NCBI GenBank assembly: GCA_905221615.1 | Contig: CAJNDT010001300.1 | Location: 1 to 64,000, forward strand | Length of the DNA: 64,000 nucleotides | Reading direction: 5' to 3' | From: Symbiodinium sp. CCMP2592 | Taxonomy: Eukaryota > Sar > Dinophyceae > Suessiales > Symbiodiniaceae | Shown here: positions 1 to 64,000 of the stretch, piece by piece | Numbering within the stretch: position 1 is the stretch's first letter | Layout: the number at the start of each line of letters is the position of its first letter | The notes under the pieces: generated by a model | Seen by the model: only the letters and a program-made list of their open reading frames with translations | Told to the model about the DNA's origin: nothing | The model's database searches: none | Position numbers and translations under genes: made by a program

Positions 1-3000
1 TAAGCCTGTCGCTTGTCAGCGATCTTCTGAACATGGGCATCTGACCGGTTGTGTTTCCCTTTTGTAAGGATTGGTTGTATCGTGAAGCCCAAAGGGCTGT
101 GCCAATCTTTGTCAGAGGGGCTCAACCATAGGTCAAGGTTAGAAAAGGTTGAATAGTACTGCTTGACTGAGACAAACAGACGGATATCGACATCCCTGTT
201 TTTGTTCATGTCCTGCCACATATCTGAGATTCGTTCCCAGTATGTTCTTTCGGCGGCAGGTGTAGCATCTCTTGGACTAGGTGACGCCGTGTGCGGCGTT
301 TTGCTCCAGTCAAGGATATAACTGTTGATACAGTCGAGGTCAGCAACTTTCTTCTCCGGTTCCGGCGGTAGACGATCTGCACGTGCCAGTCTGTGCTGGT
401 CAGAGTTGTTCAAGCAGAGGTGTCGCACTTGTGAGTGCCTTCCTGCTATTCTGTGGAATGCTGCAAGTTTCTTCTCCAGGTATAGAGAAAACAAACCGTT
501 TCGCGGGTGAACGTCTCCACCTTTTAAGGTGAGCCTCGACGCAATATTATTGAGATCCCCCGCAATTACATCCGGTTTGAAAGGGAGAACCTCGTTGAGG
601 AACGCGTTCACCAGTTCGCGCCTCTGTTCTTCCTTATGAGCCATGTATGAGTTGAAATGGACGATCGCGATGGTGATGACCTTGTAAGGCCCTCTTGTAC
701 ACCACATCTCGTCAAGATCGTTTGATGCTTCTTGTGAGAAGATCTCTGCGTATGACTCAAAGTCTTCCTCTGGTGGCTCATCACCCTCGACATGGCCGTT
801 CCATTCACAGAGAACCGGCGAAGGGTCGAGGTCCGACAGTGTCAGACACGCCTCTGGTGAGAGGTAAGAGCCATCAGTGGGTCCATCCTTGTCAGGATTT
901 TTACCCTTGAGAGGGTAATATCCGATAATCTTCATGTACTCATCTCTCGTCATCCTCTGGCCGGAATATGGGTGGACCCATTCTTTTGCCTCCTTGATGG
1001 TACTGTGGTACCCAAAGGTGAGGCGGCATACCGCACAGTGGCATGCCCACAGTCGCTTCTTGGGACCACCAGCCTTAGGCTTCATTGTTCGGTGACGGTA
1101 AAAGTGGTGGACGAGAGAGATGTCTGTTGTTGGGTCACCCTTGACTCCAATATACATTGAGGGTGCCTCAGGCTCCTTGGGAGGAGAATGGACTAGCATC
1201 CCTCTGTATTCATGTTGTCGCATGGTTGCGATCGAATACTTTGACGCAAGTGCTCCTGCCTCGAGTACGAGGGTAATATGTGCTGAATTGTTGAAGCACA
1301 TGTCAATAAGAGGGTGGTAATCGAATCCCTTCTCAGGTTTGAGTTTCTTTTTGGGATTCCCTGCTGGCATCGGCGCTCGATCCATATTTCCCCAGTTGCA
1401 TACCACTAGGCTTAGTGATACGCTGTCTGGGTTTGAGCCCTCTATGTGTTCTCTCTTTTCGTTAACACCGGCCATCCTATTACGAACTATCTCGTAATGT
1501 GCGTCGAGCACCAGTTTGTCTTCGTAGCCAGTAAGAGAGAGAAAAGAAGCCGGGTTGCTTGTTCTGGAGTCCTTGATATTGATGTGACTCTTGTTAATGC
1601 TCTTGTATTCCTCCAGGGTTGGAGCTTCTGTTGAGCTGGTGTAAGAGTTAGGAGGATTATTCCTAATATCATCAAAGCTACATGGATCAACGCCTGGATG
1701 GGCTCTCATGAACAAATTCCTTGCGTGGTCACAGTACATGTTGATTTTCTGGACTGCCAAATCTACGTCCTCAGGTGTGAGGATGGCCTCGTATAAAAAC
1801 TGACGCTCTTCTGATGTCATTCCTGCTGACACCTTAGAGGTCTCGAGGCAATCGATTGGCAAGACGCACTCGCACATCTGATGTTTACCCTGTGGGGTAA
1901 GTCGACAGTCTGCACATACAATCGTACCACAGGAATAGCAGAAATAGCCTGTAGGCTGATTGCAAAGATCGCAGAGAGGATTATCTGGTCGTGTCATCAG
2001 CCGTATCCTTTGGTTAAGACTCATGGCTGTCCTGCGTACTCCTACAAATCTCTCCTTGGTAGGAGGTTCAGTGGAGGAAGATGCCGGATCTCTGGGTCTG
2101 TCCCACTCCTCTTCGTCAGGAGCCTCAGAATCCTTGATCATGAGTGGACTTCGGATTTTTCGATTCCATCGACTAACCCAGATTCTCTCTTTCATTTCCT
2201 GTTGCATAGCCGGGTTGGACGATGACTTCGAGATTCGGTGCTTGCGATTTTCTCGAAGTCGAGCGCTGATGCGCTCATGTTCTCTTACGAGATCTTCCTC
2301 ATCAGCAGGTTCCTCGTATTCGAGGTTGAGCTTGCTTCGGTTGACTCGATAATAACTTTCTGTTTCAGGATCGAAGAGAACTAGGAATTTCTCCTTCTCC
2401 TTTTTAGGAGATTTTGGTTTCTGTGGCTCTTCGTCTGAACTCTGAACATATTCTGCTTCAGGCTTTGGTTGGTCAAGTTTGACCTTCTTAAGTTTCTCTG
2501 TGATTTCTTCCGTGGGAGATTCTTTCTTCTCCTCCGACGCTGCAGGTGCAGAGTTCGTCTTGTGAGACGGATTAACATCAACTCGGAGTTCTGAGGATGA
2601 CGAAGATGTTGAGCTCTTTTCGCTTGATGCCGACTCATCGTCTGATTCTTCGTCACGATCCTGGTTAGGATCCGGTTCCTCAGGTTCCGTCTCTGTTCCA
2701 GAAGATTCTTCCTTGGGAGGAACTACGTTGGCGGAAGTATCCTGAACATGTTCTGGAGGTTTGTGACCTGTCGTTATCTTAAGAACTTCGGTGGCGCTTC
2801 TGGTGCCGTCGGAGTTCCAGAGCTGTCCCATAAGACTGTCCGGATCCTTGTCAGCCTCGGCCTGCCGGGCGAGCTTGGATCTCGGATGGATCTCCTTTGC
2901 ATTAGTCTCCGTTTTCGGAGGTACCTCACCTGCAGAAGCGGTTTGCTCCAGGTTTGGAGCTGTGTCAGCCTCTGTCTTTGGCAGAGAAAAAGACTTCTTG

Positions 3001-4835
3001 TGAGAAGATCTAGCATTGGGAGGCTCTGGTGGCAGATTTCGCCTTGCCACTTTTCGAAGTGCCGATTCGATTTCTCGGCCGTAATTTGCGCACCATTTCT
3101 TCGACTCGTAAGTCGCTGACGGCATCTGTTCGGAGCAATGGTCTGGCCACCATGGTCCGATGCTCTTGAGCTCATCGTATTGCGATGATACCCAGAGTGT
3201 TTCAGAGGGTGCGAATACGGCGCTAAGAGTACGGGCATGCACTACATCTGGTGTAGCAAACATCCCTACTTGCGACTGCCACAGGTTTGTGACTTCATTC
3301 ACTACGTTATTTGCATCGAAGACCAGAAGCAGTGCCTTGTTGGCACGCAACATGGTCGGATTGGGATTCGCCAGGTTTAGCGTTGAGAACTGAACAGTGT
3401 CCCTGTTGGAACGACTGTTTTCATTCACAAGAGCTTGGAAATCTGGTGCTGTAACCACCTGCGCTAGGAGGGTTGATGGTACCAGACCGTGCCTCAGGAT
3501 TGAGGATAATGCCTGTAGGTCCGTGGCATGCATGATGTAACAAGGGTCGTTCTGTCGAACAAAATCCTCCATGCCGACGGGCCTCGGCGCGTTAGTGGAG
3601 AGACGCTGTGCACGGGACTGCACTGGATTGCTCCCCGTTGCCATGAAGTCTGAGATGGTCATGTGTGACCTTGGTCTCTCTTCTTCAGGATCTGGTTCTT
3701 CAGCTCTTGGTAGAGTTCGTCGTGAACCGTGTCCTCCCACTGCCGAAAGGAAAATTTTTCTCATGGTCAACACATTTGCATCCGGTGGGATGTTAACGGC
3801 GGCATCTGTGGTTTCGGCCTTGCCATCTTTGTTATAAACCATGGTGACCACAAACCTAGACTTAGTGTTGAGGAGGACACCAAGCGCGATCTCTTGTGGT
3901 GTATACTGTGCGAGCTCTGCAGCGGCCAACTTGAACATGTCCAGAAGATAATTGTGTTGGCCAGCAAAGAGATCTGGGCGCTGGTTCTGAAGGTGTCTTG
4001 TTGAGTGTGCCAACCACCTTCCGACTCTGTTGGTCTTGGAAAGAATGTGGAAGCACATCTCTGGTGAGAGACCTGTTACACCTGCCAGTTTTGGCACTGA
4101 GGAGGAATAGTCATATTCTCCGGATCCATCAAGGCTCACACATTGTTCTACCTCCGGTGGGAGGCCTGTCTGAAGGTGATGTGCAAGCATCGTACAGAAC
4201 TGGTGTGGATCACGAGCGTGATTACCGCCATTGTTATCCCAGTATACAAGGGGACTGTTGTCCCATGGTCCTTGAAGGACTCCTTCGTAGAGCCTGACTC
4301 CATGTCTGGAGTTTAGAGTGAGCCTTGCTCTACTCGCATGGCCATATCGTGAGATCAATTGAGCAAGATCTCTTGGATGCGGATTGAACACCTGTTGGTG
4401 ACCCATGATGATGAATTGAGGCTCGTGATTTTTCTCACGTTTGTGAATTCGGTGTCCCCCGTGTTCGGTGTTTCGACGTGATGCTTCCCGACGAGACTCG
4501 GGGTACGAGCTATCCATGTGTGGATGTCGCTCATGGTACGCCTGCACTGCCCTGGGTAGGGCGTGTCCATCACGGCTACTGAAGTTTGATCGTGTGCTCA
4601 TTACGGCACAATGACCAAACAGGATCAGGAACGCTTGGTTAGCCCGAAAGGCTGATTGCTGTGAGGCTCGAGGCTGAAAGCGGCTGCGGATGATACAGAA
4701 CATATAATTCTCATGAACATGTCCGATCTTAATGAAAACGCAGCTCGCAGACACCAATTTTCTTTTAGACGGAAAACAGTCTAAATAGAAAATCCAGCAC
4801 ATGGTTGTGCTACCAGCAAACGAGACTACCACCAT
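1..4835 (-). CDS. Copia ORF2, partial: Tpt1-like / zinc finger / EEP-like multidomain protein
   Basis: This frame is open from ATG 4835 (or the internal ATG at 4601) to the window edge, over 1500 codons. The upstream ATG overlaps the pol stop (sense ATGGTGGTAG). Recognisable segments in sense order: a Tpt1-like N-lobe candidate at about 4270-3960; a Tpt1/ART-like C-lobe with YIMHATD...SILRHGLVP at about 3540-3460 and a later VFDANN...GMFATPDVV at about 3330-3240; acidic Ser/Glu/Lys-rich linker; a cysteine cluster CxxC...CxxC...CxxC at about 1980-1860; and an EEP-like nuclease/phosphatase segment from CNWGNM (about 1400) through VHFNSY and GDLNN (about 560) to SPSDKDWHSPLG (about 100). Domain names rest on motif similarity read by eye. 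No protease, IN or RT is in this frame. Near-identical to 58315-63148, but here the frame is intact. Confidence 0.75.
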   Translation of the reverse strand, partial: MVVVSFAGSTTMCWIFYLDCFPSKRKLVSASCVFIKIGHVHENYMFCIIRSRFQPRASQQSAFRANQAFLILFGHCAVMSTRSNFSSRDGHALPRAVQAYHERHPHMDSSYPESRREASRRNTEHGGHRIHKREKNHEPQFIIMGHQQVFNPHPRDLAQLISRYGHASRARLTLNSRHGVRLYEGVLQGPWDNSPLVYWDNNGGNHARDPHQFCTMLAHHLQTGLPPEVEQCVSLDGSGEYDYSSSVPKLAGVTGLSPEMCFHILSKTNRVGRWLAHSTRHLQNQRPDLFAGQHNYLLDMFKLAAAELAQYTPQEIALGVLLNTKSRFVVTMVYNKDGKAETTDAAVNIPPDANVLTMRKIFLSAVGGHGSRRTLPRAEEPDPEEERPRSHMTISDFMATGSNPVQSRAQRLSTNAPRPVGMEDFVRQNDPCYIMHATDLQALSSILRHGLVPSTLLAQVVTAPDFQALVNENSRSNRDTVQFSTLNLANPNPTMLRANKALLLVFDANNVVNEVTNLWQSQVGMFATPDVVHARTLSAVFAPSETLWVSSQYDELKSIGPWWPDHCSEQMPSATYESKKWCANYGREIESALRKVARRNLPPEPPNARSSHKKSFSLPKTEADTAPNLEQTASAGEVPPKTETNAKEIHPRSKLARQAEADKDPDSLMGQLWNSDGTRSATEVLKITTGHKPPEHVQDTSANVVPPKEESSGTETEPEEPDPNQDRDEESDDESASSEKSSTSSSSSELRVDVNPSHKTNSAPAASEEKKESPTEEITEKLKKVKLDQPKPEAEYVQSSDEEPQKPKSPKKEKEKFLVLFDPETESYYRVNRSKLNLEYEEPADEEDLVREHERISARLRENRKHRISKSSSNPAMQQEMKERIWVSRWNRKIRSPLMIKDSEAPDEEEWDRPRDPASSSTEPPTKERFVGVRRTAMSLNQRIRLMTRPDNPLCDLCNQPTGYFCYSCGTIVCADCRLTPQGKHQMCECVLPIDCLETSKVSAGMTSEERQFLYEAILTPEDVDLAVQKINMYCDHARNLFMRAHPGVDPCSFDDIRNNPPNSYTSSTEAPTLEEYKSINKSHINIKDSRTSNPASFLSLTGYEDKLVLDAHYEIVRNRMAGVNEKREHIEGSNPDSVSLSLVVCNWGNMDRAPMPAGNPKKKLKPEKGFDYHPLIDMCFNNSAHITLVLEAGALASKYSIATMRQHEYRGMLVHSPPKEPEAPSMYIGVKGDPTTDISLVHHFYRHRTMKPKAGGPKKRLWACHCAVCRLTFGYHSTIKEAKEWVHPYSGQRMTRDEYMKIIGYYPLKGKNPDKDGPTDGSYLSPEACLTLSDLDPSPVLCEWNGHVEGDEPPEEDFESYAEIFSQEASNDLDEMWCTRGPYKVITIAIVHFNSYMAHKEEQRRELVNAFLNEVLPFKPDVIAGDLNNIASRLTLKGGDVHPRNGLFSLYLEKKLAAFHRIAGRHSQVRHLCLNNSDQHRLARADRLPPEPEKKVADLDCINSYILDWSKTPHTASPSPRDATPAAERTYWERISDMWQDMNKNRDVDIRLFVSVKQYYSTFSNLDLWLSPSDKDWHSPLGFTIQPILTKGKHNRSDAHVQKIADKRQA

Positions 4836-5326
4836 ATTCCTTGGCAGTAAAATAATCGGTAAATCTCTGTTGAGATATCAATTCCAAGGAAGGCTACCGC
4901 TGTGGCGGCATTCTTGCAATTGTCTATGATCCATCGGACAGCGAAAGCCTTATGTTGAAGAAGTTCACGGAAGGGTGGATGAATGTCTGTTTCTGGTAAA
5001 TTCCCTGTTTCCAGAGCCTTGATAAGCTCATCAGGTTGCGCCGAGTGCTTTGTTAATGCATCCGCTAGGCAGTACTTCGAGCTTACATGAGCTAGGTCAT
5101 CTAAAGATCCAGAGTTGGATTCCTTACGAAGCATCTGAATGAGGTGGTGAGTTTCCTTCTGCTCTGGAAGGGGTGTCGTGCCTGCTGTTGTCACAAGATT
5201 GTTCGCATCTGTTCTGATATGTATGGGTACGGTCTCTGATGAGAGATCTGCCCAAAGTCCCTTGAGGAACAGGCAAGTACCAAAGCAACGCATCAGTGCG
5301 TTAAGCTCTGCCACTGTTGTGGACAT
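4826..5326 (-). pseudogene. RNase H remainder of left copia pol, out of frame after 1-bp deletion
   Basis: This 166-codon open frame is the C-terminus of the polyprotein. It starts at the conserved MSTTVAELNALM segment, where E of VAEL is an RNase H active-site candidate, includes the Asp of IRTDANN, and ends QGIWW. In the right copy the same residues are continuous with RT. The frame break lies just upstream at about 5326. The stop codon overlaps the upstream ATG of ORF2 (see ORF2). Confidence 0.88.
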
Positions 5327-8300
5327 TTGGTTGTCGTAATCTTGTGAGACTCATAATCCACCAGGCTACCTCTCGAGGATGTTTCCTTAATAGAGGATTC
5401 AGAGAAATCGTTCTTCTTGGAAGAAGCAGCTGCTGCTGATTGTTTCATTCCCTTTAGCTTTGGATTTCGATCTTCAGCAAGGAAAATAACATGTGCTCTC
5501 TGAGATGATTTGTCATCATTGTTCCTGTAGGAAGCATCAGGGTAACCGAGGATTCTGAGATTTCCTTTCAGCGGCCAAAAACGCAGTTCTACTTCAGTAG
5601 ACTTCAAAATCCTAACAAGCTTGTTCAATTCTCGAATATCACCGATAGTAGGCTTGGCAGCCTTACTCGCACACCGACTGAAGCGATAACAGATGTGAGC
5701 TTGAGTCCGGCTTTGTAGCCAGTTGATCTGTCCTAAAACACTTCTGTAAGCAGTGTGCTGCTGTGGTGTGCATTGTTGCTCATTGTTGAGCTTCTTATCA
5801 AAAACAATTTCCTCTAGAGCTTCAACAGCTAGGTTCTGATTTACTGAGATATGTGCTGGCACTGATGCTGTAGCATCCTTCCAGACTAATCTCTGTCCTA
5901 CAAACATAATATCGTTCGTGTCTTCAGAACCGACTGCAAACTCCTTTTTGATCGATTCAATCACGGCCTTACGAAAGGTGTCATCACCGGCCATGCACAG
6001 GTCATCTACATGTAAACAGACTACTCCATGTACCTGTCTACCCTTGGCATTGTTGCCTGCTATGGGATCTAGGAGATAGTCAATCGCTGATTCCATGGTC
6101 TTTGGCTGAGACTTCTTGATCTCAGCATCTGCTGTTGCAGACTTCTTACCATACAGAACATATGTACAGCGATCCGCACGGGTTGGCACCAGGCCGTAAG
6201 ACAGGAGTGCCTTATCAACGATGTTCCACCATCTTCGAGGTGCATCGTTAAGTCCATAAGCGGGTTTCTTCATCCTCGCTGCAATGTAGGGAGGATAACC
6301 TGCTTCAGGAGGAATCTGACAGATTATGTCTCTCGACTCATCATAGGCTTCACCCTGCAGAAAAGCAGTCTTTAGGTCGATGTGTGTCAGTCTCCACAGC
6401 TTGTTAGCTGCTAGTTGAATCGCCAAGCGGAAACCTGGGCGACTCGCAGCAGGACTATCAGTTTGCTGTATGTCCTTTTGTCGATCCTGGAAACCTCTTA
6501 GGACCCATCGGGCCTTGCACTTAAGGAAGTTTCCGTCCTTATCTCTTTTTAGAGTCAGGACCCATCGACCAGTGACATAATTTCGGATGTTTCCGAGTTT
6601 CCGTGTATCGACGAGCTCAAAGACATCATTGTCTAGCCAGCTCTGATATTCTGCTGCTTTCGCTTCATCAAACTGTTTCTTCATCTCACGCTTTTCCTTG
6701 GCGGTTGCCTCCTTCCGTTGTGCCTTCTGGGTAAGATTTGCTGAGTTCCTGGGGGAACTTAGGGATAAGGCCTTGTCCTCTTCCGTGAGAAGATCATACT
6801 CTTCACGGATGTCAGATCGGAACCTTTTGGTGGGTTTATACCGTGTTCGGTCTGACCTCACTCTTGATGTTACCTCTCTGATGTCTACGGGTCCGCCATG
6901 CATGTACCGAGGCATGGAGAAAGAACCTGTGTTACTGCACAGTTTCTGTTCTTCTGTGAGAAGGATCCAGTCCTTCTCATCTACGACCATGTCACCTTCC
7001 TCATCAGAGTAATACCTTGTGTCTTCTGACTCGGCATCGCTCTCCGGTTCTGGTGAACCAGAGGTGTGAGGAGGAGCGGACGGTTGTCCGGGGTCGTCTG
7101 GGACCAGTTCTTCTTCAGAATCTTCTTCATCTTGTTGTAACGGAAGAATGGGTCCCTGTGGATGTGCCTTCGGTTTAGGTTTTGGTGTCGGCACCTGTGA
7201 AGGTGATTTCTGTTTGTGCGGCGAAACTTTCCTTTCCGATGAAGACCTTGGCGACACATCACCCCCCAGACGCCGAGGAGACGGAACGCGAGGAGGCGGA
7301 TGCACGCGAGGCTTAGCCCGAGCAGGAGCCACGGGCTCATCGGAGGAAACGGCCGGTAGTCGCGGTGGAGGTATGGGAGGAGGAGGACGCGACGGCGGCG
7401 TGCCGGGAGGCATCGGCTGATCTGGTTCCGGCATAGAGACATCGTCAGATGTGATCCGTGAGCGATTAGTGCTCATGGGTTCTGACGGGTCTGACGGCGA
7501 AACCTCTTCGTCCGACATGATAACATCCGGCGGTGTTCGCACGGACGGTGAAGTCTTGCCGCCTGTCATCTGGAAGAGCACCCCCGAGAAGGTTGATGGG
7601 TGTACTTTATTCCAGGAAACCTGGTGCGGCAAGCAACACGTCATAGTCGAATTGGGCTTCTTCTTGTTCCAGAAGACAAGAACGCCATCAGTTACACTGG
7701 TGAGTGCTTTGACTGTTCCAAATGTACCTCTGTATAGAGTACACTGTTCGAAACCAGACCCTGGTAAGAGTCTTGATCTAAGGCGAGTAATGTCTGACAC
7801 CAAGGCATCAAGGGACGGTGATGGTTTGGAATGATGCAATGGTAATTCAGTTTTACTCGATAAGGAATTTACTCTAGCAACAAGTGATCTGATTTTCGGA
7901 TCTTGCAGGAGTTTGGAATCCTTGAGAGGATTTGCTGTCAAAAGTGAATACTCTTGGTCAAGAAGTTCCGAAAGTCCCTGGAGGCATTCATCTCCAGAGT
8001 ATCCTAGTATGTCTGTGACTAAAGAAAGATGAGATGCATATGTATCTCTCTTCAGGAATCTTGCCAAACACGAGGCAAAGGTCTCACAGAATTCATAAGG
8101 ATACACTTGTGCGAGTTTCGTTTTAAGACCGTAGCCTTGAATACCCTTTTCGTCTCCTGGTGGAGATGTTGGAGATTTCGTTTTGGCAGAATGCCTCTGG
8201 AGAGGAGTTAGAACCTGCGGTGGCAGGTTGTGCATGAAAATCGAGGATTTCGATTCATAGTATCCTTTTGGATCTTTCATGCCATAGGCTTGTAGGTTAC

Positions 8301-11300
8301 AGACCTCATAGCTGATCTTGCGGTTGGAAAACAGGCGTTTTGCTTCTGGTGAAGACCAGAGCCTGCTGTAGTATGGGTTCTCAAGAACAAAGTAACGTCC
8401 GAGCTTCATTTGGTGGTCTGCGACCGATTCACAGAATTTTAAAACAGAAAGTCTCTTGGCAGAGCCTTTCTTCCACTGTGAGTACCAGCTAGACCACTGA
8501 GAGTGATCGGGTGACATAACAATAATAGTAGGTTCTTGTTCCTTGATGATCCTAAGAAGATTGGAGCGACCTTGCGGTTGCTCAAGATCTAGACCACTAC
8601 GCAAGTCGACTGGCTGACCTACTCGCAGACCTGACAGGGCAGCCTTGTGACTCATACGGGGAGATCCACCGTAGAGTTCTAGGAAGTCAATCTTCCCAGT
8701 GCTGGTGACCTGCCAGTGACACTCTTGATGTGGAACCGTTAGGTCTGTCGACTGCAGGGAAGCATCAAAGGTGACCATGCAACTTGCGTGGTCAGAACCT
8801 TCTGACGTCAGAGTTTCCTCATCAGGCGCGAGAGGAATCTCCACATCAGATGTTATGTCATAATTTTTCCTCAGTTTTGAGATATTAACGCGGACGATGC
8901 GTGTTCCAAGATCCACACCTACCATGGATCCTCCGAGTTCGGAGATCACCTTTCCTTTTAGCCAAGATCCATGTTTGGACCCAGTTGATCCAATCTTAGA
9001 CTTATCCTCTGACCAGTAGAAAACCTTATCTCCCAAAGAGAAAGGTCCTTCGGTCATTGACAGTCTGGCCGCAAGATCTCTGCGCAGATCATCAGATTGG
9101 CGTGCCTCTTGGTAAGCCCTGTTGGCAAGCTCCTTAATGGCTCTCGCAGTGACTTCCGTATCAGTTGGATTACCTGTCAACTGATTGGGATCAGCGTTCT
9201 CTGGTGTTATAACATCTCGAGGACGCCTACCAAAGGCCATTTCTAAAGGAGTAACTCCTCCGTAGGTAATCGAAGAGTTTCTTGCCAAACATGCTTGTCG
9301 AACGAGGTTGCCATACTTCATGGTGATTCCGTTATACTGCGGGTCACCATCCTTCAGGATCTGAAGTATGATCTTAATCTGATGCTTCAGCAATCTTACA
9401 GCAGCTTCGGCCCTGTTGGGCCATGGTGTTCCAGGTCCTGTTGCTACAGGCTTGATATTCTGCCGATTGTAATAAGCCTCCATTTTTGGAGTCATGAATG
9501 CTTGATCTCCAACTACAACCTTTGGGTTGATCTGAAATTTCTCAAAGTAGTCATTCATAATCGACATTGTAGTATGCTCTTCTTTATCCTGGACTACTTC
9601 GGAAGTCAACAGGTTTGTTGCTCCGTCATAGAGAATAAGAAATATTAAGCGACTATTCTTGCCGGGAATTGGAAGCTCACCGTGATCTACGAAGGTGAGA
9701 TCACCGAAAGTCTCTGATCTTAAACCGGAAATCTTCGCTCTTGAAGGAGCTCTCACGTGTTCCTGACAGGCTGAACACTTTTTGACCAGTTGGTCATATA
9801 GCTCATATATCTCCTTTGGGATCTGTAAGGCTTTCGTGCGTCGCTTGAACTGATCCGTACTCATATGACGGTGCTTAAGGTGAAGCTTATAGAGTTCTAC
9901 AGGGTCCTTAAGCTTCTCATGAATCCTGCGAAGAGCAATGGGAAGAGATGGCGATGGTTCTGCGACAATCTCTTCACCTGTAGGTGAGTCTGTACCAGGA
10001 GCCGGGTATTCTCTTGACTCAAGTGGTCTTACCTCCGTCCCGTCATCAGCTCCTGGGACCATAGACTTCTCCTCAACAGGAGGTTTGACCGCATATTTGC
10101 GGGTTTTCTTCAGAAGGTTTTTAAGACCCTTTGGAGTCTTTGTCTTCGCAGGTGGAACCTCAAGTCTTTCTTCTTCTGGAGGTTCGTGCGGTGCAGATGA
10201 TTCTGCAGGTTTGTCTCTAGAGCCTGATGATGGTTCCGATGGTTCGGAAGGCTCAGGAGCATCACCAGATGGTTCTGGTGGATCAGGTTTCTTGGCAGAT
10301 GATTCTGCCGGATCAGATGGAAGAGGCTTCTTCTTACCTGGAATGCCCTTCGGTGGTGGATCAGCTGCTCCTTCAGGTGCTTTGTCGCAACCTTTGAGGA
10401 ACGTATGAGGCTTTTTCTGTCCTGCGCAGGCTGGACAGCGACCTTCCGGGATCTTAGTATAAGATCTTCTTTCTTCCTTTGGCTTCTTAGCTCCTAGAGC
10501 AGTCTCCGTCGCACTGAACGACGTACCTGACTTAGGGAGATACTTCCTGGTGGAAGTGAAGCCTAGAAGGTCCAATACCAAATGGTTATTGGTACTAATC
10601 GGAAGGGGGGTTTTGTACAAACCGAAAGCTTCACACGTTGCTAGGTCAGCTGTGGGACTACACTCGAGGGTCATTCTTAGATTCCTCATCTGTTCGATGG
10701 AGAACAAAATGGGAACTCTCCCCTGATCCAGAACTTCTATGGTTGTATCTCTTCTTGGAGTTGTGTTGAACCATAGAGTTACACGCTCCTTGATAAGAGC
10801 TGTTTCACTATCTGCGAAAGAGAACTTCGTGTTCGAAGGTGAGAAAGTGAAATCAATCATGCCTGGGGCACGTTGCTTCACGGCCTTGATAAGCCTGTTC
10901 ACCGCATAGCGGGAACCCATAGCCCTAGTACAACCTGAGTCAAGTATGACAAAGGTAGGGTTCTTATCAAGATTGATCCGCTCTGTGAGAGCAGATAGGA
11001 CGGTGTGCTGCAACGGAAACACCGCTGTTGCAGTTTCAACACCTTGCCCCTCGGATGGTTCAAAGACCTGGGGCACGTAACTCACTGATGAGTTGAACAC
11101 GGGTTCTTGGTGCGCGCTCGGATCTGTGCCTCTACCTGATGATCCTGCTTGATTTCTTCTCTTCTTTCTCCGTGTTTTTCTTCGTGAGGCTTGTGATGCA
11201 TAGTATGTATAAGACGTTTGATCGTCATAAGCGGCATAATTCCAACTGGAGTCAGTATAATAACTGTCCTCATACCATGAATCCCAGCTCGGTGCGGTGG

Positions 11301-12711
11301 AACTCTCATAGGCCTGTGGAGATCCAGTTTGGTCTCCTTGTAAGGAGGCAGACTTAGCTGTATCCTTACCTTTGCCTTTTGCCTTTGCGCCTTTGAAGGA
11401 GCTTCCTTTATCTCCTTTGTCCTTTCCTTTTCCTTTGCCTTTTCCACCTTTTCCTTTTTCCTTTCCTTTACCTTTACCGAAATAGCTGGAATCAGTTGGA
11501 TCATGTTCTGCCTGGTTGGCTCTCCCTTTTCCGCGGTATGACCTAAAACGGCCACGTCCTTTTCGCTTGCCACCCTTTGCTCTTCCCGGTGATCCGGGAC
11601 GCATTCTTGGTCTTCTTCCCTTTTTGAATCTCCTTGCAACGAAGGCCTCATGGTCATCAACTGTCCAGAAGACAGCTTCTTCATCCTCGGCGGCAAGAAA
11701 GCCTTCCTCAAGGGTGTCTTCGTCTTGGAGCCAGAATCCATCGACTCCGTCGTATTCACCCTGATCGAGGATGAGGAAGTTTCGACCTCCGCGTTTGCGG
11801 CGTTGGTCTCTCCTTCCATGGCGGTCCTTCTTGTGAGAAGAGTGCCGAATGTTGGGATCCTGCAGACCAGTTCTGGTCGTTGAGAACTGATCGAACATGG
11901 TCTGCCGTACCACAGGGTACGTGTAGGTCTCAATTCGGTGACCTTGGTTGGTCAATGCTGTTACCAACCTCTCACGTTGCATCTCATTTAGGTCGGACTG
12001 CACTAGGAAGAGGAGAGCTAGGAGATTATCGTTCAGAGGAAACGCTCTTCGATGATTGTCAAGGCGTTCCTTGTTCCATGTTTCGAAATAGCGTGCGGCA
12101 TATGTGTCTCTCTCGGCTGCATCCTGCATGCGCAAGAAGGTTTGGTCTGCCTGCACAGCTTGCATGAAATCTGGATGGGCATCCTCCAGAGCTATCTCTG
12201 GTAAGAGATCCATCCATGAGTTTTTCACGCGCTGTAGCACGATCTCAAACTTGGCAATCCAAGTCACAAAGTCTTGGTTGCCCTTCCATGCCTTGAATAG
12301 GCCGAGGAAACGCCACAGGAAAACGTACTGTTCTCCTTTCACGAAAAATGGACGCATCTTCTTCTTGAAGTAATCTACTCCATCTGGGGCTGCAAGCCTT
12401 TCTCGGTTCAGTGATTCCTTTTGTACTGCGGCCAATCCGGAGAGCCTCGTCTTGAGAGACGGACCTCTTTTGGTGTCATCCAGCGTTGTTATGTCGCACC
12501 AGTCGTCAATCAACTGTTCATACTCAAACCACGAGGTGGTGCCATCATAGGCAGGCGCGATCTTGGGCGTTATGCCTAATGATGCAAGCATGCGGTCAGA
12601 TGTTGCATATGACTGTGCGACATAAGTGGCTGGACCTTGGGAGGTCTCTTCGTTCTCATATCCCCCGGAGGATTGGGAACTGTCGTCGGCTTCGCTATGC
12701 GAGCTCGACAT
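5293..12711 (-). CDS. Copia gag-pol polyprotein, truncated by a frameshift (2472 aa)
   Basis: The start is an ATG at 12711 shared with the intact right copy. Domain order is as in the right copy: Gag-like N-terminus, Lys/Gly-rich basic stretch, aspartic protease with a DSG at about residue 591, HHCC zinc and DDE integrase core, methyltransferase-like domain, Pro-rich linker, RT with HVDD and the start of RNase H. At about 5326 the sense strand reads ACCAAATGTCC where the right copy has ACCACAATGTCC. This one-base loss shifts the frame, adds a short foreign tail and stops at 5293. Outside the break only a handful of residues differ from the right copy (for example GTEVR versus GTEVK, WRLTH versus WNLTH), so the lesion is recent. 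Function of this copy is probably lost because RNase H is split. Confidence 0.9.
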   Translation of the reverse strand: MSSSHSEADDSSQSSGGYENEETSQGPATYVAQSYATSDRMLASLGITPKIAPAYDGTTSWFEYEQLIDDWCDITTLDDTKRGPSLKTRLSGLAAVQKESLNRERLAAPDGVDYFKKKMRPFFVKGEQYVFLWRFLGLFKAWKGNQDFVTWIAKFEIVLQRVKNSWMDLLPEIALEDAHPDFMQAVQADQTFLRMQDAAERDTYAARYFETWNKERLDNHRRAFPLNDNLLALLFLVQSDLNEMQRERLVTALTNQGHRIETYTYPVVRQTMFDQFSTTRTGLQDPNIRHSSHKKDRHGRRDQRRKRGGRNFLILDQGEYDGVDGFWLQDEDTLEEGFLAAEDEEAVFWTVDDHEAFVARRFKKGRRPRMRPGSPGRAKGGKRKGRGRFRSYRGKGRANQAEHDPTDSSYFGKGKGKEKGKGGKGKGKGKDKGDKGSSFKGAKAKGKGKDTAKSASLQGDQTGSPQAYESSTAPSWDSWYEDSYYTDSSWNYAAYDDQTSYTYYASQASRRKTRRKKRRNQAGSSGRGTDPSAHQEPVFNSSVSYVPQVFEPSEGQGVETATAVFPLQHTVLSALTERINLDKNPTFVILDSGCTRAMGSRYAVNRLIKAVKQRAPGMIDFTFSPSNTKFSFADSETALIKERVTLWFNTTPRRDTTIEVLDQGRVPILFSIEQMRNLRMTLECSPTADLATCEAFGLYKTPLPISTNNHLVLDLLGFTSTRKYLPKSGTSFSATETALGAKKPKEERRSYTKIPEGRCPACAGQKKPHTFLKGCDKAPEGAADPPPKGIPGKKKPLPSDPAESSAKKPDPPEPSGDAPEPSEPSEPSSGSRDKPAESSAPHEPPEEERLEVPPAKTKTPKGLKNLLKKTRKYAVKPPVEEKSMVPGADDGTEVRPLESREYPAPGTDSPTGEEIVAEPSPSLPIALRRIHEKLKDPVELYKLHLKHRHMSTDQFKRRTKALQIPKEIYELYDQLVKKCSACQEHVRAPSRAKISGLRSETFGDLTFVDHGELPIPGKNSRLIFLILYDGATNLLTSEVVQDKEEHTTMSIMNDYFEKFQINPKVVVGDQAFMTPKMEAYYNRQNIKPVATGPGTPWPNRAEAAVRLLKHQIKIILQILKDGDPQYNGITMKYGNLVRQACLARNSSITYGGVTPLEMAFGRRPRDVITPENADPNQLTGNPTDTEVTARAIKELANRAYQEARQSDDLRRDLAARLSMTEGPFSLGDKVFYWSEDKSKIGSTGSKHGSWLKGKVISELGGSMVGVDLGTRIVRVNISKLRKNYDITSDVEIPLAPDEETLTSEGSDHASCMVTFDASLQSTDLTVPHQECHWQVTSTGKIDFLELYGGSPRMSHKAALSGLRVGQPVDLRSGLDLEQPQGRSNLLRIIKEQEPTIIVMSPDHSQWSSWYSQWKKGSAKRLSVLKFCESVADHQMKLGRYFVLENPYYSRLWSSPEAKRLFSNRKISYEVCNLQAYGMKDPKGYYESKSSIFMHNLPPQVLTPLQRHSAKTKSPTSPPGDEKGIQGYGLKTKLAQVYPYEFCETFASCLARFLKRDTYASHLSLVTDILGYSGDECLQGLSELLDQEYSLLTANPLKDSKLLQDPKIRSLVARVNSLSSKTELPLHHSKPSPSLDALVSDITRLRSRLLPGSGFEQCTLYRGTFGTVKALTSVTDGVLVFWNKKKPNSTMTCCLPHQVSWNKVHPSTFSGVLFQMTGGKTSPSVRTPPDVIMSDEEVSPSDPSEPMSTNRSRITSDDVSMPEPDQPMPPGTPPSRPPPPIPPPRLPAVSSDEPVAPARAKPRVHPPPRVPSPRRLGGDVSPRSSSERKVSPHKQKSPSQVPTPKPKPKAHPQGPILPLQQDEEDSEEELVPDDPGQPSAPPHTSGSPEPESDAESEDTRYYSDEEGDMVVDEKDWILLTEEQKLCSNTGSFSMPRYMHGGPVDIREVTSRVRSDRTRYKPTKRFRSDIREEYDLLTEEDKALSLSSPRNSANLTQKAQRKEATAKEKREMKKQFDEAKAAEYQSWLDNDVFELVDTRKLGNIRNYVTGRWVLTLKRDKDGNFLKCKARWVLRGFQDRQKDIQQTDSPAASRPGFRLAIQLAANKLWRLTHIDLKTAFLQGEAYDESRDIICQIPPEAGYPPYIAARMKKPAYGLNDAPRRWWNIVDKALLSYGLVPTRADRCTYVLYGKKSATADAEIKKSQPKTMESAIDYLLDPIAGNNAKGRQVHGVVCLHVDDLCMAGDDTFRKAVIESIKKEFAVGSEDTNDIMFVGQRLVWKDATASVPAHISVNQNLAVEALEEIVFDKKLNNEQQCTPQQHTAYRSVLGQINWLQSRTQAHICYRFSRCASKAAKPTIGDIRELNKLVRILKSTEVELRFWPLKGNLRILGYPDASYRNNDDKSSQRAHVIFLAEDRNPKLKGMKQSAAAASSKKNDFSESSIKETSSRGSLVDYESHKITTTKCPQQWQSLTH

Positions 12712-12794
12712 TGTGCTGCCTCTTATCCGCTTGGTTAAGCGTTCGGCGAGGCCGACCGCTGTAGCGGACTTTGGGAGGCGGGCGGCCCTTTCCG

Positions 12795-12807
12795 GGCTCC
12801 GCTACCA
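12795..12807 (-). other. Primer-binding site (initiator-Met tRNA-like)
   Basis: The sense sequence TGGTAGCGGAGCC follows the LTR. It resembles the TGGTATCAGAGC / TGGTAGCAGA type PBS that pairs with the 3' end of initiator methionine tRNA in many copia elements. The same 13 bases occur as the PBS of the unrelated E elements in this window. Confidence 0.75.
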
Positions 12808-12813
12808 GAAAAC

Positions 12814-13063
12814 TGAGCCGATACACCCACAAGGAAATGCTCCTTGTTAGGAGGTGTATGACCAGTTTATTCCCTAAGGATCAAAGGGCAGCGCCCTGCA
12901 CACGGACAGTAGTTGTTTTGTCTTGCTACGCAAGGAGAGCTTGTCTTGTCTCAATATGGTAAAACCACTGTGAGCCAATGGGCAGCGGAATGTATATGTA
13001 TGAGCATGCAGCCATTGCTGTAGGTACCTGTTAGAGCTACCCCTTTAGAGGTTTACGCAAACA
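12814..13063 (-). repeat. 5' LTR of left copia element (approximate inner edge)
   Basis: The LTR starts TG at 13063. The inner end is placed at the CA at 12814-12815 (sense GGCTCA), six bases before the primer-binding site. Only one LTR is in the window, so the inner boundary cannot be checked by LTR-LTR comparison. The matching right-copy LTR is 50086-50335. Confidence 0.7.
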
Positions 13064-13120
13064 GGGGGGGGGGGACGAAGGAGGGCTTGAAGGGGGGCTT
13101 GAAGGGAGGGGGGGCTTGAA
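13064..13120. repeat. G-rich CTTGAAGGGGGG minisatellite flank
   Basis: A run of eleven G is followed by degenerate copies of GGGGGGCTTGAA. The left copia LTR abuts one side and the E1 3' LTR the other. The last five bases, TTGAA at 13116-13120, match TTGAA at 20798-20802 on the far side of E1 and are its target-site duplication. Confidence 0.8.
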
Positions 13121-13334
13121 TGAAAAATTCCAGTAGCGTTTCGAGAGTCACCAGGAGTGTGCAATAATCAAGGCAACAACAATCAACAAGAAATCTCAAT
13201 CAGCTTCAGAATGCAATCACTCGGTCTCAGACTTTTGTCTGGATTCAATGAGCCAGTCTTGAGCCAATGCCAATTGGTAGGCATCGTGCTGTCCGTAGCC
13301 AATACGAGCGTGAGAATGACCATGCAATCTAACA
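13121..13334 (-). repeat. E1 3' LTR
   Basis: The sequence begins TGAAAAATTCC and ends CAATCTAACA on the plus strand, giving TG...CA termini on both strands. It is identical by reading to 20584-20797. The adjoining purine-rich sense tract AAGGGACCG just outside its inner edge is a polypurine-tract candidate. Confidence 0.9.
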
Positions 13335-13863
13335 CGGTCCCTTGATTGTGACGAGTCACGTCAACAATCACAACTGTACATTCTCCGCTCAATTATCGGT
13401 TATATAACCATGCTATAATTGCAATGAAACAAGAATCAAGATCATCGTTGGGCAATTCAAGGCAAACGATCAATCGATCTACCGGTCAAAACTCAATCAC
13501 AGAACTAGACCAAAATCTCAGTGGCAATCTCACTCCTTTTGCGCTCACAGCTGAACAATCTCATGCAGTCGCCCAATCTGCAGCCATGAGCAATCATCAT
13601 CCAGGAAACAATGTCTCCGTCGGTACATTGCAATCATAGAAGCAAATGGAATCAGCAATCAATCGACAGTGTCTGCAGAAATTGTCTTGTGCTCAATCCG
13701 AGCAACGGGGTATCAATATCCAATGCAGTCAGGCAGAAAGAGTCAAAAGCAAAATCAATGTTGAGAGGCAGCAGTGCATGTGCTGCACGGTCCTTCAATG
13801 CCGTAGGCACAATCCATCATCCGGATTTGTAGATGGATCAATCGCCAATCTTCTTGGCAATCT
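13335..13863. other. E1 non-coding 3' region
   Basis: About 530 bp lie between the ORF-B stop and the 3' LTR. No coding signal is seen in the sense direction. The stretch is rich in plus-strand CAATC/CAATG like the rest of the element. Confidence 0.6.
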
Positions 13864-15318
13864 TCAACGACCTTTGCGCTTCTTCGCAATCGCGGCGGCA
13901 GTAGACAACATGATGTTGTACTCCTCTCTGGTCAATGAGTCAGGCACAGGGCCTGTGCTCGGATCAATGCCTGCACTTGCGCTGCTGGCAATGTCGTCCG
14001 CAGCAATCTCTGAATCATTTTCCGAAAGTAGATACAATTCCGGTGATCCTTCAATCTCCAGATGGGTCAATGGCAAGGTGCAATGCCTGTGCACCGTCTC
14101 CGTGGGAACCCAATTCGCATAACAACTGTTATGCATCATCGATGCCAATGACTCAACCGTCAAAGTCGGCAATTCCAGCACAAGCGAATGTTGGCGTACC
14201 AATCCATCCAAAATGTACGAATAGGTGTTGGCAATCGCGTCATGTCGGCTGTCAATCGTGAGACACCAACTGCTCGACAAGAAAGAGCAATTGTGGTACA
14301 ATGCAAAGCCTCCCGTGCCGTCGGGGACTTTCAATCGCACGTCAGTCATTCGTCTCAATGGTCGAAACACAATGACCTTAACCAATTCCCTTTGCTGGGT
14401 CTCATTGAATCTGCCCTGTCGAAACCAATGACACATTTTTCTCAGGGCAGCATCGACTGTCAATTGGGCATTTAACTGACCCAATGGCGTGGGCATCAGT
14501 GTTGTCAATCCAGCATTGAGAGATTCAATCAGACTTGCTGGGAGAGCAATGCAACAGAACCAATCCACCTAGCCTTCCACCGGGGCGTAATTCCGGCAAT
14601 TGTACGATGTGACAGCAATGCAGCATGTAAAGATGCTCTTCAATGAGCAATAACACTCAACTGTCTTATCGACAATGAGGAACGCCAAGTTTGGCGAAAA
14701 GATGGGAATGTTGCCATCAGCAATGTCAGCCTGATTCATCGTTCCAATGCATCGGTTGCAAATCCACAATAAGTGGAGGAAGATGCAATTGGCGAAACCA
14801 CTGTGTCCTGGGAATCCATCAGGAGTCAATGTTCGGGCATACTTGTTCCCAATGCCCCATCCGAGTGGCACTTCAATTCCGCCAATCTTTTGGTTGAATC
14901 GCACGTATTGGCGCGAATACGCTGCCAATGCGTCGTGCACCTGTTCAGCAATCTCCATGATGATCGGACAATCGAGGTGAATGAATCCTCCTTCTTCACC
15001 CAACGTCACGGTGACATAATTGTCAATGATCTGTGTCGTCTCAATGAGTGCCGTCCTCCATTGGTGCAGCTCCAATGACGAGGCAATGCACGTCAGGTGG
15101 GCGTAGAAGATGGCAATGGCTTCTCGCATGCGAGACAATACCATCTCAGAATTCCACCTCAATCTGTGATGCGGTGGGTGTGCATGCTCGGCAATCGAGC
15201 TCACAATGAAATGGAATTGCTCCAATGGCGAATCCGTCGGCAATGTCACAACCGGCGGGCCCATGACATACTCAGGCCCCAATGCCTGGGTGCCCAATGC
15301 CGGGGCTCCATTGGTGGC
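13864..15318 (-). pseudogene. E1 ORF-B, unrecognised protein with one in-frame stop
   Basis: The ATG at 15318 begins MATNGAPALG. The frame runs to 13864 but is interrupted by TAG at 14569-14571, giving pieces of about 248 and 233 codons that together match the 444-aa ORF-B of E2-E5. Shared segments include MREAIA(I/V)FYAHL, Q(I/V)ID(N/H)YVT and SILRF-free Cys/His pairs such as CN(R/H)CI; the C-terminus is basic (KKRKGR). The amino-acid pattern is conserved between subfamilies, which argues that ORF-B encodes a real protein. I do not recognise the family. There is no RT, IN or protease motif. Confidence 0.75.
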
Positions 15319-16043
15319 CATGGCAATCAGAGTGAATGAATCGATCTGATGCAATCACGAGTGCAATTCGCTTTCTCTCAATCTACGAGCAATCGCAAGC
15401 GGAAGCGAAAATAAGCTAACAATCACAAAGGGCACACACTCCGGGTTACAGTCTCAAAACGCATTCAACGCTGTTAAAATCATGCTATGTACAATGTTGC
15501 TGACAGTCAGCAACATTGTACATAGCATGATTTTAACAGCCACAACAATGGTCGACCGAGTCAATGCGTGTAGAACTCGAAACAATGTATGTTCGGCTCT
15601 TCACTACAATGCTTTGTACAATTCAAAATCAACTACAAAATCTCCTCCAACAATGAATTCTTGTTTCTTGCAATTCAAACACAATGGTTGGTCCGAGACC
15701 TTCCAAGAAAATCTTCCTGGTCAATCGTCCTCAACAGGAATGATAAAGTCTTGCCAATGCACATGCTGAGCTCATGAAGAATTCTCTCAATTCTCACCTC
15801 TTCTTTTATTTCAATAGTGCAATACGCACTCTGAAGGAAATGCATTCAACCTCAGTGAAACAAGCAATGGACTCTCTTCAGGTGAATGGAGTCTATCCAA
15901 CACAATACAAAGACGGTCCCTTGAACAATGACAGTCCTTGCATCACTGAAGGGCATGAGTCAATTCCTTGGTGATACAGATGAAACAATGTTTGTTTGGT
16001 TTTGGGGTTTTCTCAATGAAGTGGTGGTCAGAAACAGTCGAGA
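15319..16043. other. E1 inter-ORF spacer
   Basis: About 725 bp separate ORF-B and ORF-A. It contains the 71-bp palindrome at 15470-15540 and many CAATG/CAATC motifs. I see no gene in it. Confidence 0.6.
15470..15540. repeat. Perfect 71-bp palindrome (35-bp arms, 1-nt centre)
   Basis: The arms 15470-15504 and 15506-15540 are perfect reverse complements around A at 15505. The homologous region in E2-E5 (for example 23040-23100) keeps one arm-like stretch, GCTATGTACAATG, but not the second arm, so the palindrome arose in the E1 lineage. Confidence 0.95.
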
Positions 16044-19000
16044 TCAACTCACGTGAGGCAATGAGGATCTCAAGACGAAAACGACCAAAGCAATGGAAGC
16101 AGTCAGAATGATGAACGAAAGGGCACTGATTCCTTTCAACAACACATGATAGGAGAATGAACTGCCAATCCTCAATGCACACACACAGAGCAACGGATGC
16201 TCCAACAGTCCGCAATCTGAGGACAGACGAGAAGTGATCAAGCAGACAATGAGTCGAACTAACAGACTCATGATAACCAATCGACATGTTTCAATGTCAG
16301 TCCTGCGAAGTTCGGAACGCGTCATTACAATCTGCCTGCGGTATGTCAATGTGTTCTTAAATGGAACAATGCTCAGGAGCACGCAGGAATGTCTCATCGA
16401 AAGTTCCTTGGTCAATCCGAAAGGTTCCTTAGTCAATCGAGAATAGCAGAGGCAATGCCAAGTCTTGCCAAAGTGCTCAAATAGAGCTAGAGCACCGAAG
16501 ACGTGACAATGGATCAACTGGTCTCTTCCAATCATCCAGTTCGTGCTATCAATGTCATGCTCATAGATACAATAGGAAAGAACCAAAATAAAGGAATGAT
16601 GACAATCAAAACACTCAAAAGAGATGGTGGTGAGAATGAACAAGCACAATGACCTAAGATCAACAATAGTAGGCTGTGGGTGACAATGGATGGATCGCTC
16701 CACCAATGACCTCATGACGGTCGAGAGGTGAAAGCAAGTGAGTGGCAATGATAAACAGAGTCCGACACAACTGCAATCAGAGATAGGGCCAATGCAATAC
16801 CACAGTGAAATCGCATACAGCGATCTCAATGAGGTGAGTGACCTTAGTCTCAATGGATCTCCAGACTTGTCACCACAATCTCTCAGTTCCTCAGCGAATA
16901 CACAGAGCAACAGTAGATCCGCTTGAATCTCATCGACGCAATCTGCGTGGTGAGTGAGAATCGAACTCACGACCTTAGAGTCAATGATAGATTCCTTCCT
17001 GAGAATCTTCAAGGTGAGATCAATGTGGCACATGACTGCAAATCTGCAAGTCTCTCGACAATCACACTCTCTCTGAGGCTCTCTCACATCCAATGTGTCA
17101 AACCGTCGAAGTGAGTGACAGCGAGTGTCAACGCAATGAGCAAGGTCACAATCAAGCCAAATTTCGCAATCTTCTCGAAATGATAAATGTGCGTGAGAAA
17201 CATGCAATCCTAATGCACAACAATGTTCTTCATCAATCAAGAAGCAGGATCGCAAAGAAGGGTGAATGACCGCACAATCACAAGACGTCTGCTTCAGCTC
17301 AATGAAAGGCTCAATGCACAAGTAGATGGAAACGAGGCAACAATACTTGGAATGCCAAACGTAACAATAACGATCAGCAGAGAGAATCGCAATCCAAGAA
17401 ATGGGTCCATGACGTCTCTTGACGCAATGTCTTCGATCTTCAATGCATTGCTCATTCTGAATTATGTCAATGCTCCCGAATGTCAACAAGGCAATCTGCA
17501 ATGAAAACACGTGTGAGCAGTCGACATCGAAAAGCCGCAATCGATCAATGACATGAGCAAAATGCTCCATGAAACGCGAAAGAAAATCATGAACGCGAAT
17601 GTCAAGACAATCTTTACAATCTCGGTCCCTCGGCTTGAGATGGCGACGCGTGCAATCAATCTGTGGTAGCGCTCCTGGAGTTTGAGTGCCGTCTTTCAGT
17701 AGTTTTTGAACAATGTCCATGGAAACGTGAAAGACAATACAATTCATCAGAAGGCGTGACGACAGATCGCAATAACCATGATCAATGCTGTGCCGTCTTC
17801 GTGGCGTGCACAGTGGAAGTCCCGTTGGCGACACCACATTGCACCATGTGAAAACGGGGTATGTTGCAATGAATCGTGGAAAACAAGTTGCGATGTCCAT
17901 GCTCAATGTGTGCTCGTCCGCAATATGTCGCACTGCATAACTCGACATCAGCATCGGCCGTCGCGACAACGCGATGTACAGCAGACAATCTATTGGGACA
18001 AGATCTATTACATTAGGTCGTGACATACAATTGCGATACGCATGCTCAATGGCAGCTCTTGGTACCAATTTTTGCCAGCCGCTGTCAAGCTCAGGCTTGT
18101 ACGGCAGCCTTGGCAATGGTAACATGAGGTACAATGACTTGCGATGAATTGAGATGATGCAATCCACGTAATGCAAAGTCAATGCAATATAGAGCTGACA
18201 AGAACCGAAGAATGAACAATGATGATGGAAACAGCAACGGAGGAATCCATCATGCAAAACGGAATGAAGTGACAATCGAGTAGGTGTTGATGGTGAATAG
18301 CTGAGCAATGGTTGGAGACTGGGCAATGGTGCAAGTGACCATGCTGAATGTGTAATGGTACTGTGACAATAGTTCAGCTGCAATCTGCACGCTAAAAGAA
18401 AGTGTTCAATCAAGCTCCAAAGATCAATAGCAGAATCGCTTTCAATCCTGAAGAGCTCAATCTCATCATTGGGTCTGTCCACAGCAATACCTTGATCCAA
18501 GATTTCCTTAGCCTCAATGCAGAATGATGAAGGTGCAGTTTGACACAGAACAATCTGAACATTTCCAAGAGGATCAATACACCTGCTCCAATGCTCTTGG
18601 CAGATAGCAGAACGATGCTCATTCAACGAATCCTGTAAGAAATCAGAGTCCTGCTGAATCGAAGTCGCTGAATCCTGAGGCAACGAATCGTGAACAACAA
18701 TACTCGAAGAACAACACAAAAACGCCTTTCCGAATCCGAAGTGCAAACAATCGAAAACGCAAAAATCGTCCAATCTGAAATCATACTCAAGGGGTCCAAC
18801 ATCCGAAGTGAATCCTAATGACCAATCCTTGTGAAACTCGAGGACTGGTTTCAATCAATGCAGAAATGCTCTACAATTACTCGGAGCACTCATGAATCCG
18901 CAGAACACAACAATAGTCGTGATGAGCGAAAACATCAAAATGCCAAAACTAATTCTCAATCGCTCGGGTAACGAGCAATGCTCTAGTACATCCAGACTCT

Positions 19001-20522
19001 CTAAATTCGTGACAATGTGCGCGCAACAATCAATCAATCGCTTAACGATCGGCACAGATGAAACTTGATCACCAATCTCGGAACTAGACGCAATGCAGGG
19101 TTCTTCCAAAGCAATGTCTAAGTGAATGCAGTCTCGATGACTACAACAGCCAGAATCCTTCATGCAGTCAGACTCAACATAATCGACATGTGACTCTGTT
19201 GAATCCGACACGCAATTAGAGCTGAGCCATGTCCGAACGCAATGCTTAACGCCCATGTCGTCAATCGGATCACACATGCAATCGGAATGCTTCTCCACGC
19301 TAGCGCAATCCAAACGCTTGGTTTGCGACAGCGCAACACAGTGTGCCATGTCAACGTTCAACGCTGCATCTGCGAACCAGCAACTCTTTTCTTTCTCCAA
19401 TCTCTCTTCTTCTTCTTCTTTTTCTCTTTCAACCTGTTTCACGCTGCAATACCAGGTATCCTCGCTCGACGAATTGCTCGAGCAGTCGATAGAATCCTCT
19501 TTTCCTTCCTCTTCAGTGCTGATGCAATCCTCTTCATCTCCCAATCGGTGGCTCTCTTTCTCCTCGTTCCTCTTCCTTCCTTCTTCCTTCAATGGTTCGT
19601 TTTCCTTTTCTTTCTCATCTTCCTGTGATTCCTCAATCTCACTGGCGTCCTTTTCCTCATCCGTCTCCTGTACTCCTTCCTTTTCAATTTTGCCAATCAA
19701 CTCCGAATCTTCAACAAGGTGGGATATGTATTCCAATGTCCGCGTAGTAAGGCCTCGAAATCTTTCTTCTTCCTGCAATCTTCCAATGCTTCTCTTCCTC
19801 TCAGAATCTCTGATTTCGCTCTCTGTAACAATCATCCGCAGCACCTGATGCTGAGATGCTGGCTGAATCAATCTGCCAGATGTGGATCGACAGAATCTGC
19901 AATAGCTCTTGACTAAGTCAACGGCCTGATCGAATGTTCCCAATGCATCCTGATGCAATCGAAGAAAGCCTGACAAGGCTTCCTCAGTCTTGCTTATGAG
20001 CAATGCGACAAGAACATCTTCACTCAATGCTTCTCCGCCAATCTCTTCATATCTCTTCTTCAGAACAACGAAGGCAATGAAATCTTCTTCGAAGAAATCC
20101 TTCCTAAACTCAAAAAGGAGAATTCGGCTCAATGTTTCCATTCCACGGTCTCTGCAAGAAATCCAAAATCTTTCATGCAACAATCGCCATGCTTCCAATC
20201 CGTTCTCTTGCTTTCCAGTACGGACAATGCTTCCAGCAAATCCTTTCGTGATCTTCACAAGCAAATAATGCAATTCAGTGGAAAATTCGAGCAATCTTTC
20301 CTCTGGAAAATCTTGACTCGAGAATGAACTGATGAGCGAATCATCTACCTCAATATCCAGTGCCAACGCAGTGTCCAAGATGGTCACAGCCAATGGACAA
20401 TGAATCTTTACGTAGAATCTCAACTGCCAGTTCCAATCTTCCCAACTTTCCTTGTCTCCTGCAAATGATGCTGGAGGTTCCAATTGCATTTTCCTTTCCG
20501 CACTACCGAGCTCAATGTTCAT
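16044..20522 (-). pseudogene. E1 ORF-A: Gag-like N-terminus plus Cys/His/Asp-rich extension, one in-frame stop
   Basis: The first convincing Met is at 20522 (MNIELGS), just after the PBS; the open frame itself extends back into the LTR. The N-terminal ~230 residues look like a retrotransposon Gag (SWEDWNWQLRF, then NGLEAWRLLHERF, then a Leu-rich end). A Glu/Lys-rich stretch follows, then Cys-rich sequence and a hydrophobic segment (about 18890-18955). A single TGA at 18855-18857 splits it into 555 and 936 codons. The second part is open for 2.8 kb and resembles E2 (IDCTRRHLKPRDRDCKDC versus IDCTRRHLEPRDREYKDC), so it was coding. Its function is unknown. E2 has no stop at this position, so I read this as decay, though readthrough of a gag stop is possible. 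Confidence 0.72.
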
Positions 20523-20570
20523 CTCTACGAATTCCTCTGAAGTCAATCGGTACCCTGGGCTTCGCCGCAG

Positions 20571-20583
20571 GGCTCCGCTACCA
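20571..20583 (-). other. E1 primer-binding site
   Basis: Sense TGGTAGCGGAGCC immediately follows the terminal CA of the 5' LTR. It is the same 13-mer as in both copia copies. Confidence 0.8.
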
Positions 20584-20797
20584 TGAAAAATTCCAGTAGC
20601 GTTTCGAGAGTCACCAGGAGTGTGCAATAATCAAGGCAACAACAATCAACAAGAAATCTCAATCAGCTTCAGAATGCAATCACTCGGTCTCAGACTTTTG
20701 TCTGGATTCAATGAGCCAGTCTTGAGCCAATGCCAATTGGTAGGCATCGTGCTGTCCGTAGCCAATACGAGCGTGAGAATGACCATGCAATCTAACA
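20584..20797 (-). repeat. E1 5' LTR
   Basis: This 214-bp copy is identical by reading to the 3' LTR. Its sense end ...TTTTTCA is followed with no gap by the PBS. Confidence 0.9.
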
Positions 20798-20838
20798 TTG
20801 AAGGGGGGCTTTGAAGGGGGTCTTAAGGTGGGCTTCAA
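20798..20838. repeat. G-rich spacer between E1 and E2
   Basis: This 41-bp stretch is of the TTGAAGGGGGGC type. It starts with the E1 TSD TTGAA and ends with the E2 TSD TTCAA. Confidence 0.85.
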
Positions 20839-21052
20839 TGAAAAATTCCGAGGTCGTTTCGAGATATGCCAGGAGTGTGCAGTGAATCAGCAAACAACAA
20901 TCAACAGAAAATCTCAATCTGCTCCAGAATGCAATCACTCGGTCTCAGACTTTTGTCTGGATGCAATGAGCCAATCTTGAGCCAAAGCCATGGTTCAGGC
21001 ATTGATGTGTCCGTAGCCAATAGCAGCAGGAGATTGACCATGCAATCTAACA
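20839..21052 (-). repeat. E2 3' LTR
   Basis: TG...CA ends are present. It differs from the E3/E4/E5 3' LTRs at two positions (TCTGGATGC versus TCTGGGTGC, and GATTGACC versus GATTGCCC). Confidence 0.9.
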
Positions 21053-21554
21053 CGGTCCCTTGGTTGTGACATGTATGTCAACAACCATAGCTGTACAATC
21101 TCCGCTCATTTATTGGCACCACAGTTATACCGTAATTCAAATCGAATAAAAATCAGAATCAGAAGAATGTAATTAGAATCGGTAAAGCAGTGAATCTAAC
21201 AGTGAAATGGCAATCACAGAACTGTACTAAAATCTCAGGAACAATCTCAGTTCTTTCAAGCTCAGAGCTGAACGATCTCATGCAGTTGCCCAATGTGCAA
21301 CCATGAGCAATCATCATCCAGGAAACAATGTCTCCGTCGGTACATCGCAATCATAGAAGCAAATGGGATCAGCATTCAATCGACAATGTCTGCAGGAATT
21401 GTCTTGTGCTCAATCCGGGCAACGGGGTATCAATATCCAATGCAGTCGGGCAGAAAGAGTCAGAATCAAAATCAAATTCAATGTCGTTGAGAGCAATGCA
21501 TGTATATGGACAGAATGAAACCAATCCGTTGTTCTGCAATAATCTGCCAGGTGA
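21053..21554. other. E2 non-coding 3' region
   Basis: About 500 bp lie between ORF-B and the LTR. Sense AAGGGACCG next to the LTR is a polypurine-tract candidate. CAAT motifs are dense; no gene is seen. The same region recurs in E3-E5. Confidence 0.6.
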
Positions 21555-22889
21555 TCAATCTTCAAGCTTCAGCTGCCTTTTGCGTTTCTTTGAAATAGCG
21601 GCTGCTGCCGTGACCACAATGTCATACTCCTGAGTGGTCATCGAGGACAGCAATAACGGTGTGCTTGAAGCGGTGCCACCTAAGGCAATGTCTTCATCTG
21701 TAACTTCGTCACAATTTGCGGTCTGAATCAATGCTGACAATGACTCGACAGTCATCGTAGGAAGTGTGAGGACAATGCTATACTGTCGAACCAATCCATC
21801 CAATGCATAGGAATACTTGCCCGCAATGGGATCATGCTGACTGTCAATGGCCAACGACCATGAGTTGCACATGAAAGAGCAATTATGGTAACGAAGGAAT
21901 CCTCCTGTTCCTTCTGAGCACTTGAGGCGTGTATCAATCATGGCAAGCGATGGTCGAAACACAATCAGCTTGACCAATTCACGGTTTTGAATGGCCGTGA
22001 ATTTGCCCTGTCGAAACCAATATCTGAGTCTTCGCAATGCAGCATCGGCATTAAAATGCGCGTTGAGTTGACCCAATGGGGTCGTGATCTCCGTTGGTCT
22101 ATCATTCATGAGCGAGTCCGCAATGGATGCTGGAAGAGCAATGCAGACGAACCAATCTGCAAGTCCGTCTACAGGATTGTAGACTCGACAATTGAACACA
22201 GTAACAGTAATTGCACGAGTGAATAAGGCCTTCAATGCACAATAGCACTCAAATGTTTTGTCAACCAGAAGGAATGACAAGTTCAGTGAAAATGCAGGAA
22301 TACCACCAGCAATCTCCGTAGGTGCCATAGTAGCAATGCAATGGTTGCAAACCGATACCAAATTCAACCAAATGCAATTGGCATATCCACAATGAACAGA
22401 GTAACCGTCGGGAATCAGTGTCTTTGCAAAGTTGTTGCCAATGGTCCAACCGAGTTGCAATTCAAGACTGGCAATGCGGCCTGTAGATCTTGTGTCCTGA
22501 CGTGAATATGCGATCAATGCATCATGCAGAAGTTCAGCCATTTCCATCACAGCAGAGCAATTAAGATGGGCAATCCCATCTAGCAGAGTCTCAGTGACGT
22601 AATGGTCAATGACCTGAGTACACTCAATCAAAGATGCTTTCCACTGACGTAATTCGAGCAATGACAGAATGGATGCCAAGTGCGCATAGAATACGGCAAT
22701 CGCCTCGCGCATCCTTGCAAGAATCACTTGCGCAGTCCAGGCTTCTGGATGATTCGGTGAGTGGCAATGTTCATTTACATTTGCCACAATCCGCCGAAAC
22801 TGCTCCAACGAAGAAACCTGAGGGGATGCCAGTGGCGGTTGACCAATCGCATAGTCATATGCTCTGGCAATCGTCGCGGAATCAGCCAT
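21555..22889 (-). CDS. E2 ORF-B, unrecognised 444-aa protein
   Basis: ATG at 22889 gives MADSATIARAYDYAIG. The protein is mostly helical-looking and mildly hydrophobic, with MREAIAVFYAHLASIL near residue 60, Cys/His pairs (CNHCI) near 200, repeated short hydrophobic stretches, and a basic C-terminus KKRKRQLKLED that could be a nuclear-localisation signal. It is about 60% identical by eye to E1 ORF-B over the N-terminal part, so it evolves as a protein. There are no catalytic motifs that I recognise. Its place after ORF-A and before the 3' LTR is where accessory or envelope-like genes sit in LTR elements, but there is no clear membrane anchor. Confidence 0.75.
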   Translation of the reverse strand: MADSATIARAYDYAIGQPPLASPQVSSLEQFRRIVANVNEHCHSPNHPEAWTAQVILARMREAIAVFYAHLASILSLLELRQWKASLIECTQVIDHYVTETLLDGIAHLNCSAVMEMAELLHDALIAYSRQDTRSTGRIASLELQLGWTIGNNFAKTLIPDGYSVHCGYANCIWLNLVSVCNHCIATMAPTEIAGGIPAFSLNLSFLLVDKTFECYCALKALFTRAITVTVFNCRVYNPVDGLADWFVCIALPASIADSLMNDRPTEITTPLGQLNAHFNADAALRRLRYWFRQGKFTAIQNRELVKLIVFRPSLAMIDTRLKCSEGTGGFLRYHNCSFMCNSWSLAIDSQHDPIAGKYSYALDGLVRQYSIVLTLPTMTVESLSALIQTANCDEVTDEDIALGGTASSTPLLLSSMTTQEYDIVVTAAAAISKKRKRQLKLED

Positions 22890-23870
22890 GGCGTCAATCT
22901 AAATCCGTGACATTAACCTATCGCACTTGTGACGAAAAAATGCTTTCTCTCAATCTAATATCGATCGCAAGCGGGAGCAAAAAAAATCAAGAGGCAGTCG
23001 CAAAGAAACACACTCCAGGCTAAAATCTCAAAACGTGTTCTCCTTCAGTTTACATCCGTGCTATGTACAATGCTGTTTGCACAGCAAGATTCGACTCATG
23101 TAGAGCTCGAAACAATGAATGTTCGGCTCAACATGTCAGAGAATTTGTACAATCTGAAAAAGTTCTAATTCGATTTTCTAACATTTAAACCAATCAATGG
23201 TTCAGTGCCAAGCACCATGTTCAAAAGACAATCTTCCTGACAAAAAGGTCTCCGGAATGATAAAGCTCAGCCAATGAAGAATAATAATAGAAAATCAGAG
23301 AGTGTTCTCTCAATTCTCACCTCTCACTCTGAGCAAACCAAGGCTCTTGCCAAAGTAAGGCCCTCGCCAGACAATGGGATACATGCAACAGACTAGAATC
23401 TCCTGAGGAAATGAGCGATGTCTTAAGAGAAGACAGCTTCAATGCTCAAGGCCAGGGATCAGAACTGAATAAATTCATCGTGAAACCAATAAAACAATGT
23501 TTGTTCGATTTGATGCTTCATCAGCAGTGCTCAATCCAACAAAGTCGAGATCAACTCACCAGAGACAATGAGGATCTTCCAGACAATGACGAACAACACG
23601 ACAAACTGACGTGCAACGAAATGTGGGAGGAAAGTAATCCTGAATGGAACGCAATGACACGAAGGACAATGAGAATCGGTCCCTCAGTCACACCGAGTTC
23701 TGAATCGTAAGGAATGGTCAGATGAGGAATGAACTCTAACACACGGACAATGAGGCATGCCAGATGATTGACAGCAAGCAATCTCACTGCTTCCAGTCAA
23801 ATCAGGTGCATATCATGACCTATGTTCACAATGCCTTCAAAACAGAACGTATCTTTGATGACAGCAATCC
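22890..23870. other. E2 inter-ORF spacer
   Basis: About 980 bp lie between ORF-B and ORF-A. Short plus-strand frames here are antisense and not supported. CAATG/CAATC motifs are frequent. The region recurs in E3 (30369-31350), E4 (37851-38832) and E5 (45333-46313). Confidence 0.55.
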
Positions 23871-26800
23871 TTAGTAGCAGGCCATGAAGTGCCGTCGGGG
23901 TTCCTTAGTCAATCCAAGTGTTTCCTCAGTGACATGACGGCGTCTGTAGAGGCAGCAAGACGCATCACAATGTGCAAGTGACAATGACTTGCCGAATACG
24001 CAAGAGCAATCCCATGGGTCTTCTTCAATCTGGATAACTGTACTCTTGCGGTTTGAGGTGCAATCCGAGGTACAATAAGAAAGTGACAGAACATGGATGT
24101 GGACCCAATCAGACCAATCGATAAACAAGTCAATGTTGATCCAATAACAAGAAAAGCAAGAACCGAAATCAGAAAATAAAGGATGTGAATGGTGGAGCAA
24201 CACAATAAGGTGCTCACACGACGAAATCGGAACAATCGAGAGAAAAGAGCAACTGTGATGCAATCTAGAACGAAATCCACTGCAATCCTGATCAGAGACA
24301 TGGATGACGCAATGCTGACGTGAAATCGCATACAGCAATCTCAAAGGAGTGGTCAGCGTCAGTCTCAATGCAACTTCCGGCGGCTGACGAATCCGAGTGT
24401 AATAGCGGTGCGTCAATGAATAAGCCTGAGTCTCACAGTAGTGATTGCAGCAGAGAGTGAAGACACAGATCGTGACTTCAGTGTCAATGACACGATCTTT
24501 CCTGAGGGTCTCCACAATGAGATCAATCAAGATCACAGTCACATGTCTGCCAATCTCTCCGAAACAGCAGATTCTATCGTTCTCTCTCCTGTTCAATGAA
24601 AGGTGTCGAGGAAGGCAATCTTCGTCGAAACAAGAGGAATGATACTCAAGGTCAATCGTAGAATCTCCATGCCCTTGAAAATTCCAACAATTGTAATGTA
24701 ATCCTAAGAGAAGTCGCTGGTCTTCGTCAATCAGGGAGTGCAATCGCATCATGACATGATTGAGCAATCCGCAATTGTCGACGCGAAGGTTCATACGAAG
24801 CACAGTGCTCGAGGCGGTGCAATATGACCCATGAATACTAATCTCATATGGCCATTGAATGTAACTCTCATGTGGCAGAACGTAGCAATAACGGTCAGCA
24901 ACAAGCGTTGCAGTCAATGACGCGAATGTGACATTAACCATGTGCACATTAACCATGTGCAGTTTCTGAATGAAGTCGATTCGCCAATGGGAGTCGACAT
25001 CGAAAAGCCGTAAATGGTCAATGACATGAGCACAATCCTCTGTGGAATGCGAAAAGAAATCGTGAACGCGAATGTCAAGACAATCTTTATACTCTCGGTC
25101 CCTCGGCTCGAGATGGCGACGCGTGCAATCAATCTTTATCAAAAGTTGTCTCATCAGGTCACACCAACCAACGCAATGTTGCCAGATGTGCTCGTACAGG
25201 TTGTTCGAGCTCGCCTTTGCGGCTAGCATTGAGTCCTCTGTAGGATCACAATCTATTAAGGCAAAATCTATTACAATTGGTCGTAGTACACAGATTGCAA
25301 TGCCCATGCTCAATGTAAACTCACCCTGCTTGTGTGCGTAGTTGCAGTCCTTTTTGCGACACCAGCCATCGCGAACATGCAAAATGCACTCTATTGGAAT
25401 GAGATCTATTACAATGAGTTGTAACATACAGCGGCAATAAGCGTGTACAATGATTGAAATGCGTATCATTTCTATCCGGCCGTTGTCTTGACCAACCTTG
25501 CATGGCAATTTAAACAATGATAACATGGAATGCAATGGATCAAGAGGACAATCATCAAGGAATGGCGCCAATGATGGACGGAGTAGACAATGATAAGGGA
25601 ATGAGAAGTGGTGATGGACATAGGTATGCTGGAATCCATCACATGAATCAGAAAGATGTGACAATCGGTTACGTGTCAATAATACTTCGAATACCGAGAC
25701 AGTGGCTCCAATCAAGCTCCAAAGTTCATAACCGAATTCCGAATCAATCCGTGAAACTTCACCAATGACGTCGTCATACGTGGAATATGGCAAGCCAGGG
25801 ATGTCCTGATGGAGTCGTTCGGATCCAATCAATGAGTCTTCTGATCCAAAACTGCTAAAGTCGAGCACCGACAATGTATCCCCGAACGGAGTGACAGGGA
25901 TGTCCTCGAGGCGTTCAATACTGATGCTCCAATGCTCTCTTTCCAATGCACAGAGGCTCTCGTGTAATGACTCTGGATGAGAGTCGTGAAGGTAGAAATC
26001 CTCTGATTCGGCAATGGAACAACCCTGAGACAATGATTTGAAGCACTCAACGTAATACGCGCAGTCAAACGAAAGATCCTGATCTCCTATCAGATCAATC
26101 CGAGAACCAAGGTCAATCGAATCGTTCATCCTGATGTCATCCTCAACTGGCCCAAGATCCGAAATGAATCCTTGCCAGTGATAAGGCCAATCTTCATTCT
26201 CAAACAAGGGTGCTCCACGAGCAATCGGAGCACTCATGAATCTGCAAAACACGACAACAATTATCATCATGACAAGCAGAAATCTGAATCTACCGAAACC
26301 AATCCTCAATCGCTCTCGGACTGGAAATATGCTAGTGAAACCAATCTCCTCTGAATTCATAACATCCAAATTCGCATTCGTGACGTCACAAAAGAAATCC
26401 AACAATCGCTTAACGATCGATGAAAATGAAACCTGATCTCCAATCTCAGATCTGGACGATGAAAAAGGTTCTTCCAAGGCAATGTCTGGATGAACACAGT
26501 CGAACTGACTACAGCAATCCAAACCCTTCGTGCAATCAAGCTGGTCGCACGACAATGTTGGGTCTAGAAAACAATCAGATCTAAGCCATGTCAAAACACA
26601 GTGTTTTGCGTCCATGTCTTCAATCGAATCATGCATGCGCTCGAAGTACTTCTTGCTAGCAACGCAATCAACGCAAGCAATCGCGTCGTGACAATCAATC
26701 GCGTTGTGGCAATCCGGAATGAATACGTCCAATGCCTCGTCTACAACAAAGCCACTTCTGTCTTCTTTCAATCTCTTTTCTTCTTCTTTCCTTCTGTTTC

Positions 26801-27980
26801 CAATCTCTTTCTCATCTCTTTCGAACTCCTTCCAATCGCAATACCAAACATCCTCAGTCGAACAATCCGTCGAACTCTCTTCACTGCAGTAATATTCATG
26901 ATCCTCTTCCTTTTCCTCTTTTCCTTCAATTTCTCTGTCGCAATCCTCTTCATCTCCCAAACACGTGCTTTCCTTCTCGTCAATCTTTTCATTTCCTTCT
27001 TCTCCCAGAAACTCTCCTTTCCTTTCCTTTCCGATCTCCTGTGACCTCTTGTCACAATCACTTCCCTTGGGGTCCTGTTCCTCGTCATCCTCATCTATTT
27101 TGTCAATCTTCACTCCTTCTTTGATCTTCATTGCGTTTTCTCCTTTGCTTCCAATCCTCTTCGACCTCTCGACATGATACAGAATGCGTTCCGATGCCCA
27201 GTCTGTGAATCCTCGAAATCCGCCTTCTTTCTTCATCTCTCCAATCTTTTTCTCTCTCTCGAAATCCCTCACTTCTTGTTCACCAACAATCATCCGCAGC
27301 AACTGATGCTGAGTAGCCGACTGAATCAATCTTCCTGCTGAAAATCGGCAGAGTCTGCAATGTCCCCTGACTAAGTCAGTGACCTGATCAAATGTTCTCA
27401 GTGCATCCTGATGCAACCGAAGAAAACCTGACAATGCTTCCTCAGTCTTGGATACAAGCAACGCGACAAGAACATCATCACTCAATGCATCTCCACCAGT
27501 CTCCTCGTATCTCTTCTTCAAGACAATGAAGTCTGCGAAATCTTCTTCGAAGAAATCTTTCCTAAACTGATAAAGGAAAATTTGGCTCAATGTTTCCATG
27601 CCTTTGTGTCTGGCGGAAATCCAGTACTGCTCGTGTAACAATCTCCAAGCTTCTAATCCGTTGCAGTGTTCACAAGCACGGACAATGCTTCCTGCATGTC
27701 CTTTTGTAATCCTCGCAAGCAAATAATGCAATTCACCGGAAAATTCAAGTAATCTTTCTTCCGAGAAGTCTTGACTTGAAAATGAACCAATGAGTGAGTC
27801 GTCTACTTCAATGTCCAAGGTCAACGCAGCGTCCAAGATGGTCACAGCCAATGGACAGTGGATCTTTACGTAGAATCTCAACTGCCAGTTCCAATCTTCC
27901 CAACTTTCCTTGTCTCCTGCAAATGATGCTGGAGGCTCCAATTGCATTTTCCTTTCCGCGCTACCGAGCTCAATGTTCAT
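23871..27980 (-). CDS. E2 ORF-A: intact Gag-like protein with long Cys/His/Asp-rich extension (1369 aa)
   Basis: Start chosen at ATG 27980 (MNIELGS), about 50 nt after the PBS; the frame also stays open upstream through the PBS into the LTR. Residues 1-230 are Gag-like (SWEDWNWQLRFYVK; NGLEAWRLLHEQYW; LKKRYEE). About 240-410 is Glu/Lys-rich and probably disordered. A hydrophobic segment FLLVMMIIVVVFC near residue 570 could span a membrane. The remaining ~790 residues are very unusual, full of DC, HC, ID and CxxH pairs, partly because the sense ATTG signature writes GAT-TGT and CAT-TGT codons. No protease, integrase or RT motif is present. The E1 homologue keeps several blocks, so this is a real protein; its role beyond Gag is unknown. 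Confidence 0.75.
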   Translation of the reverse strand: MNIELGSAERKMQLEPPASFAGDKESWEDWNWQLRFYVKIHCPLAVTILDAALTLDIEVDDSLIGSFSSQDFSEERLLEFSGELHYLLARITKGHAGSIVRACEHCNGLEAWRLLHEQYWISARHKGMETLSQIFLYQFRKDFFEEDFADFIVLKKRYEETGGDALSDDVLVALLVSKTEEALSGFLRLHQDALRTFDQVTDLVRGHCRLCRFSAGRLIQSATQHQLLRMIVGEQEVRDFEREKKIGEMKKEGGFRGFTDWASERILYHVERSKRIGSKGENAMKIKEGVKIDKIDEDDEEQDPKGSDCDKRSQEIGKERKGEFLGEEGNEKIDEKESTCLGDEEDCDREIEGKEEKEEDHEYYCSEESSTDCSTEDVWYCDWKEFERDEKEIGNRRKEEEKRLKEDRSGFVVDEALDVFIPDCHNAIDCHDAIACVDCVASKKYFERMHDSIEDMDAKHCVLTWLRSDCFLDPTLSCDQLDCTKGLDCCSQFDCVHPDIALEEPFSSSRSEIGDQVSFSSIVKRLLDFFCDVTNANLDVMNSEEIGFTSIFPVRERLRIGFGRFRFLLVMMIIVVVFCRFMSAPIARGAPLFENEDWPYHWQGFISDLGPVEDDIRMNDSIDLGSRIDLIGDQDLSFDCAYYVECFKSLSQGCSIAESEDFYLHDSHPESLHESLCALEREHWSISIERLEDIPVTPFGDTLSVLDFSSFGSEDSLIGSERLHQDIPGLPYSTYDDVIGEVSRIDSEFGYELWSLIGATVSVFEVLLTRNRLSHLSDSCDGFQHTYVHHHFSFPYHCLLRPSLAPFLDDCPLDPLHSMLSLFKLPCKVGQDNGRIEMIRISIIVHAYCRCMLQLIVIDLIPIECILHVRDGWCRKKDCNYAHKQGEFTLSMGIAICVLRPIVIDFALIDCDPTEDSMLAAKASSNNLYEHIWQHCVGWCDLMRQLLIKIDCTRRHLEPRDREYKDCLDIRVHDFFSHSTEDCAHVIDHLRLFDVDSHWRIDFIQKLHMVNVHMVNVTFASLTATLVADRYCYVLPHESYIQWPYEISIHGSYCTASSTVLRMNLRVDNCGLLNHVMMRLHSLIDEDQRLLLGLHYNCWNFQGHGDSTIDLEYHSSCFDEDCLPRHLSLNRRENDRICCFGEIGRHVTVILIDLIVETLRKDRVIDTEVTICVFTLCCNHYCETQAYSLTHRYYTRIRQPPEVALRLTLTTPLRLLYAISRQHCVIHVSDQDCSGFRSRLHHSCSFLSIVPISSCEHLIVLLHHSHPLFSDFGSCFSCYWINIDLFIDWSDWVHIHVLSLSYCTSDCTSNRKSTVIQIEEDPWDCSCVFGKSLSLAHCDASCCLYRRRHVTEETLGLTKEPRRHFMACY

Positions 27981-28028
27981 CTCTACAGATTCCTCTGAAG
28001 TCAATCGGTACCCTGGGCTTCGCCGCAG

Positions 28029-28041
28029 GGCTCCGCTACCA
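28029..28041 (-). other. E2 primer-binding site
   Basis: Sense TGGTAGCGGAGCC directly follows the 5' LTR terminal CA. Equivalent sites lie at 35511-35523 (E3) and 42993-43005 (E4). Confidence 0.8.
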
Positions 28042-28253
28042 TGAAAAATTCCGAGGTCGTTTCGAGATATGCCAGGAGTGTGCAGTGAATCAGCAAACAA
28101 CAATCAACAGAAAATCTCAATCTGCTCCAGAATGCAATCACTCGGTCTCAGACTTTTGTCTGGATGCAATGAGCCAATCTTGAGCCAAAGCCATGGTTCA
28201 GGCATATGTGTCCGTAGCCAATAGCAGCAGGAGATTGACCATGCAATCTAACA
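28042..28253 (-). repeat. E2 5' LTR (212 bp)
   Basis: This LTR carries the 2-bp deletion (CATATGTG) that also marks the 5' LTRs of E3 and E4 but none of the 3' LTRs. Confidence 0.9.
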
Positions 28254-28317
28254 TTCAAGGGGGGGCTTGAGGGGGGCTTGAATGGGGGCTTGAAGGGGGG
28301 CTTAAGGGGGGCTTGAA
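28254..28317. repeat. 64-bp G-rich spacer between E2 and E3
   Basis: Five degenerate repeats of GGGGGGCTTGAA. The same 64 bp recur at 35736-35799 and 43218-43281. Confidence 0.9.
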
Positions 28318-28531
28318 TGAAAAATTCCGAGGTCGTTTCGAGATATGCCAGGAGTGTGCAGTGAATCAGCAAACAACAATCAACAGAAAATCTCAATCTG
28401 CTCCAGAATGCAATCACTCGGTCTCAGACTTTTGTCTGGGTGCAATGAGCCAATCTTGAGCCAAAGCCATGGTTCAGGCATTGATGTGTCCGTAGCCAAT
28501 AGCAGCAGGAGATTGCCCATGCAATCTAACA
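28318..28531 (-). repeat. E3 3' LTR
   Basis: 214 bp with the TCTGGGTGC and GATTGCCC variants, shared with the E4 and E5 3' LTRs. Confidence 0.9.
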
Positions 28532-29033
28532 CGGTCCCTTGGTTGTGACATGTATGTCAACAACCATAGCTGTACAATCTCCGCTCATTTATTGGCACCA
28601 CAGTTATACCGTAATTCAAATCGAATAAAAATCAGAATCAGAAGAATGTAATTAGAATCGGTAAAGCAGTGAATCTAACAGTGAAATGGCAATCACAGAA
28701 CTGTACTAAAATCTCAGGAACAATCTCAGTTCTTTCAAGCTCAGAGCTGAACGATCTCATGCAGTTGCCCAATGTGCAACCATGAGCAATCATCATCCAG
28801 GAAACAATGTCTCCGTCGGTACATCGCAATCATAGAAGCAAATGGGATCAGCATTCAATCGACAGTGTCTGCAGGAATTGTCTTGTGCTCAATCCGGGCA
28901 ACGGGGTATCAATATCCAATGCAGTCGGGCAGAAAGAGTCAGAATCAAAATCAAAATCAATGTCGTTGAGAGCAATGCATGTATATGGACAGAATGAAAC
29001 CAATCCGTTGTTCTGCAATAATCTGCCAGGTGA

Positions 29034-30368
29034 TCAATCTTCAAGCTTCAGCTGCCTTTTGCGTTTCTTTGAAATAGCGGCTGCTGCCGTGACCACAATG
29101 TCATACTCCTGAGTGGTCATCGAGGACAGCAATAACGGTGTGCTTGAAGCGGTGCCACCTAAGGCAATGTCTTCATCTGTAACTTCGTCACAATTTGCAG
29201 TCTGAATCAATGCTGACAATGACTCGACAGTCATCGTAGGAAGTGTGAGGACAATGCTATACTGTCGAACCAATCCATCCAATGCATAGGAATACTTGCC
29301 CGCCATGGGATCATGCTGACTGTCAATGGCCAACGACCATGAATTGCACATGAAAGAGCAATTATGGTAACGAAGGAATCCTCCTGTTCCTTCTGAGCAC
29401 TTGAGGCGTGTATCAATCATGGCAAGCGATGGTCGAAACACAATCAGCTTGACCAATTCACGGTTTTGAATGGCCGTGAATTTGCCCCGTCGAAACCAAT
29501 ATCTGAGTCTTCGCAATGCAGCATCGGCATTAAAATGCGCGTTGAGTTGACCCAATGGGGTCGTGATCTCCGTTGGTCTATCATTCATGAGCGAGTCCGC
29601 AATGGATGCTGGAAGAGCAATGCAGACGAACCAATCTGCAAGTCCGTCTACAGGATTGTAGACTCGACAATTGAACACAGTAACAGTAATTGCACGAGTG
29701 AATAAGGCCTTCAATGCACAATAGCACTCAAATGTTTTGTCAACCAGAAGGAATGACAAGTTCAGTGAAAATGCAGGAATACCACCAGCAATCTCCGTAG
29801 GTGCCATAGTAGCAATGCAATGGTTGCAAACCGATACCAAATTCAACCAAATGCAATTGGCATATCCACAATGAACAGAGTAACCGTCGGGAATCAGTGT
29901 CTTTGCAAAGTTGTTGCCAATGGTCCAACCGAGTTGCAAGTCAAGACTGGCAATGCGGCCTGTAGATCTTGTGTCCTGACGTGAATATGCGATCAATGCA
30001 TCATGCAGAAGTTCAGCCATTTCCATCACAGCAGAGCAATTAAGATGGGCAATCCCATCTAGCAGAGTCTCAGTGACGTAATGGTCAATGACCTGAGTAC
30101 ACTCAATCAAAGATGCTTTCCACTGACGTAATTCGAGCAATGACAGAATGGATGCCAAGTGCGCATAGAATACGGCAATCGCCTCGCGCATCCTTGCAAG
30201 AATCACTTGCGCAGTCCAGGCTTCTGGATGATTCGGTGAGTGGCAATGTTCATTTACATTTGCCACAATCCGCCGAAACTGCTCCAACGGAGAAACCTGA
30301 GGGGATGCCAGTGGCGGTTGACCAATCGCATAGTCATATGCTCTGGCAATCGTCGCGGAATCAGCCAT
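29034..30368 (-). CDS. E3 ORF-B, unrecognised 444-aa protein
   Basis: The protein is the same length as E2 ORF-B and differs at only a few residues (for example SPLEQF for SSLEQF, FRRGK for FRQGK). No function is recognised. Confidence 0.7.
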   Translation of the reverse strand: MADSATIARAYDYAIGQPPLASPQVSPLEQFRRIVANVNEHCHSPNHPEAWTAQVILARMREAIAVFYAHLASILSLLELRQWKASLIECTQVIDHYVTETLLDGIAHLNCSAVMEMAELLHDALIAYSRQDTRSTGRIASLDLQLGWTIGNNFAKTLIPDGYSVHCGYANCIWLNLVSVCNHCIATMAPTEIAGGIPAFSLNLSFLLVDKTFECYCALKALFTRAITVTVFNCRVYNPVDGLADWFVCIALPASIADSLMNDRPTEITTPLGQLNAHFNADAALRRLRYWFRRGKFTAIQNRELVKLIVFRPSLAMIDTRLKCSEGTGGFLRYHNCSFMCNSWSLAIDSQHDPMAGKYSYALDGLVRQYSIVLTLPTMTVESLSALIQTANCDEVTDEDIALGGTASSTPLLLSSMTTQEYDIVVTAAAAISKKRKRQLKLED

Positions 30369-31350
30369 GGCGTCAATCTAAATCCGTGACATTAACCTAT
30401 CGCACTTGTGACGAAAAAATGCTTTCTCTCAATCTAATATCGATCGCAAGCGGGAGCAAAAAAAATCAAGAGGCAGTCGCAAAGAAACACACTCCAGGCT
30501 AAAATCTCAAAACGTGTTCTCCTTCAGTTTACATCCGTGCTATGTACAATGCTGTTTGCACAGCAAGATTCGACTCATGTAGAGCTCGAAACAATGAATG
30601 TTCGGCTCAACATGTCAGAGAATTTGTACAATCTGAAAAAGTTCTAATTCGATTTTCTAACATTTAAACCAATCAATGGTTCAGTGCCAAGCACCATGTT
30701 CAAAAGACAATCTTCCTGACAAAAAGGTCTTCGGAATGATAAAGCTCAGCCAATGAAGAATAATAATAGAAAATCAGAGAGTGTTCTCTCAATTCTCACC
30801 TCTCACTCTGAGCAAACCAAGGCTCTTGCCAAAGTAAGGCCCTCGCCAGACAATGGGATACATGCAACAGACTAGAATCTCCTGAGGAAATGAGCGATGT
30901 CTTAAGAGAAGACAGCTTCAATGCTCAAGGCCAGGGATCAGAACTGAATAAATTCATCGTGAAACCAATAAAACAATGTTTGTTCGATTTGATGCTTCAT
31001 CAGCAGTGCTCAATCCGACAAAGTCGAGATCACCTCACCAGAGACAATGAGGATCTCCAGACAATGACGACCAACACGACAAACTGGCGTGCAACGAAAT
31101 GTGGGAGGAAAGTAATCCTGAATGGAACGCAATGACACGAAGGACAATGAGAATCGGTCCCTCAGTCACACCGAGTTCTGAATCGTAAGGAATGGTCAGA
31201 TGAGGAATGAACTCTAACACACGGACAATGAGGCATGCCAGATGATTGACAGCAAGCAATCTCACTGCTTCCAGTCAAATCAGGTGCATATCATGACCTA
31301 TATGTTCACAATGCCTTCAAAACAGAACGTATCTTTGATGACAGCAATCC

Positions 31351-34300
31351 TTAGTAGCAGGCCATGAAGTGCCGTCGGGGTTCCTTAGTCAATCCAAGTG
31401 TTTCCTCAGTGACATGACGGCGTCTGTAGAGGCAGCAAGACGCATCACAATGTGCAAGTGACAATGACTTGCCAAATACGCAAGAGCAATCCCATGGGTC
31501 TTCTTCAATCTGGATAACTGTACTCTTGCGGTTTGAGGTGCAATCCGAGGTACAATAAGAAAGTGACAGAACATGGATGTGGACCCAATCAGACCAATCG
31601 ATAAACAAGTCAATGTTGATCCAATAACAAGAAAAGCAAGAACCGAAATCAGAAAATAAAGGATGTGAATGGTGGAGCAACACAATAAGGTGCTCACACG
31701 ACGAAATCGGAACAATCGAGAGAAAAGAGCAACTGTGATGCAATCTAGAACGAAATCCACTGCAATCCTGATCAGAGACATGGATGACGCAATGCTGACG
31801 TGAAATCGCATACAGCAATCTCAAAGGAGTGGTCAGCGTCAGTCTCAATGCAACTTCCGGCGGCTGACGAATCCGAGTGTAATAGCGGTGCGTCAATGAA
31901 TAAGCCTGAGTCTCACAGTAGTGATTGCAGCAGAGAGTGAAGACACAGATCGTGACTTCAGTGTCAATGACACGATCTTTCCTGAGGGTCTCCACAATGA
32001 GATCTTCAATCAAGATCACAGTCACATGTCTGCCAATCTCTCCGAAACAGCAGATTCTATCGTTCTCTCTCCTGTTCAATGAAAGGTGTCGAGGAAGGCA
32101 ATCTTCGTCGAAACAAGAGGAATGATACTCAAGGTCAATCGTAGAATCTCCATGCCCTTGAAAATTCCAACAATTGTAATGTAATCCTAAGAGAAGTCGC
32201 TGGTCTTCGTCAATCAGGGAGTGCAATCGCATCATGACATGATTGAGCAATCCGCAATTGTCGACGCGAAGGTTCATACGAAGCACAGTGCTCGAGGCGG
32301 TGCAATATGACCCATGAATACTAATCTCATATGGCCATTGAATGTAACTCTCATGTGGCAGAACGTAGCAATAACGGTCAGCAACAAGTGTTGCAGTCAA
32401 TGACGCGAATGTGACATTAACCATGTGCACATTAACCATGTGCAGTTTCTGAATGAAGTCGATTCGCCAATGGGAGTCGACATCGAAAAGCCGTAAATGG
32501 TCAATGACATGAGCACAATCCTCTGTGGAATGCGAAAAGAAATCGTGAACGCGAATGTCAAGACAATCTTTATACTCTCGGTCCCTCGGCTCGAGATGGC
32601 GACGCGTGCAATCAATCTTTGTCAAAAGTTGTCTCATCAGGTCACACCAACCAATGCAATGTTGCCAGATGTGCTCGTACAGGTTGTTCGAGCTCGCCTT
32701 TGCGGCTAGCATTGAGTCCTCTGTAGGATCACAATCTATTAAGGCAAAATCTATTACAATTGGTCGTAGTACACAGATTGCAATGCCCATGCTCAATGTA
32801 AACTCACCCTGCTTGTGTGCGTAGTTGCAGTCCTTTTTGCGACACCAGCCATCGCGAACATGCAAAATGCACTCTATTGGAATGAGATCTATTACAATGA
32901 GTTGTAACATACAGCGGCAATAAGCGTGCACAATGATTGAAATGCGTATCATTTCTATCCGGCCGTTGTCTTGACCAACCTTGCATGGCAATTTAAACAA
33001 TGATAACATGGAATGCAATGGATCAAGAGGACAATCATCAAGGAATGGCGCCAATGATGGACGGAGTAGACAATGATAAGGGAATGAGAAGTGGTGATGG
33101 ACATAGGTATGCTGGAATCCATCACATGAATCAGAAAGATGTGACAATCGGTTACGTGTCAATAATACTTCGAATACCGAGACACTGGCTCCAATCAAGC
33201 TCCAAAGTTCATAACCGAATTCCGAATCAATCCGTGAAACTTCACCAATGACGTCGTCATACGTGGAATATGGCAAGCCAGGGATGTCCTGATGGAGTCG
33301 TTCGGATCCAATCAATGAGTCTTCTGATCCAAAACTGCTAAAGTCGAGCACCGACAATGTATCCCCGAACGGAATGACAGGGATGTCCTCGAGGCGTTCA
33401 ATACTGATGCTCCAATGCTCTCTTTCCAATGCACAGAGGCTCTCGTGTAATGACTCTGGATGAGAGTCGTGAAGGTAGAAATCCTCTGATTCGGCAATGG
33501 AACAACCCTGAGACAATGATTTGAAGCACTCAACGTAATACGCGCAATCAAACGAAAGATCCTGATCTCCTATCAGATCAATCCGAGAACCAAGGTCAAT
33601 CGAATCGTTCATCCTGATGTCATCCTCAACTGGCCCAAGATCCGAAATGAATCCTTGCCAGTGATAAGGCCAATCTTCATGCTCAAACAAGGGTGCTCCA
33701 CGAGCAATCGGAGCACTCATGAATCTGCAAAACACGACAACAATTATCATCATGACAAGCAGAAATCTGAATCTACCGAAACCAATCCTCAATCGCTCTC
33801 GGACTGGAAATATGCTAGTGAAACCAATCTCCTCTGAATTCATAACATCCAAATTCGCATTCGTGACGTCACAAAAGAAATCCAACAATCGCTTAACGAT
33901 CGATGAAAATGAAACCTGATCTCCAATCTCAGATCTGGACGATGAAAAAGGTTCTTCCAAGGCAATGTCTGGATGAACACAGTCGAACTGACTACAGCAA
34001 TCCAAACCCTTCGTGCAATCAAGCTGGTCGCACGACAATGTTGGGTCTAGAAAACAATCAGATCTAAGCCATGTCAAAACACAGTGTTTTGCGTCCATGT
34101 CTTCAATCGAATCATGCATGCGCTCGAAGTACTTCTTGCTAGCAACGCAATCAACGCAAGCAATCGCGTCGTGACAATCAATCGCGTTGTGGCAATCCGG
34201 AATGAATACGTCCAATGCCTCGTCTACAACAAAGCCACTTCTGTCTTCTTTCAATCTCTTTTCTTCTTCTTTCCTTCTGTTTCCAATCTCTTTCTCATCT

Positions 34301-35462
34301 CTTTCGAACTCCTTCCAATCGCAATACCAAACATCCTCAGTCGAACAATCCGTCGAACTCTCTTCACTGCAGTAATATTCATGATCCTCTTCCTTTTCCT
34401 CTTTTCCTTCAATTTCTCTGTCGCAATCCTCTTCATCTCCCAAACACGTGCTTTCCTTCTCGTCAATCTTTTCATTTCCTTCTTCTCCCAGAAACTCTCC
34501 TTTCCTTTCCTTTCCGATCTCCTGTGACCTCTTGTCACAATCACTTCCCTTGGGGTCCTGTTCCTCGTCATCCTCATCTATTTTGTCAATCTTCACTCCT
34601 TCTTTGATCTTCATTGCGTTTTCTCCTTTGCTTCCAATCCTCTTCGACCTCTCGACATGATACAGAATGCGTTCCGATGCCCAGTCTGTGAATCCTCGAA
34701 ATCCGCCTTCTTTCTTCATCTCTCCAATCTTTTCTCTCTCTCGAAATCCCTCACTTCTTGTTCACCAACAATCATCCGCAGCAACTGATGCTGAGTAGCC
34801 GACTGAATCAATCTTCCTGCTGAAAATCGGCAGAGTCTGCAATGTCCCCTGACTAAGTCAGTGACCTGATCAAATGTTCTCAGTGCATCCTGATGCAACC
34901 GAAGAAAACCTGACAATGCTTCCTCAGTCTTGGATACAAGCAATGCGACAAGAACATCATCACTCAATGCATCTCCACCAGTCTCCTCGTATCTCTTCTT
35001 CAAGACAATGAAGTCTTCGAAATCTTCTTCGAAGAAATCTTTCCTAAACTGATAAAGGAAAATTTGGCTCAATGTTTCCATGCCTTTGTGTCTGGCGGAA
35101 ATCCAGTACTGCTCGTGTAACAATCTCCAAGCTTCTAATCCGTTGCAGTGTTCACAAGCACGGACAATGCTTCCTGCATGTCCTTTTGTAATCCTCGCAA
35201 GCAAATAATGCAATTCACCGGAAAATTCAAGTAATCTTTCTTCCGAGAAGTCTTGACTTGAAAATGAACCAATGAGTGAGTCGTCTACTTCAATGTCCAA
35301 GGTCAACGCAGCGTCCAAGATGGTCACAGCCAATGGACAGTGGATCTTTACGTAGAATCTCAACTGCCAGTTCCAATCTTCCCAACTTTCCTTGTCTCCT
35401 GCAAATGATGCTGGAGGCTCCAATTGCATTTTCCTTTCCGCGCTACCGAGCTCAATGTTCAT
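31351..35462 (-). pseudogene. E3 ORF-A, frameshifted after the Gag-like part
   Basis: The N-part runs from ATG 35462 (MNIELGS) to a stop at 34716. The C-part is open from 34719 (MKKEGGF) to 31351, 1122 codons. The break is one A lost from a sense A5 run (E2 GAAAAAG, here GAAAAG) at the junction between Gag-like and Glu/Lys-rich parts. E4 has the identical deletion. The two frames overlap at the break, so a ribosomal frameshift on the A run is conceivable, but E2 without the deletion argues for plain mutation. Confidence 0.75.
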
Positions 35463-35523
35463 CTCTACAGATTCCTCTGAAGTCAATCGGTACCCTGGGC
35501 TTCGCCGCAGGGCTCCGCTACCA

Positions 35524-35735
35524 TGAAAAATTCCGAGGTCGTTTCGAGATATGCCAGGAGTGTGCAGTGAATCAGCAAACAACAATCAACAGAAAATCTC
35601 AATCTGCTCCAGAATGCAATCACTCGGTCTCAGACTTTTGTCTGGATGCAATGAGCCAATCTTGAGCCAAAGCCATGGTTCAGGCATATGTGTCCGTAGC
35701 CAATAGCAGCAGGAGATTGACCATGCAATCTAACA
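35524..35735 (-). repeat. E3 5' LTR
   Basis: 212 bp, with the same CATATGTG deletion as the E2 5' LTR. Confidence 0.9.
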
Positions 35736-36515
35736 TTCAAGGGGGGGCTTGAGGGGGGCTTGAATGGGGGCTTGAAGGGGGGCTTAAGGGGGGCTTGAAT
35801 GAAAAATTCCGAGGTCGTTTCGAGATATGCCAGGAGTGTGCAGTGAATCAGCAAACAACAATCAACAGAAAATCTCAATCTGCTCCAGAATGCAATCACT
35901 CGGTCTCAGACTTTTGTCTGGGTGCAATGAGCCAATCTTGAGCCAAAGCCATGGTTCAGGCATTGATGTGTCCGTAGCCAATAGCAGCAGGAGATTGCCC
36001 ATGCAATCTAACACGGTCCCTTGGTTGTGACATGTATGTCAACAACCATAGCTGTACAATCTCCGCTCATTTATTGGCACCACAGTTATACCGTAATTCA
36101 AATCGAATAAAAATCAGAATCAGAAGAATGTAATTAGAATCGGTAAAGCAGTGAATCTAACAGTGAAATGGCAATCACAGAACTGTACTAAAATCTCAGG
36201 AACAATCTCAGTTCTTTCAAGCTCAGAGCTGAACGATCTCATGCAGTTGCCCAATGTGCAACCATGAGCAATCATCATCCAGGAAACAATGTCTCCGTCG
36301 GTACATCGCAATCATAGAAGCAAATGGGATCAGCATTCAATCGACAGTGTCTGCAGGAATTGTCTTGTGCTCAATCCGGGCAACGGGGTATCAATATCCA
36401 ATGCAGTCGGGCAGAAAGAGTCAGAATCAAAATCAAAATCAATGTCGTTGAGAGCAATGCATGTATATGGACAGAATGAAACCAATCCGTTGTTCTGCAA
36501 TAATCTGCCAGGTGA

Positions 36516-37850
36516 TCAATCTTCAAGCTTCAGCTGCCTTTTGCGTTTCTTTGAAATAGCGGCTGCTGCCGTGACCACAATGTCATACTCCTGAGTGGTC
36601 ATCGAGGACAGCAATAACGGTGTGCTTGAAGCGGTGCCACCTAAGGCAATGTCTTCATCTGTAACTTCGTCACAATTTGCAGTCTGAATCAATGCTGACA
36701 ATGACTCGACAGTCATCGTAGGAAGTGTGAGGACAATGCTATACTGTCGAACCAATCCATCCAATGCATAGGAATACTTGCCCGCAATGGGATCATGCTG
36801 ACTGTCAATGGCCAACGACCATGAATTGCACATGAAAGAGCAATTATGGTAACGAAGGAATCCTCCTGTTCCTTCTGAGCACTTGAGGCGTGTATCAATC
36901 ATGGCAAGCGATGGTCGAAACACAATCAGCTTGACCAATTCACGGTTTTGAATGGCCGTGAATTTGCCCTGTCGAAACCAATATCTGAGTCTTCGCAATG
37001 CAGCATCGGCATTAAAATGCGCGTTGAGTTGACCCAATGGGGTCGTGATCTCCGTTGGTCTATCATTCATGAGCGAGTCCGCAATGGATGCTGGAAGAGC
37101 AATGCAGACGAACCAATCTGCAAGTCCGTCTACAGGATTGTAGACTCGACAATTGAACACAGTAACAGTAATTGCACGAGTGAATAAGGCCTTCAATGCA
37201 CAATAGCACTCAAATGTTTTGTCAACCAGAAGGAATGACAAGTTCAGTGAAAATGCAGGAATACCACCAGCAATCTCCGTAGGTGCCATAGTAGCAATGC
37301 AATGGTTGCAAACCGATACCAAATTCAACCAAATGCAATTGGCATATCCACAATGAACAGAGTAACCGTCGGGAATCAGTGTCTTTGCAAAGTTGTTGCC
37401 AATGGTCCAACCGAGTTGCAATTCAAGACTGGCAATGCGGCCTGTAGATCTTGTGTCCTGACGTGAATATGCGATCAATGCATCATGCAGAAGTTCAGCC
37501 ATTTCCATCACAGCAGAGCAATTAAGATGGGCAATCCCATCTAGCAGAGTCTCAGTGACGTAATGGTCAATGACCTGAGTACACTCAATCAAAGATGCTT
37601 TCCACTGACGTAATTCGAGCAATGACAGAATGGATGCCAAGTGCGCATAGAATACGGCAATCGCCTCGCGCATCCTTGCAAGAATCACTTGCGCAGTCCA
37701 GGCTTCTGGATGATTCGGTGAGTGGCAATGTTCATTTACATTTGCCACAATCCGCCGAAACTGCTCCAACGGAGAAACCTGAGGGGATGCCAGTGGCGGT
37801 TGACCAATCGCATAGTCATATGCTCTGGCAATCGTCGCGGAATCAGCCAT
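36516..37850 (-). CDS. E4 ORF-B, unrecognised 444-aa protein
   Basis: Near-identical to E2 and E3 ORF-B, with no internal stop. No function is recognised. Confidence 0.7.
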   Translation of the reverse strand: MADSATIARAYDYAIGQPPLASPQVSPLEQFRRIVANVNEHCHSPNHPEAWTAQVILARMREAIAVFYAHLASILSLLELRQWKASLIECTQVIDHYVTETLLDGIAHLNCSAVMEMAELLHDALIAYSRQDTRSTGRIASLELQLGWTIGNNFAKTLIPDGYSVHCGYANCIWLNLVSVCNHCIATMAPTEIAGGIPAFSLNLSFLLVDKTFECYCALKALFTRAITVTVFNCRVYNPVDGLADWFVCIALPASIADSLMNDRPTEITTPLGQLNAHFNADAALRRLRYWFRQGKFTAIQNRELVKLIVFRPSLAMIDTRLKCSEGTGGFLRYHNCSFMCNSWSLAIDSQHDPIAGKYSYALDGLVRQYSIVLTLPTMTVESLSALIQTANCDEVTDEDIALGGTASSTPLLLSSMTTQEYDIVVTAAAAISKKRKRQLKLED

Positions 37851-38832
37851 GGCGTCAATCTAAATCCGTGACATTAACCTATCGCACTTGTGACGAAAAA
37901 ATGCTTTCTCTCAATCTAATATCGATCGCAAGCGGGAGCAAAAAAAATCAAGAGGCAGTCGCAAAGAAACACACTCCAGGCTAAAATCTCAAAACGTGTT
38001 CTCCTTCAGTTTACATCCGTGCTATGTACAATGCTGTTTGCACAGCAAGATTCGACTCATGTAGAGCTCGAAACAATGAATGTTCGGCTCAACATGTCAG
38101 AGAATTTGTACAATCTGAAAAAGTTCTAATTCGATTTTCTAACATTTAAACCAATCAATGGTTCAGTGCCAAGCACCATGTTCAAAAGACAATCTTCCTG
38201 ACAAAAAGGTCTTCGGAATGATAAAGCTCAGCCAATGAAGAATAATAATAGAAAATCAGAGAGTGTTCTCTCAATTCTCACCTCTCACTCTGAGCAAACC
38301 AAGGCTCTTGCCAAAGTAAGGCCCTCGCCAGACAATGGGATACATGCAACAGACTAGAATCTCCTGAGGAAATGAGCGATGTCTTAAGAGAAGACAGCTT
38401 CAATGCTCAAGGCCAGGGATCAGAACTGAATAAATTCATCGTGAAACCAATAAAACAATGTTTGTTCGATTTGATGCTTCATCAGCAGTGCTCAATCCGA
38501 CAAAGTCGAGATCACCTCACCAGAGACAATGAGGATCTCCAGACAATGACGACCAACACGACAAACTGGCGTGCAACGAAATGTGGGAGGAAAGTAATCC
38601 TGAATGGAACGCAATGACACGAAGGACAATGAGAATCGGTCCCTCAGTCACACCGAGTTCTGAATCGTAAGGAATGGTCAGATGAGGAATGAACTCTAAC
38701 ACACGGACAATGAGGCATGCCAGATGATTGACAGCAAGCAATCTCACTGCTTCCAGTCAAATCAGGTGCATATCATGACCTATATGTTCACAATGCCTTC
38801 AAAACAGAACGTATCTTTGATGACAGCAATCC

Positions 38833-41800
38833 TTAGTAGCAGGCCATGAAGTGCCGTCGGGGTTCCTTAGTCAATCCAAGTGTTTCCTCAGTGACATGAC
38901 GGCGTCTGTAGAGGCAGCAAGACGCATCACAATGTGCAAGTGACAATGACTTGCCAAATACGCAAGAGCAATCCCATGGGTCTTCTTCAATCTGGATAAC
39001 TGTACTCTTGCGGTTTGAGGTGCAATCCGAGGTACAATAAGAAAGTGACAGAACATGGATGTGGACCCAATCAGACCAATCGATAAACAAGTCAATGTTG
39101 ATCCAATAACAAGAAAAGCAAGAACCGAAATCAGAAAATAAAGGATGTGAATGGTGGAGCAACACAATAAGGTGCTCACACGACGAAATCGGAACAATCG
39201 AGAGAAAAGAGCAACTGTGATGCAATCTAGAACGAAATCCACTGCAATCCTGATCAGAGACATGGATGACGCAATGCTGACGTGAAATCGCATACAGCAA
39301 TCTCAAAGGAGTGGTCAGCGTCAGTCTCAATGCAACTTCCGGCGGCTGACGAATCCGAGTGTAATAGCGGTGCGTCAATGAATAAGCCTGAGTCTCACAG
39401 TAGTGATTGCAGCAGAGAGTGAAGACACAGATCGTGACTTCAGTGTCAATGACACGATCTTTCCTGAGGGTCTCCACAATGAGATCTTCAATCAAGATCA
39501 CAGTCACATGTCTGCCAATCTCTCCGAAACAGCAGATTCTATCGTTCTCTCTCCTGTTCAATGAAAGGTGTCGAGGAAGGCAATCTTCGTCGAAACAAGA
39601 GGAATGATACTCAAGGTCAATCGTAGAATCTCCATGCCCTTGAAAATTCCAACAATTGTAATGTAATCCTAAGAGAAGTCGCTGGTCTTCGTCAATCAGG
39701 GAGTGCAATCGCATCATGACATGATTGAGCAATCCGCAATTGTCGACGCGAAGGTTCATACGAAGCACAGTGCTCGAGGCGGTGCAATATGACCCATGAA
39801 TACTAATCTCATATGGCCATTGAATGTAACTCTCATGTGGCAGAACGTAGCAATAACGGTCAGCAACAAGTGTTGCAGTCAATGACGCGAATGTGACATT
39901 AACCATGTGCACATTAACCATGTGCAGTTTCTGAATGAAGTCGATTCGCCAATGGGAGTCGACATCGAAAAGCCGTAAATGGTCAATGACATGAGCACAA
40001 TCCTCTGTGGAATGCGAAAAGAAATCGTGAACGCGAATGTCAAGACAATCTTTATACTCTCGGTCCCTCGGCTCGAGATGGCGACGCGTGCAATCAATCT
40101 TTGTCAAAAGTTGTCTCATCAGGTCACACCAACCAATGCAATGTTGCCAGATGTGCTCGTACAGGTTGTTCGAGCTCGCCTTTGCGGCTAGCATTGAGTC
40201 CTCTGTAGGATCACAATCTATTAAGGCAAAATCTATTACAATTGGTCGTAGTACACAGATTGCAATGCCCATGCTCAATGTAAACTCACCCTGCTTGTGT
40301 GCGTAGTTGCAGTCCTTTTTGCGACACCAGCCATCGCGAACATGCAAAATGCACTCTATTGGAATGAGATCTATTACAATGAGTTGTAACATACAGCGGC
40401 AATAAGCGTGCACAATGATTGAAATGCGTATCATTTCTATCCGGCCGTTGTCTTGACCAACCTTGCATGGCAATTTAAACAATGATAACATGGAATGCAA
40501 TGGATCAAGAGGACAATCATCAAGGAATGGCGCCAATGATGGACGGAGTAGACAATGATAAGGGAATGAGAAGTGGTGATGGACATAGGTATGCTGGAAT
40601 CCATCACATGAATCAGAAAGATGTGACAATCGGTTACGTGTCAATAATACTTCGAATACCGAGACACTGGCTCCAATCAAGCTCCAAAGTTCATAACCGA
40701 ATTCCGAATCAATCCGTGAAACTTCACCAATGACGTCGTCATACGTGGAATATGGCAAGCCAGGGATGTCCTGATGGAGTCGTTCGGATCCAATCAATGA
40801 GTCTTCTGATCCAAAACTGCTAAAGTCGAGCACCGACAATGTATCCCCGAACGGAATGACAGGGATGTCCTCGAGGCGTTCAATACTGATGCTCCAATGC
40901 TCTCTTTCCAATGCACAGAGGCTCTCGTGTAATGACTCTGGATGAGAGTCGTGAAGGTAGAAATCCTCTGATTCGGCAATGGAACAACCCTGAGACAATG
41001 ATTTGAAGCACTCAACGTAATACGCGCAATCAAACGAAAGATCCTGATCTCCTATCAGATCAATCCGAGAACCAAGGTCAATCGAATCGTTCATCCTGAT
41101 GTCATCCTCAACTGGCCCAAGATCCGAAATGAATCCTTGCCAGTGATAAGGCCAATCTTCATGCTCAAACAAGGGTGCTCCACGAGCAATCGGAGCACTC
41201 ATGAATCTGCAAAACACGACAACAATTATCATCATGACAAGCAGAAATCTGAATCTACCGAAACCAATCCTCAATCGCTCTCGGACTGGAAATATGCTAG
41301 TGAAACCAATCTCCTCTGAATTCATAACATCCAAATTCGCATTCGTGACGTCACAAAAGAAATCCAACAATCGCTTAACGATCGATGAAAATGAAACCTG
41401 ATCTCCAATCTCAGATCTGGACGATGAAAAAGGTTCTTCCAAGGCAATGTCTGGATGAACACAGTCGAACTGACTACAGCAATCCAAACCCTTCGTGCAA
41501 TCAAGCTGGTCGCACGACAATGTTGGGTCTAGAAAACAATCAGATCTAAGCCATGTCAAAACACAGTGTTTTGCGTCCATGTCTTCAATCGAATCATGCA
41601 TGCGCTCGAAGTACTTCTTGCTAGCAATGCAATCAACGCAAGCAATCGCGTCGTGACAATCAATCGCGTTGTGGCAATCCGGAATGAATACGTCCAATGC
41701 CTCGTCTACAACAAAGCCACTTCTGTCTTCTTTCAATCTCTTTTCTTCTTCTTTCCTTCTGTTTCCAATCTCTTTCTCATCTCTTTCGAACTCCTTCCAA

Positions 41801-42944
41801 TCGCAATACCAAACATCCTCAGTCGAACAATCCGTCGAACTCTCTTCACTGCAGTAATATTCATGATCCTCTTCCTTTTCCTCTTTTCCTTCAATTTCTC
41901 TGTCGCAATCCTCTTCATCTCCCAACCACGTGCTTTCCTTCTCGTCAATCTTTTCATTTCCTTCTTCTCCCAGAAACTCTCCTTTCCTTTCCTTTCCGAT
42001 CTCCTGTGACCTCTTGTCACAATCACTTCCCTTGGGGTCCTGTTCCTCGTCATCCTCATCTATTTTGTCAATCTTCACTCCTTCTTTGATCTTCATTGCG
42101 TTTTCTCCTTTGCTTCCAATCCTCTTCGACCTCTCGACATGATACAGAATGCGTTCCGATGCCCAGTCTGTGAATCCTCGAAATCCGCCTTCTTTCTTCA
42201 TCTCTCCAATCTTTTCTCTCTCTCGAAATCCCTCACTTCTTGTTCACCAACAATCATCCGCAGCAACTGATGCTGAGTAGCCGACTGAATCAATCTTCCT
42301 GCTGAAAATCGGCAGAGTCTGCAATGTCCCCTGACTAAGTCAGTGACCTGATCAAATGTTCTCAGTGCATCCTGATGCAACCGAAGAAAACCTGACAATG
42401 CTTCCTCAGTCTTGGATACAAGCAATGCGACAAGAACATCATCACTCAATGCATCTCCACCAGTCTCCTCGTATCTCTTCTTCAAGACAATGAAGTCTTC
42501 GAAATCTTCTTCGAAGAAATCTTTCCTAAACTGATAAAGGAAAATTTGGCTCAATGTTTCCATGCCTTTGTGTCTGGCGGAAATCCAGTACTGCTCGTGT
42601 AACAATCTCCAAGCTTCTAATCCGTTGCAGTGTTCACAAGCACGGACAATGCTTCCTGCATGTCCTTTTGTAATCCTCGCAAGCAAATAATGCAATTCAC
42701 CGGAAAATTCAAGTAATCTTTCTTCCGAGAAGTCTTGACTTGAAAATGAACCAATGAGTGAGTCGTCTACTTCAATGTCCAAGGTCAACGCAGCGTCCAA
42801 GATGGTCACAGCCAATGGACAGTGGATCTTTACGTAGAATCTCAACTGCCAGTTCCAATCTTCCCAACTTTCCTTGTCTCCTGCAAATGATGCTGGAGGC
42901 TCCAATTGCATTTTCCTTTCCGCGCTACCGAGCTCAATGTTCAT
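38833..42944 (-). pseudogene. E4 ORF-A, frameshifted after the Gag-like part
   Basis: The N-part runs from 42944 to the stop at 42198; the C-part is open from 42201 to 38833. It carries the same A5-to-A4 deletion as E3. Confidence 0.75.
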
Positions 42945-44033
42945 CTCTACAGATTCCTCTGAAGTCAATCGGTACCCTGGGCTTCGCCGCAGGGCTCCGC
43001 TACCATGAAAAATTCCGAGGTCGTTTCGAGATATGCCAGGAGTGTGCAGTGAATCAGCAAACAACAATCAACAGAAAATCTCAATCTGCTCCAGAATGCA
43101 ATCACTCGGTCTCAGACTTTTGTCTGGATGCAATGAGCCAATCTTGAGCCAAAGCCATGGTTCAGGCATATGTGTCCGTAGCCAATAGCAGCAGGAGATT
43201 GACCATGCAATCTAACATTCAAGGGGGGGCTTGAGGGGGGCTTGAATGGGGGCTTGAAGGGGGGCTTAAGGGGGGCTTGAATGAAAAATTCCGAGGTCGT
43301 TTCGAGATATGCCAGGAGTGTGCAGTGAATCAGCAAACAACAATCAACAGAAAATCTCAATCTGCTCCAGAATGCAATCACTCGGTCTCAGACTTTTGTC
43401 TGGGTGCAATGAGCCAATCTTGAGCCAAAGCCATGGTTCAGGCATTGATGTGTCCGTAGCCAATAGCAGCAGGAGATTGCCCATGCAATCTAACACGGTC
43501 CCTTGGTTGTGACATGTATGTCAACAACCATAGCTGTACAATCTCCGCTCATTTATTGGCACCACAGTTATACCGTAATTCAAATCGAATAAAAATCAGA
43601 ATCAGAAGAATGTAATTAGAATCGGTAAAGCAGTGAATCTAACAGTGAAATGGCAATCACAGAACTGTACTAAAATCTCAGGAACAATCTCAGTTCTTTC
43701 AAGCTCAGAGCTGAACGATCTCATGCAGTTGCCCAATGTGCAACCATGAGCAATCATCATCCAGGAAACAATGTCTCCGTCGGTACATCGCAATCATAGA
43801 AGCAAATGGGATCAGCATTCAATCGACAGTGTCTGCAGGAATTGTCTTGTGCTCAATCCGGGCAACGGGGTATCAATATCCAATGCAGTCGGGCAGAAAG
43901 AGTCAGAATCAAAATCAAAATCAATGTCGTTGAGAGCAATGCATGTATATGGACAGAATGAAACCAATCCGTTGTTCTGCAATAATCTGCCAGGTGATCA
44001 ATCTTCAAGCTTCAGCTGCCTTTTGCGTTTCTT

Positions 44034-45332
44034 TCAAATAGCGGCTGCTGCCGTGACCACAATGTCATACTCCTGAGTGGTCATCGAGGACAGCAATAAC
44101 GGTGTGCTTGAAGCGGTGCCACCTAAGGCAATGTCTTCATCTGTAACTTCGTCACAATTTGCAGTCTGAATCAATGCTGACAATGACTCGACAGTCATCG
44201 TAGGAAGTGTGAGGACAATGCTATACTGTCGAACCAATCCATCCAATGCATAGGAATACTTGCCCGCAATGGGATCATGCTGACTGTCAATGGCCAACGA
44301 CCATGAATTGCACATGAAAGAGCAATTATGGTAACGAAGGAATCCTCCTGTTCCTTCTGAGCACTTGAGGCGTGTATCAATCATGGCAAGCGATGGTCGA
44401 AACACAATCAGCTTGACCAATTCACGGTTTTGAATGGCCGTGAATTTGCCCTGTCGAAACCAATATCTGAGTCTTCGCAATGCAGCATCGGCATTAAAAT
44501 GCGCGTTGAGTTGACCCAATGGGGTCGTGATCTCCGTTGGTCTATCACTCATGAGCGAGTCCGCAATGGATGCTGGAAGAGCAATGCAGACGAACCAATC
44601 TGCAAGTCCGTCTACAGGATTGTAGACTCGACAATTGAACACAGTAACAGTAATTGCACGAGTGAATAAGGCCTTCAATGCACAATAGCACTCAAATGTT
44701 TTGTCAACCAGAAGGAATGACAAGTTCAGTGAAAATGCAGGAATACCACCAGCAATCTCCGTAGGTGCCATAGTAGCAATGCAATGGTTGCAAACCGATA
44801 CCAAATTCAACCAAATGCAATTGGCATATCCACAATGAACAGAGTAACCGTCGGGAATCAGTGTCTTTGCAAAGTTGTTGCCAATGGTCCAACCGAGTTG
44901 CAATTCAAGACTGGCAATGCGGCCTGTAGATCTTGTGTCCTGACGTGAATATGCGATCAATGCATCATGCAGAAGTTCAGCCATTTCCATCACAGCAGAG
45001 CAATTAAGATGGGCAATCCCATCTAGCAGAGTCTCAGTGACGTAATGGTCAATGACCTGAGTACACTCAATCAAAGATGCTTTCCACTGACGTAATTCGA
45101 GCAATGACAGAATGGATGCCAAGTGCGCATAGAATACGGCAATCGCCTCGCGCATCCTTGCAAGAATCACTTGCGCAGTCCAGGCTTCTGGATGATTCGG
45201 TGAGTGGCAATGTTCATTTACATTTGCCACAATCCGCCGAAACTGCTCCAACGGAGAAACCTGAGGGGATGCCAGTGGCGGTTGACCAATCGCATAGTCA
45301 TATGCTCTGGCAATCGTCGCGGAATCAGCCAT
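44034..45332 (-). pseudogene. E5 ORF-B with premature stop (432 aa)
   Basis: One substitution (sense ATTTCA to ATTTGA) creates TGA twelve residues before the normal end, removing the basic KKRKRQ tail found in the other copies. The rest matches E4. Confidence 0.75.
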
Positions 45333-46313
45333 GGCGTCAATCTAAATCCGTGACATTAACCTATCGCACTTGTGACGAAAAAATGCTTTCTCTCAATCTA
45401 ATATCGATCGCAAGCGGGAGCAAAAAAATCAAGAGGCAGTCGCAAAGAAACACACTCCAGGCTAAAATCTCAAAACGTGTTCTCCTTCAGTTTACATCCG
45501 TGCTATGTACAATGCTGTTTGCACAGCAAGATTCGACTCATGTAGAGCTCGAAACAATGAATGTTCGGCTCAACATGTCAGAGAATTTGTACAATCTGAA
45601 AAAGTTCTAATTCGATTTTCTAACATTTAAACCAATCAATGGTTCAGTGCCAAGCACCATGTTCAAAAGACAATCTTCCTGACAAAAAGGTCTCCGGAAT
45701 GATAAAGCTCAGCCAATGAAGAATAATAATAGAAAATCAGAGAGTGTTCTCTCAATTCTCACCTCTCACTCTGAGCAAACCAAGGCTCTTGCCAAAGTAA
45801 GGCCCTCGCCAGACAATGGGATACATGCAACAGACTAGAATCTCCTGAGGAAATGAGCGATGTCTTAAGAGAAGACAGCTTCAATGCTCAAGGCCAGGGA
45901 TCAGAACTGAATAAATTCATCGTGAAACCAATAAAACAATGTTTGTTCGATTTGATGCTTCATCAGCAGTGCTCAATCCGACAAAGTCGAGATCAACTCA
46001 CCAGAGACAATGAGGATCTCCAGACAATGACGACCAACACGACAAACTGGCGTGCAACGAAATGTGGGAGGAAAGTAATCCTGAATGGAACGCAATGACA
46101 CGAAGGACAATGAGAATCGGTCCCTCAGTCACACCGAGTTCTGAATCGTAAGGAATGGTCAGATGAGGAATGAACTCTAACACACGGACAATGAGGCATG
46201 CCAGATGATTGACAGCAAGCAATCTCACTGCTTCCAGTCAAATCAGGTGCATATCATGACCTATATGTTCACAATGCCTTCAAAACAGAACGTATCTTTG
46301 ATGACAGCAATCC

Positions 46314-46712
46314 TTAGTAGCAGGCCATGAAGTGCCGTCGGGGTTCCTTAGTCAATCCAAGTGTTTCCTCAGTGACATGACGGCGTCTGTAGAGGCAGCA
46401 AGACGCATCACAATGTGCAAGTGACAATGACTTGCCAAATACGCAAGAGCAATCCCATGGGTCTTCTTCAATCTGGATAACTGTACTCTTGCGGTTTGAG
46501 GTGCAATCCGAGGTACAATAAGAAAGTGACAGAACATGGATGTGGACCCAATCAGACCAATCGATAAACAAGTCAATGTTGATCCAATAACAAGAAAAGC
46601 AAGAACCGAAATCAGAAAATAAAGGATGTGAATGGTGGAGCAACACAATAATGGTGCTCACACGACGAAATCGGAACAATCGAGAGAAAAGAGCAACTGT
46701 GATGCAATCTAG
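46314..46712 (-). pseudogene. E5 ORF-A C-terminal fragment
   Basis: Only the last ~130 codons remain. A 1-bp insertion at about 46652 (AATAATGG versus AATAAGG in E4) shifts the frame, and the upstream part is replaced by foreign DNA at 46713. Confidence 0.8.
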
Positions 46713-46896
46713 TACACTAGCTAGCGTATCCTCCCGCCACCTCCCACTACACCTCCGGGGAGTACGTAGCAAGCCTAGCTAAAGCTAACTGGCTTCACGC
46801 AGTAGCACGGACAACACGAACTTCTCTCTTTTAGCGTTGTGGCGAAGTCCCGCGTTAGCCCGGAGAAGAACTCTAGCCTTTGGCTAGCTAATCTCC
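46713..46896. repeat. 184-bp direct repeat, copy 1
   Basis: From TACACTAGCTAGCG to CTAATCTCC; one base shorter than copy 2 at 48597-48781 (one T in a T run). The sequences on both outer sides of the two copies are unrelated to each other. Confidence 0.95.
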
Positions 46897-47112
46897 AGGG
46901 TGGGTTGGGTGGGCACTCGAAATTTGCCCCCCAATAGCTGGGGGCCTTTCAGCACAATGGCCACGGAGTAGCACTGCTTCACCGGCCATGTGCAGTCACT
47001 CTAGCAAACAGACAAGCTTCGTTCTGTTTAGCTTCAGAGGAAAACCCCTTCGACGTTTTCTAGCGAAACACCTTCGATGTTTCCCAAAGGGATACTAGCG
47101 CTAGCATACACT
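46897..47112. other. TAGC-rich non-coding stretch
   Basis: About 215 bp with frequent TAGC (for example near 46935, 46968, 47000 and 47060), ending in TACACT, which is the proposed target duplication of the adjacent TIR element. No gene is seen. Confidence 0.5.
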
Positions 47113-48596
47113 GTCGTACCTCGTCCCTCGGCTTGTTAATTTCGCCGTAGGGGCTACCCAGGTGGCTCTGCAACCAATATGACTACCGACATACGTTCAC
47201 CGAAACATTCAACTCCACAACATACGCTGATCAAGACATATCCAAACCCGGCACATTTCCATGCCCATGCCTGGCGCAGAACGAGGGTGTCGGGAAATTG
47301 GAGAATTTGAAGGCTTGTGGAAGTCAACTCGGCGAGTTTAAAAAGTGATTCGAAACAAATTGGCAGGCGGCGGTCAAACCGGAGAGAGTACCGAAGCGGC
47401 GCAAAGCTTGGAAACGCATGAATGGAAACTTCTGGTGGGGCACCCTGGGCCACCGGGCTGGTCTAGAAGAGAAGTCAAGGGGGATCAAGGGTCCTCGAGG
47501 CTTTGGGCTGTGCGGACGGGGTGGTCCTCAAGAGAGAATAGAAGGGAATCAGGGGGACCCTTCGACACAATTCTCATCATTCAAATTCAAACCATTCAAA
47601 CCGAGAAGAGGCACCGCCAGCGTACGGATAAGCAAAAATCAAAAAAAAAAACGGAAACCCTAAAAACCACCGAAAAACGGCCCAAACACCATTTTTTCCA
47701 GTCAAACCACTTGTCGGGCCAATTCTCTGCCTCCCGAAAATACTTGAAAACCCTGAACCCACGAGGAATCGCAGGGAATCGCGGGGAATCGCGGGGGACT
47801 CGCGCGCGGAGTCACAAGCTCAAAATCGTTTCGCGGGAACCTTCGCGGGGACCGCGCGTAGAGCCACAACCTGGAAAACCGTTCGCAATCGCGGGCGAAT
47901 CGCGGGCGACCCGTGTTGCCCGAATTGGCAAAACTTTGCCAAAATCGGCCGGCACGTGGATTTAGCCCAGAACCCTGAAACGAGCGAAAAAATGGTGTCA
48001 GCAGCCGTTAGCGCAGACGCCTGGACCAAGGCTGGGCACCACGGAAAATTTCTTGCTGGAAGGCTGGAAGACTCGGACAATCCCCAAATTCCCAACCCCT
48101 CCCAACCCCACATTTCGGCTCAACAGCCGAGTTGGGTCGTAGTTTGGCACCATCATATTTCTAGACACAAGGAAGGCCCAAACACTGATTACGGGAACGG
48201 TCCAGTCATCTATCGGGACGGGATGGACGGGATGGACGAGATCGTAAGCCGAAGACACGACTTCGAAGGACTGAAGAAGTCCACCGCAGATACCACCCGT
48301 CGACCCAGTGTTATAATTCAAAGTGGATGAATATGTACATATATATATATATACACGAATAAATAATATACATATATATATATATACACCAAAGCATCCA
48401 TGCCCAAACAGGGTTATACCCGTAGGCAGGCAAGAATCTGGTCTAGGATCCAACATCTCCCCGTCTTCCCATGAAATATCATGAATATCCATCCATTGCA
48501 TGTAATTGCAGCCATATGCACGACGTTGTTCACAACCACAGCGGAGTCAAATCCTTAACCCCTACGGAGAAATTAACTACCCTCGGCACGAGTGCG
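47113..48596. mobile_element. 1.48-kb segment with imperfect terminal inverted repeats and TACACT duplication
   Basis: The 34-bp ends 47120-47153 and 48559-48592 are imperfect inverted repeats (about 26 of 34 positions match, including TTAATTTC and CCGTAGGGG). TACACT flanks both sides (47107-47112 and 48597-48602). Inside are short repeats of the AATCGCGGG type (about 47763-47905) and an AT microsatellite. The only long frames are low-complexity and not convincing; no transposase is recognised. It is best read as a non-autonomous DNA transposon. Confidence 0.5.
48331..48390. repeat. AT-rich microsatellite
   Basis: Two (AT)n tracts with TACAT and ATACAC edges lie within the TIR segment. Confidence 0.9.
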
Positions 48597-48781
48597 TACA
48601 CTAGCTAGCGTATCCTCCCGCCACCTCCCACTACACCTCCGGGGAGTACGTAGCAAGCCTAGCTAAAGCTAACTGGCTTCACGCAGTAGCACGGACAACA
48701 CGAACTTCTCTCTTTTTAGCGTTGTGGCGAAGTCCCGCGTTAGCCCGGAGAAGAACTCTAGCCTTTGGCTAGCTAATCTCC
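48597..48781. repeat. 184-bp direct repeat, copy 2
   Basis: Matches 46713-46896 with a single-base length difference in a T run. It leads directly into the pol remnant. Confidence 0.95.
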
Positions 48782-48799
48782 TTGCGCAGCCGTAGGGCT

Positions 48800-49740
48800 A
48801 CCAGGGACCTAGCTTACGGGCCTTCTTAGCGAACCTCGGAGCCTTCGGCTCTCCGGTCCTTTTCCTCACTCCTAGCTCTTGGAAGTAGCTAGCCGAGTGT
48901 TCGAGGAGACGGCCCAGCACGCGCCACTCTAGCTTTTCCCCCTCCAGGCTCACCCTGAAGTCCGGGGAGAAACTAGCGAAGTTCTCGTTCGTGAGGTCGT
49001 CCGCTAGCTGGTTCAGATCCCTGCGGATCCACTGTAGCTGAAGCTCACAGTTCCTTAGCGGAGAGTTCCTCTGCTAGCTCCATCAACACCAAGGTCGATG
49101 GGAACTTCGTCGTCATAGCTTTCTTCAGTAGCGCTTCGACTGGTTGTCGGTGTAGCCGCGGATGGCCACCTTGGAAGTCTTCTTAGCGTCCCCTTCCGGG
49201 ACCCAGAGCCTCACACCAACCAGAGTAGCCAGTAGCTCCAACGCGGCTATGACCTTGTTCGGGTCCCTTTAGCGAAGGTCCAGGGGGTCCATTCCTTCTT
49301 TACCTCTAGCGAGAACCAGGGACCGTGGCAGCCGTCTACTAGCTCGAGGAAGCCTCCAATCCAGGCACGTCCATTCTCGACTTTAGCATTGGTGTAAAAG
49401 AAGAGCGGTGCCGCACCGTCCAATAGCGAGACCGGCTTCTAGAGACGGCCTCTTGCTTCCAGGCGATCTGCTAGCCAACCACAGAGGACGCAAATCATCG
49501 TGGGTAGCGTAAGGAGCCCCAGCTTCCCCTGGATAGCCGAGGACCAGGCGTGTAGCGGTCCCAGGAAGGGACGCTTCCAGTCTAGCTCCATGGAAGCGAA
49601 CTCCAGGCGTCCTAGCCTCTGTGCGAAGGTTGGACCTCACACTTCCCATCTCGGACTAGCTTCCGTAGCCATTCCACTAGCCAGTCGGTTCTCTTCTGAG
49701 ACAGACCTGCCTCCAGGTGGAGTATTCCGTTTCCATGCCT
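48800..49740 (-). pseudogene. DIRS-like pol remnant (RT/RNase H end), several frameshifts
   Basis: Translating the minus strand in alternating frames gives recognisable pieces in order: RLGRLEFASMELDWKR, GPLHAWSSAIQGKLG, PLFFYTNAKVENGRAW, WIGGFLELVDG, EVKKEWTPWTFAKG, AIRGYTDNQS, MTTKFPSTLVLMELAEEL, LQWIRRDLNQLADDLT, and NFASFSPDFRV. The TDNQ...LMELAEEL...LNQLADDLT pattern resembles the RNase H end of DIRS-type elements as I know them from dinoflagellate genomes. At least three small indels and a stop separate the pieces, so it is dead. The codons are strongly biased to contain GCTA (for example CAG-CTA-GCG for QLA). Confidence 0.65.
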
Positions 49741-49744
49741 AGCC

Positions 49745-50085
49745 ACTCCATCCGAAATCTTTCCCTCGTCTTGGCCCATTTACTCCGCTATTTGGTGCAC
49801 AGACACGACACAGTGGAGATGTTGTCACTGCTTGGACATACCTGGAAGCCGTCTTGCAGCTGCTCTACTGATATCCGAACGACCAGAGTTGCTTCTGTGC
49901 AAGCATGAAGACCTCCAACCCCGATGACTCACAACGGGAAGTCTTAAAGCCGCACGAGGAGGCTTTGAGATGGGCCAGAGGGGCCCATGAACAGTGTGCC
50001 AATTCCACTCTTTTCGCCTTAAGCTCGAACCACTGCCATGTGTGCAGCCTGCCAGGATTCTGCCTCTTCATGAGGATGGGCCCCA
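49745..50085. other. Unassigned sequence between DIRS-like remnant and right copia LTR
   Basis: About 340 bp. Short open frames on both strands (63-73 codons) overlap each other and resemble nothing I know. No repeat signature is present. It is the only part of the core without an element assignment. Confidence 0.5.
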
Positions 50086-50335
50086 TGTTTGCGTAAACCT
50101 CTAAAGGGGTAGCTCTAACAGGTACCTACAGCAATGGCTGCATGCTCATACATATACATTCCGCTGCCCATTGGCTCACAGTGGTTTTACCATATTGAGA
50201 CAAGACAAGCTCTCCTTGCGTAGCAAGACAAAACAACTACTGTCCGTGTGCAGGGCGCTGCCCTTTGATCCTTAGGGAATAAACTGGTCATACACCTCCT
50301 AACAAGGAGCATTTCCTTGTGGGTGTATCGGCTCA
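50086..50335 (+). repeat. 5' LTR of right copia element (approximate inner edge)
   Basis: Starts TG at 50086. The inner end is set at GGCTCA, 50330-50335, six bases before the PBS. It contains CCCATTGGCTCA at about 50167-50178, similar to the 3' part of the dinoflagellate spliced leader. Confidence 0.7.
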
Positions 50336-50341
50336 GTTTTC

Positions 50342-50354
50342 TGGTAGCGGAGCC
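50342..50354 (+). other. Primer-binding site (initiator-Met tRNA-like)
   Basis: TGGTAGCGGAGCC, then CGG. Same 13-mer as in the left copia copy and in E1-E4. Confidence 0.75.
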
Positions 50355-50437
50355 CGGAAAGGGCCGCCCGCCTCCCAAAGTCCGCTACAGCGGTCGGCCT
50401 CGCCGAACGCTTAACCAAGCGGATAAGAGGCAGCACA

Positions 50438-53400
50438 ATGTCGAGCTCGCATAGCGAAGCCGACGACAGTTCCCAATCCTCCGGGGGATATGAGAACGAA
50501 GAGACCTCCCAAGGTCCAGCCACTTATGTCGCACAGTCATATGCAACATCTGACCGCATGCTTGCATCATTAGGCATAACGCCCAAGATCGCGCCTGCCT
50601 ATGATGGCACCACCTCGTGGTTTGAGTATGAACAGTTGATTGACGACTGGTGCGACATAACAACGCTGGATGACACCAAAAGAGGTCCGTCTCTCAAGAC
50701 GAGGCTCTCCGGATTGGCCGCAGTACAAAAGGAATCACTGAACCGAGAAAGGCTTGCAGCCCCAGATGGAGTAGATTACTTCAAGAAGAAGATGCGTCCA
50801 TTTTTCGTGAAAGGAGAACAGTACGTTTTCCTGTGGCGTTTCCTCGGCCTATTCAAGGCATGGAAGGGCAACCAAGACTTTGTGACTTGGATTGCCAAGT
50901 TTGAGATCGTGCTACAGCGCGTGAAAAACTCATGGATGGATCTCTTACCAGAGATAGCTCTGGAGGATGCCCATCCAGATTTCATGCAAGCTGTGCAGGC
51001 AGACCAAACCTTCTTGCGCATGCAGGATGCAGCCGAGAGAGACACATATGCCGCACGCTATTTCGAAACATGGAACAAGGAACGCCTTGACAATCATCGA
51101 AGAGCGTTTCCTCTGAACGATAATCTCCTAGCTCTCCTCTTCCTAGTGCAGTCCGACCTAAATGAGATGCAACGTGAGAGGTTGGTAACAGCATTGACCA
51201 ACCAAGGTCACCGAATTGAGACCTACACGTACCCTGTGGTACGGCAGACCATGTTCGATCAGTTCTCAACGACCAGAACTGGTCTGCAGGATCCCAACAT
51301 TCGGCACTCTTCTCACAAGAAGGACCGCCATGGAAGGAGAGACCAACGCCGTAAACGCGGAGGTCGAAACTTCCTCATCCTCGATCAGGGTGAATACGAT
51401 GGAGTCGATGGATTCTGGCTCCAAGACGAAGACACCCTTGAGGAAGGCTTTCTTGCCGCCGAGGATGAAGAAGCTGTCTTCTGGACAGTTGATGACCATG
51501 AGGCCTTCGTTGCAAGGAGATTCAAAAAGGGAAGAAGACCAAGAATGCGTCCCGGATCACCGGGAAGAGCAAAGGGTGGCAAGCGAAAAGGACGTGGCCG
51601 TTTTAGGTCATACCGCGGAAAAGGGAGAGCCAACCAGGCAGAACATGATCCAACTGATTCCAGCTATTTCGGTAAAGGTAAAGGAAAGGAAAAAGGAAAA
51701 GGTGGAAAAGGCAAAGGAAAAGGAAAGGACAAAGGAGATAAAGGAAGCTCCTTCAAAGGCGCAAAGGCAAAAGGCAAAGGTAAGGATACAGCTAAGTCTG
51801 CCTCCTTACAAGGAGACCAAACTGGATCTCCACAGGCCTATGAGAGTTCCACCGCACCGAGCTGGGATTCATGGTATGAGGACAGTTATTATACTGACTC
51901 CAGTTGGAATTATGCCGCTTATGACGATCAAACGTCTTATACATACTATGCATCACAAGCCTCACGAAGAAAAACACGGAGAAAGAAGAGAAGAAATCAA
52001 GCAGGATCATCAGGTAGAGGCACAGATCCGAGCGCGCACCAAGAACCCGTGTTCAACTCATCAGTGAGTTACGTGCCCCAGGTCTTTGAACCATCCGAGG
52101 GGCAAGGTGTTGAAACTGCAACAGCGGTGTTTCCGTTGCAGCACACCGTCCTATCTGCTCTCACAGAGCGGATCAATCTTGATAAGAACCCTACCTTTGT
52201 CATACTTGACTCAGGTTGTACTAGGGCTATGGGTTCCCGCTATGCGGTGAACAGGCTTATCAAGGCCGTGAAGCAACGTGCCCCAGGCATGATTGATTTC
52301 ACTTTCTCACCTTCGAACACGAAGTTCTCTTTCGCAGATAGTGAAACAGCTCTTATCAAGGAGCGTGTAACTCTATGGTTCAACACAACTCCAAGAAGAG
52401 ATACAACCATAGAAGTTCTGGATCAGGGGAGAGTTCCCATTTTGTTCTCCATCGAACAGATGAGGAATCTAAGAATGACCCTCGAGTGTAGTCCCACAGC
52501 TGACCTAGCAACGTGTGAAGCTTTCGGTTTGTACAAAACCCCCCTTCCGATTAGTACCAATAACCATTTGGTATTGGACCTTCTAGGCTTCACTTCCACC
52601 AGGAAGTATCTCCCTAAGTCAGGTACGTCGTTCAGTGCGACGGAGACTGCTCTAGGAGCTAAGAAGCCAAAGGAAGAAAGAAGATCTTATACTAAGATCC
52701 CGGAAGGTCGCTGTCCAGCCTGCGCAGGACAGAAAAAGCCTCATACGTTCCTCAAAGGTTGCGACAAAGCACCTGAAGGAGCAGCTGATCCACCACCGAA
52801 GGGCATTCCAGGTAAGAAGAAGCCTCTTCCATCTGATCCGGCAGAATCATCTGCCAAGAAACCTGATCCACCAGAACCATCTGGTGATGCTCCTGAGCCT
52901 TCCGAACCATCGGAACCATCATCAGGCTCTAGAGACAAACCTGCAGAATCATCTGCACCGCACGAACCTCCAGAAGAAGAAAGACTTGAGGTTCCACCTG
53001 CGAAGACAAAGACTCCAAAGGGTCTTAAAAACCTTCTGAAGAAAACCCGCAAATATGCGGTCAAACCTCCTGTTGAGGAGAAGTCTATGGTCCCAGGAGC
53101 TGATGACGGGACGGAGGTAAAGCCGCTTGAGTCAAGAGAATACCCGGCTCCTGGTACAGACTCACCTACAGGTGAAGAGATTGTCGCAGAACCATCGCCA
53201 TCTCTTCCCATTGCTCTTCGCAGGATTCATGAGAAGCTTAAGGACCCTGTAGAACTCTATAAGCTTCACCTTAAGCACCGTCATATGAGTACGGATCAGT
53301 TCAAGCGACGCACGAAAGCCTTACAGATCCCAAAGGAGATATATGAGCTATATGACCAACTGGTCAAAAAGTGTTCAGCCTGTCAGGAACACGTGAGAGC

Positions 53401-56400
53401 TCCTTCAAGAGCGAAGATTTCCGGTTTAAGATCAGAGACTTTCGGTGATCTCACCTTCGTAGATCACGGTGAGCTTCCAATTCCCGGCAAGAATAGTCGC
53501 TTAATATTTCTTATTCTCTATGACGGAGCAACAAACCTGTTGACTTCCGAAGTAGTCCAGGATAAAGAAGAGCATACTACAATGTCGATTATGAATGACT
53601 ACTTTGAGAAATTTCAGATCAACCCAAAGGTTGTAGTTGGAGATCAAGCATTCATGACTCCAAAAATGGAGGCTTATTACAATCGGCAGAATATCAAGCC
53701 TGTAGCAACAGGACCTGGAACACCATGGCCCAACAGGGCCGAAGCTGCTGTAAGATTGCTGAAGCATCAGATTAAGATCATACTTCAGATCCTGAAGGAT
53801 GGTGACCCGCAGTATAACGGAATCACCATGAAGTATGGCAACCTCGTTCGACAAGCATGTTTGGCAAGAAACTCTTCGATTACCTATGGAGGAGTTACTC
53901 CTTTAGAAATGGCCTTTGGTAGGCGTCCTCGAGATGTTATAACACCAGAGAACGCTGATCCCAATCAGTTGACAGGTAATCCAACTGATACGGAAGTCAC
54001 TGCGAGAGCCATTAAGGAGCTTGCCAACAGGGCTTACCAAGAGGCACGCCAATCTGATGATCTGCGCAGAGATCTTGCGGCCAGACTGTCAATGACCGAA
54101 GGACCTTTCTCTTTGGGAGATAAGGTTTTCTACTGGTCAGAAGATAAGTCTAAGATTGGATCAACTGGGTCCAAACATGGATCTTGGCTAAAAGGAAAGG
54201 TGATCTCCGAACTCGGAGGATCCATGGTAGGTGTGGATCTTGGAACACGCATCGTCCGCGTTAATATCTCAAAACTGAGGAAAAATTATGACATAACATC
54301 TGATGTGGAGATTCCTCTCGCGCCTGATGAGGAAACTCTGACGTCAGAAGGTTCTGACCACGCAAGTTGCATGGTCACCTTTGATGCTTCCCTGCAGTCG
54401 ACAGACCTAACGGTTCCGCATCAAGAGTGTCACTGGCAGGTCACCAGCACTGGGAAGATTGACTTCCTAGAACTCTACGGTGGATCTCCCCGTATGAGTC
54501 ACAAGGCTGCCCTGTCAGGTCTGCGAGTAGGTCAGCCAGTCGACTTGCGTAGTGGTCTAGATCTTGAGCAACCGCAAGGTCGCTCCAATCTTCTTAGGAT
54601 CATCAAGGAACAAGAACCTACTATTATTGTTATGTCACCCGATCACTCTCAGTGGTCTAGCTGGTACTCACAGTGGAAGAAAGGCTCTGCCAAGAGACTT
54701 TCTGTTTTAAAATTCTGTGAATCGGTCGCAGACCACCAAATGAAGCTCGGACGTTACTTTGTTCTTGAGAACCCATACTACAGCAGGCTCTGGTCTTCAC
54801 CAGAAGCAAAACGCCTGTTTTCCAACCGCAAGATCAGCTATGAGGTCTGTAACCTACAAGCCTATGGCATGAAAGATCCAAAAGGATACTATGAATCGAA
54901 ATCCTCGATTTTCATGCACAACCTGCCACCGCAGGTTCTAACTCCTCTCCAGAGGCATTCTGCCAAAACGAAATCTCCAACATCTCCACCAGGAGACGAA
55001 AAGGGTATTCAAGGCTACGGTCTTAAAACGAAACTCGCACAAGTGTATCCTTATGAATTCTGTGAGACCTTTGCCTCGTGTTTGGCAAGATTCCTGAAGA
55101 GAGATACATATGCATCTCATCTTTCTTTAGTCACAGACATACTAGGATACTCTGGAGATGAATGCCTCCAGGGACTTTCGGAACTTCTTGACCAAGAGTA
55201 TTCACTTTTGACAGCAAATCCTCTCAAGGATTCCAAACTCCTGCAAGATCCGAAAATCAGATCACTTGTTGCTAGAGTAAATTCCTTATCGAGTAAAACT
55301 GAATTACCATTGCATCATTCCAAACCATCACCGTCCCTTGATGCCTTGGTGTCAGACATTACTCGCCTTAGATCAAGACTCTTACCAGGGTCTGGTTTCG
55401 AACAGTGTACTCTATACAGAGGTACATTTGGAACAGTCAAAGCACTCACCAGTGTAACTGATGGCGTTCTTGTCTTCTGGAACAAGAAGAAGCCCAATTC
55501 GACTATGACGTGTTGCTTGCCGCACCAGGTTTCCTGGAATAAAGTACACCCATCAACCTTCTCGGGGGTGCTCTTCCAGATGACAGGCGGCAAGACTTCA
55601 CCGTCCGTGCGAACACCGCCGGATGTTATCATGTCGGACGAAGAGGTTTCGCCGTCAGACCCGTCAGAACCCATGAGCACTAATCGCTCACGGATCACAT
55701 CTGACGATGTCTCTATGCCGGAACCAGATCAGCCGATGCCTCCCGGCACGCCGCCGTCGCGTCCTCCTCCTCCCATACCTCCACCGCGACTACCGGCCGT
55801 TTCCTCCGATGAGCCCGTGGCTCCTGCTCGGGCTAAGCCTCGCGTGCATCCGCCTCCTCGCGTTCCGTCTCCTCGGCGTCTGGGGGGTGATGTGTCGCCA
55901 AGGTCTTCATCGGAAAGGAAAGTTTCGCCGCACAAACAGAAATCACCTTCACAGGTGCCGACACCAAAACCTAAACCGAAGGCACATCCACAGGGACCCA
56001 TTCTTCCGTTACAACAAGATGAAGAAGATTCTGAAGAAGAACTGGTCCCGGACGACCCCGGACAACCGTCCGCTCCTCCTCACACCTCTGGTTCACCAGA
56101 ACCGGAGAGCGATGCCGAGTCAGAAGACACAAGGTATTACTCTGATGAGGAAGGTGACCTGGTCGTAGATGAGAAGGACTGGATCCTTCTCACAGAAGAA
56201 CAGAAACTGTGCAGTAACACAGGTTCTTTCTCCATGCCTCGGTACATGCATGGCGGACCCGTAGACATCAGAGAGGTAACATCAAGAGTGAGGTCAGACC
56301 GAACACGGTATAAACCCACCAAAAGGTTCCGATCTGACATCCGTGAAGAGTATGATCTTCTCACGGAAGAGGACAAGGCCTTATCCCTAAGTTCCCCCAG

Positions 56401-58324
56401 GAACTCAGCAAATCTGACCCAGAAGGCACAACGGAAGGAGGCAACCGCCAAGGAAAAGCGTGAGATGAAGAAACAGTTTGATGAAGCGAAAGCAGCAGAA
56501 TATCAGAGCTGGCTAGACAATGATGTCTTTGAGCTCGTCGATACACGGAAACTCGGAAACATCCGAAATTATGTCACTGGTCGATGGGTCCTGACTCTAA
56601 AAAGAGATAAGGACGGAAACTTCCTTAAGTGCAAGGCCCGATGGGTCCTAAGAGGTTTCCAGGATCGACAAAAGGACATACAGCAAACTGATAGTCCTGC
56701 TGCGAGTCGCCCAGGTTTCCGCTTAGCGATTCAACTAGCAGCTAACAAGCTGTGGAATCTGACACACATCGACCTAAAGACTGCTTTTCTGCAGGGTGAA
56801 GCCTATGATGAGTCGAGAGACATAATCTGTCAGATTCCTCCTGAAGCAGGTTATCCTCCCTACATTGCAGCGAGGATGAAGAAACCCGCTTATGGACTTA
56901 ACGATGCACCTCGAAGATGGTGGAACATCGTTGACAAGGCACTCCTGTCTTACGGCTTGGTGCCAACCCGTGCGGATCGCTGTACATATGTTTTGTATGG
57001 TAAGAAGTCTGCAACAGCAGATGCTGAGCTCAAGAAGTCTCAGCCAAAGACCATGGAATCAGCGATTGACTATCTCCTAGATCCCATAGCAGGCAACAAT
57101 GCCAAGGGTAGACAGGTACATGGAGTAGTCTGTTTACATGTAGATGACCTGTGCATGGCCGGTGATGACACCTTTCGTAAGGCCGTGATTGAATCGATCA
57201 AAAAGGAGTTTGCAGTCGGTTCTGAAGACACGAACGATATTATGTTTGTAGGACAGAGATTAGTCTGGAAGGATGCTACAGCATCGGTACCAGCACATAT
57301 CTCAGTAAATCAGAACCTAGCTGTTGAAGCTCTAGAGGAAATTGTTTTTGATAAGAAGCTCAACAATGAGCAACAATGCACACCACAGCAGCACACTGCT
57401 TTCAGAAGTGTTTTAGGACAGATCAACTGGCTACAAAGCCGGACTCAAGCTCACATCTGTTATCGCTTCAGTCGGTGTGCGAGTAAGGCTGCCAAGCCTA
57501 CTATCGGTGATATTCGAGAATTGAACAAGCTTGTTAGGATTTTGAAGTCTACTGAAGTAGAACTGCGTTTTTGGCCGCTGAAAGGAAATCTCAGAATCCT
57601 CGGTTACCCTGATGCTTCCTACAGGAACAATGATGACAAATCATCTCAGAGAGCACATGTTATTTTCCTTGCTGAAGATCGAAATCCAAAGCTAAAGGGA
57701 ATGAAACAATCAGCAGCAGCTGCTTCTTCCAAGAAGAACGATTTCTCTGAATCCTCTATTAAGGAAACATCCTCGAGAGGTAGCCTGGTGGATTATGAGT
57801 CTCACAAGATTACGACAACCACAATGTCCACAACAGTGGCAGAGCTTAACGCACTGATGCGTTGCTTTGGTACTTGCCTGTTCCTCAAGGGACTTTGGGC
57901 AGATCTCTCATCAGAGACCGTACCCATACATATCAGAACAGATGCGAACAATCTTGTGACAACAGCAGGCACGACACACCTTCCAGAGCAGAAGGAAACT
58001 CACCACCTCATTCAGATGCTTCGTAAGGAATCCAACTCTGGATCTTTAGATGACCTAGCTCATGTAAGCTCGAAGTACTGCCTAGCTGATGCATTAACAA
58101 AGCACTCGGCGCAACCTGATGAGCTTATCAAGGCTCTGGAAACAGGGAATTTACCAGAAACAGACATTCATCCACCCTTCCGTGAACTTCTTCAACATAA
58201 AGCTTTCACTGTTCGGTGGATCATAGACAATCTCAAGAATGCCGCCACAGCGGTAGCCTTCCTTGGAATTGATATCTCAACAGAGATTTACCGATTATTT
58301 TACTGCCAAGGAATATGGTGGTAG
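50438..58324 (+). CDS. Intact copia gag-pol polyprotein (2628 aa)
   Basis: The ATG at 50438 follows the PBS by about 80 nt. Visible domains: Gag-like 1-300 (SWFEYEQLIDDW); Lys/Gly-rich nucleic-acid-binding stretch about 400-460 in place of a zinc knuckle; aspartic protease with D591-S-G; integrase with HHCC zinc (H944/H949...C979, C982) and catalytic D1009, D1069, E1102; a SAM-methyltransferase-like domain about 1339-1460 (FLELYGGS; MSPDHSQWS at 1399-1407; VLENP about 1445); Pro/Ser-rich linker about 1690-1850; RT with H-V-D2236-D2237; RNase H with D2392, E2469 and D2502. Integrase before RT is the copia order. Gag and pol are fused in one frame, with no frameshift or stop between them. The methyltransferase-like insertion is not part of a standard copia pol. 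Confidence 0.93.
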   Translation: MSSSHSEADDSSQSSGGYENEETSQGPATYVAQSYATSDRMLASLGITPKIAPAYDGTTSWFEYEQLIDDWCDITTLDDTKRGPSLKTRLSGLAAVQKESLNRERLAAPDGVDYFKKKMRPFFVKGEQYVFLWRFLGLFKAWKGNQDFVTWIAKFEIVLQRVKNSWMDLLPEIALEDAHPDFMQAVQADQTFLRMQDAAERDTYAARYFETWNKERLDNHRRAFPLNDNLLALLFLVQSDLNEMQRERLVTALTNQGHRIETYTYPVVRQTMFDQFSTTRTGLQDPNIRHSSHKKDRHGRRDQRRKRGGRNFLILDQGEYDGVDGFWLQDEDTLEEGFLAAEDEEAVFWTVDDHEAFVARRFKKGRRPRMRPGSPGRAKGGKRKGRGRFRSYRGKGRANQAEHDPTDSSYFGKGKGKEKGKGGKGKGKGKDKGDKGSSFKGAKAKGKGKDTAKSASLQGDQTGSPQAYESSTAPSWDSWYEDSYYTDSSWNYAAYDDQTSYTYYASQASRRKTRRKKRRNQAGSSGRGTDPSAHQEPVFNSSVSYVPQVFEPSEGQGVETATAVFPLQHTVLSALTERINLDKNPTFVILDSGCTRAMGSRYAVNRLIKAVKQRAPGMIDFTFSPSNTKFSFADSETALIKERVTLWFNTTPRRDTTIEVLDQGRVPILFSIEQMRNLRMTLECSPTADLATCEAFGLYKTPLPISTNNHLVLDLLGFTSTRKYLPKSGTSFSATETALGAKKPKEERRSYTKIPEGRCPACAGQKKPHTFLKGCDKAPEGAADPPPKGIPGKKKPLPSDPAESSAKKPDPPEPSGDAPEPSEPSEPSSGSRDKPAESSAPHEPPEEERLEVPPAKTKTPKGLKNLLKKTRKYAVKPPVEEKSMVPGADDGTEVKPLESREYPAPGTDSPTGEEIVAEPSPSLPIALRRIHEKLKDPVELYKLHLKHRHMSTDQFKRRTKALQIPKEIYELYDQLVKKCSACQEHVRAPSRAKISGLRSETFGDLTFVDHGELPIPGKNSRLIFLILYDGATNLLTSEVVQDKEEHTTMSIMNDYFEKFQINPKVVVGDQAFMTPKMEAYYNRQNIKPVATGPGTPWPNRAEAAVRLLKHQIKIILQILKDGDPQYNGITMKYGNLVRQACLARNSSITYGGVTPLEMAFGRRPRDVITPENADPNQLTGNPTDTEVTARAIKELANRAYQEARQSDDLRRDLAARLSMTEGPFSLGDKVFYWSEDKSKIGSTGSKHGSWLKGKVISELGGSMVGVDLGTRIVRVNISKLRKNYDITSDVEIPLAPDEETLTSEGSDHASCMVTFDASLQSTDLTVPHQECHWQVTSTGKIDFLELYGGSPRMSHKAALSGLRVGQPVDLRSGLDLEQPQGRSNLLRIIKEQEPTIIVMSPDHSQWSSWYSQWKKGSAKRLSVLKFCESVADHQMKLGRYFVLENPYYSRLWSSPEAKRLFSNRKISYEVCNLQAYGMKDPKGYYESKSSIFMHNLPPQVLTPLQRHSAKTKSPTSPPGDEKGIQGYGLKTKLAQVYPYEFCETFASCLARFLKRDTYASHLSLVTDILGYSGDECLQGLSELLDQEYSLLTANPLKDSKLLQDPKIRSLVARVNSLSSKTELPLHHSKPSPSLDALVSDITRLRSRLLPGSGFEQCTLYRGTFGTVKALTSVTDGVLVFWNKKKPNSTMTCCLPHQVSWNKVHPSTFSGVLFQMTGGKTSPSVRTPPDVIMSDEEVSPSDPSEPMSTNRSRITSDDVSMPEPDQPMPPGTPPSRPPPPIPPPRLPAVSSDEPVAPARAKPRVHPPPRVPSPRRLGGDVSPRSSSERKVSPHKQKSPSQVPTPKPKPKAHPQGPILPLQQDEEDSEEELVPDDPGQPSAPPHTSGSPEPESDAESEDTRYYSDEEGDLVVDEKDWILLTEEQKLCSNTGSFSMPRYMHGGPVDIREVTSRVRSDRTRYKPTKRFRSDIREEYDLLTEEDKALSLSSPRNSANLTQKAQRKEATAKEKREMKKQFDEAKAAEYQSWLDNDVFELVDTRKLGNIRNYVTGRWVLTLKRDKDGNFLKCKARWVLRGFQDRQKDIQQTDSPAASRPGFRLAIQLAANKLWNLTHIDLKTAFLQGEAYDESRDIICQIPPEAGYPPYIAARMKKPAYGLNDAPRRWWNIVDKALLSYGLVPTRADRCTYVLYGKKSATADAELKKSQPKTMESAIDYLLDPIAGNNAKGRQVHGVVCLHVDDLCMAGDDTFRKAVIESIKKEFAVGSEDTNDIMFVGQRLVWKDATASVPAHISVNQNLAVEALEEIVFDKKLNNEQQCTPQQHTAFRSVLGQINWLQSRTQAHICYRFSRCASKAAKPTIGDIRELNKLVRILKSTEVELRFWPLKGNLRILGYPDASYRNNDDKSSQRAHVIFLAEDRNPKLKGMKQSAAAASSKKNDFSESSIKETSSRGSLVDYESHKITTTTMSTTVAELNALMRCFGTCLFLKGLWADLSSETVPIHIRTDANNLVTTAGTTHLPEQKETHHLIQMLRKESNSGSLDDLAHVSSKYCLADALTKHSAQPDELIKALETGNLPETDIHPPFRELLQHKAFTVRWIIDNLKNAATAVAFLGIDISTEIYRLFYCQGIWW

Positions 58325-59207
58325 TCTCGTTTGCTGGTAGCACAACCATGTGCTGGATTTTCTATTTAGACTGTTTTCCGTCTAAAAGAAAATTTGTGTC
58401 TGCGAGCTGCGTTTTCATTAAGATCGGACATGTTCATGAGAATTATATGTTCTGTATCATCCGCAGCCGCTTTCAGCCTCGAGCCTCACAGCAATCAGCC
58501 TTTCGGGCTAACCAAGCGTTCCTGATCCTGTTTGGTCATTGTGCCGTAATGAGCACACGATCAAACTTCCGTAGCCGTGATGGACACGCCCTACCCAGGG
58601 CAGTGCAGGCGTACCATGAGCGACATCCACACATGGATAGCTCGTACCCCGAGTCTCGTCGGGAAGCATCACGTCGAAACACCGAACACGGTGGACACCG
58701 AATTCACAAACGTGAGAAAAATCACGAGCCTCAATTCATCATCATGGGTCACCAACAGGTGTTCAATCCGCATCCAAGAGATCTTGCTCAATTGATCTCA
58801 CGATATGGCCATGCGAGTGGAGCAAGGCTCACTCTAAACTCCAGACATGGAGTCAGGCTCTACGAAGGAGTCCTTCAAGGACCATGGGACAACAGTCCCC
58901 TTGTATACTGGGATAACAACGTCGGTAATCACGCTCGTGATCCACGCCAGTTCTGTACGATGCTTGCACATCACCTTCAGACAGGCCTCCCACCGGAGGT
59001 AGAACAATGTGTGAGCCTTGATGGATCCGGAGAATATGACTATTCCTCCTCAGTGCCAAAACTGGCAGATGTAACAGGTCTCTCACCAGAGATGTGCTTC
59101 CACATTCTTTCCAAGACCAACAGAGTCGGAAGGTGGTTGGCACACTCAACAAGACACCTTCAGAACCAGCGCCCAGATCTCTTTGCTGGCCAACACAATT
59201 ATCTTTG
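58315..59207 (+). pseudogene. Copia ORF2 N-terminal part, up to a 1-bp deletion
   Basis: ATG 58315 overlaps the gag-pol stop (58322-58324) in ATGGTGGTAG; an alternative ATG is at 58549 (MSTRSNF). The product contains the Tpt1-like N-lobe candidate (FCTMLAHHLQTGL, SPEMCFHILSKTNRVGRW, LFAGQHNY). At about 59206 the right copy reads TATCTTTGGAC where the left has TATCTTCTGGAC. The loss of one base sends translation into a wrong frame that stops at 59382. Confidence 0.78.
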
Positions 59208-62200
59208 GACATGTTCAAGTTGGCCGATGCAGAGCTCGCACAGTATACACCACAAGAGATCGCGCTTGGTGTCCTCCTCAACACTAAGTCTAGGTTTGTG
59301 GTCACCATGGTTTATAACAAAGATGGCAAGGCCGAAACCACAGATGCCGCCGTTAACATCCCACCGGATGCAAATGTGTTGACCATGAGCAAAATTTTCC
59401 TTTCGGCAGTGGGAGGACACGGTTCACGACGAACTCTACCAAGAGCTGAAGAACCAGATCCTGAAGAAGAGAGACCAAGGTCACACATGACCATCTCAGA
59501 CTTCATGGCAACGGGGAGCAATCCAGTGCAGTCCCGTGCACAGCGTCTCTCCACTAACGCGCCGAGGCCCGTCGGCATGGAGGATTTTGTTCGACAGAAC
59601 AACCCTTGTTACATCATGCATGCCACGGACCTACAGGCATTATCCTCAATCCTGAGGCACGGTCTGGTACCATCAAACCTCCTAGCGCAGGTGGTTACAG
59701 CACCAGATTTCCAAGCTCTCGTGAATGAAAACAGTCGTTCCAACAGGGACACTGTTCAGTTCTCAACGCTAAACCTGGCGAATCCCAATCCGACCATGTT
59801 GCGTGCCAACAAGGCACTGCTTCTGGTATTCGATGCAAATAACGTAGTGAACGAAGTCACAAACCTGTGGCAGTCGCAAGTAGGGATGTTTGCTACACCA
59901 GATGTAGTGCATGCCCGTACTCTTAGCGCCGTATTCGCACCCTCTGAAACACTCTGGGTATCATCGCAATACGATGAGCTCAAGAGCATCGGACCATGGT
60001 GGGCAGACCATTGCTCCGAACAGATGCCGTCAGCGACTTACGAGTCGAAGAAATGGTGCGCAAATTACGGCCGAGAAATCGAATCGGCACTTCGAAAAGT
60101 GGCAAGGCGAAATCTGCCACCAGAGCCTCCCAAGGCTAGATCTTCTCACAAGAAGTCTTTTTCTCTGCCAAAGACAGAGGCTGACACAGCTCCAAACCTG
60201 GAGCAAACCGCTTCTGCAGGTGAGGTACCTCCGAAAACGGAGACTACTGCAAAGGAGATCCATCCGAGATCCAAGCTCGCCCGGCAGGCCGAGGCTGACA
60301 AGGATCCGGACAGTCTTATGGGACAGCTCTGGAACTCCGACGGCACCAGAAGCGCCACCGAAGTTCTTAAGATAACGACAGGTCACAAACCTCCAGAACC
60401 TGTTCAGGATACTTCCGCCAACGTAGTTCCTCCCAAGGAAGAATCTTCTGGAACAGAGACGGAACCTGAGGAACCGGATCCTAACCAGGATCGTGACGAA
60501 GAATCAGACGATGAGTCGGCATCAAGCGAAAAGAGCTCAAAATCTTCGTCATCCTCAGAACTCCGAGTTGATGTTAATCCGTCTCACAAGACGAACTCTG
60601 CACCTGCAGCGTCGGAGGAGAAGAAAGAATCTCCCACGGAAGAGATCACAGAGAAACTTAAGAAGGTCAAACTTGACCAACCAAAGCCTGAAGCAGAATA
60701 TGTTCAGAGTTCAGACGAAGAGCCACAGAAACCAAAATCTCCTAAAAAGGAGAAGGAGAAATTCCTAGTTCTCTTCGATCCTGAAACAGAAAGTTATTAT
60801 CGAGTCAACAGAAGCAAGCTCAACCTCGAATACGAGGAACCTGCTGATGAGGAAGATCTCGTAAGAGAACATGAGCGCATCAGCGCTCGACTTCGAGAAA
60901 ATCGCAAGCACCGAATCTCGAAGTCATCGTCTAACCCGGCTATGCAACAGGAAATGAAAGAGAGAATCTGGGTTAGTCGATGGAATCGAAAAATCCGAAG
61001 TCCACTCATGATCAAGGATTCTGAGGCTCCTGACGAAGAGGAGTGGGACAGACCCAGAGATTCGGCATCTTCCTCCTCTGCACCTCCTACCAAGGAGAGA
61101 TTTGTAGGAGTACGCAGGACAGCCATGAGTCTTAACCAAAGGATACGGCTGATGACACGACCAGATAATCCTCTCTGCGATCTTTGCAACCAGCCTACAG
61201 GCTATTTTTGCTATTCCTGTGGTACGATTGTATGTGCAGACTGTCGACTTACCCCACAGGGTAAACAACAGATGTGCGAGTGCGTCTTGCCAATCGATTG
61301 CCTCGAAACCTCTAAAGTGTCAGCAGGAATGACCTCAGAAGAGCGTCAGGTTTTATACGAGGCCATCCTCACACATGAGGACGTAGATTTGGCAGTCCAG
61401 AAAATCAACATGTATTGCGACCACGCAAGGAATTCGTTCATGAGAGCCCATCCAGGCGTTGATCCATGTAGCTTTGATGATATTAGGAATAAACCTCCTA
61501 ATACTTACACCAGCTCCACAGAGGCTCCAACCCTGGAGGAATACAAGAGCATCAACAAGGGTCACATCAATATCAAGGACTCCAGAACAAGCCACCCGGC
61601 GTCTTTTCTCTCTCTTACTGGCCACGAAGACAAACTGGTGCTCGACGCACATTACGAGATAGTTCGTAATAGGATGGCCGGTGTTAACGAGAAGAGAGAA
61701 TACATAGAGGGCTCAAACCCAGACAGCGTATCACTAAGGCTAGTGGTATGTAACTGGGGAAATATGGATCGAGCGCCGGTGCCAGCAGGGAATCCCAAAA
61801 AGAAACTCAAACCTGAGAAGGGATTCGATTACCACCCTCTTATTGACATGTGCTTCAACAATTCAGCACATATTACCCTCGTACTCGAGGCAGGAGCACT
61901 TGCGTCAAAGTATTCGATCGCAACCATGCGACAACATGAATACAGAGGGATGCTAATCCATTCTCCTCCCAAGGAGCCTGAGGCACCCTCAATGTATATT
62001 GGAGTCAAGGGTGACCCAACAACAGACATCTCTCTCGTCCACCACTTCTACCGTCACCGAACAATGAAGCCTAAGGCTGGTGGTCCCAAGAAGCGACTGT
62101 GGGCATGCCACGGTGCGGTATGCCGCCTCACCTTTGGGTACCACAGTACCATCCCGGAGGCAAAAGAATGGGTCCACCCATATTCCGGCCAGAGGATGAC

Positions 62201-64000
62201 GAGAGATGAGTTCATGAAGATTATCGGATATGACCCTCTCAAGGGTAAAAATCCTGACAAGGATGGACCCACTGATGGCTCTTACCTCTCACCAGAGGCG
62301 TGTCTGACAATGTCGGACCTCGACCCTTCGCCGGTTCTCTGTGAATGGAACGGCCATGTCGAGGGTGATGAGCCACCAGAGGAAGACTTTGAGTCATACG
62401 CAGAGATCTTCTCACAAGAAGCATCAAACGATCTTGACGAGATGTGGTGTACAAAAGGGCCTTACAAGGTCATCACCATCGCGATCGTCCATTTCAACTC
62501 ATACATGACTCATAAGGAAGAACAGAGGCGCGAACTGGTGAACGCGTTCCTCAACGAGGTTCTCCCTTTCAAACCGGATGTAATTGCGGGGGATCTCAAT
62601 AATATTGCGTCGAGGCTCACCTTAAAAGGTGGAGACGTTCACCCGCGAAACGGTTTGTTTTCTCTATACCTGGAGAAGAAACTTGCAGCATTCAACAGAA
62701 TAGCAGGAAGGCACTCACAAGTGCGACACCTCTGCTTGAACAACTCTGACCAGCACAGACTGGCACGTGCAGATCGTCTACCGCCGGACCCGGCGAAGAA
62801 AGTTGCTGACCTCGACTGTATCAACAGTTATATCCTTGACTGGAGTAAAACGCCGCACACGGCGTCACCTAGTCCAAGAGATGCTACACCTGCCGCCGAA
62901 AGAACATACTGGGAACGAGTCTCAGATATGTGGCAGGACATGAACAGAAACAGGGATATCGATATCCGTCTGTTTGTCTCAGTCAAGCAGTACTATTCAA
63001 CTTTTTCTAACCTTGACCTGTGGTTGAGTCCCTCTGACAAAGATTGGCACAGCCCTTTGGGCTTCACGATACAACCAATCCTTACAAAAGGGAAACACAA
63101 CCGGTCAGATGCCCAGGTTCAGAAGATCGCTGACAAGCGACAGGCTTACAAGCAGCGTAATGCTGAATACTGGGATTACAAAGACTCATTTATGTATTCA
63201 TCTGGCAACAGCTGGTACGACAGACAGCAACCACAAGGTAGCTATCACAGATATGGAAGATTCTGGGAAAGGCCACAGCCTGAACGTCCCAGCGAGCCTG
63301 AAGGCTCTCCTCCAAGAAGGAGCCAGGCATCATCGTCCTCTTCACAACAAGATCTACCAAGATCGAGATCCAGACCTCAGAGAGCCAGTCTTGTTGACAA
63401 GCTCAACATGTCTTTAGAGGAACTGGACACACTTGAGGAACAACAAGAGGAAGAACATTTGATCCGTGAGATGGAGAGTGTTATTGAAGAGCACGAACGA
63501 GAAACATCAAACCTGATGTCGGCTCAAAGAGATGAAGACGAACAGGAGGAAGAATCTTCCAGTCGCAGAAGAAGAAGGAAGTCATCGCGACCGCCGTCTG
63601 CTCCGAGCAGCAAGGCACTCCGAACAGCTGCCACAGCAGCAGGGTTGTCGAACTGGTTCGGACACCCTAATCAAGGCGGTGCAAAGGGAGAGTCTATCAA
63701 GACTGATGAACCTTCACTTCCAAACTCACTAACCAGTGAGCAAGACTTCTCCGTCTTCAGCATCGCGTGGAAGGTGTTTCTGCTGCTAATGGGCCTACAC
63801 TGGATGTGGAAGCAGCTCACCAGGGCTCCCATCAGATGTATGGACCGCCAACAATCAAATGCAAAAGCAGCAGCGAAACGACCAACACCATTTCTCGAAC
63901 CCGAGAATGAACCACAGACGCGTGAACCTTTAGGACCCAACAGGGTCAATTCTGGAGAAACAACGGATTTGCGACCTGTGTGGCACACTTCGCGAAGCGA
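59208..64000 (+). pseudogene. Copia ORF2 remainder (frame restored after the deletion), open to window end
   Basis: From 59208 the ORF2 frame is open for 1597 codons to the window edge; I read it through without meeting a stop. In order: ART/Tpt1-like C-lobe (YIMHATD...SILRHGLVP about 59611-59680; VFDANN...GMFATPDVV about 59827-59905); acidic linker; zinc-finger-like cysteines at about 61168-61285 (CDLC, CYSC, CADC, CEC); EEP-like motifs CNWGNM (about 61750), LVLEAGAL (about 61876), VHFNSY (about 62488), GDLNN (about 62589) and SPSDKDWHSPLG (about 63027); Arg/Ser/Glu-rich region; and a hydrophobic stretch FSVFSIAWKVFLLLMGLHW at about 63748-63804 that may span a membrane. The part after 63148 has no counterpart in the left copy only because that copy leaves the window. 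Confidence 0.72.

What the first reader, a model, noticed from the sequence alone, without database searches (positions are those of the whole stretch)
50086..64000. Copia element is studded with perfect 5-7-bp hairpins whose loops are 4 nt and mostly NNCA-like
Reading the sense strand I found 38 perfect hairpins with stem at least 5 and loop exactly 4. Examples (hairpin, loop): 50688-50701 CTCA; 51550-51565 ATCA; 52840-52855 ATCA; 52869-52886 ACCA (7-bp stem); 52900-52915 ACCA; 52942-52957 ATCA; 53047-53060 AATA; 53727-53740 AACA; 54205-54218 AACT; 54920-54937 CACC (7-bp stem); 54983-54996 ACCA; 57848-57863 CTGA; 58274-58287 AACA; 58838-58853 GACA; 58886-58899 AACA; 60580-60593 CACA; 60873-60888 ATCA; 61249-61264 CACA; 62233-62246 CTCA; 62251-62264 GACA; 62711-62724 CACA; 62850-62865 CACA; 63725-63740 AACC; 63934-63947 AACA. 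Chance gives about 14 such sites in 13.9 kb (1/1024 per position) and about 3 with stem 6 or more; I found 13 of the latter without an exhaustive search. In 31 of 38 loops the third base is C and in 24 the fourth is A, a bias chance hairpins would not show, and it is strand-specific. They run through gag, IN, RNase H and ORF2. Short stems with a fixed 4-nt loop recall coat-protein operator hairpins of RNA phages (ANYA loops) and the dispersed packaging signals proposed for small RNA viruses. A Gag- or ORF2-bound dispersed RNA code is my inference. I know of no description of this in LTR retrotransposons.
Basis: partly seen in the sequence, partly recalled or inferred. Interest (0 to 1): 0.92.

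Follow-up and report, generated by a model that had tools for sequence, protein, structure and literature searches.

The report
Hairpin code in Copia retrotransposon RNA
A jumping gene, probably from a coral-symbiont alga, carries over a hundred near-identical tiny RNA hairpins inside its protein-coding sequence, far more than chance allows, which probably act as repeated docking sites for a protein that handles its RNA.

Summary
Maximal hairpins number 102 against 11.2 in shuffles (z=28); loop 2 apart, other lengths lie near chance. Shuffles keeping protein, codons and dinucleotides do not explain it. The unit is precise: 5-bp stem (sixth pair at chance), loop mostly [A/C][A/C/U]C[A/C], C-G favoured at pair 2. 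NNCA loops: 60 of 119 sense, 4 of 119 antisense. Near-miss sites carry G·U but not A·C in pairs 1-4 beyond chance, so the sense RNA folds. A second copy shows the same; the array between has about three such sites per unit; two distant relatives show a weak tetraloop excess, one with only a hint of the motif. Best explanation: dispersed binding sites for an RNA-binding protein, most likely Gag. Binder and function are inferred. Compensatory change could not be shown: the copies are 99.2% identical and the host genome could not be searched.

The parts
50086..64000 (+). Copia-type LTR retrotransposon, plus-strand copy (5' LTR starts TG at 50086; 3' end beyond the window); carries 119 perfect stem>=5 / loop-4 hairpins
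1..13063 (-). Second copy of the same element (99.2% identical to 50081-63148), antiparallel; 91 maximal loop-4 hairpins vs 10.3 in shuffles, 62 with NNC[AC] loops vs 1.5
50342..50354 (+). Candidate primer-binding site TGGTAGCGGAGCC (6 matches in the window: one in each Copia copy, four in the array between)
   Evidence: the role as PBS is inferred
50438..58324 (+). ORF1 polyprotein (Gag to RNase H) from its first ATG; 48 maximal loop-4 hairpins vs 10.6 in codon+dinucleotide shuffles
   Evidence: RVT_2 E=1e-16
50438..51397 (+). [not shown]
   Evidence: binding inferred
58273..63998 (+). ORF2 (frame changes once in this copy, near 59205); 41 maximal loop-4 hairpins vs 4.4 in codon+dinucleotide shuffles of its 59215-63998 part
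50940..50955 (+). hairpin, 6-bp stem, loop TACC
51550..51565 (+). hairpin, 6-bp stem, loop ATCA
52592..52607 (+). hairpin, 6-bp stem, loop ACCA
52840..52855 (+). hairpin, 6-bp stem, loop ATCA
52869..52886 (+). hairpin, 7-bp stem, loop ACCA
52900..52915 (+). hairpin, 6-bp stem, loop ACCA
52942..52957 (+). hairpin, 6-bp stem, loop ATCA
54920..54937 (+). hairpin, 7-bp stem, loop CACC
55217..55232 (+). hairpin, 6-bp stem, loop CTCA
56390..56405 (+). hairpin, 6-bp stem, loop CCCA
58339..58354 (+). hairpin, 6-bp stem, loop ACCA
58838..58853 (+). hairpin, 6-bp stem, loop GACA
59587..59602 (+). hairpin, 6-bp stem, loop GACA
60189..60204 (+). hairpin, 6-bp stem, loop AACC
60477..60492 (+). hairpin, 6-bp stem, loop AACC
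60873..60888 (+). hairpin, 6-bp stem, loop ATCA
61249..61264 (+). hairpin, 6-bp stem, loop CACA
61366..61381 (+). hairpin, 6-bp stem, loop CACA
62850..62865 (+). hairpin, 6-bp stem, loop CACA
63504..63519 (+). hairpin, 6-bp stem, loop AACC
63725..63740 (+). hairpin, 6-bp stem, loop AACC
63892..63907 (+). hairpin, 6-bp stem, loop AACC. The rows here are the 22 with stem>=6 and an NNC[AC] loop; the other 97 of the 119 are listed

Best explanation
The element's sense RNA carries a selected, dispersed code of small hairpins: a 5-bp stem of almost free sequence (C-G favoured next to the closing pair) topped by a 4-nt loop mostly of the form [A/C][A/C/U]C[A/C], about one per 115 nt, placed inside the ORFs where the protein tolerates it. 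A protein most likely reads each hairpin through its unpaired loop bases. The best candidate is the element's own Gag, which would use the array as dispersed packaging and assembly sites, giving its genomic RNA many cooperative contacts inside the virus-like particle. Shown by computation: the hairpins, their geometry, the loop rule, the strand, the near-absence elsewhere in the window, and the avoidance of conserved residues. Inferred: that selection maintains them, that a protein reads them, that the protein is Gag, and that the outcome is packaging.
For: 102 maximal hairpins vs 11.2; loop NNC[AC] with 5 perfect pairs 79 vs 2.16. Stem length ends at 5: the sixth pair is Watson-Crick in 22 of 79, as by chance. 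Pair 2 is C-G in 54 of 79 and an A stands two bases 5' of the stem in 41 of 79 (p=3e-5, 184 base-and-position tests made). Sites with one defect in pairs 1-4: G-U 14 vs 3.4 (0 of 200 shuffles reach it), A-C 7 vs 4.5 (32 of 200), other 20 vs 16.4 (41 of 200); this points to sense RNA and to few decayed sites. Local folding: 79% of the 102 stems have mean pair probability above 0.5 in the sense strand, 63% in the antisense. Hairpin codons lie at residues variable in relatives (71 conserved columns vs 109.8 expected, 0 of 1000 circular shifts as low). Loops are poor in G and U, so they can hardly pair with each other. MS2, the model for such codes, gives 13 vs 2.7 (z 6.7) on the same test, the element z 27. 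Gag's N-terminal domain gives a helical model whose eight best aligned PDB entries are retroelement or retroviral capsids.
Against: No binding or packaging data. Between the two copies, stems are not detectably protected (5 differences vs 7.6 expected; in the 3' part 7 vs 9.1 for all stems and 6 vs 6.4 for NNC[AC] hairpins) and no change is compensatory. The nearest homologue (P0001) differs as often at hairpin codons (37/228) as beside them (143/941). Over all five pairs A-C (12 vs 5.6) and other mismatches (37 vs 20.6) are also in excess, mostly at pair 5. Relatives lack the loop rule (L001) or show a hint (L002). Capsid fold matches are below the tool's caution level for helical models. [quoted passage not shown] In a plant satellite virus, proposed dispersed signals had no discernible significance for selective packaging in vivo (PMC6475782, abstract read).
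Confidence: 0.5

Rival explanations
1. The same selected RNA hairpin code, but read by another protein: the ORF2 product or a host RNA-binding protein, for export, stability, translation control or escape from silencing.
For: All evidence for a protein-read code applies. ORF2 has a sub-threshold B-box-like zinc-finger match, and ORF2 relatives P0121 and P0123 have sub-threshold Tpt1/KptA matches. Density is as high in ORF2 as in gag.
Against: More than 100 sites per RNA suits an abundant, stoichiometric protein such as Gag better than a regulator (inference). No recognised RNA hairpin-binding domain was found in ORF2 by Pfam; the model of part of it is unusable (pLDDT 36).
Confidence: 0.27
2. 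The hairpins are selected for RNA structure as such (compaction, nuclease resistance, pausing or template switching of reverse transcriptase), not for recognition of the loop.
For: Weak tetraloop-hairpin excess in relatives L001 ORF1 (16 vs 6.3) and L002 ORF1 (17 vs 8.8) and in one ORF of the array (6 vs 1.5). Slight excess of loops 3, 5 and 6 at stem>=4 in the element itself (z 2.8-3.3). The two copies look mosaic, as recombination would make them.
Against: Pure structure does not require exactly 5 bp, only 4-nt loops, C at loop position 3 in 86 of 119, or C-G at pair 2; loops of 3 and 5-8 nt with stem>=5 stay within about 2 sd of shuffles.
Confidence: 0.1
3. A mutational or copying process makes the hairpins (snap-back or template switching of the reverse transcriptase, or a nucleic-acid-modifying enzyme that acts on hairpins), with no benefit to the element.
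For: Within the window the strong signal is confined to this family. The stems show no detectable constraint between copies. Avoidance of conserved residues would follow from protein constraint alone.
Against: Template switching would be expected to give stems and loops of many lengths, not 5 and 4. It does not explain the loop rule, the preferred second pair, or the excess of G-U alone among near-misses in pairs 1-4.
Confidence: 0.08
4. By-product of amino-acid, codon or dinucleotide composition.
For: Codon shuffles keep a slightly raised loop-4 mean in ORF1 (9.3 vs 6.3 in dinucleotide shuffles).
Against: Shuffles keeping protein, codon counts and dinucleotides reach at most 21 (ORF1) and 10 (ORF2) against 48 and 41 observed.
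Confidence: 0.01
5. Kissing-loop sites for RNA dimerisation.
For: Ty1 RNA is packaged as a dimer and kissing loops are modelled for it (PMC5454406, title and start of abstract in a search listing only).
Against: Loops are mostly A and C (G 10, 9, 7, 6 and T 17, 20, 9, 8 of 119 at positions 1-4), so they can hardly pair with each other. A search for complementary partner loops elsewhere in the RNA was not made.
Confidence: 0.02

Closest known systems
Dispersed packaging signals of small ssRNA viruses, MS2 phage in particular
   Same: Many short dispersed stem-loops within coding RNA sharing a degenerate loop motif; MS2 loop motif (x)xYA (PMC6281560, passages) fits 62 of 119 loops here.
   Different: LTR retrotransposon, not an RNA virus; plain 5-bp stem without the internal A bulge; stronger statistical signal than MS2 on the same test, in a longer sequence (z 27 vs 6.7); no binding data.
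Ty1/Copia RNA packaging (yeast Ty1 5' region)
   Same: Same superfamily by RVT_2, capsid-like Gag model; Gag with a basic, Lys-rich tail.
   Different: In Ty1 the 5' terminus harbours the packaging sequences (PMC5454406, start of abstract in search listing); here sites run through all ORFs.
Large-scale RNA structure in viral genomes (genome-scale ordered RNA structure; recalled)
   Same: Excess of stable structure across the coding RNA.
   Different: Here the excess is one hairpin type with a sequence rule in the loop; other loop lengths are near chance at stem>=5 apart from loop 2.

Membership tests
Ty1/Copia LTR retrotransposon (Pseudoviridae) | Copia-type reverse transcriptase (RVT_2) | tested here: met
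   PF07727 E=1e-16, residues 2058-2217 of ORF1
Ty1/Copia LTR retrotransposon (Pseudoviridae) | Integrase upstream of reverse transcriptase in one polyprotein | tested here: inconclusive
   Conserved block at residues 964-1187 precedes RT in alignment A1, read as integrase by eye; Pfam gave no integrase hit
Ty1/Copia LTR retrotransposon (Pseudoviridae) | Paired LTRs | tested here: inconclusive
   Both copies start with the same TG end (50086 and 13063), but both run off the window before a 3' LTR
Ty1/Copia LTR retrotransposon (Pseudoviridae) | Retroelement capsid fold in Gag | tested here: inconclusive
   [not shown]
MS2-type coat-protein operator | 4-nt loop with pyrimidine at 3 and A at 4 | tested here: met
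   NNYA in 62 of 119 loops sense, 11 of 119 antisense
MS2-type coat-protein operator | A bulged on the 5' side of the stem, two pairs below the loop | tested here: not met
   5' bulge after pair 2 with NNC[AC] loop: 1 vs 1.96 expected; with any loop 17 vs 13.8; the exact bulge position is recalled
Dispersed packaging signals | Multiple dispersed stem-loops with a shared loop motif | tested here: met
Dispersed packaging signals | Bound by the capsid protein and promoting assembly | not testable with these tools
   No binding, cross-linking or assembly data
Dispersed packaging signals | Conserved or compensated among relatives | tested here: inconclusive
   Of 95 maximal hairpins in the plus copy's shared part 91 are kept in the other copy; no compensatory change; of two distant relatives one lacks the motif and one shows a hint

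The most novel reading that the evidence does not exclude
A eukaryotic LTR retrotransposon writes a private protein-binding code into its whole coding RNA: more than 100 interchangeable 14-nt hairpin operators per genome, kept near-perfect by selection on the active lineage and different or absent in related families, so that each family's Gag recognises its own RNA along the whole genome rather than at one 5' packaging site.
Probability: 0.4. Interest if true: 0.92.

Novelty: new variant of a known kind. Interest (0 to 1): 0.82.

Why it matters
Dispersed packaging signals in RNA viruses are hard to detect by sequence (PMC4751978, passages) and are disputed (PMC6475782, abstract). Here is a case where the signal is plain in one sequence (z about 28) with a defined geometry and loop rule, in a retrotransposon. 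It gives a simple reagent (a 14-nt hairpin) for binding tests, a way to look for similar codes in other elements by loop-length profile, and an example of heavy RNA-level constraint overlapping protein coding.

Tried and rejected
Chance, codon usage and dinucleotide bias were rejected by three kinds of shuffle. Host-wide property: the stretch 13069-50080 between the copies, mostly a repeated array of another LTR element, has NNC[AC] hairpins 13 vs 3.5; these come from about three sites in a near-identical unit counted several times, and its loops show no common rule. Its tetraloop excess (70 vs 31.3) and loop-5 excess (57 vs 31.4) are likewise inflated by repetition; one array ORF (36516-37856) still has 6 vs 1.5 tetraloop hairpins (largest of 200 shuffles 5), while two others have none to speak of (3 vs 1.5, 3 vs 3.3). 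Binding site on double-stranded DNA is unlikely: stems have almost no fixed sequence, only pairing. Longer stem or MS2-like bulge: no continuation of pairing beyond pair 5 and no excess of a bulge after pair 2; bulges after pair 4 with NNC[AC] loops are enriched (5' side 7 vs 1.6, 3' side 9 vs 1.56), consistent with some 4-bp stems. Regular spacing: mean 116 nt, near exponential (KS p=0.03, at least partly because hairpins cannot overlap). A stem excess of loop 10 (stem>=6: 11 vs 2.6) stays unexplained. Faster protein change at hairpins: hairpin codons are less conserved in relatives (mean 0.31 vs 0.40 elsewhere), but where relatives agree at 80% the element departs no more often at hairpin codons (12/71) than elsewhere (155/874). 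L002 hint of the motif: whole contig NNC[AC] 6 vs 1.53, ORF1 4 vs 1.47 with 32 of 500 shuffles as high; not firm. Rfam: no match at gathering threshold in 50000-64000. Viral contigs: five scans, no relatives. Genome contigs: one scan empty, one gave L001 and L002. The ORF2 fragment model and the Pfam search of the IN-RT insert led nowhere. Paper searches that showed no description of hairpin or tetraloop codes in LTR retrotransposons (listings with titles and starts of abstracts seen; two searches listed 15 of 17 and 8 of 9); the library holds open-licence papers only.


Full report
What is there. The window holds two copies of one Copia-type LTR retrotransposon, back to back: plus strand from 50086 to beyond 64000, and minus strand from 13063 to beyond 1, 99.2% identical over 13,069 aligned columns. 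ORF1 encodes a polyprotein with a Copia reverse transcriptase (RVT_2 E=1e-16); Gag, integrase and RNase H parts are read by eye from the alignment. ORF2 is a long protein of unknown function. ORF2 relatives are named from Symbiodinium sp. CCMP2592 and S. microadriaticum, and an RT relative from S. natans, so the host is probably a Symbiodinium; this is inferred.

The observation. All 24 listed hairpins are right. The full count is 119 perfect hairpins with stem>=5 and loop 4 in 50086-64000, 30 of them with stem>=6. Counting only maximal hairpins (loop ends unpaired), 102 are seen against 11.2 in 100 dinucleotide shuffles, largest 20. At stem>=5, loop lengths 0, 1, 3 and 5-12 lie within 2 sd of the shuffles; loop 2 (33 vs 11.7) is raised, at least partly because a loop-4 hairpin whose loop ends can pair is counted there. 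At stem>=4 loops 3, 5 and 6 are slightly raised (z 2.8-3.3), and at stem>=6 loop 10 (11 vs 2.6). Codon shuffles and shuffles keeping protein, codon counts and dinucleotides (ORF1 48 vs 10.6, ORF2 41 vs 4.4) do not reproduce the loop-4 excess. The other copy gives 91 vs 10.3, but it is not an independent sample.

The unit. For loops NNC[AC] the number of perfect stems by exact length is 24, 27, 57, 20 and 2 for 3, 4, 5, 6 and 7 bp; the sixth pair is Watson-Crick in 22 of 79, about the chance rate. So the unit is a 5-bp stem and a 4-nt loop. Loop letters: position 1 A/C 92 of 119, position 2 A/C 90, position 3 C 86, position 4 A 75 and C 30. Of the 79 with NNC[AC] loops, pair 2 is C-G in 54, pair 1 U-A in 32, and an A stands two bases 5' of the stem in 41 (background 0.29; p=3e-5, 184 base-and-position tests made). 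79 such hairpins are found against 2.16 expected; 2019 NNC[AC] tetramers exist in the stretch. 33 of the 119 have a base other than C at loop position 3, so the rule is not absolute.

Which strand and which nucleic acid. NNCA loops are 60 of 119 on the sense strand and 4 of 119 on the antisense. Sites with one imperfect pair among pairs 1-4 show G-U 14 against 3.4 expected (0 of 200 shuffles), A-C 7 against 4.5 (32 of 200) and other mismatches 20 against 16.4 (41 of 200). A-C on this strand is G-U on the other, so the folding strand is the sense RNA. Over all five pairs A-C (12 vs 5.6) and other mismatches (37 vs 20.6) also rise, because the fifth pair is partly dispensable. The scarcity of broken sites in pairs 1-4 says the set was largely intact in the recent ancestor. 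Local folding puts 79% of the 102 stems above 0.5 mean pair probability in the sense strand and 63% in the antisense.

Selection or drift. Hairpin codons sit at residues that vary among relatives: 71 columns conserved at 80% against 109.8 for circularly shifted hairpins, 0 of 1000 as low; mean conservation 0.31 against 0.40 elsewhere and 0.38 close by. That fits a code fitted around protein constraint, but a mutational process filtered by protein constraint would look alike. Against selection at single sites: between the two copies 5 of 105 differences lie in the 945 stem bases of maximal hairpins (7.6 expected) and none is compensatory; four hairpins are lost in the minus copy and none is lost only in the plus copy. 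In the more divergent 3' part 7 differences fall in stems against 9.1 expected, and 6 against 6.4 for NNC[AC] hairpins alone. dN/dS between the copies is 0.36. The closest homologue P0001 differs at 37/228 hairpin codons and 143/941 neighbouring ones. With more than 100 redundant sites, selection on each may be weak; these tests have little power, but they are not positive.

Relatives. The only DNA of relatives that I could reach came from two contigs filed under archaeal MAGs: L001 (48% identity) and L002 (50%). Both show a weak excess of 5-bp tetraloop hairpins in ORF1 (16 vs 6.3, largest of 200 shuffles 14; 17 vs 8.8, largest 17). The NNC[AC] rule is absent in L001 ORF1 (1 vs 0.72) and at most hinted at in L002 (ORF1 4 vs 1.47, 32 of 500 shuffles as high; whole contig 6 vs 1.53). 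The array of another LTR element between the copies has about three NNC[AC] sites per unit and no common loop rule. So the strong code with its loop rule belongs, as far as seen, to this lineage.

Mechanism. A fixed stem length with free sequence and a fixed-size loop with a sequence rule is what one expects of a protein that grips a hairpin and reads its loop. MS2 phage is the model: its packaging stem-loops are described as having (x)xYA in the loop and an A in the 5' bulge (PMC6281560, passages), and up to 60 might lie within its genome (PMC4751978, passages). On my test MS2 scores 13 vs 2.7, the element 102 vs 10.9. The MS2 bulge is not enriched here, so the hairpin is not an MS2 operator; it may work like one. 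Gag is the best candidate reader: its N-terminal domain gives a model whose best matches are retroelement capsids (below the caution level for helical models), it is expected to be abundant (recalled for such elements), and it carries a Lys/Gly-rich tail. I put 0.5 on Gag-read packaging or assembly sites, 0.27 on another protein, and the rest on structure-only, mutational and other readings. Cautions: Ty1 Gag is reported to bind RNA with low specificity, though it prefers Psi RNA in competition (PMC8396678, passages), and proposed dispersed signals of STNV-1 had no discernible significance for selective packaging in vivo (PMC6475782, abstract).

Novelty. No paper describing such a code in an LTR retrotransposon showed up in the listings of nine searches of an open-licence library. 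I file it as a new variant of a known kind, dispersed RNA recognition hairpins, in a new setting.

Noticed in passing
13079-46712: Tandem array of another LTR-type element on the minus strand, period about 7.48 kb: near-identical units from about 19.7 kb on, the last one partial, and one diverged unit at 13.1-20.6 kb; four matches to the same 13-nt TGGTAGCGGAGCC as in the Copia copies. Two of its ORFs gave no Pfam hit.
   Followed up: partly
50081-63148 vs 13068-1: The two Copia copies look mosaic: 9 differences in the first 5.9 kb, 94 in the last 7.1 kb, as if recombination joined two sublineages.
   Followed up: partly
57822 and 59205 (plus-copy coordinates): Each copy has one single-base frame change relative to the other, the minus copy in ORF1 and the plus copy in ORF2; neither copy has both frames open as far as the window shows.
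   Followed up: no
54443-55042: Conserved insert between integrase and RT with LELF.GSARLS, APxCxxWS and ENP motifs that by eye resembles a degenerate methyltransferase fold; Pfam gave no such match. PMC5890265 (passages) says that the Copia superfamily in Symbiodinium lacks any DNMT domain.
   Followed up: partly
59040-63998: ORF2 has a sub-threshold B-box zinc-finger match and an IMHATDL...ILRHGL stretch like part of P0042, near its sub-threshold Tpt1/KptA match.
   Followed up: partly
L001 and L002 (whole loci): Two contigs filed under Euryarchaeota MAGs (NYST01000022.1, WTIT01000146.1) encode dinoflagellate-type Copia polyproteins, probably contamination.
   Followed up: partly
50081-64000: Excess of hairpins with 10-nt loop and stem>=6 (11 vs 2.6), no common loop seen; unexplained.
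   Followed up: partly
positions 17 and -11 relative to the loop start of the 79 NNC[AC] hairpins: T is enriched at +17 (30 of 79, p=1e-3) and depleted at -11 (7 of 79, p=4e-3); these may be chance given the 184 tests made.
   Followed up: no
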